Source: a virus. From it: DNA of 33,902 nucleotides. Position numbers and translations under genes: made by a program. Positions 1 to 33,902 of the stretch are shown in pieces; positions within the stretch are counted from its first letter, which is position 1; every line of letters starts with the position of its first letter. The stretch lies in the IMG/VR virus record IMGVR_UViG_3300027987_000362, positions 1-33,902 of that record; one strand, written 5' to 3'. The notes beneath the pieces are model-generated. The model did not search any database and had not been told where the DNA came from. It saw only the letters and a program-made list of their open reading frames with translations.

Positions 1-241
1 ACTGCTCCTTCTTGACCCCACTGCGGAGGGCCGAGAGAGCCCCACCGAGCAGGATGTCGGTTGTGGCGTCCGAGCGGTCCCCCTTCGATTGGCTCGCCCG
101 GAGCTGCTGGTCGAAGTTCTCGAAGGTGGTGACGGGCTCGGGGGCGGCCTCACCGTCAAGGGAGACTCCGCAGAGGGCGAGGACTCCCTTCGCGATCAGA
201 ACACCACTCAAAGCGTGGGTGCGGTTGCCTTTGATTTTCAT
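1..241 (-). CDS. Holin-like small membrane protein (partial, runs off left edge)
   Basis: Eighty codons are visible before the window ends. The start ATG (241) overlaps the stop of the upstream 999-aa gene in an ATGA arrangement. The N-terminus MKIKGNRTHALSGVLIAKGV is a basic patch leading into a mildly hydrophobic stretch (about residues 11-30). A second Ala/Leu/Gly-rich stretch near residue 62 ends in LRSGVKK. This layout (basic start, two weak hydrophobic segments, LR-G-KK tail) recalls small phage proteins near lysis genes that are annotated as holin-like. Its place at the end of the virion operon, after the ejection proteins, would suit a lysis cassette. The hydrophobicity is modest and the C-terminus is missing, so the role is a tentative inference. 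Confidence 0.55.
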   Translation of the reverse strand, partial: MKIKGNRTHALSGVLIAKGVLALCGVSLDGEAAPEPVTTFENFDQQLRASQSKGDRSDATTDILLGGALSALRSGVKKEQ

Positions 242-3237
242 TGCCTGAACCCTTCTCTGAACTCATCCATTCCAATTGCCGGCTGCTCAGGTCCCGCCTC
301 GATCGAGCCTAGCAGGTCTTCCATCTGGTCGATGCCAGCGAGCCCCACCGCTGCTGCCGCCCCGACCAACGCTGGAGCCCGTCCGAAGGTCTTGAGGAGA
401 GGCTGCCGCCCAACCGCCTTCCCGAGCGGGCTCGGATCGAACTGAGCCGCGCTCTGGTAGAGGGCCTCGCTGAGACCGACGAAGTCACTCGCGGTCGGGC
501 CGATCAGGAAGTCCCCCAGCCGACCATACTGAGCGTTGATGAGGGCGCTCTGAACCAACCCACCAGCCCCCAGGTAGGTAGCGTCGTCCAAGAGGCGCAC
601 GATGGGGTTCTGAGGGGCCTCTCGTGGTCTCCCCTTGATTGCCGCCAGGGAGCCCGCAACGAGCTCACCGCTCAGCGGGTAGATTGCAAGGAAGGCCCCC
701 AGCGGTCCGAGGTTCCCCCTCGCGGCCTCAGCCAACACCGTATCCCTCACCAGCTTCCCCTGGTTGAGGGCGAATCCCTTGAACTGAAGCAACACCCGCC
801 CAAGGCTGGACTGCCAGGCCAGAGGGATCTTGGTCGAGCCTGGGATGAACTGAGTCATCTGAGCGGCCCGGTACACTCCCTTGGCGAACACGTCCGCCCC
901 TAGGACGGAGTCCACCACCGCTCGGGTGGGCTCACCGGCGGCCATCCGAGCCCCGCCCTCCCGCAGCACCCGCTCCAGGTCGATGCCCAGCTCAGCCAAG
1001 CGCCGTCGGGCCAGGTCACGAGCGGGACCTCGCAGCCGGCCCGTCACCCCCCGAGCGATCTCCTTCTCGATGAAGTAGGCACCCGCATTGGCCGAGGCGA
1101 GTCGAGCGAACCCCTCCGTACGGGTGAAGCCTGAATACTTCAGGGTGGCCTGGGCGAATCGGTCCAGCAGCGACGCTTCCTGCACACCGCTCATCGCCCG
1201 GTTCATCATGCCGAACTCGCTCTCGAGCAGCCCCATCACCTCGGCACCAATGCCCTTTCGCCCACCGATCAGCGCCTTACGGACGCCTGCCAGTGACGAC
1301 CGAAAGCCGAAGGCCAGAGCGTTGTTGGCGGGCTGCGTCACGTTGGGCAGCGCCGCGAGGGTCAGCTTGAGCGCGCTCTGAAGCGAGGTGACCGACTGAG
1401 CCAAGCGGCGTCTCGCGTGGGGCTCCCACTTCCTGTGAAGGAAGTGATCCAGGAGGGAGCCTACCGCCCCAGGATCAGCTCCCTCCTGGCGGGCCATCTC
1501 AACGATCGCCCCTCTCAGTTCCCCATTGAACCCAAAGCGCTTCGCAATCTCCTCCCGCTCCGCAACGCTGTTGAGGTAGCGCCAGATCGACGTGGCTGGG
1601 TCCTCCATCAGCCCCGCCTCGATCTTGCTCTTCAGCGTTCCCCCAAGGACGCGCTCGTACTCGACCGAGCCGATCGACCGCACGCCGAAGTCCCGCTCGA
1701 GGCTCATGATGTTGGCTGCCCGAGCCTGGATCTCCTGGAGGGGGAGAGTGGGGTTGTCGCGGCGCAGCACCGCCTCAAGCACCGCTCGCTTCCGAGCCTC
1801 CGGCAAGTCCTTCATCACATGGGGCAGGTAGCGCTGGGTGCCCTTCCGAGCGAGCTCTTCGGCGGTCTGTAGGGGCTGAGCGCCCATCTTCGCCAGCGGC
1901 TCGTAGGTGCTCTTCAGAAGATCGTCGAGCTGATCGAACAGCACATCCTTCCGCCCCCCGTGCCGTACGCCTCGCTCGAAGTCATCGAACACCCCAACGA
2001 GCGCCGAGCCCACCTTGTCGAGGTGCACCTCCCCTCGGTGCATGAAGGGCCTGACGTCGATGCCGAACTCGTCTCCGAGCTCCCGGAGCAGCTTCCCGAG
2101 CCGGGCCAGGTTCTGAGGCCGCCGAATGGCCTCCATCGTGACCTCTTTGTCTTCGAAGAGCTGGAGGGCACGGGTGGCTGTCACGCCGAGCTTGGAGGCG
2201 TAGCGCTCGGGCGTGTTGGTCACCTGGCGGAGGAGCTGCCGGGCCTCTTGGAGCTGACCCTCCCCTACTGGGCTTGGCCCCGGCTGTAGGATCCGGGCGT
2301 CGAGCGTCACGTCCCCTTGGGCGAACCCGCGAAGCGCCCGCACCTCAGTGCTCTTCTGCGCTACTCGCTGCTCGAGCCGGCGAGCCCGTCCTCGGAGCGC
2401 CTCAAGCTTGGAGCGACCCGCCCTCTCAGCTCCAGCGAACAGAACCCCCTGCTCGGCCTTCCCAGCCGCTTGAGCTACATCGTCCGCGAACAGGGGCACC
2501 TGCCTTGGGTTAGCCAGCTCCTCTTGGTAGCGCAGCTCCCCCGTGACCTTCGCCAACCGACCTCGCAGCTTCGAGAGCTCCCCGAGCTTCCCGCTCAGCA
2601 CAGGCCGCCCGGCAGCATCCCTCCCGACCCCACCCACCTGCCCCTCAGTGAAGCTGCGGGCTCGCTCGACGAACTGCTCCCTCGGCCCCGCTCGGTCGAA
2701 CAGCCGCCCCTTCGGGCTGAGCGCTCGCCCCGCCCCAATCAGCGCTCCCTCAAAGCCCGCCGTCAGGGCCGCCCCGATCGCCGCTGCCTTCGCTGCGTCC
2801 TCGCCGGAGCCGCCCGCTGCGAGCTCCCTCGCCCCCTCTGAGGCCCCCACCCCCAGGGAGCCGCCAATCAGCCGAGCTGCGATCTGGGAGTTGGCGAGCG
2901 CCCCCCGGGCCCCTGTCTTGAGCACCGCCCCGACGGCAGCCCGCCCGAGTCCAAAGGCTCCCGCCCCGATGCCCAAAAGGGAGCCCCACTCCCCGATGAA
3001 CTGGCCCGCCTGGGCAGCGCCCGATCGCCCCAGGCCTAGCTCGAGCTCCTCCAGCTTCTCCACTCCAACGCCCGGGAGCGCCTCTGTCACCCGATCGACG
3101 ATGAAGCCAGCGAGGGGGTCCCGCCTAGCTCCCACCACGAGACCGCCAAGAAAATCCCCAACAGGGCTCACGTTCTCGAGCCGGTCAGCCTCCTCGGGGC
3201 TGAGGCGGCGAGCGATCCTGAAGTCCGGGATCGTCAC
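238..3237 (-). CDS. Large internal virion / DNA-ejection-like protein (999 aa)
   Basis: This is the longest protein of the distal operon. Residues about 80-170 are Ala/Gly-rich and hydrophobic, then a charged predicted coiled coil follows (about 215-310), then a long helical body. Further hydrophobic helices lie around residue 640 (motif LTLAALPNVTQPANNALAFG), near 810 (GRVLLQFKGFALNQGK) and in the last 80 residues. I see no transglycosylase or protease motif. Very long helical proteins with scattered amphipathic or hydrophobic segments, downstream of the tail nozzle, are typical of podovirus internal core or ejection proteins (position of T7 gp15/gp16). They leave the capsid and help DNA cross the envelope. 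The start overlaps the 490-aa gene by 4 nt (ATGA). The role is inferred from position and composition, not from homology I can verify. Confidence 0.75.
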   Translation of the reverse strand: MTIPDFRIARRLSPEEADRLENVSPVGDFLGGLVVGARRDPLAGFIVDRVTEALPGVGVEKLEELELGLGRSGAAQAGQFIGEWGSLLGIGAGAFGLGRAAVGAVLKTGARGALANSQIAARLIGGSLGVGASEGARELAAGGSGEDAAKAAAIGAALTAGFEGALIGAGRALSPKGRLFDRAGPREQFVERARSFTEGQVGGVGRDAAGRPVLSGKLGELSKLRGRLAKVTGELRYQEELANPRQVPLFADDVAQAAGKAEQGVLFAGAERAGRSKLEALRGRARRLEQRVAQKSTEVRALRGFAQGDVTLDARILQPGPSPVGEGQLQEARQLLRQVTNTPERYASKLGVTATRALQLFEDKEVTMEAIRRPQNLARLGKLLRELGDEFGIDVRPFMHRGEVHLDKVGSALVGVFDDFERGVRHGGRKDVLFDQLDDLLKSTYEPLAKMGAQPLQTAEELARKGTQRYLPHVMKDLPEARKRAVLEAVLRRDNPTLPLQEIQARAANIMSLERDFGVRSIGSVEYERVLGGTLKSKIEAGLMEDPATSIWRYLNSVAEREEIAKRFGFNGELRGAIVEMARQEGADPGAVGSLLDHFLHRKWEPHARRRLAQSVTSLQSALKLTLAALPNVTQPANNALAFGFRSSLAGVRKALIGGRKGIGAEVMGLLESEFGMMNRAMSGVQEASLLDRFAQATLKYSGFTRTEGFARLASANAGAYFIEKEIARGVTGRLRGPARDLARRRLAELGIDLERVLREGGARMAAGEPTRAVVDSVLGADVFAKGVYRAAQMTQFIPGSTKIPLAWQSSLGRVLLQFKGFALNQGKLVRDTVLAEAARGNLGPLGAFLAIYPLSGELVAGSLAAIKGRPREAPQNPIVRLLDDATYLGAGGLVQSALINAQYGRLGDFLIGPTASDFVGLSEALYQSAAQFDPSPLGKAVGRQPLLKTFGRAPALVGAAAAVGLAGIDQMEDLLGSIEAGPEQPAIGMDEFREGFRQ

Positions 3238-4706
3238 GGCAGCCGACTCTGGCCCCTACCGAGCCCCTCGAGTGAGCTTCGGAGGGCCTCCAAAGTGGCC
3301 GTCGTCTGCGTGCCCCTGGTCTGGCGCCCACCGATCCCTGCCACAGGATCTCTCGGCGGCCTCTGCGGCGGCTCCTCGCCTGGGTCCGATGGGGCGGGGG
3401 CTACTTCCACCAAGGACTTCCCACCTGCGAGAGCCGCCCTCTCACCTCTCGCGATCCTCAGGAGCCCCCGCCCCAGGTCTTCGTCCAAGCCTGCGGGGGG
3501 CTGAAGCTCGGCCACAGCGCTCCCGTCAGGCAACCTCACCGCCCTCACCTCGAAGCCCAGCTCCTCAAGCGCCTTCTGAGCCTCCTGTGCCTCGGTCGCC
3601 GAGCCGTTCTGGTACTGCGAGATGCGCCCGACCACCTCATAGGCGTCGAGCCCTCGGGCGTCCTTGCCGCCCCAGAGCTTGCTCAGCCCACTGGCCTCCA
3701 GGAACACCGCCTGTCCTCGGGCGAGGTAGCCGATCTGTGCGTCCCGCAGCAGTACCTTGTTGTCTTCGTCGAGGCCCTGTCGGAGGCTTTGGCGGAGCTG
3801 CTCCATCGAAGGAGGGTCCTCGCCAGCGTAGTTCTGCCAGCCTGCCAGCAGGTCCAATCGAGTGCGGCTCTGCCCGAGCTGTGCGAGCTCAGCCGCCATT
3901 CGAGCCTGAGCCAACCGGGCATTCATCTCGTTCACCCGGATGGCACTCTCCTTCTGCCTCGCGCTGAGCGTCTTCGGTAGCCCCTTCGCGAGCTCCTCTA
4001 CCTGAGCGACGTTGCCGCTGGCAATCGCTTGGGCCAAGCCCGCGGCTCGCTGCGGCTCCACGCCCTCCGAAGCAAGCTCCTGGTAAGCCTGGGTGAACTG
4101 GCCCGCTCGGAGGCGCCGCTCGGTCTGCTGAAACCGCTGCTCCTCCGCTGTCTGCGCAGCCCCGAACTGCTGCTCGCTCTGCCGCAGCCGAGCGAGGTCC
4201 TGAGCCGTCAGCGCATTGGGCGTTCGGGTCACGCGCTCCTGCGCATTCGGCACCATGATGAAGCCCTGCTGCCCCACTCGCTCCGGACTCACCCCGAAGT
4301 CCTGCGTGCGCGTGACGATCTCGCCGCCCGCTACCGGCAGCCCCTGAGCAGCGCTTGGCAGCGGCTGCCCGCCCTGCGTCACAGCTTGACCCATCTGTCC
4401 GAGCGTCTCAGTGAGCTGCGCCGGGTTCACCTGCTGCATCGGCTGCTGCGGGCTGATCTTCTGCTCCCGAATGGCGCTCAGGTCCGACAGTCTGAACGGC
4501 TGAGGGGCCTGCTCGGTCGGAGCATTGGCCTGCGCTTCCGTCTCCGTCTCAGCCATCGCTCGCTTGATCCCCAGCTCGGTGAGCTGCTGGCTGAGCTGTT
4601 GCTGCGTTGCCGCTCGGAGTACAGCCGTCTGCACGTCGAGCTGGGCCTTGGCCTGCTCTTTGAGCTGCTTCTCGATGGTGTCAACGATGCGCTCAGGCCC
4701 TGGCAT
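3234..4706 (-). CDS. Internal virion / structural protein, Gln- and Ala-rich (490 aa)
   Basis: This soluble, strongly helical protein is very rich in Gln, Ala, Glu and Arg. The N-terminal 50 residues are charged and look like a coiled coil. Residues about 55-150 are Gln/Pro-rich and probably disordered. Residues about 165-300 form a heptad-rich helical region containing QQFGAAQTAEEQRFQQTERR. The C-terminal 80 residues are Pro/Gly/Thr-rich. No catalytic motif is visible. It lies between a small virion protein (14-nt overlap at its start) and the 999-aa ejection-like protein (4-nt overlap at its end), so it is probably co-produced with them as part of the internal core. Function beyond 'probable virion component' is not known. 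Confidence 0.75.
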   Translation of the reverse strand: MPGPERIVDTIEKQLKEQAKAQLDVQTAVLRAATQQQLSQQLTELGIKRAMAETETEAQANAPTEQAPQPFRLSDLSAIREQKISPQQPMQQVNPAQLTETLGQMGQAVTQGGQPLPSAAQGLPVAGGEIVTRTQDFGVSPERVGQQGFIMVPNAQERVTRTPNALTAQDLARLRQSEQQFGAAQTAEEQRFQQTERRLRAGQFTQAYQELASEGVEPQRAAGLAQAIASGNVAQVEELAKGLPKTLSARQKESAIRVNEMNARLAQARMAAELAQLGQSRTRLDLLAGWQNYAGEDPPSMEQLRQSLRQGLDEDNKVLLRDAQIGYLARGQAVFLEASGLSKLWGGKDARGLDAYEVVGRISQYQNGSATEAQEAQKALEELGFEVRAVRLPDGSAVAELQPPAGLDEDLGRGLLRIARGERAALAGGKSLVEVAPAPSDPGEEPPQRPPRDPVAGIGGRQTRGTQTTATLEALRSSLEGLGRGQSRLP

Positions 4707-5022
4707 TGCTCGCCCCCTGCTGCTGCTCCTTCGCCTTCTTCTTCAACTTCTCCAGCTCCGAGCGAAGGGAGAAAGCAAAGTTGAGCGCGTTGTGCACGAT
4801 GGCGCCTGTGTTGTTGGGCTGAAAGGGGAGGCCGCCAGTGAAGGTCAGGTTCGGCCCATGCGGCGCAAACCCTTGCTGCTGCGTGGCGCCAATCGGAATC
4901 GGAGCCGAGATCTGCTGCCCCACTAGGTCCTGAAGGCGGAGGGGCTGAACGGCCCCGCCCTTCCGCAGATCCTCGAGCTGCCGATTCAGATCGTCCAGTC
5001 GCTTCTCGATCGAGCTGGGCAT
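4693..5022 (-). CDS. Small hypothetical virion-associated protein (109 aa)
   Basis: The N-terminal 20 residues (MPSSIEKRLDDLNRQLEDLR) form a clear heptad coiled coil. The middle is Gln/Pro/Gly-rich. A second coiled coil (SELEKLKKKAKEQQQ) lies near the C-terminus. A strong Shine-Dalgarno (AGGAGG) sits a few bases before the ATG. It is sandwiched between two ejection-protein candidates and overlaps the downstream 490-aa gene by 14 nt, so it is probably a minor internal virion protein or assembly partner. I recognise no family. Confidence 0.75.
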   Translation of the reverse strand: MPSSIEKRLDDLNRQLEDLRKGGAVQPLRLQDLVGQQISAPIPIGATQQQGFAPHGPNLTFTGGLPFQPNNTGAIVHNALNFAFSLRSELEKLKKKAKEQQQGASNARA

Positions 5023-5031
5023 GACGACCTC

Positions 5032-6075
5032 CTACGCTGTCAGCGCGGGGTTGTAGGCCGGACCACTGGAGCCCGGAGCTCCCCCGCCACCGCCCCCGAA
5101 CAAGCCGCCGAGCCCTTTGAGGAGCTGGGCGATGCCACCTGCGTTGCTGCTGAGCGCCGAGAAGATGTCAGAGGTTGTGGAGCCGCCAGGACTGAAGCCG
5201 CCCTGGAGGAAGCCGCTCGTGCCCGGGCCGCCCAAACCAGCGAGCTGCGAGAACACGTCGATCGGCCTCGCCCGGGCCGCCTCAAACACGTTGCGGTGAG
5301 CAGTGCCCAGGTTGAGCACGTCCTGCGCGAAGCCCACCGGCAACGCTGCCTCGGTTCCAAACAGGCTGGCCAGCAGCGAGCCCTCCGAACCTGCCAGCGC
5401 TCCAAGCTGAGGGACCGCGGCTGCCCGTCGCTGGGCGGCATTCTCAGCCAGCCCGATGTTCGCCCGGGCGGCCTCGCTTAGTAGGTTCGCTGCCTCACGG
5501 CCCGCTAGGTTCTGAAAGCCTGAGCTCTGAATCGACCCACCCAGGGCGCCCTGCCGCTCGGCAATCGCCGGCAGCACGTTGCGCCGGAACTCGTCGTTGG
5601 CCAACTCGAAGAGCGGCGTCGCGTCGGTAGCGAAGCCCGTGTTGGCTAGGTCCAGAGTGAGGTCGCGGGCCTGACCGAAGTTCTGCCTTGCGTCCGATCG
5701 CAGGCCCGCCAGGCTCGAGAGGGTTGAGTCGAGCCGCTGTGGGGCACTGTTCAAGATCTGCCCGATGAAGTCGCTCTCAGCCTGCGACGGTAGAAGAGGG
5801 TTGAAAGAGAAGTCCGCAATGGACTGCTTGAGGTTGTCTCCGAAGATCCCAGGGTTGCGGGGGTCGTTGATGAGGGAGACGGTGCCTGCGTCCGCGCCGT
5901 GGCCGTGCTTGTAGAGGCGAGTTCCGAACAGATCGTTGAGGGCGAACTGAGCGGGGTTGGAGGGGCTGAAGGCGCCAATCCCCCCGCCGCCGCCCTGGTT
6001 CTTGCTCCCCAAATAGGCGGACCCGAGGGCGCCCACAGCACTGATTGCAGCCGGAATGATTGCTGCCCAAGGCAT
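5032..6075 (-). CDS. Internal virion / DNA-ejection protein with hydrophobic N-terminal helix (347 aa)
   Basis: The N-terminus has a hydrophobic Ala/Gly helix (residues about 4-24, with AAISAVGALGSAYLG) followed by a Gly run. The middle (about 90-250) is helical and Ala/Leu-rich, with repeated AG and GR turns. The C-terminus is very Gly-rich. An N-terminal hydrophobic helix followed by an Ala-rich helical body is common in podovirus ejection proteins (P22 gp7/gp20 and T7 gp14 positions), which act in the periplasm or inner membrane during DNA entry. It begins 3 nt after the GNAT gene in the same operon. The family assignment rests on architecture and gene order. Confidence 0.8.
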   Translation of the reverse strand: MPWAAIIPAAISAVGALGSAYLGSKNQGGGGGIGAFSPSNPAQFALNDLFGTRLYKHGHGADAGTVSLINDPRNPGIFGDNLKQSIADFSFNPLLPSQAESDFIGQILNSAPQRLDSTLSSLAGLRSDARQNFGQARDLTLDLANTGFATDATPLFELANDEFRRNVLPAIAERQGALGGSIQSSGFQNLAGREAANLLSEAARANIGLAENAAQRRAAAVPQLGALAGSEGSLLASLFGTEAALPVGFAQDVLNLGTAHRNVFEAARARPIDVFSQLAGLGGPGTSGFLQGGFSPGGSTTSDIFSALSSNAGGIAQLLKGLGGLFGGGGGGAPGSSGPAYNPALTA

Positions 6076-6078
6076 CGC

Positions 6079-6501
6079 CTAGACCTCCCTCAAGTAGAGA
6101 ATCTGCTCGGCTCGCCAGCCCTCACTCTCGAACAGGGCTCGGCTCGGACCGTTGCCGGTGTGAGGGGCAACGGCGATCCGCTCGAAACCAAGCGACTTGG
6201 CCTGCTCCCGGACCGCTCGGAGCAGCTCCCTTGCAACACCCTGCCGGCGAGCTTCAGGCACCACGTAGAGGCCAGCGTCGGTGAGTAGTGGAGGTTGGCC
6301 GGCCCAGAGGGTGAAGCCTCGCTCCCCAGGCGCCACGAGGGCCACCCCAAGCTGCTCCCCGCTCACGACCCGGCAGAAGAGCTGAGCCTGCCGAGCGAGC
6401 TCCCCTTTGAGCTCGAGGCCCGCCACGGGCCGCTGACACCAGCTCGCCGCCCAGCAGCGCAGGGCGAAGGGGAGGTCGAAGATGGTGGCGGGGCGGACCA
6501 T
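6079..6501 (-). CDS. GNAT-family N-acetyltransferase
   Basis: A compact protein of GNAT length (140 aa). Motif A is visible as LYVVPEARRQGVARELLRAV (residues about 78-97), with the acetyl-CoA pyrophosphate-binding R-R-x-G-x-A signature. It is followed by a helix and strand (SLGFERIAV) and then motif B-like ALFESEGWRAEQILYL near the C-terminus. These establish the family; the substrate is unknown. It sits between a possible fibre gene and the ejection proteins. Podovirus genomes sometimes carry a GNAT-like protein here, so it may act on host proteins early in infection or modify virion or host surface components. The only obvious ribosome-binding sequence is a weak AAGAGAA just before the ATG. 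Confidence 0.9.
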   Translation of the reverse strand: MVRPATIFDLPFALRCWAASWCQRPVAGLELKGELARQAQLFCRVVSGEQLGVALVAPGERGFTLWAGQPPLLTDAGLYVVPEARRQGVARELLRAVREQAKSLGFERIAVAPHTGNGPSRALFESEGWRAEQILYLREV

Positions 6502-6522
6502 TTCTCTTGACTATCCTAGCAC

Positions 6523-7104
6523 TTAGATCACCGCCGGGGCGAATGCCACATCGATCGTGATCGGCTCAGTCGCGCTCGGTGTCAGGTCCGAATGCACCCG
6601 CAGTTCGATCGCGTTGGTCGTGACCGTGTCGCCGAGGAGGAAGTGCAGCGAGGTGTGGGCGGCGTTGGCTGTGGCAGCGGGGCCGGCATTCGCCCCCGTA
6701 CGGTCCCCATGCTGCACACAGACCGCCACCCACCTCACATTGGGGTAGTCATCGCCTGTGGTCGGGACGGTCGTTACGGGCACCCCCAAGTTGTGTGTGA
6801 AGGTGACAGGCGCTCCCGCTCCCGACCCAAGCTGATTGGCGTTGGTGATCGAGGCGGTCGCCCAGCTCAGCCGGACATTGCTGGTTCGGGGGGTACCGGC
6901 GCCGTCGTCCGGGTAGCCGAGCTCGACTTCGTTGTCGAGGATCCGGGCTAGCCGCTCGTAGCGCTTGAGGAGGGAGAGGATGGCCTGGGTGGAGCGGTCC
7001 TGGAGCACCCGCACTCGGTCCTCGGGAGCGTCGGGGAGGCTCGAGACGTCCGAGAGAGCCGCCTCATGCACCCGAGTCTGGAAGCTCCTCGGCACATTGC
7101 CCAT
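6523..7104 (-). CDS. Possible fibre / tail-associated structural protein (193 aa)
   Basis: The N-terminal half (about 1-65) is charged and helical. The C-terminal 120 residues are rich in Thr, Val, Ala and Asn and look like beta-sandwich, as in small fibre or collar proteins. No enzyme motif or cysteine pattern stands out. The ATG overlaps the stop of the nozzle-like gene by one base (TGATG), so production is probably coupled to it and the product may attach to the tail. I do not recognise a family; structural assignment is from composition and position. Confidence 0.7.
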   Translation of the reverse strand: MGNVPRSFQTRVHEAALSDVSSLPDAPEDRVRVLQDRSTQAILSLLKRYERLARILDNEVELGYPDDGAGTPRTSNVRLSWATASITNANQLGSGAGAPVTFTHNLGVPVTTVPTTGDDYPNVRWVAVCVQHGDRTGANAGPAATANAAHTSLHFLLGDTVTTNAIELRVHSDLTPSATEPITIDVAFAPAVI

Positions 7105-8819
7105 CAGGTAGACCTCTTGAGCTTGGAGCCGGTCTGCTGGAGTTCGGCGCTGAGCTCACTCACCTCAAGCGGGTGAGTGCCGCTGAGCTGGTAGGCCAGG
7201 ACTGCGCCGGTCAGCCGACCCATCACCGAGTCGACGGCGTCCCGACCTGCCGTGGTGGTCCGCTGTGTGATAGAGCCGTTCTGGGTGGAGTCGTCGGCGA
7301 TGAACTGAGTGTTGACCGCCCCAGCACTTCCCTGCTGCACATACTTCAGATTCAGGCGGTGCCAGGTCTTGAGCTGGTCGGACCGGCCAAGCGCCTTCTC
7401 CCAGCTCGTGAAGCTGTAGGTGGGGGTGGTGCCGTCCACCGCTACGGTGCCGATCTCCTGCTCCAGCACCTGCCCAGTGCGATCACCCACCACGAACAGG
7501 TCGGCCCCCGCCTTGACCGTCAGGTCGGAGTAGGTGCGGGTCTCGGTCGCGTAAGTGGTCGAGATGGTGGCGTAGGTTTCGGTGTCGCTGAGCGTGCTGA
7601 ACAGGCCGAGCACGTTGGGCACGTTCGAGAAGATGCTATCCACAGGCCAAACCGTGTCGGTGCGGATGTCGTAGACCCAGAGCTTATCGGGGTGGTCACT
7701 GTCGGCCGAGACCCAAAGGACCCAGACGAACTGATTGAAGCGGTCATACTGGGCGAAGATGCGGAAGTCAGCGTCGAAGTTCAGGTTCGAGTAGAAGGTG
7801 CGCTTCCACTTGGGGAAAATACCGTACTGGGTGGAGCGGAGGCCCAGCTCGAGGAAGCGGCCATCATCGTCCAGGTAGAACCAGCCATCGTTGGCGATGA
7901 AGAAGTGGCGGCCCTCTCCCAGAGCTGTCACCGCGAAGGTCCCCAACAGCCCTCGCTGCTCGCTGATCTGCTCCTGCCGGAAGGGGTCGTAGACCTCGCC
8001 GGTCTGGCTCAGAAAGTAGATCCCCCGGCGCATGTAGCAGGCGATGAAGTTGCCGATGGGGCGGATTGCAACGCCCTCGCTGGCTGTGTCGATCAGGTCC
8101 AGGAAGCCCGCTCCGAGCGAGGCGGTGTCGAGAGTGGGGCTCGCCCCGGTGGTGGTCCAGCGCACCCGATAGGGGTAGGTGGTGCCCGACTCGGTGGTGT
8201 TGAAAAACATGATGCGGGAGGCGGCCGAGCAGACCGATCGGGCCTTGAAATCGTTCAGCACTGCAGGGCTGAAGTCGGTGTAGGTGGCGCCGCCTGGCTG
8301 GTGCGTGTAGACGGGGTCGAGAGCGTTGGTGATTATCAGGGCGTCGTCGACCGGGTAGTAGGCAAAGTCGCAGAGCGTCTGAGCCACCCCAACCCCGCTC
8401 GAGTCGCCTGAGAGGCCCGCACCCGCTCCGGTATAGGCTCGGTTGGTCCAGCTCGCGACGTACTCGTAGAGGTGGCCAAGGGTGGCGTTGGCGGTCACCC
8501 GGTAGCGTCTGAGCGTAGCGGGGCTGTCCGTGATGTCGCGAAGGAGAAAGACGCCTGTCACCGGGTTGGCATCGGGCGCTGTGCCGAGCTCCACGAACCC
8601 AGGCGGATAGGTCATCTTGCCGTTCAGGTGCACCAACCCCTGACAGGTCTTCGCGTCCCGCCAGTCGGTGAGCTCTGAACCGAGGTCCGGACAGTAGCCA
8701 CCCCAAGGGGGACCGATCGGGACGAACTCAGGCTCAGAGAGCTCGATCTGCCGGGCTCGGGAGCGATCACCCCTTCGGTCCAGGCGGCGTCGCTGGTGCT
8801 GTCCTAGACGGCTGGGCAT
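7104..8819 (-). CDS. Tail nozzle-like / DNA-stabilisation beta-propeller protein (571 aa)
   Basis: After a basic N-terminal stretch (about 1-25) the protein is beta-rich throughout. Recurrent blade-like segments end in short strand-turn-strand elements, for example GNFIACYMRRGIYFLSQTG, RHFFIANDGWFYLDDDGRF and FNQFVWVLWVS. This is the look of podovirus tail hub or nozzle proteins (T7 gp12 or P22 gp10 position), which form the end of the DNA channel. Its place downstream of the adaptor and upstream of the ejection proteins fits that role, although two secreted-type genes intervene. Specific homology was not checked. The annotated ATG has only a weak Shine-Dalgarno, so the exact start is less certain. 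Confidence 0.75.
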   Translation of the reverse strand: MPSRLGQHQRRRLDRRGDRSRARQIELSEPEFVPIGPPWGGYCPDLGSELTDWRDAKTCQGLVHLNGKMTYPPGFVELGTAPDANPVTGVFLLRDITDSPATLRRYRVTANATLGHLYEYVASWTNRAYTGAGAGLSGDSSGVGVAQTLCDFAYYPVDDALIITNALDPVYTHQPGGATYTDFSPAVLNDFKARSVCSAASRIMFFNTTESGTTYPYRVRWTTTGASPTLDTASLGAGFLDLIDTASEGVAIRPIGNFIACYMRRGIYFLSQTGEVYDPFRQEQISEQRGLLGTFAVTALGEGRHFFIANDGWFYLDDDGRFLELGLRSTQYGIFPKWKRTFYSNLNFDADFRIFAQYDRFNQFVWVLWVSADSDHPDKLWVYDIRTDTVWPVDSIFSNVPNVLGLFSTLSDTETYATISTTYATETRTYSDLTVKAGADLFVVGDRTGQVLEQEIGTVAVDGTTPTYSFTSWEKALGRSDQLKTWHRLNLKYVQQGSAGAVNTQFIADDSTQNGSITQRTTTAGRDAVDSVMGRLTGAVLAYQLSGTHPLEVSELSAELQQTGSKLKRST

Positions 8820-8850
8820 GGCTCAGGTCACCACACTGCCAAGTGGATCG

Positions 8851-9756
8851 CTAACTGCCAACTGCATCGATAGTGCCTGGACCCACTTCGACGACAGATG
8901 CCGACCCGGGCTCAGAGTAGGCCAAGCCATTTGAGCCGCCGCTACCAGGGGCGCCGCCTGAGCCGGCTGTGCCGTTTTGGCCGTAATTTCCCCCAGCCCC
9001 ACCATCTGAAGCCGGGATGCCTTGGGTACCGCCACCTCCACCGCCTCCCCCGCCCCAGACTTCAAGCGTTGCGCCAGACTCAGGAGCTAGGCTGATATCA
9101 GGGCCGCCGTCGGTCGCCTCGAGAGCATCGCCACCGTCGTCACCATCCCCGGGATTGAATGCAAACATTCCGGACTCTGAGCCATTTCTATGGGTCCCGC
9201 CGGAACCGCCCGTCGTAGCGGTACCGTCTGTACCGGCTTCGGACCCTACTGGGGTGAAACCGCAGACCTCCGAGCCTCCAATGCCGCCTGAACCTCCTTG
9301 GGTACCTGCGCCTCCGCCGCCTCCTCCTCCCGCGCCAATGGAACTAAAAGCTACTGTGCACCCCGCGGTGCCACCATCGCCGCCTCTACCTTCGATTCGG
9401 GCGCTATCCGTACCTGCAACTACAATGGTAACGGTCCAGCCAGATTGCCAAGAACTACCGCAGTCCCCAGTCTGCATAGCCGGCGTGGAGCTAGAAGTTG
9501 AGCCCACAATTACGCTGTTGGAGATGGTAATTGTCACAACGCCGCTTGGAGTAGTGGCGGGGTTCACTCCCGTGGACTGGACTGCGGTGCAGATGTTGTA
9601 GTCGTTTGTAGAGGAGGTGATTGCCAGATTGACTGGCCCAGTGCCGCCAGCGCCAAAGCCAGTCAGCTCATTGACGGTGAGCTGGGCAAATGCGAGGAAC
9701 GGGACTAGGGATAGGCCCGCTGCAACTAGCTTGACTCTAGTCATCATTGTACGCAT
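8851..9756 (-). CDS. Secreted glycine-rich protein with signal peptide
   Basis: The N-terminus is a clear Sec signal peptide: basic start (MTRVK), hydrophobic core, and AFA before Gln as a signal peptidase I site. The mature protein has a Ser/Thr/Val-rich beta region with cysteines, then two long Gly tracts (around residues 140-165 and 230-290) with GGxGG repeats resembling the polyglycine domains of adhesins and some phage receptor-binding proteins. Several in-frame starts overlap the upstream gene (TTG 9759, ATG 9756, 9747, 9744). None has an ideal Shine-Dalgarno, so the exact start is uncertain; all keep the signal peptide. A signal peptide is unexpected in a phage virion operon. Confidence 0.75.
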   Translation of the reverse strand: MRTMMTRVKLVAAGLSLVPFLAFAQLTVNELTGFGAGGTGPVNLAITSSTNDYNICTAVQSTGVNPATTPSGVVTITISNSVIVGSTSSSTPAMQTGDCGSSWQSGWTVTIVVAGTDSARIEGRGGDGGTAGCTVAFSSIGAGGGGGGGAGTQGGSGGIGGSEVCGFTPVGSEAGTDGTATTGGSGGTHRNGSESGMFAFNPGDGDDGGDALEATDGGPDISLAPESGATLEVWGGGGGGGGGTQGIPASDGGAGGNYGQNGTAGSGGAPGSGGSNGLAYSEPGSASVVEVGPGTIDAVGS

Positions 9757-10690
9757 CAACGGTGTACTTCACCTGAATACCGATCAGCCGAGCGTCCTGG
9801 CTCGTGTCGTCGGTCTGCCCGTTGGTCTCGTCTGGGTCCCGGCCGACCCGACAGAAGGTCATGTCGGCTGTGGCTGGGGTGCCGCCGACGGTGAGAGCTG
9901 AGGTGGCGGCCGTGACGGCCAGGTCGTTCGAGGTCCCGGTGAAGGCGTCCCCCACGACCTGAAGGGTTCCGTAGGCCGTGTTGATCGCATCGTCGTTGGA
10001 GACCGCTACGCACTGCCAGTACCAGGCCACGGAGGTCGAAACGGCGGCTGAGACCGTGTAGTAGAACTTGGCGGTGAGGGTGCCCTCGTTCCAACTGTCC
10101 GGGAAGGTCAGGTTGAACAGGGCGAACTCGTCGCTGGTGCCGTCGAAGTCGAGGACGACTAGCTCGGGCTGGCCCGCTGTGAGCTCCACCTGGGCGACGG
10201 AGGCAGCGCCGTTGGTCGTCGCGGGGCGCATCGCTGCAGCGGGAACGAACACCGTCTTGGTGCCGAGCGGGGCGAGCTGCTGCCAGCTATCTGCGTCCCC
10301 GTCAGCGCCGCTGTCGATCGAGATGTAGAGGGAGTCGTCGTCGGTGTCGTGCCAGAGGCGCCCGCCATCGCAGCCCTGGTTGCCGTCGAAGTCCGCCTCG
10401 GTGAGGCAGCTCGCCGTGATGGTGCCGTCGACGGTGGGGGCAGCGGACTGACTGAAAGCTCGGGCGGCGCCCTGCAACAGGCGACCCGTGTCGGTCGTAA
10501 CGTTGCCGAACTCGCCGAAGTCCATCTCGGTCTCGATCCGATTGCGGACCTCGTCCCGGGTCTCCCGGATGTTGTCGTCGGCCTGGCTGACCGGGTCGGT
10601 GTTGGCCGGGTCAGCCTCGAAGGAGGCGTCCCACTGGGCGTAGCCAACGGTGGCCAGAGCGACGATCAGAAAGGGCAGCCAACGCTTCAT
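9737..10690 (-). CDS. Fibre-like protein with predicted signal peptide (317 aa)
   Basis: The N-terminus (MKRWLPFLIVALATVGYA, then Q) is a textbook Sec signal peptide with cleavage after GYA. Residues about 30-55 contain DPVSQADDNIRETRDEVRNR, a pattern seen near the N-terminus of many phage fibre or head-fibre proteins. The rest is beta-rich, with scattered cysteines and many Thr/Ala/Asp residues. It begins one base after the adaptor gene ends and overlaps the glycine-rich secreted gene, so the two are likely co-translated. Either the virion protein passes through the periplasm, or the hydrophobic segment is a retained anchor. Function is unknown. Confidence 0.8.
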   Translation of the reverse strand: MKRWLPFLIVALATVGYAQWDASFEADPANTDPVSQADDNIRETRDEVRNRIETEMDFGEFGNVTTDTGRLLQGAARAFSQSAAPTVDGTITASCLTEADFDGNQGCDGGRLWHDTDDDSLYISIDSGADGDADSWQQLAPLGTKTVFVPAAAMRPATTNGAASVAQVELTAGQPELVVLDFDGTSDEFALFNLTFPDSWNEGTLTAKFYYTVSAAVSTSVAWYWQCVAVSNDDAINTAYGTLQVVGDAFTGTSNDLAVTAATSALTVGGTPATADMTFCRVGRDPDETNGQTDDTSQDARLIGIQVKYTVDAYNDD

Positions 10691-10691
10691 A

Positions 10692-11354
10692 TCACTTCCC
10701 TCGCCCCATCACGGCGTTGCCGGTGCGGATGTGCTCGTTGCGCCAGCCGTCGTCCCTCGCTTCAAACCGAGAGGGCGGCGCGTGGTCGTTGATCATGTCC
10801 GCTACGTAGCTCATCCAGTAGTCGGCTCGGTCGAGCTCGCCGAGAGCGGCGTGGCCGAGAGCGGTAGCTCGGGCCAGGATCACATCGTCGAAGTAGTCGC
10901 CGACGTCGGTGGTGGCAGCGTCGGTGCTCATCGCCGAGTGGTAGGCCCAGTAGTAGACTCGAACGATGTCACCGTCGTTCTGGTCAGTCCCTTCGATCAG
11001 GATGTCGTTCGAGTCTGACCGGGCATAGAGGCGGGCGGCTGAGCCCCGATCGTAGAAGTCTCGCTCGGTCTGTGGGTCGTACTTGAAGTCCTGAGTCTCG
11101 TTCACGACGAAGCGAATCGCGTAGAGGTCACTGGCAACGGTGTAGCTGTCAGTCCCGTCGACGAGGGTGACCGTAGCGCTGGTCTTCAGCTCGGGATGCT
11201 CGAAGACGGCTGGGAGACCCACCCAGCGAGCCGAGATGTTCACCCAGCGGTTGAGGCGAGCTGCGACCGTGCTGTCGGAGTCGTCGAGGTCGCTGCGGTT
11301 GGAGATCTGGTAGCGGATCTCGTCCCGGAACTCGCTGAGCTGCAACGTTCCCAT
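10692..11354 (-). CDS. Head-tail adaptor (connector) protein
   Basis: This 220-aa protein starts with an amphipathic helix (LSEFRDEIRYQISNR) followed by an acidic linker and the helix AARLNRWVNISARWVG. That is the hallmark N-terminal arrangement of phage adaptor proteins that sit under the portal (SU10-like, P22 gp4 or T7 gp11 type). A short beta hairpin region (about 55-135) and a C-terminal helical segment (ARATALGHAALGELDRADYW) complete the pattern. The adaptor forms a dodecameric ring linking portal to nozzle. Its position between virion surface genes and the nozzle-like gene agrees. The class is likely; the exact family is inferred. Confidence 0.8.
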   Translation of the reverse strand: MGTLQLSEFRDEIRYQISNRSDLDDSDSTVAARLNRWVNISARWVGLPAVFEHPELKTSATVTLVDGTDSYTVASDLYAIRFVVNETQDFKYDPQTERDFYDRGSAARLYARSDSNDILIEGTDQNDGDIVRVYYWAYHSAMSTDAATTDVGDYFDDVILARATALGHAALGELDRADYWMSYVADMINDHAPPSRFEARDDGWRNEHIRTGNAVMGRGK

Positions 11355-11356
11355 GG

Positions 11357-12094
11357 CTATCTCTCGTTGATCAGGCGGTAGCGGCCCCGAACAGGCCGAA
11401 GCTCATCCGTGTCGGGGTCCTCCTGCCCGGGCATCACGTAGTCCCGCAGGTACTCCGACCAGACCAGGTCCTCTTTGAGGGCCTCGTGGCCAGTGAGGGG
11501 GCAGATCGCAGCCGCCGACTGGGACCCAAAAAACTCCTGCTCGCTCACGTCGATGCCGCTGAAGAGGGTGCGCTCGACCGACATGGAGAGCGTAGCGGAT
11601 TGGCCGCTCTCACTCTCGTCCACAGCGAGGCCGGTGCCGTCGTTGGTCCTCACGTGGAGGGTGAGGTTGAGGGCGCCCTGCCACTCCTCGGTCATGTTCA
11701 TGGCGGCGTTCAGCAGGGGCACGTCGAGGTCGAAGGTGACGGTGCGTCCGCCGGGGGTGGTGAAGGTCTGAGAGTCGAGGAGCAGGTCGCTCGTCAGGCT
11801 CATCTGGTTCTCAAGGAGGGGGCCATTGGTGTTCGAGAAGGCGGAGGGGTTGGAGTCCCCCTGGGCGTAGAGCTTGACCGTCACGGGCACCTGAGCGGCC
11901 GTAGGGACGATCCGCAGGGTCACTGTACCGCTCTCCGCTCGAGCCGGCCCCACCGTGAAGCCGGTGAATCTGAAGCCCGCTACGGTGCTGAGGGTCTCCT
12001 CGATCGAAAGGCCCGAGCCACTGGTCCAAGTGCCCGCCGAGGCGTCGTAGTAGCCGTCCTGGGCGAGAGTGCCGGTTTCGGTTGTAGCGGTCAT
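11357..12094 (-). CDS. Hypothetical beta-rich structural protein (245 aa)
   Basis: The protein is rich in Thr, Ser, Val and Gly, with alternating hydrophobics typical of a beta-sandwich (residues about 20-180), and a more helical charged C-terminus ending RPVRGRYRLINER. No enzyme signature is visible. It is coupled at its start to an 18-codon ORF (ATGA) and lies two bases upstream of the adaptor gene. That suggests a tail or collar structural component. I do not recognise the family. Confidence 0.7.
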   Translation of the reverse strand: MTATTETGTLAQDGYYDASAGTWTSGSGLSIEETLSTVAGFRFTGFTVGPARAESGTVTLRIVPTAAQVPVTVKLYAQGDSNPSAFSNTNGPLLENQMSLTSDLLLDSQTFTTPGGRTVTFDLDVPLLNAAMNMTEEWQGALNLTLHVRTNDGTGLAVDESESGQSATLSMSVERTLFSGIDVSEQEFFGSQSAAAICPLTGHEALKEDLVWSEYLRDYVMPGQEDPDTDELRPVRGRYRLINER

Positions 12095-12147
12095 AGGTAG
12101 CCACCGATCTCAGTCAGGGCCTGATTGAAGAGGTCGAGCTCGGTCAT
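12091..12147 (-). CDS. 18-aa mini-ORF, leader peptide or remnant of an adaptor-like N-terminus
   Basis: A very short ORF reads MTELDLFNQALTEIGGYL and its stop overlaps the next ATG as ATGA. The sequence resembles the first helix of some phage adaptor or head-completion proteins (LDLFNQALTEIG). It may be a translation-coupling leader, or the surviving start of a lost gene. No strong Shine-Dalgarno is visible. It is too short to prove coding. Confidence 0.35.
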   Translation of the reverse strand: MTELDLFNQALTEIGGYL

Positions 12148-12163
12148 GCGTTAGCCGTAAGCC

Positions 12164-12313
12164 TCAATCGGAATCGCTATTGGATTCCTGCCTATCGTTT
12201 TCAGGAGCGCTACGGACTGCTCGTTGCTCCTGGAACCTCAGGCATCCACGGCATAGGCCATCCTTGACAGCCTCTAGCTCCTGGCAATCCTGGCACCAAT
12301 TTTTCTCTTCCAT
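12164..12313 (-). CDS. CxxC/CxxC zinc-ribbon-like microprotein (49 aa)
   Basis: This gene fills the otherwise empty gap after the tailspike. It starts MEEKNWCQDCQELEAV and has a second pair, CRGC, about ten residues later, giving CxxC-x10-CxxC, the spacing of a small zinc ribbon. The C-terminal 20 residues are polar and acidic. An AAGGGG sequence lies about 9 nt before the ATG. The four cysteines probably bind one zinc ion. Possible jobs include protein or nucleic acid contact; nothing in the context decides this. Confidence 0.65.
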   Translation of the reverse strand: MEEKNWCQDCQELEAVKDGLCRGCLRFQEQRAVRSAPENDRQESNSDSD

Positions 12314-12326
12314 GACAACTGACCCC

Positions 12327-15300
12327 TTATGAAGCGCGCTTCAACAGCTCGACATACGTCAAAACTTGAGTATGCGAGGCCAGATCCGAAGTGGACCAAT
12401 CGTCCACGTATAGGTCCGCGTCCGGAAGTGGACCTGCCACAGCAACCCTCGAGTGCGTCGTACTCGTGCTAACAGACTCCAGAGAAGTCTGGGACCCAGT
12501 GATCGCCGGTATACCCGTCCCCGCATTGCTCGCAACTTCGAGCACCAAAGATCCAGAGTTGATCGGATTCACGCCGCCCCGGAACGTATCGCTATCTCGG
12601 GATTGCTTCATCACATGCCCAGTCCCGCTTACATTGTTCGTCACCACAACGCAGATCTGCATGTGCGATAGGGATCCGCCTGCAGCAGCGAACGTTGCCA
12701 CATTCGACGCCACGCCTGGGTCGTCCACATGCCAGATCGAATGCTTGAGAAGAGCGTCGCCGTGGATGACTCGGATCGGAGCACCGAGATCGCCTCCCCA
12801 ATCCATCGAGAGCGTGATCCCGGTATGGCTCCCTCGAGAGATTCCGATCAGGGTAATTCCCTGATGCGAAGCAGTCGTCGCCACAGGCGCAGCGGTCGCA
12901 ACCGTAGAAGCCGCCGCTCCGTTGATCGTACTCGACGCAACACTCGCTGCGAGCCCGGCAGGAGAGGCGTCGCTCTCGCCTAGAAGAGCATTCAAACCTG
13001 CTTCAGCCGCTCTGCAATGCTCGATGTAGCCCTCTTCCGTGGGATGCAGCCCATCGCTCAGAAGCGGGGGTCCCGGCGGATTGAACGTTTCGAAGTCGGA
13101 GTTTGCATAGTAGACATTGCCTTGTCCGATCTGGTAGGCGATCCATGGGTGCGCAAGAACGGCAGCGTTACAGGATTCCGCTTCCGAGGACACAAAGTCG
13201 GTTCTCGGCAGAACGTTGTGCAAGATCACTTTCGGGCATTTCCCGTAGGTCATCATGAAGTATATGCAAGCAGCGATCCCGAGGGCCGTATCCGCTGGCG
13301 TTTCGCCCGCGACCCACATGTCATTGGTTCCGAGATCTATGATGCCAATCCGGTTCGCATTGACCGTCAAAGAATCGAATAGACCTTCCCCGCTCATAGC
13401 GGCAGGGAGCATGTCGAACAGCGACCACCTGCACTGATGCCCGTTGGACCCGACGTTCAGGATGTTGCCGCGACGCCCTCCAGAATTCGGAACGGCGTCA
13501 TATAGCAACTCATGCGCAATCGACAGGGACGCCCCGCCTCGCGTGTCGTTGTCGAACTCAAACCAGCGCTCCACGAACGAATGACCTAACAGGATGATGT
13601 CCGGGTCGTCACTCATCGCAGAGATATCCGCGAGGATTTGCACAACTCTTGCGTCATGCGCCGCGCTGACCCGCTCGGTCGGTGTATTCGGCCCTACTGT
13701 TCCCGTATCGGGAGGATCCGGGACTGGAGCCGGCGGCTCGATGACAGGAGGCTTCTGGCCCACATAGAGGACCACACCCATACCACCAGCGCGGGTTACG
13801 CGGATTTCATCCTTGTTGTAGTCAACCGGTACGGCACCGATCACCTCTTGAAGGACAGGGTTCTGCGGGTGGTTCCCGTCGTACGTCGCCGTCACGGTCG
13901 AAAAACAAAGCTGACTGTTGTTGTTGATCCATGCGTATGTCGCAGGAGGCAGTGCGATCATCAGATGGTACCCACCCAGAATCTCGGACTTCGCTCCATT
14001 GAGGTTCTCGAGGATGCCGCATGCAGTCTCTGTCTTCAGACCAAGAATGAACAGCTCTCCGCCATCGTTCCGGATGTGACGGAGCGTGCCATGGTTGCTC
14101 TCCGGGTCGAAATGCCGCGCGAAGACCTTGCAGCCAGAATGAATGTGGAGCTGCTGTGCGTCCGGACTCGCAACGCTCTTCTGGAGCATATGCACATCTT
14201 CCAGAAATAGCGTTGCCCCGCCGTCCACATCGATATAGCCAGCGTTGTGAATGTGCATGTATCGCATCAGTACCGACCGTGACGTGTCGATCTGCACTGA
14301 GATGCTGTTCATGTTGAATAGCCACCACCCGTACATCTCCACTACGGCTTCAGATCCGTCGTCCGCGATGATGACGGGACCCGTGTACCCCGTGCTGCGC
14401 TGAATGTGCGCGTGCCCGATCGAAACGAATCGCTTCAGGTTCCCTCGGAGATAGATCGGACCGTCCACACCGTAGTAATCGCGACGCGCCTGCGTGTAGA
14501 CGACCTCCGCACCACTGTCGATCGCAGCCTGTATCGCAGCTCGGGAGCTGTTCGCGGGATTCATCGAGTCCGCTTCTACGTCATACGCAACTGCACCGAA
14601 CGACTCGACGCTAACCCACTTCGATGCGTCATCGATCACGATTTCTGGGGTTTCCTGGAGGGTCAGATTCAGCGTCCCGCCAGCTCCCGTCGTAGCCATC
14701 GGCGGTGTCGGATGGACGAATTCATCAATGTAGTCGTCATCAAACGGAACTAGCGTCCCTTCTCGATAGTCGGCGGTTGCAAGACCCCTGGAAGGAGAAC
14801 CAATATACCCAGCATTCGTATGAATCGGAGCGTCAAAGCCGCTCGTCGTAACGTTCCGAATCAGAGCCAGCGAAGAGAACTGCGTGCCTGGACCGCGGAC
14901 ATAGATCGCTCCGCACTCACGGTCTACCCCGGGAGTCCCCGTCCAGCGAAGATCCGAGTCGAGAAGCACAAGGTGCGCGTGCTCAGATCGACAGAGAACG
15001 GCCGGCACCTTCCCGGAAAATCGGAGCTTGCGCACCGACATGCTGAAGACTTTGAACATCGAAAGTCCCGCGATTCTCGGATTCCGAGAGTCGATGTCCT
15101 CGAGGGTGACCGATCCATTGATCTCTCCAGTGTTCGCGGATGTCGACACCGAGTAGTCAAATCCCTCGATGATGACGTGCTTCGCGATGGAGGGGCCGTT
15201 CGGGTATGACCGGTAGCCGTACCCAATTCCCGTGATGCCTCCCCCATCTTCGGAGCGGATGCGAACGTTCCTTACATGACCGATATTGTTCGTGTTGAAC

Positions 15301-16340
15301 TCAATCGCTATGGCCGCTGGATTGTCCTTGCCGATCTCTATCGTGCACTGACGAACGGAGCACCAGAAAGCGTTGTTTTTCGGCGAGGACGCGTTGAACT
15401 GGCTGTCGATTCGGATAAAGCTGCGCGGAGCATCGTAAGGGTTCCTGTACCCTTCCGCTCCGGCCATGAGCCGTATGATGGTCCCATCCCTCGATGCACC
15501 GATGATTTCCGCTCCTGATTGGAGTGTCCCGTCAGCGCTCTCCCAGGGGATCCTGTTCGTGAACTCGTACGTCGCCTCATATTTGAAATAGAACTGACGA
15601 GGCGATCCGGGTCCATTCTCGGATGCAGCCGTCGAAGTCAGCATATCGACCCATAGTTGCGGATCGATGGGACCATCAAACGGAGTGATACCGAAGCTCT
15701 CGACATCGTACACAGCCGAGTCGAGCGGGATGTACTCGTCTAGAGCTATAGGCTCGGCGTTTGCAAAGGTGAGGCCGAAATGAAACACCTTATCGGAACT
15801 GGCGCCTGAATCATTCCAAACCAAGGAACCTAGGCTCGGCACTGCGAGTGAGAGATGGACAGGGCCGGAAGTAACACTACCTACCAAGTCTACGGTACTC
15901 GTAGTAGCTGAACCCCGATTATAGGCGCAGGCTCCCAAGAGGAACTGGGAAGTTTTTGATGGTGAAGTGACGGGGAATTTGGTTGCGAACCCACCTTCGA
16001 TGATACCGACAGTACCGGCACTCTGGAGGACACCGCCGAGAAGGCAAGCGATCACAGATCCGGATCTACTACTCGACTGGAGATTGACTGTCTCAGAGGT
16101 ACTAGGGCTATACGCTATAAAAATAGACAGAGTCGTGCGGACATCCCCTGCGAGGTGGGACTCATGAAAGAGCTCAGTCATAGGCATCCCGGATAGCAAG
16201 CAGGAACTACTAAGACCGGAGCTACCGCTGCCAGCGTGGAAGACCACTAAAGCTGAGTTCGACTCAGAGGGAATAGCTAAGACAGAGTCCCATCGAGTGC
16301 CGATTGAGGCAGAGGCGACCAGTTCCGCTGAGATTGCCAT
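12327..16340 (-). CDS. Composite tailspike: beta-sandwich, two beta-helix regions, SGNH esterase, C-terminal beta-sandwich (1337 aa)
   Basis: Residues 1 to about 200 are a Ser/Gly-rich beta domain. Two regions each open with a VESFG motif (about 210 and 570), the usual start of pectate-lyase-like beta-helix tailspikes; the second reads SVESFGAVAYDVEAD then RAAIQAAIDSG. A Pro-rich linker (about 865-885) leads to an SGNH hydrolase: LGHSF with the nucleophile at Ser921, the Gly block in NVGSNGHQC, DLGTNDMW as the G-x-N-D block, and SDGLHPTE supplying Asp and His. About 230 further residues form a beta domain ending KRAS. This suits a receptor-binding protein that binds surface polysaccharide and removes ester (for example acetyl) groups. 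The last 453 residues duplicate the 483-aa esterase upstream. The N-terminal half is less GC-rich than its neighbours. Confidence 0.85.
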   Translation of the reverse strand: MAISAELVASASIGTRWDSVLAIPSESNSALVVFHAGSGSSGLSSSCLLSGMPMTELFHESHLAGDVRTTLSIFIAYSPSTSETVNLQSSSRSGSVIACLLGGVLQSAGTVGIIEGGFATKFPVTSPSKTSQFLLGACAYNRGSATTSTVDLVGSVTSGPVHLSLAVPSLGSLVWNDSGASSDKVFHFGLTFANAEPIALDEYIPLDSAVYDVESFGITPFDGPIDPQLWVDMLTSTAASENGPGSPRQFYFKYEATYEFTNRIPWESADGTLQSGAEIIGASRDGTIIRLMAGAEGYRNPYDAPRSFIRIDSQFNASSPKNNAFWCSVRQCTIEIGKDNPAAIAIEFNTNNIGHVRNVRIRSEDGGGITGIGYGYRSYPNGPSIAKHVIIEGFDYSVSTSANTGEINGSVTLEDIDSRNPRIAGLSMFKVFSMSVRKLRFSGKVPAVLCRSEHAHLVLLDSDLRWTGTPGVDRECGAIYVRGPGTQFSSLALIRNVTTSGFDAPIHTNAGYIGSPSRGLATADYREGTLVPFDDDYIDEFVHPTPPMATTGAGGTLNLTLQETPEIVIDDASKWVSVESFGAVAYDVEADSMNPANSSRAAIQAAIDSGAEVVYTQARRDYYGVDGPIYLRGNLKRFVSIGHAHIQRSTGYTGPVIIADDGSEAVVEMYGWWLFNMNSISVQIDTSRSVLMRYMHIHNAGYIDVDGGATLFLEDVHMLQKSVASPDAQQLHIHSGCKVFARHFDPESNHGTLRHIRNDGGELFILGLKTETACGILENLNGAKSEILGGYHLMIALPPATYAWINNNSQLCFSTVTATYDGNHPQNPVLQEVIGAVPVDYNKDEIRVTRAGGMGVVLYVGQKPPVIEPPAPVPDPPDTGTVGPNTPTERVSAAHDARVVQILADISAMSDDPDIILLGHSFVERWFEFDNDTRGGASLSIAHELLYDAVPNSGGRRGNILNVGSNGHQCRWSLFDMLPAAMSGEGLFDSLTVNANRIGIIDLGTNDMWVAGETPADTALGIAACIYFMMTYGKCPKVILHNVLPRTDFVSSEAESCNAAVLAHPWIAYQIGQGNVYYANSDFETFNPPGPPLLSDGLHPTEEGYIEHCRAAEAGLNALLGESDASPAGLAASVASSTINGAAASTVATAAPVATTASHQGITLIGISRGSHTGITLSMDWGGDLGAPIRVIHGDALLKHSIWHVDDPGVASNVATFAAAGGSLSHMQICVVVTNNVSGTGHVMKQSRDSDTFRGGVNPINSGSLVLEVASNAGTGIPAITGSQTSLESVSTSTTHSRVAVAGPLPDADLYVDDWSTSDLASHTQVLTYVELLKRAS

Positions 16341-16342
16341 GA

Positions 16343-16474
16343 TTACCTATCTCTCCGACTTCTCAGTTGGGGGGCGTCGAATAGAAGGATGCTTTCCGCG
16401 TCTCCAATCTTCAGAGAGATAGAACCAGACGCGGAAGGTGTGCCTGGGATCAGTTCGTCTAGGACCTTCATCAT
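16343..16474 (-). CDS. 43-aa microprotein between the two SGNH genes
   Basis: The ATG at 16474 overlaps the stop of the upstream esterase gene (ATGA), and the gene ends two bases before the tailspike start, so it exactly fills the space. It starts MMKVLDELIPGTPSASG and continues SISLKIGDAESILLFDAPQ, with a basic tail. The pattern of short strands suggests a small folded peptide or an assembly tag. No family is recognised. Support is positional: both junctions are typical of this operon. Confidence 0.6.
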   Translation of the reverse strand: MMKVLDELIPGTPSASGSISLKIGDAESILLFDAPQLRSRRDR

Positions 16475-17922
16475 GACGCCCGCTTCTCGAGTTCCAGATA
16501 CGTAATCACCTGCGTCCGAGAGGTCGGCGCGTCGACCGTATCCCACCCGGTCGTCGCGATGTCCGCATCGGCCAGCGGCCCCGAGTTCGCGACTCGCGTA
16601 TGCGTCGTGCTGTCCGAACGCGCCTGCAAGGAGGTCTGCCCCGAGGTGACCACAGGGATCCCGCCCCCCGCATTCGACGCCACTTCAAGCACGAGCGAGC
16701 CAGAGTGAATGGGGTTCACGCCCCCAAGGAAGCTCTCATCATCGCGAGCGATCACCATCCCATGCCCACTTCCTTGCACGTTGTTCGTGACGACCGTGAA
16801 GATCTGAAGATGCGTGATCGTCCCGCCTGTCCGGGTGATTGTCGCGGTCTGAGTCGCGACGCCCGGATCGTCCAGGTGCCAGATGAAGTGAGAAAGAAGA
16901 CCCCCGTCTGCATTCGTGACGCGAGGTGCCCCGAGATCTGTCGCTCCCCAAGTCGCAGCGAAGGATGTGCCGCTGAGGTTCCCCCGAACGACACCCACGA
17001 TCGTGAGCCCCTGATCAGCAGAGCTGACCGCAACGCTTGCGATGCTGACCGAAGCCGGGTTCCCCGTCGCCCCGTTCTGCGCGCTGGACGCGACGGAGGC
17101 CGCGGTTCCTGCGGGGGCCGCGTCCACTTCCGAGAGAAAGGCATTGAAGCCCACTTCGGCCGCGTCCGCGATTTCCAGATACCCGAGCTCCGTCGGGTGA
17201 AGCCCATCGCTCGTGTCGGTCACAGGATCGAACCCTGCGAAGTCGCTGTCCGCGTAGGTGATGATTCCGCTGGTGTTCACGTGATAGTCGATCCAGGGGT
17301 GAGCGAGCACAGCGGCGTTGCAGTCTTCCGCTTCGTTCGAGACGAAGTCGGTTCGAGGGAGCACGTTGTGCAGCACGACGCGCGGGCACTTCCCATAGGT
17401 TATGAGGAAGTAGACGCAAGCGGCGATGCCCAGCGCAGTGTCTTCAGGCGTCTCTCCCGCAACCCACATGTCGTTCGTGCCGAGATCGACGTACCCGATG
17501 CGGTCCGGGTTTGTGGTGAGCGCGTCGAACATTCCCTCTCCACTCATCGAAGCGGGAAGCATGTCGTAGAGAGACCAGTTGCATTGATGGCCGTTGGACC
17601 CGGCGTTCAGAACGTTTCCTCGCCTCCCTGCGTTCGGAACGTCATAAGGAGAAATCCCGTGCTGGATCGAGAGTGACGCTCCGCCCTGAGCGTCGTTCGT
17701 GTGGCTGAACCACCGCTCTATAAAACTGTGGCCCAGCATGATGATGTCTGGGTCATTCCCCATCGCAGAGATGTCCGCTGCGATCTGGACCAAGCGAGCC
17801 TCGTGCGCTGCGCTTACGCGCTCCAGTGGCGTGTTCGGCACCACCGTTCCGGTCAAAGGAGGGGGCGGCCCAGTAGGAGCGGCGGCCGCCATCACGCGAA
17901 CGATTCTTCGGACTCGGTTCAT
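16471..17922 (-). CDS. SGNH/GDSL-type esterase, virion-associated (483 aa)
   Basis: A short basic and Ala/Pro-rich N-terminus (1-28) leads into an SGNH hydrolase. Block I is LGHSF with Ser66 as nucleophile, block II contains Gly108 in NAGSNGHQC, block III is LGTNDMW (Asn150) and block V is SDGLHPTE with Asp239 and His242. His replaces the usual Asp of the GDS motif, a substitution also found in some SGNH relatives. Residues about 255-483 form a beta-sandwich-like domain ending LEKRAS. Such enzymes remove acyl groups from surface polysaccharides. The module from residue 30 onward is a close copy of the C-terminus of the 1337-aa tailspike two genes later, so the two probably share substrate class or trimerise similarly. 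Location in the virion is inferred. Confidence 0.9.
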   Translation of the reverse strand: MNRVRRIVRVMAAAAPTGPPPPLTGTVVPNTPLERVSAAHEARLVQIAADISAMGNDPDIIMLGHSFIERWFSHTNDAQGGASLSIQHGISPYDVPNAGRRGNVLNAGSNGHQCNWSLYDMLPASMSGEGMFDALTTNPDRIGYVDLGTNDMWVAGETPEDTALGIAACVYFLITYGKCPRVVLHNVLPRTDFVSNEAEDCNAAVLAHPWIDYHVNTSGIITYADSDFAGFDPVTDTSDGLHPTELGYLEIADAAEVGFNAFLSEVDAAPAGTAASVASSAQNGATGNPASVSIASVAVSSADQGLTIVGVVRGNLSGTSFAATWGATDLGAPRVTNADGGLLSHFIWHLDDPGVATQTATITRTGGTITHLQIFTVVTNNVQGSGHGMVIARDDESFLGGVNPIHSGSLVLEVASNAGGGIPVVTSGQTSLQARSDSTTHTRVANSGPLADADIATTGWDTVDAPTSRTQVITYLELEKRAS

Positions 17923-17932
17923 GGGGAACCTC

Positions 17933-19000
17933 TCAGAACCCAGCAGTCACATTCCGAGCTGCCCGCTTCTTTCCGTACTCGACGATGCCCGTTGCTGAGT
18001 AGAACTTCGGGGAGGGCCAGTTGCCGTCGTTGTGGGTACCGCCTCGGGCGAGAGTGACGATTGCCCGAGGGTTGGTTCCGCTGAGCGAGGCGTAGCAGCC
18101 TCGGTGGAAGTAGACCGGCATGGGGAGCACCTTGAGGCCGTCCACACTGATCTCACCGCTGAAACCCTCACCGTCGATGATCTCCCCGGCGGTTGAGGAG
18201 GCGTCGTCGGTGTCGTAGAGCTTCAGGGCTTCGCCGGAGGTGCTCGAGAGCATCTGAGCTATGTCAACGCAGCCAGGGCCGACGAAGAGCTGCCGGCTAG
18301 CCGTGACGGGGATCGCGAAGGGGAAGCGATCGAGCACCAAGCCTAATCGGGCATCGTCGGTGACGATGTGGTCGAAGAGGACCGTTCCGGCTGTTGTGGT
18401 CGCATCCTGGCTCAGCACCCCCACAACCCCCTGGGTGATGTCGGCGCTGGTGAACCCGGTCTGCTGCGTGAGGGCAGTACCGTTGAGCCAGCAGTCGAAG
18501 GTCGAGGCAGCGCCGCCTGCGGGGTCGAAGAAGAACTCGACTGTGTGCCAACGGCCAGTGGTGATCGCTGCGAACTGGCTGGCCGCACTGGTGTCCTGGC
18601 CGGTGCCGAGTCTGAGGCCATTGGCCGTGGTGTAGTTGATGTAGATGCCGCACTCGATTACCGGGCCAGCGGAGTGGAAGAGGAGGATGGCGAACTCATC
18701 CCCATTGGCCATGGTCACATCGTCGGAGAGGTAGAGCTGGAAGCGGCCGTAGAGCTCGCCCGTGCCGGCAGTCATGTCCCAAGAGCTCGTCTCAGTTACG
18801 AAGGCGTCCGCGGGGGTGCCGTCGTTCCGGAGGTCGACGCGCATGCAGTAGGAGCCTGAGAACGGAGCTAGGGCCGGTCGGAGCTTCGCCAGGGTCGAGA
18901 AGTGAGGGAAGTCCAACCGGCTCTCGGTGTCCGTCTCTGAGTCGAAGTGCCCAAGAGTACCCACGTCGAAGTGGTTCTCGCTGACGAACGGAAAGGCCAT
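17933..19000 (-). CDS. LamG/concanavalin-like jelly-roll virion protein (355 aa)
   Basis: The first 240 residues have the typical jelly-roll lectin pattern: a strand with LYGRFQLYLSDDV, then EFAILLFHSAG, then GRWHTVEFFFDP followed by STFDCWLNGTAL (the W-H-x-V-E and F-x-x-W-x-N-G-x strands), and VLFDHIVTDD. The C-terminal 100 residues are a separate beta region with cysteines and basic residues. Such domains bind carbohydrate or serve as virion surface decorations. It begins 14 nt after a related-looking protein. Carbohydrate binding is inferred from the fold pattern. Confidence 0.75.
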   Translation of the reverse strand: MAFPFVSENHFDVGTLGHFDSETDTESRLDFPHFSTLAKLRPALAPFSGSYCMRVDLRNDGTPADAFVTETSSWDMTAGTGELYGRFQLYLSDDVTMANGDEFAILLFHSAGPVIECGIYINYTTANGLRLGTGQDTSAASQFAAITTGRWHTVEFFFDPAGGAASTFDCWLNGTALTQQTGFTSADITQGVVGVLSQDATTTAGTVLFDHIVTDDARLGLVLDRFPFAIPVTASRQLFVGPGCVDIAQMLSSTSGEALKLYDTDDASSTAGEIIDGEGFSGEISVDGLKVLPMPVYFHRGCYASLSGTNPRAIVTLARGGTHNDGNWPSPKFYSATGIVEYGKKRAARNVTAGF

Positions 19001-19014
19001 CGCTCAGCTCTCCC

Positions 19015-19944
19015 TTAGCCCAGCTCGTACTTGGCCGCGAGCTGCACCTTGGCGATCAGGAGGTTCTTGGCGACCGCCTCCCCGGTGATGAAGGCGATCG
19101 AGGGGCACATGACGGCGCCGGGCACGTCGCTGTTGGTCGACAGGTCGATGGAGCCCACGTAGGTGCTGCTCGGGTGCTGGCTACCCGTCGGCTTGCGGTG
19201 GTAGTCGATGAAGGCGTGCACGACGCCAGTGCCGGCAGTGCGGTTCAGGTTGCGGGCCTGGAAGGTGAAAGTCACCCACTTGTTGATGAGGTTGTGGTTG
19301 GAGCTGTTCAGGTTGATGAGGCTGGCCGTTGTGGAGGCGCCGGTGTCGGGGGCGCCGCTCGTGGCGTCGGCGACGAGCTGGACCGCTCCGGTGCCGTCGG
19401 CCTTGGCGAAGCCGATGTAGTCGTCGACGGCCGTGAGGATCGAGGTGTCGACGGCGGAGAAGCCCATGAACCAGCGGCTCTGCTCGACGGTGTCGTCGTC
19501 GTTGTTGGCGTCGGTGAACTTGACCGTCGCCGAGAACATCATGTCCTCGCACAGCGAGGTGTCGAACATGGTGCGGGTGCCTACGCTGGCCTGCATCTGA
19601 CCGCCGTCAGCGGCCGTAGCGCCCGTAGCGAGCTGGAGGTAGGCCGGGAAGGTGTTCCGCACGATGGTGATCGTGGAGGCGTTGAACTGGGTGTGCTGCC
19701 AGTCGGTGCCGGCAGCGGTCTCGGTCGGGGCCGCCGGGTTGTCGACCCACTCCTCCTCGAGGCTGGGCTTGGAGAAGTCGTAGGTGACGTGAAGCCAGCG
19801 GTCGAAGAGCTCCACCGCCGGGGGGCAGCCGCCAAAGCGCTTTGGGGTGGTGCCGGAGACAATACGGCCGGCGCCGCTCGTGTCGGTACCGCGGACAACC
19901 TCGGGCAAGTCCTGGAAGCGGCAGTAGTCGCCATTCTCGAACAT
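19015..19944 (-). CDS. Beta-sandwich virion surface protein, possibly lectin-like (309 aa)
   Basis: Residues about 50-280 look like a second jelly-roll: FDRWLHVTYDF, a long Thr/Ala strand region, SLCEDMMFSATVKFTD, QSRWFMGFSAVD and NKWVTFTFQARN. The order and spacing of strands resemble the neighbouring LamG-like protein, although sequence similarity is low by eye. The ATG has a strong GAGGAGG upstream, indicating high expression, as expected for a structural protein. Its likely role is a decoration or receptor-contact protein on the virion; this is an inference. Confidence 0.7.
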   Translation of the reverse strand: MFENGDYCRFQDLPEVVRGTDTSGAGRIVSGTTPKRFGGCPPAVELFDRWLHVTYDFSKPSLEEEWVDNPAAPTETAAGTDWQHTQFNASTITIVRNTFPAYLQLATGATAADGGQMQASVGTRTMFDTSLCEDMMFSATVKFTDANNDDDTVEQSRWFMGFSAVDTSILTAVDDYIGFAKADGTGAVQLVADATSGAPDTGASTTASLINLNSSNHNLINKWVTFTFQARNLNRTAGTGVVHAFIDYHRKPTGSQHPSSTYVGSIDLSTNSDVPGAVMCPSIAFITGEAVAKNLLIAKVQLAAKYELG

Positions 19945-20008
19945 GGGCCAAACCCTCCTCGGTTAGCGGGTGGGCCAGTCCCGCAGGCCACTCGGCCCAT
20001 TCGGTCGG

Positions 20009-21040
20009 TTAGTCCTGAAGCGCGAACTGCACCATGCACCAGTAGTCCTGGGTGCTCAGATCTTCAGTGGTGACTGCGGAGACCGCTACAGTCGCACCCG
20101 CTGCGATGTCGGTCGTGGTCGGGGTCGCAGCGAAGCAGCCCGTCGTGGCCGTTGCGATCGTGCAGGTGACGTCGGGGGTTGTGGCCCCTGCGGCCGTGCG
20201 CACATGCAAGGTAACGCCGTTGGAGCCCGAACCCGTGACCTGGCAGTACATGCCGACCACCTTGGCTGCCACGTCGGCGAACATCACCTCATCGGCAGTG
20301 GCCTCTGTGGTGTTGTCTTCAGCAGCGCAGCCAGTCCCCGCGAGGGTGTAGTCGAGATCGTTGGCGGTGAGGCCGCCTGCGTAGAAGGGGCCGCTCGCGT
20401 AGCCCGTGACAGGGCTGGTGTAGTTGGTCGTGTTGTTGGGCAGGTCGCCGCAGAAGATCCCCCAGACGAGCATGTTGGCGCCCACTTCGTCAGGGCCGAT
20501 GGTGGAGTTGGGGAGGATGACTTCGTCGTCGCCGGTGCTGTCTGTGACGACGGTGACGGATGTGGTGTCACCACTACCTACCTGAACTGCTGCGGCTCCA
20601 CCGCTGTCGTAGATGCAGAGGGCATCGGTGTCGTCGTCGGCACAGGTGAAGCTGACTGAGCCTGAGTCGGCCCGGGTGATCGTGATGGCGTTGTCGTTGG
20701 TGGCTGCGTCGAGGACCGTGGCGTTGCCATCGCTATCGAAGGTGAAAGTGTCCGCGGTGGTAGAAGCGATGCTGGTGAAGGCTCCCGCGGCGTCATCCGC
20801 CATGTGGATCCAGCTTGAGCCGTTGTAGAGCATCATGACGGCGTTGGCGCCGCTACCGGCGGTGCAGTTGGTACTCGAGTTGCAGTCAGTCACCCAGCAG
20901 GTGTTGCCCGTTTCGGTGCCGCAGTTGGTCGAGGCGGTCGCGAAGGTGGCTGTCGGGACTCGGTTGTAGGTCGCTGCGTAGGCTACGGAGCAGCCAGCAG
21001 CGAGCAGGCCGAGCCAGAGCCAGATTCGATTGCGGGTCAC
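20009..21040 (-). CDS. Cysteine-rich secreted or lipoprotein-like virion-operon protein (343 aa)
   Basis: The start is GTG and overlaps the stop of the lysine-rich microgene (GTGA). The N-terminus MTRNRIWLWLGLLAAGCSVA is a signal peptide. AAGC at residues 14-17 could be a lipobox, and AYA at 20-22 a signal peptidase I site; the sequence does not decide between them. The mature part is rich in Thr, Ala, Asp and Gly with many cysteines, including a cluster near residues 38-60, suggesting disulfides formed in the periplasm. No enzyme motif is visible. It sits directly after the capsid genes, an odd place for an exported protein. It could be a virion decoration routed outside the cell or an envelope protein blocking superinfection. 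Confidence 0.75.
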   Translation of the reverse strand: MTRNRIWLWLGLLAAGCSVAYAATYNRVPTATFATASTNCGTETGNTCWVTDCNSSTNCTAGSGANAVMMLYNGSSWIHMADDAAGAFTSIASTTADTFTFDSDGNATVLDAATNDNAITITRADSGSVSFTCADDDTDALCIYDSGGAAAVQVGSGDTTSVTVVTDSTGDDEVILPNSTIGPDEVGANMLVWGIFCGDLPNNTTNYTSPVTGYASGPFYAGGLTANDLDYTLAGTGCAAEDNTTEATADEVMFADVAAKVVGMYCQVTGSGSNGVTLHVRTAAGATTPDVTCTIATATTGCFAATPTTTDIAAGATVAVSAVTTEDLSTQDYWCMVQFALQD

Positions 21041-21201
21041 TTCTTCTTGCCTCCCTTCGAACTCGGCCCTTTGCGGACCTTGACCTGGCCGCTGTGGAGT
21101 TCGCTCTTGAGCTTCTGCTGCTGAGCTGCGCTAAGCGGGGAGCCCTTGCTCAGCAGGTAGCCCACCTGCTTCTTGGACTTGGTGTGCTGCCCCTTCGGCA
21201 T
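21037..21201 (-). CDS. Lysine-rich microprotein (54 aa)
   Basis: Reading the gap after the capsid gene gives MPKGQHTKSKKQVGYLLSKG, then SPLSAAQQQKLKSELHSGQV, ending SSKGGKKK. It is strongly basic, with a central helix-turn-helix-like Ala/Gln/Lys stretch. It starts 3 nt after the capsid stop and overlaps the next GTG by 4 nt, so it belongs to the operon. Small basic phage proteins here may bind nucleic acid or help head assembly; no family is firmly recognised. Confidence 0.7.
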   Translation of the reverse strand: MPKGQHTKSKKQVGYLLSKGSPLSAAQQQKLKSELHSGQVKVRKGPSSKGGKKK

Positions 21202-21204
21202 GGC

Positions 21205-22143
21205 TCAGACCTGCGACCCGACGATGCCGAGACCGAGCGGGCTGGTGTGCTGCACGTTGCCGCGGTAGATCTGGCGGAACTTGCGGTTGCCCGTGTCGGC
21301 GTCGATCGAGCGGCTCATTGTGGGGCGCATGCGGCTCAGGTAGGTGAGGCCGTTCGAACCGGGGGCCGCCATGATGGACCAGTCATTCGTGTCGATGTCG
21401 TTCAGGTAGGGGCTTGAGACCGGCGTCATGCCGTACTTGGTCAGCGTGCTGGCGTCGTTCAGGTTGCCGCCCGGCCGGCCCGTTGTGTTGAGCAGCGTCC
21501 ATGCGACGTGCATCAGGCTCGAGGGGGTGACGAGGAAGCGGAACTGGAGCGACTTGCCGACCTGGTGACCTTCCTCGGAGAGCTGCGTCTCGCCGATGAT
21601 GAGAGCCGCCTCGAGCGAGTCGACGTCGAGCGGGGCGCCCGGGCTGAGCTCGTTGCTCTGGGTCGTGATCGAGGCCGTCGGGGGCTTGAGCAGCGTGTGG
21701 GCCGTGTTGACGATCGAGAGACCGTCGAGGCCCAGGCCGGTCGAGGAGCCGCTGAACATGTCGCCGATCATGCCCCAGCAGAGGCGCTCTTCGTGGTCGA
21801 TCTGCGAGCGCGTGAGGCCCTCGACCTGTCGGTTCAGGACGTCGAACTGAGCGTCCATCTGAGCTTCCATGGTCATCTGAACGCCAAGGGCGAAGGTCGA
21901 GATGGTCGTCCGGGTGACCTGGCCCTGCACCGGGATGTCGTACTGAACCGGTGTTCCTTCGTTCTTGGTGAGGAAGCGGCCGACACTGCTGAAGCGGAGG
22001 TTCTCCACGAACGCCTGCGTGACCGTCTTGGTCCGGAAGAGCTGGGTGTAGCTCTTCGGGTTCTGACGGTGCGTCATGAAGAAGATCTCGTAGGGCTTGG
22101 TGTCGACAATGTTCGGGCCTTGCCCTGAAGTGAAGATGGCCAT
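21205..22143 (-). CDS. Major capsid protein (HK97-fold)
   Basis: This 312-aa protein follows portal, scaffold-like and decoration-like genes, the canonical capsid position. Its sequence shows features of HK97-type capsids: an extended N-terminal arm; a long spine helix region around QMTMEAQMDAQFDVLNRQVEG and the following charged helix; an E-loop-like beta region; a conserved-looking core strand LQFRFLVTPSSLMHVAWTLL; and a C-terminal domain with SRSIDADTGNRKFRQIYRGN. AAGGAG lies about 9 nt before the ATG, suiting high expression. No protease is visible, so assembly probably relies on the separate scaffold-like protein. Confidence is high by context. Confidence 0.85.
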   Translation of the reverse strand: MAIFTSGQGPNIVDTKPYEIFFMTHRQNPKSYTQLFRTKTVTQAFVENLRFSSVGRFLTKNEGTPVQYDIPVQGQVTRTTISTFALGVQMTMEAQMDAQFDVLNRQVEGLTRSQIDHEERLCWGMIGDMFSGSSTGLGLDGLSIVNTAHTLLKPPTASITTQSNELSPGAPLDVDSLEAALIIGETQLSEEGHQVGKSLQFRFLVTPSSLMHVAWTLLNTTGRPGGNLNDASTLTKYGMTPVSSPYLNDIDTNDWSIMAAPGSNGLTYLSRMRPTMSRSIDADTGNRKFRQIYRGNVQHTSPLGLGIVGSQV

Positions 22144-22156
22144 TGTTGGAGGCTCC

Positions 22157-22747
22157 TTACGAAGGCGTCACGGTGAACTGGTTCTCGACCACGATGGCTC
22201 TGACCTGAGTGCCAGTGCCGCCCGAGAACACGATGTTCTGTCCATTGTCGTCGAGGACTTCGACGATCTGGAGCATCTCTCGAGCTGCCGTCACGCCTGT
22301 GTCGATGGAGTAGTTGCCGGAACCGTCGAGGGTGAAGCCAGCAGTCTCGCCAATGGCGTTGGCCTGCGTTGGGGTTGCTGCCGTGCCAGCTCCGTCCGTC
22401 GCGAAGTTGCGGCACTTGATCGAGGCACCAGGCATGCAGACTGCCACGGCGACCATGTCGCTGGTCGTTGGGGTGAAGCCGTCCCCAGTGATTTGATACT
22501 GGCCGATCCGGCGGACGAAGGAGCCAACAGGGTCGCTCGACCGGGCGGTGTCACCTGAGGTAATTGCGACGCCGAGAAAGGTGACCACAGTCGGGTCGTC
22601 ACCGCTCTCCTGCACCTCGCCGTCGCTGTTGAGGTAGACCGGCTCACCGGGAGCAAAGGACTCGCTCGCGTTGAGAGGAAAGTACTCGACCCGAATGTAG
22701 GGTCCGTAGTCGTCAGGATCCGGAAGGATCAGATCACCCTTCGCCAC
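22157..22747 (-). CDS. Capsid decoration / head-fibre-like protein (196 aa)
   Basis: The protein is beta-rich. Its N-terminal part contains FAPGEPVYLNSDGEVQESGD, then FLGVAITSGDTA. This 'F-x-x-G-x-x-V-Y-L-x-x-D-G' and 'GVA' pattern is common in small phage head decoration proteins encoded next to the capsid gene. It lies immediately upstream of the major capsid gene (13-nt gap) and overlaps the preceding gene by 14 nt. It probably binds the capsid exterior and stabilises it. The family is not confirmed. Confidence 0.7.
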   Translation of the reverse strand: MAKGDLILPDPDDYGPYIRVEYFPLNASESFAPGEPVYLNSDGEVQESGDDPTVVTFLGVAITSGDTARSSDPVGSFVRRIGQYQITGDGFTPTTSDMVAVAVCMPGASIKCRNFATDGAGTAATPTQANAIGETAGFTLDGSGNYSIDTGVTAAREMLQIVEVLDDNGQNIVFSGGTGTQVRAIVVENQFTVTPS

Positions 22748-23255
22748 GATTCACCTCCTGGATTTGGTAGCCGTTGTCCCCGTGATCGGGGTCCTTGAAG
22801 AAAACATTGCCGCCCTGCGGGACGTAGCCCGGCTTGCGACCTCGGAGCGTCTGAGCCTCGACGGGGTTGCGCTCGAGGATCGTGGTTGTGGGGAGGTCCA
22901 TCTCCGCTCGGCGGGCCTCGGCCTTCTGGCGGCGGAACCGGGCGTACTCCTCGGAGGGGATCCGCATGAGGTACTTGCCTTCGAGCACCATCTCGCCGTT
23001 CGTGTCGGGCTGACCAGAACGGGGGTTGAGCTGACCCCAGCCGACGAAGCGCTCCTTCGAGCCGTCGCAGCGCTCGTAGCCGCGAATCTGGAGGGAGCGC
23101 ACGTTGTGGTCGGTGGCGATCGTGTAGTGCCAGCCGGGCTGTCGGCCGATGATGTTCCAGATCTCGCCCTTGCCCTTCCAGTTGCCCCAGGGCTTTGCGC
23201 CCATCGCGTTGGGGTCCATGGGCTTCGCCCACTCACGCTTCGCTCCGGGGTTCAT
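22734..23255 (-). CDS. Hypothetical head-region protein (173 aa)
   Basis: A basic, aromatic-rich protein: WGNWKGKGEIWNII, then PGWHYTIATDHNVRSLQIRG, a central beta segment, and a charged helix RIPSEEYARFRRQKAEARR. The ATG overlaps the scaffold-like stop by 4 nt (ATGA). It lies between scaffold-like and decoration-like genes, suggesting a head-assembly or capsid-associated role. I recognise no family. Residues 115-135 could be a nucleic acid or protein-binding helix. Confidence 0.7.
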   Translation of the reverse strand: MNPGAKREWAKPMDPNAMGAKPWGNWKGKGEIWNIIGRQPGWHYTIATDHNVRSLQIRGYERCDGSKERFVGWGQLNPRSGQPDTNGEMVLEGKYLMRIPSEEYARFRRQKAEARRAEMDLPTTTILERNPVEAQTLRGRKPGYVPQGGNVFFKDPDHGDNGYQIQEVNRGEG

Positions 23256-24139
23256 GACTGCGACTCCTCAGCGGCGGGGAAGAACTTGTCGAGCTCGTCG
23301 ATGCTCGCGCTCAGCATGGGCTTGCCGGCGCTGGTCTGGGCCAGAGCGCCCATCATCTTCGAGGCGCCCTCTCGGTCGAACGGCTCTCCGTTGACCAGTT
23401 CGTAGCGCTGCATCCACTGCTCGTCTTCGGCGTCGAATTGCACTTTGCCCTCTTTCATGGATATAGGAACTCCGCCGCCAAGCATGAAGGGATACTGGGC
23501 CTGTTCGGCCTCTTTCTTGCTTGCAGCTTCCTTCGCTGCTGCGTCAGCCTCGGCTTTGTGGGCGACGAGGTCGTCGATGCGCTCGCCGGCTACGAGGTTG
23601 ACGACGTTGGCGAAGTGGGTTCGGTTGGCTCGGAGGCCGGGCTGCCCCTCGAACTTGGCGTCAACCCCCTCCTTGAAGATCTTGTCGTAGGCGCCTTCGC
23701 CGTACTTGGTGTCTACCTGCTGGCGGAAGTGGGCCTCGTTTTGGGGGATCGCCTCGGTGGCCTGGAGAGTGGCGAACTGGACGAGCTGGTCCAGCTTCTC
23801 CTTCATCTGGCCGAACTCGCCTGGGTCCATCTGCTGACCCTGGAGGAGGCCCTTGAGGGGTTCGATGTCGCCGGCTAGGAGGGCGTTCACGGCATCGGCT
23901 GCGCTCGCTTGGGGCTTCGGCTGGGGGGTGGGCTTGGGGGCGGGAGCCGGGGTCGGCTCGGAGCGGGGCTGCCGGCTCTCCTTGATGCTGTGCTCGACGC
24001 GAGCGAGCACGTCGACCACCTGGCCCATGATGTTGGTGAATTCCTCGCGGCCCAGGCCGTCGGTGGCCTTCGGAGCGGGGTCACCGCCTTCCTGCTGCTG
24101 CTGAGCTAGCTGCTTGTAGAATCGCGCTTGGGTAGCCAT
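23252..24139 (-). CDS. Scaffolding-like protein (295 aa)
   Basis: The arrangement is typical of capsid scaffolds: a helical N-terminus (about 1-60), a Pro-rich linker of AP/KP repeats (about 62-78), then a long charged helical body (about 80-225) rich in Ala, Lys, Glu and Gln, and a short C-terminal domain with basic and acidic segments. There are no cysteines or enzyme motifs. It is encoded between portal and capsid, where scaffolds usually sit. A GCAGGAG lies 8 nt before the ATG; the start overlaps the preceding small gene by 34 nt. Confidence 0.75.
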   Translation of the reverse strand: MATQARFYKQLAQQQQEGGDPAPKATDGLGREEFTNIMGQVVDVLARVEHSIKESRQPRSEPTPAPAPKPTPQPKPQASAADAVNALLAGDIEPLKGLLQGQQMDPGEFGQMKEKLDQLVQFATLQATEAIPQNEAHFRQQVDTKYGEGAYDKIFKEGVDAKFEGQPGLRANRTHFANVVNLVAGERIDDLVAHKAEADAAAKEAASKKEAEQAQYPFMLGGGVPISMKEGKVQFDAEDEQWMQRYELVNGEPFDREGASKMMGALAQTSAGKPMLSASIDELDKFFPAAEESQS

Positions 24140-24423
24140 GCCATGTACTCCTGCGGTTTTTGGGTTTTGGTCAGGTCAATGCTGAGCTCTGCTTGGGCTT
24201 GGTGGGGGACCGTGCCGGTGAGGAGCCAGCAGCAGAGCTCGTACTGGCCTTTGATTCGGTCCTGGGTCCGTTGGTCGTCTTCGGTGATGTGTTTGACTTG
24301 GAGCCTAGAGGCCAACTCCGTTAGGCACTGCTGGAATTCCTGCTGCCGGGTTAGCCGCTGAAAGGCTTGCCAGTGCGCTGGTAGCTGTCTCTCCCATTCG
24401 GTCGATGGACTGTTTGGTGGCAT
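24106..24423 (-). CDS. Small hypothetical gene overlapping the portal 3' end (105 aa)
   Basis: The ATG (24423) lies 119 nt inside the portal gene in another frame and has AAGGGA about 7 nt upstream. No better start exists nearer the portal stop. The product is helical: WERQLPAHWQAFQRLTRQQE, followed by a charged helix and then QYELCCWLLTG. It ends within the scaffold-like gene. Both frames of the overlap look like normal protein. It is probably a minor head-assembly protein. The long overlap is unusual for this operon; an alternative is translation initiated later at a non-standard codon. Confidence 0.6.
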   Translation of the reverse strand: MPPNSPSTEWERQLPAHWQAFQRLTRQQEFQQCLTELASRLQVKHITEDDQRTQDRIKGQYELCCWLLTGTVPHQAQAELSIDLTKTQKPQEYMAWLPKRDSTSS

Positions 24424-26233
24424 CTTCGAGTCCCTTGATTCGGATCATGAAGGTTTCTGGGTCGTCAATGTTGGCTGCTTCTAGTACTCGCTTGTAGCTC
24501 TCGCTGAAGATTTGAATGGCTTGAGCGAGGGCTTGGCCGAGTTCGGGGAACTGCTGCGCGGCAGGTGGGATGTTCTGCATGGCCTCGAGAACCCGGGCGA
24601 TGTAGGAGGCAGCGAGCTGATCGATCATGATCTGCTTCTGCATCTCGCTCTCGGGGTTCATGGAGTCGTCGATGGCTGCGATGTCGAAGGAGGCGAGGTC
24701 GCCTTCGTCTTGGGGGCGCAGCCAGCGAAGGAGGAACCGGGCGTCCTCGGTGCCGTAGCGGCGCTGTAGGCGAAGGGCGTCTGGCTCAGCGTAGGACTCG
24801 TAGAAGGCTTTGAGGTCGTTGCCGAGGCGGGAGAGGGTCTCTCGGTCTCGGGTGAGGTTGAGCTTCAGCTTGAGGGAGCCCTGCTGGAGCATGGCGATCA
24901 GGTTGGTGGCTGGGCTGGGGTGGCCGCCCAGACGGCTCTCTCGGCCGAAGAAGGGGTCACTGGTGCCCATGATGCGCTCGGCACCGGCGAAGAGGACCTG
25001 CATGACTTGGACGTTGGGCTGCACGATGGGCAGCTTGCGAAGGTCAGTGCGGATTCCTTCGATGTCGTCGGTGTGAATCCACTGACCCGGCACGAAGGGC
25101 TTGCCGATCAGGTTGCGGTCGCGGGTGAAGCCCATGATTGAGTTGTTGAGTGTGATGGCGTCGATGGCTTGGTTGAGCATTGTGGTGACGCCCCGCTGAA
25201 GGTGCTCGAGCATCTCCGCCCCACCTTGGTCATGGGCCATGCCGCTCGCTGCGCTGCGGCTGAGCTGGTAGTAGTTCCAACCGAAGGTGGGGTAGGGGTA
25301 GGTGCCGACGTAGAGGAGGTTGCCCTCTCGGTCGAGCCAGATCAGCAAGGGCGGGTAGAGCTTGCCGCCGGTCTTGTTGTCGGGGTTCTCCATCGGCTGA
25401 ATGCCCTTGGTCATGGGGAACTCGACCAGGACTTCGTAGATGCAGTAGGGGGCGAACATGCGGCTAGCGGGGACGGGGCCGAAGCCTTTGCTGCCTTCGA
25501 GATTGCTGTTGAGGGCGGGAAGGTCGGGCTCGGTCTTGAGGAGCTTCTCTACCGCCTTCTTGTCCCAGCCCTTGTTGGCTGCGATGGTCTCGATCTCCTG
25601 CCGGTACATCGGCACCTCACGAATCACCCAGGGGGACTCGTCGATCGAGCAGCCGGGCTGCCACATGATGTTCTGGCGGGGAATGTGTTGGAGAGAGGGG
25701 CCGTGGCTCACGCGCACCTTCTGGAGGCGGGGCTTGCCGTTGCCAGGGGCGAAGCGCCACTTGTCCTTCGGCCCCCACATAAGGCGGAAGATGCTCTCGT
25801 TCAGGACCTCGCTCTCACGGGTGACGTCGTAGAGGGTGCCGCTCAGGTCGAACACTCGGCGGACTGAGCCCTCGTCGCTGAGGAACTTGGCGACCTGGCG
25901 ACCCATGTCGTCGGCTGGGCTGCCCTGGTCCTCGTTGTCGGTGCTGTGGATCCAGATGCGCTCGGTGGGGATGAGGGACTGGTGACGCTGAGCGTGGATC
26001 TGGTCCAAGTGCGTGCGGATCAGGGGGTAGACGATGTTGCTGGCGTCCTGGAAGGGCGTGTTGCGAGTCGCTGACGCTGGCTTCGCGTAGTACCAGTCCC
26101 AGAGGGTCGGGATGCACTTGAAGAGGTACTCGTGCACGCTCTTGGCGTACTCGAGCAGCTCCCTCATGTGGGGCTCGAGCTTCAAGCGGTCGACGTTGAG
26201 AGCTTGGCCTGGTTCAGCCAGCAGGTTGGCCAC
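24305..26233 (-). CDS. Portal protein
   Basis: A 642-aa protein in the canonical slot after TerL. The N-terminal region has an aspartate/aromatic-rich wing (LFKCIPTLWDWYYAKP) and FQDASNIVYPLIRTHLDQIH, which is frequent in podovirus portals. The centre (about 270-420) has beta-rich stem and crown-like strands and the conserved-looking helix ERIMGTSDPFFGRESRLGG. The C-terminus is long and helical, as in barrel domains. I chose GTG at 26233 as the start because it overlaps the previous stop (TAGTG) and has GGAAGGGA upstream; the ATG 66 nt earlier would overlap the previous gene heavily. The portal is the DNA channel and the docking point for terminase and adaptor. Confidence 0.85.
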   Translation of the reverse strand: MANLLAEPGQALNVDRLKLEPHMRELLEYAKSVHEYLFKCIPTLWDWYYAKPASATRNTPFQDASNIVYPLIRTHLDQIHAQRHQSLIPTERIWIHSTDNEDQGSPADDMGRQVAKFLSDEGSVRRVFDLSGTLYDVTRESEVLNESIFRLMWGPKDKWRFAPGNGKPRLQKVRVSHGPSLQHIPRQNIMWQPGCSIDESPWVIREVPMYRQEIETIAANKGWDKKAVEKLLKTEPDLPALNSNLEGSKGFGPVPASRMFAPYCIYEVLVEFPMTKGIQPMENPDNKTGGKLYPPLLIWLDREGNLLYVGTYPYPTFGWNYYQLSRSAASGMAHDQGGAEMLEHLQRGVTTMLNQAIDAITLNNSIMGFTRDRNLIGKPFVPGQWIHTDDIEGIRTDLRKLPIVQPNVQVMQVLFAGAERIMGTSDPFFGRESRLGGHPSPATNLIAMLQQGSLKLKLNLTRDRETLSRLGNDLKAFYESYAEPDALRLQRRYGTEDARFLLRWLRPQDEGDLASFDIAAIDDSMNPESEMQKQIMIDQLAASYIARVLEAMQNIPPAAQQFPELGQALAQAIQIFSESYKRVLEAANIDDPETFMIRIKGLEDATKQSIDRMGETATSALASLSAANPAAGIPAVPNGVGL

Positions 26234-26583
26234 TACTGTCCCTTCCGCCCCTGAGGCTGCCCGTTGGTCTTGGCGTGGCCGTTGGTCTCGGCGAACCACT
26301 CGCTTGGGAGGATCGGGTCGAAGAAAAAGCGAGGGGTAGTGGTTTGGACTGAGGCGCCTTGGAGGACCTCACCTCGGTACATGAGGACGCAGTCCTGGCC
26401 GTCGACCTTGGCGTAGGGGGCGCCTGGGAGGGTTCGCCAGCCGCCGTTCTCGGCTTTGCCTGCGTCGATCTGGTGCTGCACGGCGCAAAGGAGGTACTCA
26501 ACGCCGGGCTGTGCGTGGAAGAACACGATGAGGTCTTCGAGGGAGGGTCGCTTGGGCATTTCAAGGAAGCCTTGCTCAGCCAT
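26233..26583 (-). CDS. Hypothetical protein upstream of portal (116 aa)
   Basis: The start at 26583 is preferred over the ATG two codons earlier, because an AGGAG lies at good distance from it. The product begins MAEQGFLEMPKRPSLEDLIV and has a compact alpha/beta region up to about residue 90, including FFHAQPGVEYLLCAVQHQID and GAPYAKVDGQDCVLMYRGE. The tail is Gly/Gln/Lys-rich. It overlaps portal by one base and the 35-aa ORF by 8 nt. No family is recognised; it is possibly a head-assembly accessory. Confidence 0.7.
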   Translation of the reverse strand: MAEQGFLEMPKRPSLEDLIVFFHAQPGVEYLLCAVQHQIDAGKAENGGWRTLPGAPYAKVDGQDCVLMYRGEVLQGASVQTTTPRFFFDPILPSEWFAETNGHAKTNGQPQGRKGQ

Positions 26584-26683
26584 TGTCATTCTCCTGCTGT
26601 GTGAGTTCGAGTAGTTCGGTTCCTAGGGGGCCGGGCTGCGAGCCTCCAGTAGCACACCAGCCCTGCTCTTCGTACTGGCTCAA
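26576..26683 (-). CDS. Short TTG-started ORF (35 aa) coupled to the upstream gene
   Basis: A TTG overlaps the stop of the 118-aa gene (TTGA) and has GAGGT five bases upstream, a good ribosome site. It encodes SQYEEQGWCATGG, then a Pro/Gly turn and TELLELTQQ, and ends across the start of the next gene. The VP..L..YE..GW pattern continues upstream in the same frame (RIFVPRSALSQYEEQGW). That may mean the true product extends upstream through a -1 frameshift from the 118-aa gene, or that a base is missing in the sequence. Confidence 0.5.
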   Translation of the reverse strand: MSQYEEQGWCATGGSQPGPLGTELLELTQQENDNG

Positions 26684-27036
26684 TGCTGACCTCGGGACGA
26701 AGATCCGAGTGCGCGCCGCTGCGAGCGGTTGAACGAGGCGACCGGCACCGCGGATGGGAGGACGACTCGGGTTGGATGCTTGAGGGTGGAGATTGATCGC
26801 GCAGTAGCGAGGACGATCTGGTCGAGTAGCCAGTTCGTCTCGAGACCGTCCAGAGCCTTGTCGATGTGGGGCTGCACTTGGCTGAGCCATCGGTCCCTCG
26901 CAGTGGTTTCCTCGTCGAGCTCCCCCAGTTCGACAAGGTCGGTGATCTCACGGGCGATCTCTGCCACTGCGAATGGCACTAGGACCTTGATGACTCGGCC
27001 GCCTTGGGCGCTGCGGCCTATGATTTGAGCGTCCAT
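26680..27036 (-). CDS. Hypothetical helical protein after TerL (118 aa)
   Basis: The ATG overlaps the TerL stop by one base (TGATG). The protein begins MDAQIIGRSAQGGRVIKVLV, has an acidic helical middle (ITDLVELGELDEETTARDRW) and further helices up to about residue 85, and then a basic tail that may be affected by a frameshift. No enzyme motif is visible. It is transcribed with the packaging genes and may be a packaging or head accessory. The last 25 residues are less convincing than the rest. Confidence 0.65.
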   Translation of the reverse strand: MDAQIIGRSAQGGRVIKVLVPFAVAEIAREITDLVELGELDEETTARDRWLSQVQPHIDKALDGLETNWLLDQIVLATARSISTLKHPTRVVLPSAVPVASFNRSQRRALGSSSRGQH

Positions 27037-28697
27037 CAGTAACCCGTCACTGGGTCCATCCCCAGCTTGCTTCGGCTCATTGCTCCATACATTGCTTCCT
27101 GCTCTTCCTCATCGGTGAGTGGTCTGACGAGTGCCTTGTCGTAGGCGAGCGCGTCTAGGAGGTCCCGGGTGCGGGAGTAGGGGTACTGACTGAACTCCTC
27201 GAAGAAGTCGTCGGTGTTGCGGCGGTTCAGGTAGTACACCCCATCATCCCACCCGTTGATCTTGTCTCGAATGCGTGTGTCTTTGTTGGTTCTGCCTGGC
27301 TTGAGTGGAATTGAGCTGAGGTTGTAGTCCTGGTAGGTGCGGCCAGGACCCTGTAGGTCTTGAATCCAATGTCGGTAGAGTGTGCTGAAGTTGACCTCTT
27401 CGATGTAGACCTTTGAGTAGCCGAAGAGGCGAGAGAGTTTGAAGACCTCGTGGATGACGTCGATAGGGCGACAGAGGAGCCCCTTCGCGTAGAGGATGTA
27501 GCGGCGGCCCCAGGGGTCGATGCCTTCGACCAGTAGGCCGTTGCGGGCATTGGGCTCCCGCTTTCGGTCGGAGCTCTCAGCCGGCGCTGGGTCGAGGAAG
27601 CAGGCCACGTTGAGCTGGTTCAGGCGAACGAAGCGGGGGGCGGTGAGGGGCTCGTGCTGGGCGCTCCGCCTCGGCTTGTGGGAGTCGGGCTCGATCTCGA
27701 TCGTACGGGGGCCTTCCTCGTCTCGGTGGATTTGGAAGTAGCGGACCGTCTCGATGTCGAAGGCTTGGTCTTCGCCGGGGACGGGGTTGGTCATGTACTG
27801 GGCGAGGAAGGAGGTTGGGTTGGCCCAGTAGATGCGCATCAGGCTCTCTCGGCTAAAGAGCTCGGGCAGGATTGGATCTCCGCCTAGCGAGGGAGTTCGG
27901 TCGGGCTTCTCGAGAGCCGCCCTTCGGTAGAGCACGTAGCCGTACTTGAGGAGCAGCAAGGCGTAGACATCATCGTACGTCCAGGGCGTGCAGTTGACGT
28001 AGACGAGGCCGCTCTCGGCTGGGCGCATCAAAGCGGTGTGCGCGAGCACCCAGTTCTTCGCTCGCTGCATCTCGGCTTGGGAGTCCCGCTCTCGGTTGCC
28101 GATGATGTCGTCGAGGATGATCTTGGGCCAGTGGTGGCCGACCACACCGGAGCCCATACCCCAGGCGCTGATGGAGGGCTCAGGGTCGCCGATGCGCCGC
28201 CCTTCTAGTTCGATCTCGCTGTCGGACCACTTGAGCGACTGAGGGCGGCTCAGCTCGTCGTGACGGCTGACTCCTCGGGGGAGGATCTCGGGCCACAGTT
28301 CGCTGATCCATTCGGAGCGCTCGAGGACCGAGCGGATCGCTCGCAGCCAGTTGGTAGCGTTGTTCTCGGCTGCGTTGATGATCGCGATGGGCTTGTCGGG
28401 CTCCTTCAGGATCTGCCAAAGGGCGTTAGCGATCGTGCCAACGCTCGACTTGAGATGCCCTCGGGGAATCTGACTCATCAGCCGATCCCGGTTCTTCTCG
28501 CCCCAGCTCTCAATGTAGGTGCAGAGTTCGCCGTGTAGTTGGGGGTTGAGGTCGCCGTAGCCGAGCACGAGGGAGCAGAACTGGTAGAGGGAGCCTTCGA
28601 GGTTGGCCCGCATCAGTTTGCGCTGCGTGTGGGTGAGTTCGCTGGGGCGGCCCTGCGACTCGCCCATGTCGAAGAGGATTTCGCTAGCGGTCGTCAT
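27036..28697 (-). CDS. terL: Terminase large subunit (ATPase-nuclease)
   Basis: The packaging motor. The N-terminal ATPase has a Walker A-like QIPRGHLKSS (residues 76-85), a coupling region IIN, Walker B IILDD (193-197) and a motif III-like VNCTPW (around 232). The C-terminal nuclease has its acidic residues in FLDPA, VYIEE and DLLDALAY, the RNase H-like triad of large terminases. Length (553 aa) is normal. It overlaps TerS by 14 nt. The enzyme translocates concatemeric DNA into the prohead using ATP and cuts it; cutting mode (cos or headful) cannot be read from this alone. Confidence 0.95.
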   Translation of the reverse strand: MTTASEILFDMGESQGRPSELTHTQRKLMRANLEGSLYQFCSLVLGYGDLNPQLHGELCTYIESWGEKNRDRLMSQIPRGHLKSSVGTIANALWQILKEPDKPIAIINAAENNATNWLRAIRSVLERSEWISELWPEILPRGVSRHDELSRPQSLKWSDSEIELEGRRIGDPEPSISAWGMGSGVVGHHWPKIILDDIIGNRERDSQAEMQRAKNWVLAHTALMRPAESGLVYVNCTPWTYDDVYALLLLKYGYVLYRRAALEKPDRTPSLGGDPILPELFSRESLMRIYWANPTSFLAQYMTNPVPGEDQAFDIETVRYFQIHRDEEGPRTIEIEPDSHKPRRSAQHEPLTAPRFVRLNQLNVACFLDPAPAESSDRKREPNARNGLLVEGIDPWGRRYILYAKGLLCRPIDVIHEVFKLSRLFGYSKVYIEEVNFSTLYRHWIQDLQGPGRTYQDYNLSSIPLKPGRTNKDTRIRDKINGWDDGVYYLNRRNTDDFFEEFSQYPYSRTRDLLDALAYDKALVRPLTDEEEQEAMYGAMSRSKLGMDPVTGY

Positions 28698-29271
28698 CGC
28701 TGCTCTCGGGCTTCAGTCGAGTGGCCGTGGGGAGAGCTGCCTTGCCGCTGAGGATCTCAGTGTCGATGGTGCGCTTGGGGGCCTCTACTTGAGCCATCTT
28801 CTCGACGTAGGCGGCCATAGAGGCACCTAGGGAGGTTTGAGTGGTGGCAGAGGCGTTGGCCAGGTTGGTGAGGCTGCGGCTGAGCGCAGAGGGGATGATC
28901 GAGTCCTTGAGGCCCAGGAGCATCTTGGCTTGCTCTTTGCCCGGTGTCAGGGCGATCGCGAGCATGGCTTCGAGTAGCTCTACTTGTCGCTCGGCCAGCT
29001 TCACCCGGCAGACTGAGGCCGCCATCGTGCTCTGGTGCACTCGCTGGCGCACCTGCCGGAAGTCACTGCTGCTTCGGCGCTCTGCCAACGTGTCGAGGGG
29101 GACACCGAGGCGAGCTGCTAGGTCTTCGAGGTCCGCGCCTTTCACCTCAGCCATTGCTAAGGCGTAGTCATGGAACTCCTGCTGACGGTCTACGTAGGCC
29201 GGAAGACGGAGCGGATGGCGGATTGGGTTCCGCTCTTCCTGATCGTCGAGCTCGTCTGAGTCGAAGTCCAC
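28684..29271 (-). CDS. terS: Terminase small subunit-like protein (195 aa)
   Basis: It directly precedes and overlaps TerL, the standard place for TerS. Residues about 40-65 contain a helix-turn-helix-like segment (ADLEDLAARLGVPLDTLAER), as used for DNA recognition. A central helical region (about 75-120) may oligomerise, and the C-terminus is basic and polar. The only in-frame start giving full length is GTG at 29271, which lacks a clear Shine-Dalgarno. TerS rings recognise the packaging site and control TerL. The assignment rests on position and the N-terminal motif. Confidence 0.75.
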   Translation of the reverse strand: MDFDSDELDDQEERNPIRHPLRLPAYVDRQQEFHDYALAMAEVKGADLEDLAARLGVPLDTLAERRSSSDFRQVRQRVHQSTMAASVCRVKLAERQVELLEAMLAIALTPGKEQAKMLLGLKDSIIPSALSRSLTNLANASATTQTSLGASMAAYVEKMAQVEAPKRTIDTEILSGKAALPTATRLKPESSDDDR

Positions 29272-29306
29272 GCAGGGGAGAGTAACGAGCAGGTAGTGGG
29301 TAGGTC

Positions 29307-29361
29307 AAGAAAAGCGAAGGGGACAAGCTCTTTGGGGGGGTCCTTGGGAGCTCGTCCCCTT
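29307..29361 (-). terminator. Strong intrinsic terminator ahead of the terminase operon (minus strand)
   Basis: Read on the minus strand, AAGGGGACGAGCTC pairs with GAGCTTGTCCCCTT, giving a 14-bp stem that is perfect if one G-U wobble is counted. The loop is 17 nt (29331-29347) and is C-rich. The stem is followed by CGCTTTTCTT, a U-rich tail. On the plus strand the wobble becomes A-C and no U-tract follows, so it is directional. It separates the wHTH gene from TerS. Confidence 0.75.
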
Positions 29362-29422
29362 GCCTAGCACGAAGGATGTCATCGCAGTGACGGGCTGATT
29401 GTGGCTCAGCTCGAAGGGACCG

Positions 29423-29824
29423 TCAACTCTGCAGGTGCTGGGGTATCGAGACTCGGCCTTTGTGGATCAGCATGCCCCAGCCGTCCTCGGTGTCGTCGGG
29501 GAACTGCTCGGCCTCATAGCGCATGCGCCAAGCCCAGTGCTCTCGAAGAGCCCAGCGACCCTTGTTGGTGATGCGGTAGATGTCTCGAGCGGTGCCGCTC
29601 TTCGCTACCGGGCGGATCGTCCCCTGCTCGATTCCTCGCTGGATTGCCTGGGCTACCGAGCGGAGCGTGAAGTGAGGGGCTGTGCTCTGGAGGCGCTGAG
29701 CGGTCTGCCAGCCGTGCTGGATCAGCATGTGGAGCAGGACCTCGGTTTCGTTCGAGAAGTGCTGGCTTGGCCAGAGGGGGCGGGGCTCGAGGGGGCGGGC
29801 GCCAGGGATCGGGATGGTTGCCAT
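29423..29824 (-). CDS. Winged-helix-like DNA-binding protein (133 aa)
   Basis: Residues about 25-90 look like a winged helix: helix VLLHMLIQHGWQTAQRLQST, recognition-like helix LRSVAQAIQRGIEQGTI, then a strand pair ending YRITNKGRWALREHW. The 'Y-x-x-T-x-x-G-R-x-A-L' ending is the typical wing and final helix of PadR/MarR-like regulators. The C-terminal 35 residues are acidic then basic. AAAGGAG lies upstream of the ATG. A 13-bp palindrome sits about 70 bp before the start and a terminator right after the gene, so it is probably a monocistronic regulator. It shares the YRxTNxGRxAL motif with the next gene upstream. Confidence 0.75.
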   Translation of the reverse strand: MATIPIPGARPLEPRPLWPSQHFSNETEVLLHMLIQHGWQTAQRLQSTAPHFTLRSVAQAIQRGIEQGTIRPVAKSGTARDIYRITNKGRWALREHWAWRMRYEAEQFPDDTEDGWGMLIHKGRVSIPQHLQS

Positions 29825-29892
29825 TGCTGGGTGTTCTCCTTTGGCTAGTGGGGGTTAGGTTAGCGGAGTAGCAGGGAATGTGCAAGTGAATC

Positions 29893-29905
29893 CCTAGAAT
29901 CTAGG
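29893..29905. promoter_or_regulatory. 13-bp perfect palindrome upstream of wHTH gene, possible operator
   Basis: CCTAGA-A-TCTAGG is a perfect inverted repeat with 6-bp arms around one base, about 70 bp upstream of the 133-aa wHTH gene. Dimeric winged-helix regulators often bind such sites. Nothing in the neighbourhood codes here. The operator role is inferred. Confidence 0.45.
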
Positions 29906-30046
29906 TCTTGATTTGGGGGTGCTTTACGTCAACTCGAAGGCGAGTGTGGGGGGTGGTCCCCTCCCTCGGCCCTACAGGGTGAGAGTCACTAACGAAACGC
30001 ACGAGGATGGCGCAGGACGGGCGATCAGGCGAGCGGAGGGTGAGGA

Positions 30047-30086
30047 CAGCGCCCTAGGCTGCGATGAGGGCAGGGCTAGGGCGCTG
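30047..30086 (-). repeat. 11-bp perfect hairpin after the upstream wHTH gene
   Basis: CAGCGCCCTAG (30047-30057) is exactly complementary to CTAGGGCGCTG (30076-30086) with an 18-nt loop. It begins about 16 nt beyond the stop of the 181-aa gene. There is no U-run, so it is not a classic intrinsic terminator. It could be an RNA stability hairpin, a rho-linked pause or a processing site. Confidence 0.55.
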
Positions 30087-30102
30087 GTTGAGGGTTAGCG
30101 GG

Positions 30103-30648
30103 CTAGCGGGTTGGGATGCGGATGCCGAGCCGAGCGGCGATGGCACAGGCGCTCTCGGTCCTAGCCCGCATGGCCTCAGCCTTCTCGCAGTGCGCTCGCC
30201 ATGAGCTGCGGAGGTCAGTGAGCTCCATCGCCAGCAGCTTCAAGCTTGGGGGACCTTGGGAGAGGTTGAGCTGCGGACACGGGGCGATTACCGGAGGGCG
30301 GCCCGAGAACTCGCCTCGGCCGTCAGCCTTCTCGTTCTCGAGCTCGATGGGCAGAGCGATTTCAAACTGGTTCCGAATGTCGGCCCAGTCAGGCTCAGCG
30401 AGCGCGAGCCGGCCAGCATTGGTCGCCCGGTAGCCCCAGTGCATCCACTCGGCTCGAGAGCGCTTGTTGAGGCAGCGCTCTGCGATCAGCGTGCGTGTCG
30501 TTGCGGTGGCCCAACGCCAGCCGAGATGGAAGTGAGCTTCGCTGAGCCCCGAAGCCTCCTGGAGATGGCGGCAAGTCTGCGGGCCGTAGCAGACCAGAGC
30601 GCCGACGAGCTGCATTCCGATGTGCTTCGCATTCTGTCTGTCTGTCAT
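30103..30648 (-). CDS. Second winged-helix-like regulator (181 aa)
   Basis: The start at 30648 is preferred because AAGGGA lies five bases upstream; longer in-frame starts (up to 30741) would read through the candidate operator. Residues about 10-90 resemble a winged helix: GMQLVGALVCYGPQTCRHLQ, a recognition-like helix, then HWGYRATNAGRLALAEPDW as wing and last helix. This ends like the 133-aa gene (YRxTNxGRxAL), pointing to a divergent paralogous pair. The C-terminus carries a Pro-rich linker and a helix with several Ala, Cys and Arg residues. Matching 11-bp motifs lie upstream. Function as a regulator of late or early genes is inferred. Confidence 0.65.
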   Translation of the reverse strand: MTDRQNAKHIGMQLVGALVCYGPQTCRHLQEASGLSEAHFHLGWRWATATTRTLIAERCLNKRSRAEWMHWGYRATNAGRLALAEPDWADIRNQFEIALPIELENEKADGRGEFSGRPPVIAPCPQLNLSQGPPSLKLLAMELTDLRSSWRAHCEKAEAMRARTESACAIAARLGIRIPTR

Positions 30649-30668
30649 GAGGGTCCCTTCGGTCGTTT

Positions 30669-30768
30669 GCGGTAAGTTAGTGTGCCCCACCCGACTTCTG
30701 TGTGCCGCCAACATACCCTCAAAGGGAAGGCCACACCTCATTGTCGGTTGGTCTAAGTAGCTTACCGC
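30669..30768. promoter_or_regulatory. Inverted pair of GCGGTAAGYTA motifs, candidate operator
   Basis: GCGGTAAGTTA (30669-30679, plus) and GCGGTAAGCTA (30758-30768, minus) match at 10 of 11 positions and face each other about 78 bp apart, just upstream of the 181-aa regulator. TACCCTC also recurs at 30714-30720, 30774-30780 and 30958-30964. Autoregulation or DNA looping is a reasonable inference. Confidence 0.45.
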
Positions 30769-30904
30769 CTACCTACCCTCACTGCTAGCTTGACAAAATC
30801 AGGCTGACCTCACGTCCCCGATGGTTCGGACGTGGAAGTGTGTCCGGAGCCCTCTCGCGACGTCGATTTTCGAAAGCGAATTTTCCCGAGCGAATGAGAA
30901 AGTT

Positions 30905-30932
30905 TTGAGAAAGTCTCGCGCGCGCGTATAAA
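30905..30932 (+). promoter_or_regulatory. Sigma70-like promoter candidate for rightward transcription
   Basis: TTGAGA (30905-30910), a 16-nt spacer that includes alternating CG, and TATAAA (30927-30932). Each box matches five of six consensus bases, and a second TATAAC follows directly. The first plus-strand gene starts at 31534, so the leader would be nearly 600 nt. Confidence 0.55.
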
Positions 30933-31053
30933 TATAACTAACTAACAAAATTAGACTATACCCTCCCGCTGGGCTCTCACAGAACCCCACCAGCTCCCCG
31001 ACCGCTCCAACCCGCCTTGACCGACCCCCTAAGCCTCCCTTCGACCCTACCAC

Positions 31054-31120
31054 CCGCCAACCGCCCACTAGCTACCCCCCAACAGGCCACCAACCGACCC
31101 AAAAACTCCACCAACCGACC
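31054..31120. repeat. CCACCAACCGACC iteron-like repeats in a C-rich tract
   Basis: Perfect copies lie at 31087-31099 and 31108-31120, exactly 21 bp apart (two helical turns), with a degenerate copy (two mismatches) at 31054-31066. The core CCAACCGAC also occurs inverted at 30743-30751. The minus strand has many G-runs and could form G-quadruplexes. Possible replication or regulator-binding iterons. Confidence 0.5.
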
Positions 31121-31339
31121 GCCGAGTGACTCGTTTTTCGACCTTTCGCCCACCCACTTCCAGAGCCTACCAGATTGACCAGCAAAGTCAACCACTTAGG
31201 GCCAGTTTGGAGGGGAGCAAATGAGGCGAAACTCCGGTGACGAGAGTGACTCACCCCTAGTAACTCCATTTGTGCCTCACTCTCATTTCTAACCACACCC
31301 AAACGCCTAGACCCCGAATCCGCTCGTTTCAGCGCCCCC

Positions 31340-31357
31340 TAGGACTCTCAAGTCCTA
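31340..31357. repeat. 7-bp palindrome TAGGACT/AGTCCTA
   Basis: Perfect 7-bp arms with a 4-nt loop (CTCA), followed on the plus strand by an A-run rather than a T-run, so it is not a plus-strand terminator. Possible operator or RNA hairpin within the long rightward leader. Confidence 0.4.
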
Positions 31358-31533
31358 AAAAGACACACAAACTAGTGTAGTATGCACCAACCATACCAAA
31401 AAACCGCCCTCAGTTGAGAGCGACCCTCAGAATGCTCCCAGCACCTCCCCACCTGCTCGCCGCTTGCGCATTCGGAGGGGCTGTGGTAGGCTGTGAGAAG
31501 TTTGGTTGCACTGAGCAATAGGAGGCCAAGAGT

Positions 31534-31800
31534 ATGACTGATTCGATCGGATACCCCTACTACATCGGTTCTCAGACTGAGGTCCTATGCGACCGTGGGG
31601 GAGGGCTCCACTTCTACAAGCGCCCCAAGAGAGGTCTACCGAGCGGTGCGCTGGTGTTCCGAAGCGAGCACGAAGCCTCAAATGAGTTGGGCTGGGAACG
31701 CGATCGGATTTGGCCAGGGATTCCCAGCGGAACGCGGGTCTATCGATTGCAGAGGTTGAACCAAGGCGGAGCTCACGACCCTGGCATACGAATCGGCTGA
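31534..31800 (+). CDS. Hypothetical protein, first gene of rightward module (88 aa)
   Basis: A strong AGGAGG lies 8-9 nt upstream of the ATG. The product starts MTDSIGYPYYIGSQTEVLCD and continues as short beta strands with many Gly, Arg and aromatic residues (GGGLHFYKRPKRGLPSGALV), then charged turns. It looks like a small compact beta protein. A weak TTGCGC-17-TAGGCT sequence precedes it as a possible local promoter. No family is recognised. Confidence 0.65.
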   Translation: MTDSIGYPYYIGSQTEVLCDRGGGLHFYKRPKRGLPSGALVFRSEHEASNELGWERDRIWPGIPSGTRVYRLQRLNQGGAHDPGIRIG

Positions 31801-31919
31801 ATCAGGAAGTTTGGAGTAGAACGCACGCGGATCTCTCGGGCTGCCGTCCGAGGGATTCCCGGGCTGGCTACTCGGCTCAATGGCAGCGCGGGCAACGCAC
31901 CCGCGAGGGAGGTTCGAGC
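31801..31919 (+). promoter_or_regulatory. Structured intergenic leader with two hairpins
   Basis: CTCTCGG (31833-31839) pairs with CCGAGGG (31848-31854, one G-U). CGCGGG (31887-31892) pairs perfectly with CCCGCG (31900-31905) around a 7-nt loop. The second hairpin is flanked by GGCTCAATGGCAG and GGTTCGAGC, which resemble tRNA D- and T-loop sequences. The segment ends in the GAGGGAGG ribosome site of the next gene. It may be a cis-regulatory leader. Confidence 0.4.
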
Positions 31920-32132
31920 ATGGATCACGTAGCGGAAGCAGTGAGGCGCGTTCGTTCGGGAGAAAGTCCGTCGGCCGCGGCGATGTGGCAGTTTCACCAA
32001 TGCATGAGCCCTGAGGACCGAGCGGCGTTTGATCGGCAGCTTGTCGCCGATCAGCACCCCATCGCGTTCGAGCCGGGAACGACAGAGCAGCGTTTCCGTG
32101 AACTCGTTCGCGTCGCCGCGGAGGGCTGCTGA
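31920..32132 (+). CDS. Hypothetical small protein (70 aa)
   Basis: The start is fixed by GAGGGAGG about 8 nt upstream; the longer in-frame reading would run through the hairpin leader. The product is helical: MDHVAEAVRRVRSGESPSAA, then MWQFHQCMSPEDRAAFDRQL and a C-terminal helix. MSPEDRAAF is a common short helix cap in small phage and bacterial proteins, but no family is recognised. One base separates it from the next gene. Confidence 0.65.
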   Translation: MDHVAEAVRRVRSGESPSAAAMWQFHQCMSPEDRAAFDRQLVADQHPIAFEPGTTEQRFRELVRVAAEGC

Positions 32133-32133
32133 G

Positions 32134-32355
32134 ATGGCTCCCAAAGAGCGACTCCTTGCGAGCGCGGGAACCATCCAAGGAATCCAGCGCGCCGTTCGGG
32201 AGTTCTACGTGTCCGATCAGTGGAGCGTGGATCCCGAAACCCTCGCCCTTGTGCATCCATCTCTCGCAACGCCACAGGGATTGAGAGTGGAGCTCAAGCG
32301 AGACCGATACCGATTTGTCCGCGACCAGCGCGAGCGCGCGCAGAGGGGAGAGTGA
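32134..32355 (+). CDS. Hypothetical small basic protein (73 aa)
   Basis: Begins one base after the previous stop, with GGAGGG upstream. The sequence starts MAPKERLLASAGTIQGIQRA, has a helix-strand region (VREFYVSDQWSVDPETLALV) and ends in a strongly basic helix (KRDRYRFVRDQRERAQRGE). Charge suggests nucleic acid or protein contact. No family is recognised. Adjacent genes are spaced by only a few bases, so it is likely co-transcribed. Confidence 0.65.
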   Translation: MAPKERLLASAGTIQGIQRAVREFYVSDQWSVDPETLALVHPSLATPQGLRVELKRDRYRFVRDQRERAQRGE

Positions 32356-32357
32356 GC

Positions 32358-32702
32358 ATGGGTGTCAATCTGGAAGCGCAGGCGCACCCTGACGACTTCA
32401 ACCGAGGATGGAACTCTAACTGGTGGCACTGGCGAGCTCTGGCCAACTATGTGTGCCATGTCTCGCCCGAGATCACTTCGAAGTGTCGTTACTGGCATTC
32501 GAACGATGCCGACGGTCTGAACGATGAGGATTCGAAGGCGTTGAGTATGGCCCTTCGCAAAGAGCTCATAAGCGGCCGCACTGCGGAGTACATCGCAGAC
32601 TACGAGACGCGCGGCGAATCTGCGGATTACCCGTTAGACACGGAAACCATCGGGCAGTTCGCCGAGTTCCTGTATGAGTGCGGCGGATTCAAGATTTACT
32701 GA
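32358..32702 (+). CDS. Conserved phage protein of the NWWHWR type (114 aa)
   Basis: AGGGGAGAG lies before the ATG. The protein starts MGVNLEAQAHPDDFNRGWNS, with NWWHWRALANYV, then a Cys pair, ALSMALRKELISGRTAEYIA and the ending FAEFLYECGGFKIY. The NWWHWR segment, a central 'GDGL..'-like turn and the C-terminal 'F-x-x-F-L-x-x-C-G-G-F' form recur in small uncharacterised phage and bacterial proteins. Its function is unknown. Family recognition is from memory of the pattern and should be treated as likely rather than proven. Confidence 0.75.
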   Translation: MGVNLEAQAHPDDFNRGWNSNWWHWRALANYVCHVSPEITSKCRYWHSNDADGLNDEDSKALSMALRKELISGRTAEYIADYETRGESADYPLDTETIGQFAEFLYECGGFKIY

Positions 32703-32739
32703 GCGTTGCGACTGAGCGGCGATGCCGCAGGGAGACAGC

Positions 32740-33039
32740 ATGAGCGAGAAGTGGAAAGTCCACCCTGACATGCTCGGCAGCCTCGTAACCATCAGAGATT
32801 CGAAGTCCATGCCGATCGCGGATGGCAGAAATAGCAGCTACGCCCAGCAGATCGCCCGCGAGCACAACGCAGTGCCCGCTCTCGTGGAGGCGCTGAGGGG
32901 ATGTCTGGTGATGCTGGAGCACTACTCGGAAACCACGAGCAACCTCGACAAGCCTGGCTCCCCAGAAGTCCTGGGTGCCTTGCTGATGACCGTCAAGAAC
33001 GCACAAGACGCACTGGCGCTCGCTGAGGAGAACCAATGA
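32740..33039 (+). CDS. Hypothetical small protein (99 aa)
   Basis: The internal ATG at 32740 is chosen over the one 18 nt earlier because AGGGAG lies five bases upstream of it. The N-terminal half is a short beta fold (EKWKVHPDMLGSLVTIRDSK, then a turn). The C-terminal half is helical (AVPALVEALRGCLVMLEHYS and a last helix). The helical part resembles small phage proteins with ALVEALR repeats. It overlaps the next gene by 4 nt (ATGA). Confidence 0.65.
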   Translation: MSEKWKVHPDMLGSLVTIRDSKSMPIADGRNSSYAQQIAREHNAVPALVEALRGCLVMLEHYSETTSNLDKPGSPEVLGALLMTVKNAQDALALAEENQ

Positions 33040-33152
33040 GCAACCCCATCCGCAAATCCCCAGAACTCTGGATCCTCACCGCGATCATGCTGGTGCTCAC
33101 CTACCTGTCGGCCAAGTCCTTCGTCGAATACCTGTCGGAGAGTGTGAAATGA
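33036..33152 (+). CDS. Small membrane protein (38 aa)
   Basis: Overlaps both neighbours by 4 nt (ATGA at each end). It reads MSNPIRKSPELWILTAIMLV, then LTYLSAKSFVEYLSESVK. One hydrophobic segment (about residues 11-25) follows a basic N-terminus, so it probably spans the inner membrane once with the N-terminus inside. Tiny membrane proteins in phage accessory regions may affect host envelope or block other phages; no family is recognised. Confidence 0.65.
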   Translation: MSNPIRKSPELWILTAIMLVLTYLSAKSFVEYLSESVK

Positions 33153-33445
33153 GCCTAATAGATGGGAAGACGCACATTGCCACCGATGAGGTCTGCGCGC
33201 TGCCCTGGAACGGACACAGATCAAAATTCCGGTGCAACCTATGCGGACACCGCTTCAAGCCAGGCGACTCGTTCCGGTTCGTATACACAAACGACATGCG
33301 TCGCGCAGGAGGAAACCCTCTTGTGTGCGAAGCATGCGACGGAGAAGACGTGCGAGAGCGCTGGGCTGCGCTCTGGGAAGAGTGGCGATCCGTCAAGGAC
33401 GGGAAGTTCTGGTGGTTCGCCGCGAAGGATAGAGGAACAGAGTAA
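33149..33445 (+). CDS. Zinc-ribbon phage protein (98 aa)
   Basis: Two cysteine pairs, CNLCGHRF (about residues 29-32) and CEAC (about 60-63), form a zinc ribbon with a beta segment between them (PGDSFRFVYTND). The C-terminal helix is aromatic and charged (RERWAALWEEWRSV) and ends KFWWFAAKD. Such small zinc-binding proteins recur in phage accessory regions. The role is unknown; zinc binding is well supported by the spacing. It overlaps its neighbours by 4 and 1 nt. Confidence 0.75.
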   Translation: MSLIDGKTHIATDEVCALPWNGHRSKFRCNLCGHRFKPGDSFRFVYTNDMRRAGGNPLVCEACDGEDVRERWAALWEEWRSVKDGKFWWFAAKDRGTE

Positions 33446-33714
33446 TGAGCCTCAAGAGCGAACGCGAGAAGGCGGCGAACGAAGCCTGCGCCACCATCGT
33501 CGGAAATGAACCGCACCGCATTTGCAAGACCGACTACTGCCGATCCTGCGAAGAACTCATCGAACTGCAGCGCGCCGCCGAGAAGCGGGCCATGGAGAGG
33601 CTGCTCAAACTCTGTGAGGAAAGCAACGAAGAGCTGGGAGCCGTCGGTACCATGCGCATGCTGCTTAGCGGAATCGACATCAACCCACTCCTAGACGAGG
33701 ACGACGAAGCATGA
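33445..33714 (+). CDS. Hypothetical helical protein with cysteine motif (89 aa)
   Basis: The ATG overlaps the previous stop by one base (TAATG). The product starts MSLKSEREKAANEACATIVG, has a C-x8-C-x4-C-x2-C arrangement near residues 15-35 (ICKTDYCRSCEE), then a long helix with heptads (RAAEKRAMERLLKLCEESNE) and an acidic tail. It may bind a metal ion and dimerise. It overlaps the next gene by 4 nt. No family is recognised. Confidence 0.65.
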   Translation: MSLKSEREKAANEACATIVGNEPHRICKTDYCRSCEELIELQRAAEKRAMERLLKLCEESNEELGAVGTMRMLLSGIDINPLLDEDDEA

Positions 33715-33902
33715 AGATGCCCGTGAAGTGGCATGAGGAGTGCCTTGTGAACATGCGAAAAAGCTTGCAGCGCGATAGAGACGCATTCGAGCGGATGCGA
33801 GCCCGCTTGGAGCGCGAGGAATCTGAGGTGAGCTTATACGAATCACAGGTCGATCGCGCCAAGAGAGAAGGGCGAGAGTCTTTCGATAGCGAGCGATTCA
33901 AT
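33711..33902 (+). CDS. Conserved coiled-coil protein, WHEECL type (partial, runs off right edge)
   Basis: The visible 64 codons start MKMPVKWHEECLVNMRKSLQ and continue as a charged coiled coil to FDSERFN at the edge. The WHEECL-x-NM start, a heptad coil and an ending near G-x-x-x-F-D-x-x-R-F match a small family often seen in phage and prophage accessory regions, of unknown function. The ATG overlaps the previous stop by 4 nt. Only the C-terminus is missing. Confidence 0.75.
   Translation, partial: MKMPVKWHEECLVNMRKSLQRDRDAFERMRARLEREESEVSLYESQVDRAKREGRESFDSERFN

Follow-up and report, generated by a model that had tools for sequence, protein, structure and literature searches.

The coat proteins pIII and pVIII of filamentous phages are made with Sec leaders, and these phages assemble at the membrane and are extruded. 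The virions of tailed phages, to our knowledge, are taken to assemble entirely in the cytoplasm. The phage proteins T5 Llp and Rtp45 are sent to the periplasm. T5 Llp acts on FhuA from the periplasmic side and has a Cys11-Cys58 disulphide (PMC9586334), and Rtp45 is a small phage lipoprotein that acts on LptDE (PMC12685063). In phages of Porphyromonas gingivalis, genes without an assigned function carry Sec leaders that are cut before Gln, which is known as the Q rule (PMC10367356). Phage genes with Sec leaders have thus been noticed before, and the passages of that study on P. gingivalis phages do not link them to tail fibres (PMC10367356). A search of open-licence PMC text for Sec leaders on tailed-phage fibres found no report.

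Here, we analyzed a complete virus record from IMG/VR with a length of 33,902 bases (the window, meaning the whole stretch of DNA). Unlike the phages with pIII and pVIII, it is a tailed phage with a dsDNA genome that encodes a terminase, a portal, and a capsid of the HK97 type. Its major capsid protein (MCP) has relatives in Pelagibacter phage HTVC023P, Roseobacter phage CRP-901, and Alcaligenes phage QDWS535, among others, at 26-29% identity. The virion genes lie on the minus strand and include three leader-bearing genes, SP1, SP2, and SP3. In the order of transcription, the features are:

28684-29271, minus strand, probable small terminase, by position
27036-28697, minus strand, large terminase (TerL; phrog_38, E 3.2e-54)
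24305-26299, minus strand, portal, by position
23252-24139, minus strand, scaffold-like protein, by position
22157-22747, minus strand, small decoration-type protein, by position
21205-22143, minus strand, MCP (PF25209, E 1.5e-13; phage homologues)
21037-21201, minus strand, 54-aa basic ORF between MCP and SP1, its stop overlapping the SP1 start
20009-21040, minus strand, SP1, 343 aa, transcribed after the 54-aa ORF
after SP1, minus strand, two proteins, one of which resembles polysaccharide lyase (match below the curated cut-off)
16471-17922 and 12327-16340, minus strand, two proteins with an SGNH-hydrolase-like domain
11357-12094, minus strand, gene transcribed between the SGNH pair and the adaptor
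10692-11354, minus strand, SU10-type head-tail adaptor, directly upstream of SP2 (PF24175, E 3.8e-11, above the gathering score)
9737-10690, minus strand, SP2, 317 aa, with the adaptor upstream and SP3 downstream
8851-9756, minus strand, SP3, 297-301 aa, its start overlapping the end of SP2
7104-8819, minus strand, nozzle/stabilisation-type virion protein, directly downstream of SP3 (phrog_3287, E 1.9e-17; homologous to 7085-8737 of contig L002)
6523-7104, minus strand, gene transcribed after the nozzle gene
6079-6501, minus strand, GNAT acetyltransferase, followed by probable internal virion proteins

We propose, with a probability of about 0.5, that SP1-SP3 are Sec-exported and probably disulphide-bonded fibre or adhesin proteins made together with the virion set; export taken by itself appears quite probable from the sequences. 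Like T5 Llp and Rtp45, the proposed SP1-SP3 would be phage proteins sent to the periplasm, in the case of Llp with a disulphide (PMC9586334, PMC12685063). Those proteins, in contrast, are small lipoproteins and not fibre-like, and they were compared with SP1-SP3 by description rather than by sequence. SP2 and SP3 are similar to the Q-rule proteins of P. gingivalis phages in exposing Gln at the predicted cut, whereas the passages on those genes establish no link with fibres or with tandem sets of the virion operon (PMC10367356). Gln is found at position +1 in two of the three leaders of the window. The Q rule would point to a Bacteroidota host, which appears unlikely in view of the strong Shine-Dalgarno motifs that the window uses.

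The three N-termini had been proposed as Sec-type in an earlier note, and both the coordinates and the translations proved right. Of the 29 genes of the window, SP1, SP2, and SP3 alone have convincing leaders, all of the classical Sec/SPI type. Their coding stretches and predicted cleavage sites are:

20975-21040, minus strand, SP1 leader VTRNRIWLWLGLLAAGCSVAYA, residues 1-22, cut before ATYN (AYA/A); the GTG start overlaps the TGA stop of the 54-aa ORF
10637-10690, minus strand, SP2 leader MKRWLPFLIVALATVGYA, residues 1-18, cut before QWDA (GYA/Q)
9685-9756, minus strand, SP3 leader MTRVKLVAAGLSLVPFLAFA, cut before QLTV (AFA/Q); the ATG codons at 9756, 9747, and 9744 all precede the hydrophobic core

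Each leader has the features expected of a Sec/signal peptidase I substrate, namely a positive n-region, a core of at least 7-8 hydrophobic residues, and small residues at -3 and -1. The leaders were scored with our own model of the n/h/c-regions combined with a cleavage matrix, not with SignalP. A set of 31 E. coli leaders served to build and to check the model, with leave-one-out scores from 11.4 to 38.1, and a 49-kb E. coli region served as a further check. Mid-range control values were obtained for SP1 (26.9) and SP3 (26.4) and a low one for SP2 (16.3), while the top-scoring cytosolic protein of E. coli reached 13.7. With the cut forced at GYA/Q, SP2 scored 10.9. It is the weakest of the three by the scorer, yet classical by eye. 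The remaining genes of the window all scored below 14, apart from the portal read from GTG 26299. This match was rejected as a wrong-start artefact, as the over-long GTG start has no Shine-Dalgarno match and later starts score below 0.

The starts of SP1, SP2, and SP3 have Shine-Dalgarno-like support of -11.3, -8.0, and -6.8 kcal/mol, respectively, against a background median of -3.0; the SP3 value is only moderate. All three overlap or abut the stop codons of the preceding genes. The first in-frame starts past the cleavage sites are at residues 50, 56, and 64, so that no leaderless form with the full mature protein could be made from ATG, GTG, or TTG.

Single matches to the scorer are cheap, since 22 of 568 mechanically called ORFs from 43 fetched viral loci passed the threshold, many of them short, non-coding, or membrane-bound in appearance. 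Nevertheless, it is very improbable that the three leaders are a product of chance or of gene calling. The threshold was reached by 0.57% of shuffled proteins with matched composition, which gives a probability of 6e-4 for three or more among 29. In six comparison phages, none of 139 annotated CDS carried a leader (proteins of at least 150 aa, threshold 16), as compared with 3 of 29 window genes (Fisher p 0.0047). Also opposed to chance are the Shine-Dalgarno-like support, the abutting or overlapping starts, and the conservation of the leader in an SP1 homologue described below. The statement that virion proteins normally lack leaders agrees with the count of 0/139, but leaders in virion modules are not unique to the window.

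In the case of SP2, the leader is followed by a DDNIRE helix, a module that reads ARAFSQSAAPT...RLWHDTDDDSLY, and a C-terminal domain common to gp74 of EBPR siphovirus 2. Two IMG/VR contigs encode SP2 homologues without a leader (L002:6393-7088 and L005:9932-10717), directly before the nozzle gene as in the window. These fibres start with MASNSGWNKDVPSG... and MPLGDGDSWNESNPSG..., respectively, and SP2 aligns with their beginnings from about residue 19 (QWDASFEADPANTDPVSQADDNIRET...). As only 6 codons (L002) and 3 codons (L005) separate the upstream stop from the fibre start, a missed leader is ruled out there. The L005 homologue matches the phrog_24210 tail fiber protein with E 4.9e-20. SP2 alone gave no family match in profile searches, and its place among phrog_24210-like fibres comes from homology and gene position through L005 and L002. 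It shares with them the N-terminal helix and the LWHDTDD module; unlike them, it has a leader and extra cysteines. Leaderless fibres at the same place, which start where mature SP2 would start, indicate that SP2 belongs to a known type of fibre and has gained a leader.

The gene order of L005 around the fibre resembles the one in the window: scaffold-like, MCP-like, decoration-like, adaptor-like, fibre, nozzle, a 194-aa protein, GNAT-like, and internal-type, with names given mostly by position or appearance. The L005 adaptor was named by position only, and the window adaptor showed no sequence match to it. In the IMG/VR scan, only distant relatives of SP2 were found. The C-terminal domain of SP2 is 39.5% identical to gp74, which has no leader, and Cys227 and Cys280 of SP2 align with Gly and Phe in gp74. 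In a 196-kb phage contig (L003), a distant LWHDTDD fibre gene is followed directly by a Gly-rich gene, which is the SP2-SP3 order, and both genes lack leaders. The DDNIRE sequence, previously described as a helix common in phage fibres, could not be confirmed as a general marker: a DNA pattern for it gave 43 loci in IMG/VR, with unrelated proteins only. The LWHDTDD and AFSQSA blocks are better fibre markers, and the homology of SP2 to fibres is concluded from the longer alignment and not from DDNIRE.

Another protein of EBPR siphovirus 2, gp70 (L004:8589-9752), matches phrog_19943 (virion structural) and phrog_24898 (tail fiber) and has a hydrophobic N-terminus, MSLITPRRALIGAATAGIVLASQPSLIASPALILP. 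This might be another leader or an anchor on a fibre.

The scorer is blind to the difference between a leader and an N-terminal membrane helix, and E. coli Gsp proteins also score; no second membrane segment was seen in the mature parts of SP1-SP3. The N-termini could therefore be leader-like only and stay uncut within the virion, where they would seat the fibre or enter the membrane at infection. Such a use agrees with the building of tailed-phage virions in the cytoplasm. We consider it improbable, because an AxA-type site immediately follows a short core in all three proteins, and in SP2 this site directly precedes the homologous start, and because the leaderless homologous fibres are left unexplained. 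The proposal of exported fibre or adhesin proteins accounts for SP2 as a fibre type encoded beside the nozzle gene that would have acquired a leader, with SP1 and SP3 as putative partners with leaders of their own. Behind its leader, SP3 has a short region without repeats and then a Gly-rich part; no homologue of it was found in phages.

SP1 consists of the leader, a predicted beta-rich stalk with the TTSVTVVTDSTGDDEVILP motif, and a C-terminal head with six conserved cysteines. A TGDxEVxLP pattern retrieved one SP1 homologue from IMG/VR, L054:4006-4704, which is 42% identical over 204 aa (E 3e-42) and keeps all six head cysteines. It has its own leader, MQFRRLLILVIGIMFIALAAYA, cut before G. 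The head is thus common to both phages, while most of the stalk is absent in L054. The possible lipobox noted earlier in SP1 could not be upheld: LAAGC has A instead of L, V, or I at -3, and the L054 homologue keeps AYA without that Cys. SP2 and SP3 have no Cys at the core end, and none of the three follows [LVI][ASTVI][GAS]C. SP1 as a lipoprotein was dropped on account of the poor motif and the unconserved Cys.

L054 is a podovirus-type phage with a portal related to that of Pelagibacter phage HTVC010P (36%), and BLAST found no similarity between its MCP and TerL and those of the window. The SP1 homologue lies between TerL and portal, and the next gene, 4728-5375, begins with the leader MKFRRILILALGFVLITVGLVWSQ. 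The two leaders are related at the DNA level, with 39 of 66 nt identical against a codon-shuffle mean of 24, a value to which the shared layout of any leader may contribute; the mature parts are unrelated. The second leader has a low score (10.6) and was counted mainly for its likeness to the first. It looks as though the leader were a copied module, like a portable tag on different mature parts. Both genes share a similar Shine-Dalgarno context, TAGGAG...ATG.

A third contig, L046 (38% G+C), was fetched by a DNA pattern unrelated to leaders. It encodes TerL, portal, and, directly downstream of portal, two leader-bearing ORFs (525-1672). The first is a small ORF with a leader-type start ending in ..NALFA, and it is followed by a 283-aa protein (525-1376) with the leader MKKSILTVLFVFLFSLSVYA; both have A/Q cleavage, before Q. 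Tandem leader-bearing genes in a packaging or virion stretch therefore occur on three contigs with differing gene contents. This favours the suggestion of a system rather than an accident: the leader of SP1 is kept in its sole homologue, which lies beside a second leader gene in a phage whose MCP and TerL are unrelated, and the arrangement in L046 is similar. A close-relative scan of IMG/VR found no close relatives of SP1, MCP, or TerL. In tblastn, neither SP1 nor SP3 nor the L054 homologue matched any of 50,697 phage records, and queries A3 and A4 gave nothing in 84,980 prokaryote species. Against the proposal speak the low position of the SP2 leader among the controls, the low score of the second L054 leader, and the small number of homologues, one for SP1 and none for SP3.

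The mature parts of SP1, SP2, SP3, the two L054 proteins (in gene order), and the L046 protein contain 12, 4, 4, 8, 4, and 2 cysteines, respectively. All these counts are even, as compared with 5 of 17 other Cys-bearing proteins of the window (Fisher p 0.0046 for the six larger proteins and 0.049 for the three of the window; the parity test was devised after the first three counts had been seen, and the p values are indicative only). SP1 contains about five times as much Cys as the other proteins of the window (p 1e-5). The description of the three as cysteine-containing or glycine-rich applies well to SP1 with its 12 Cys and to the Gly-rich SP3, but SP2 and SP3 have four Cys each and are individually not significantly Cys-rich. 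The even counts fit with disulphide bonding outside the cytoplasm and do not prove it; an uncut anchor leaves them unexplained. AlphaFold2 models were of low confidence (pLDDT 33 for SP2 with 3 sequences and 35 for SP1 with 1 sequence), and structural statements on SP1 and SP2 consequently rest on sequence only. Searches of the PDB by sequence and by profile yielded either nothing or matches at chance level.

In the proposed course of events, SP1-SP3 would be made alongside the virion proteins and routed through the host Sec pathway, signal peptidase I would cut the leaders, and the mature proteins would fold outside the cytoplasm, probably with disulphide bonds. The folded fibres may then meet the virions at lysis and be added as the last assembly step. 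We prefer this continuation because the helical module at the N-terminus of the non-exported homologues is retained in SP2, which is the sole copy of that fibre in the window. Joining after lysis is nevertheless put forward tentatively: an adhesin would have to outlast lysis and then reach its site, and known tailed-phage fibres join in the cytoplasm.

Action of the exported proteins on the envelope or the receptor is somewhat less likely than late joining. SP1-SP3 would in that case be receptor masks or envelope modifiers, fibre-like heads that occupy the phage's own receptor in the periplasm, on the surface, or after release by lysis, never entering virions, and they would block superinfection or stop progeny from sticking to debris. 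The small periplasmic receptor-blocking lipoproteins T5 Llp (PMC9586334) and Rtp45 (PMC12685063) offer a precedent, and the SP1 head is common to unrelated phages without most of the stalk, as would be expected of a binding domain. We regard masks as rather unlikely, since SP1-SP3 are far larger than the Rtp45 type and have no good lipobox, SP2 keeps an N-terminal fibre module that a soluble mask does not need, and a Sec product in a diderm host stops in the periplasm, while fibre receptors are outside.

The recurrence of leader-bearing genes in unrelated viruses suggests that in some tailed phages the adhesion apparatus is not wholly put together inside the cell and that a part of it is exported. 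A whole class of tailed phages that finish their virions outside the cytoplasm, with Sec-exported, periplasm-oxidised fibres docked at lysis and the leader as a portable tag on adhesin domains, is a speculative extension that we hold to be doubtful. Sec-led fibres in unrelated phages would mean either an extracellular last step of assembly or secreted adhesin copies that control adsorption. Either outcome would change the prediction of virion proteins and the expression of fibres (periplasmic, oxidising), as well as views of host range and superinfection in uncultivated phages.

Two further features of the operon were observed. Genes of GNAT type, like that at 6079-6501, are also present in other podovirus virion operons, often adjoining tail genes (L005:13191-13898, L059:17166-17597, L050:12778-13206, and L060:4860-5297, assigned by annotation or appearance). 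The SGNH/GDSL-like hydrolase domain, together with its C-terminal part, occurs as a tandem pair in the genes at 16471-17922 and 12327-16340; much of the former resembles the C-terminal part of the latter (e.g., RVSAAHDARVVQILADISAMSDDPDIILLGHSF), and this stretch is lower in G+C (56-60% vs. 62-69%).
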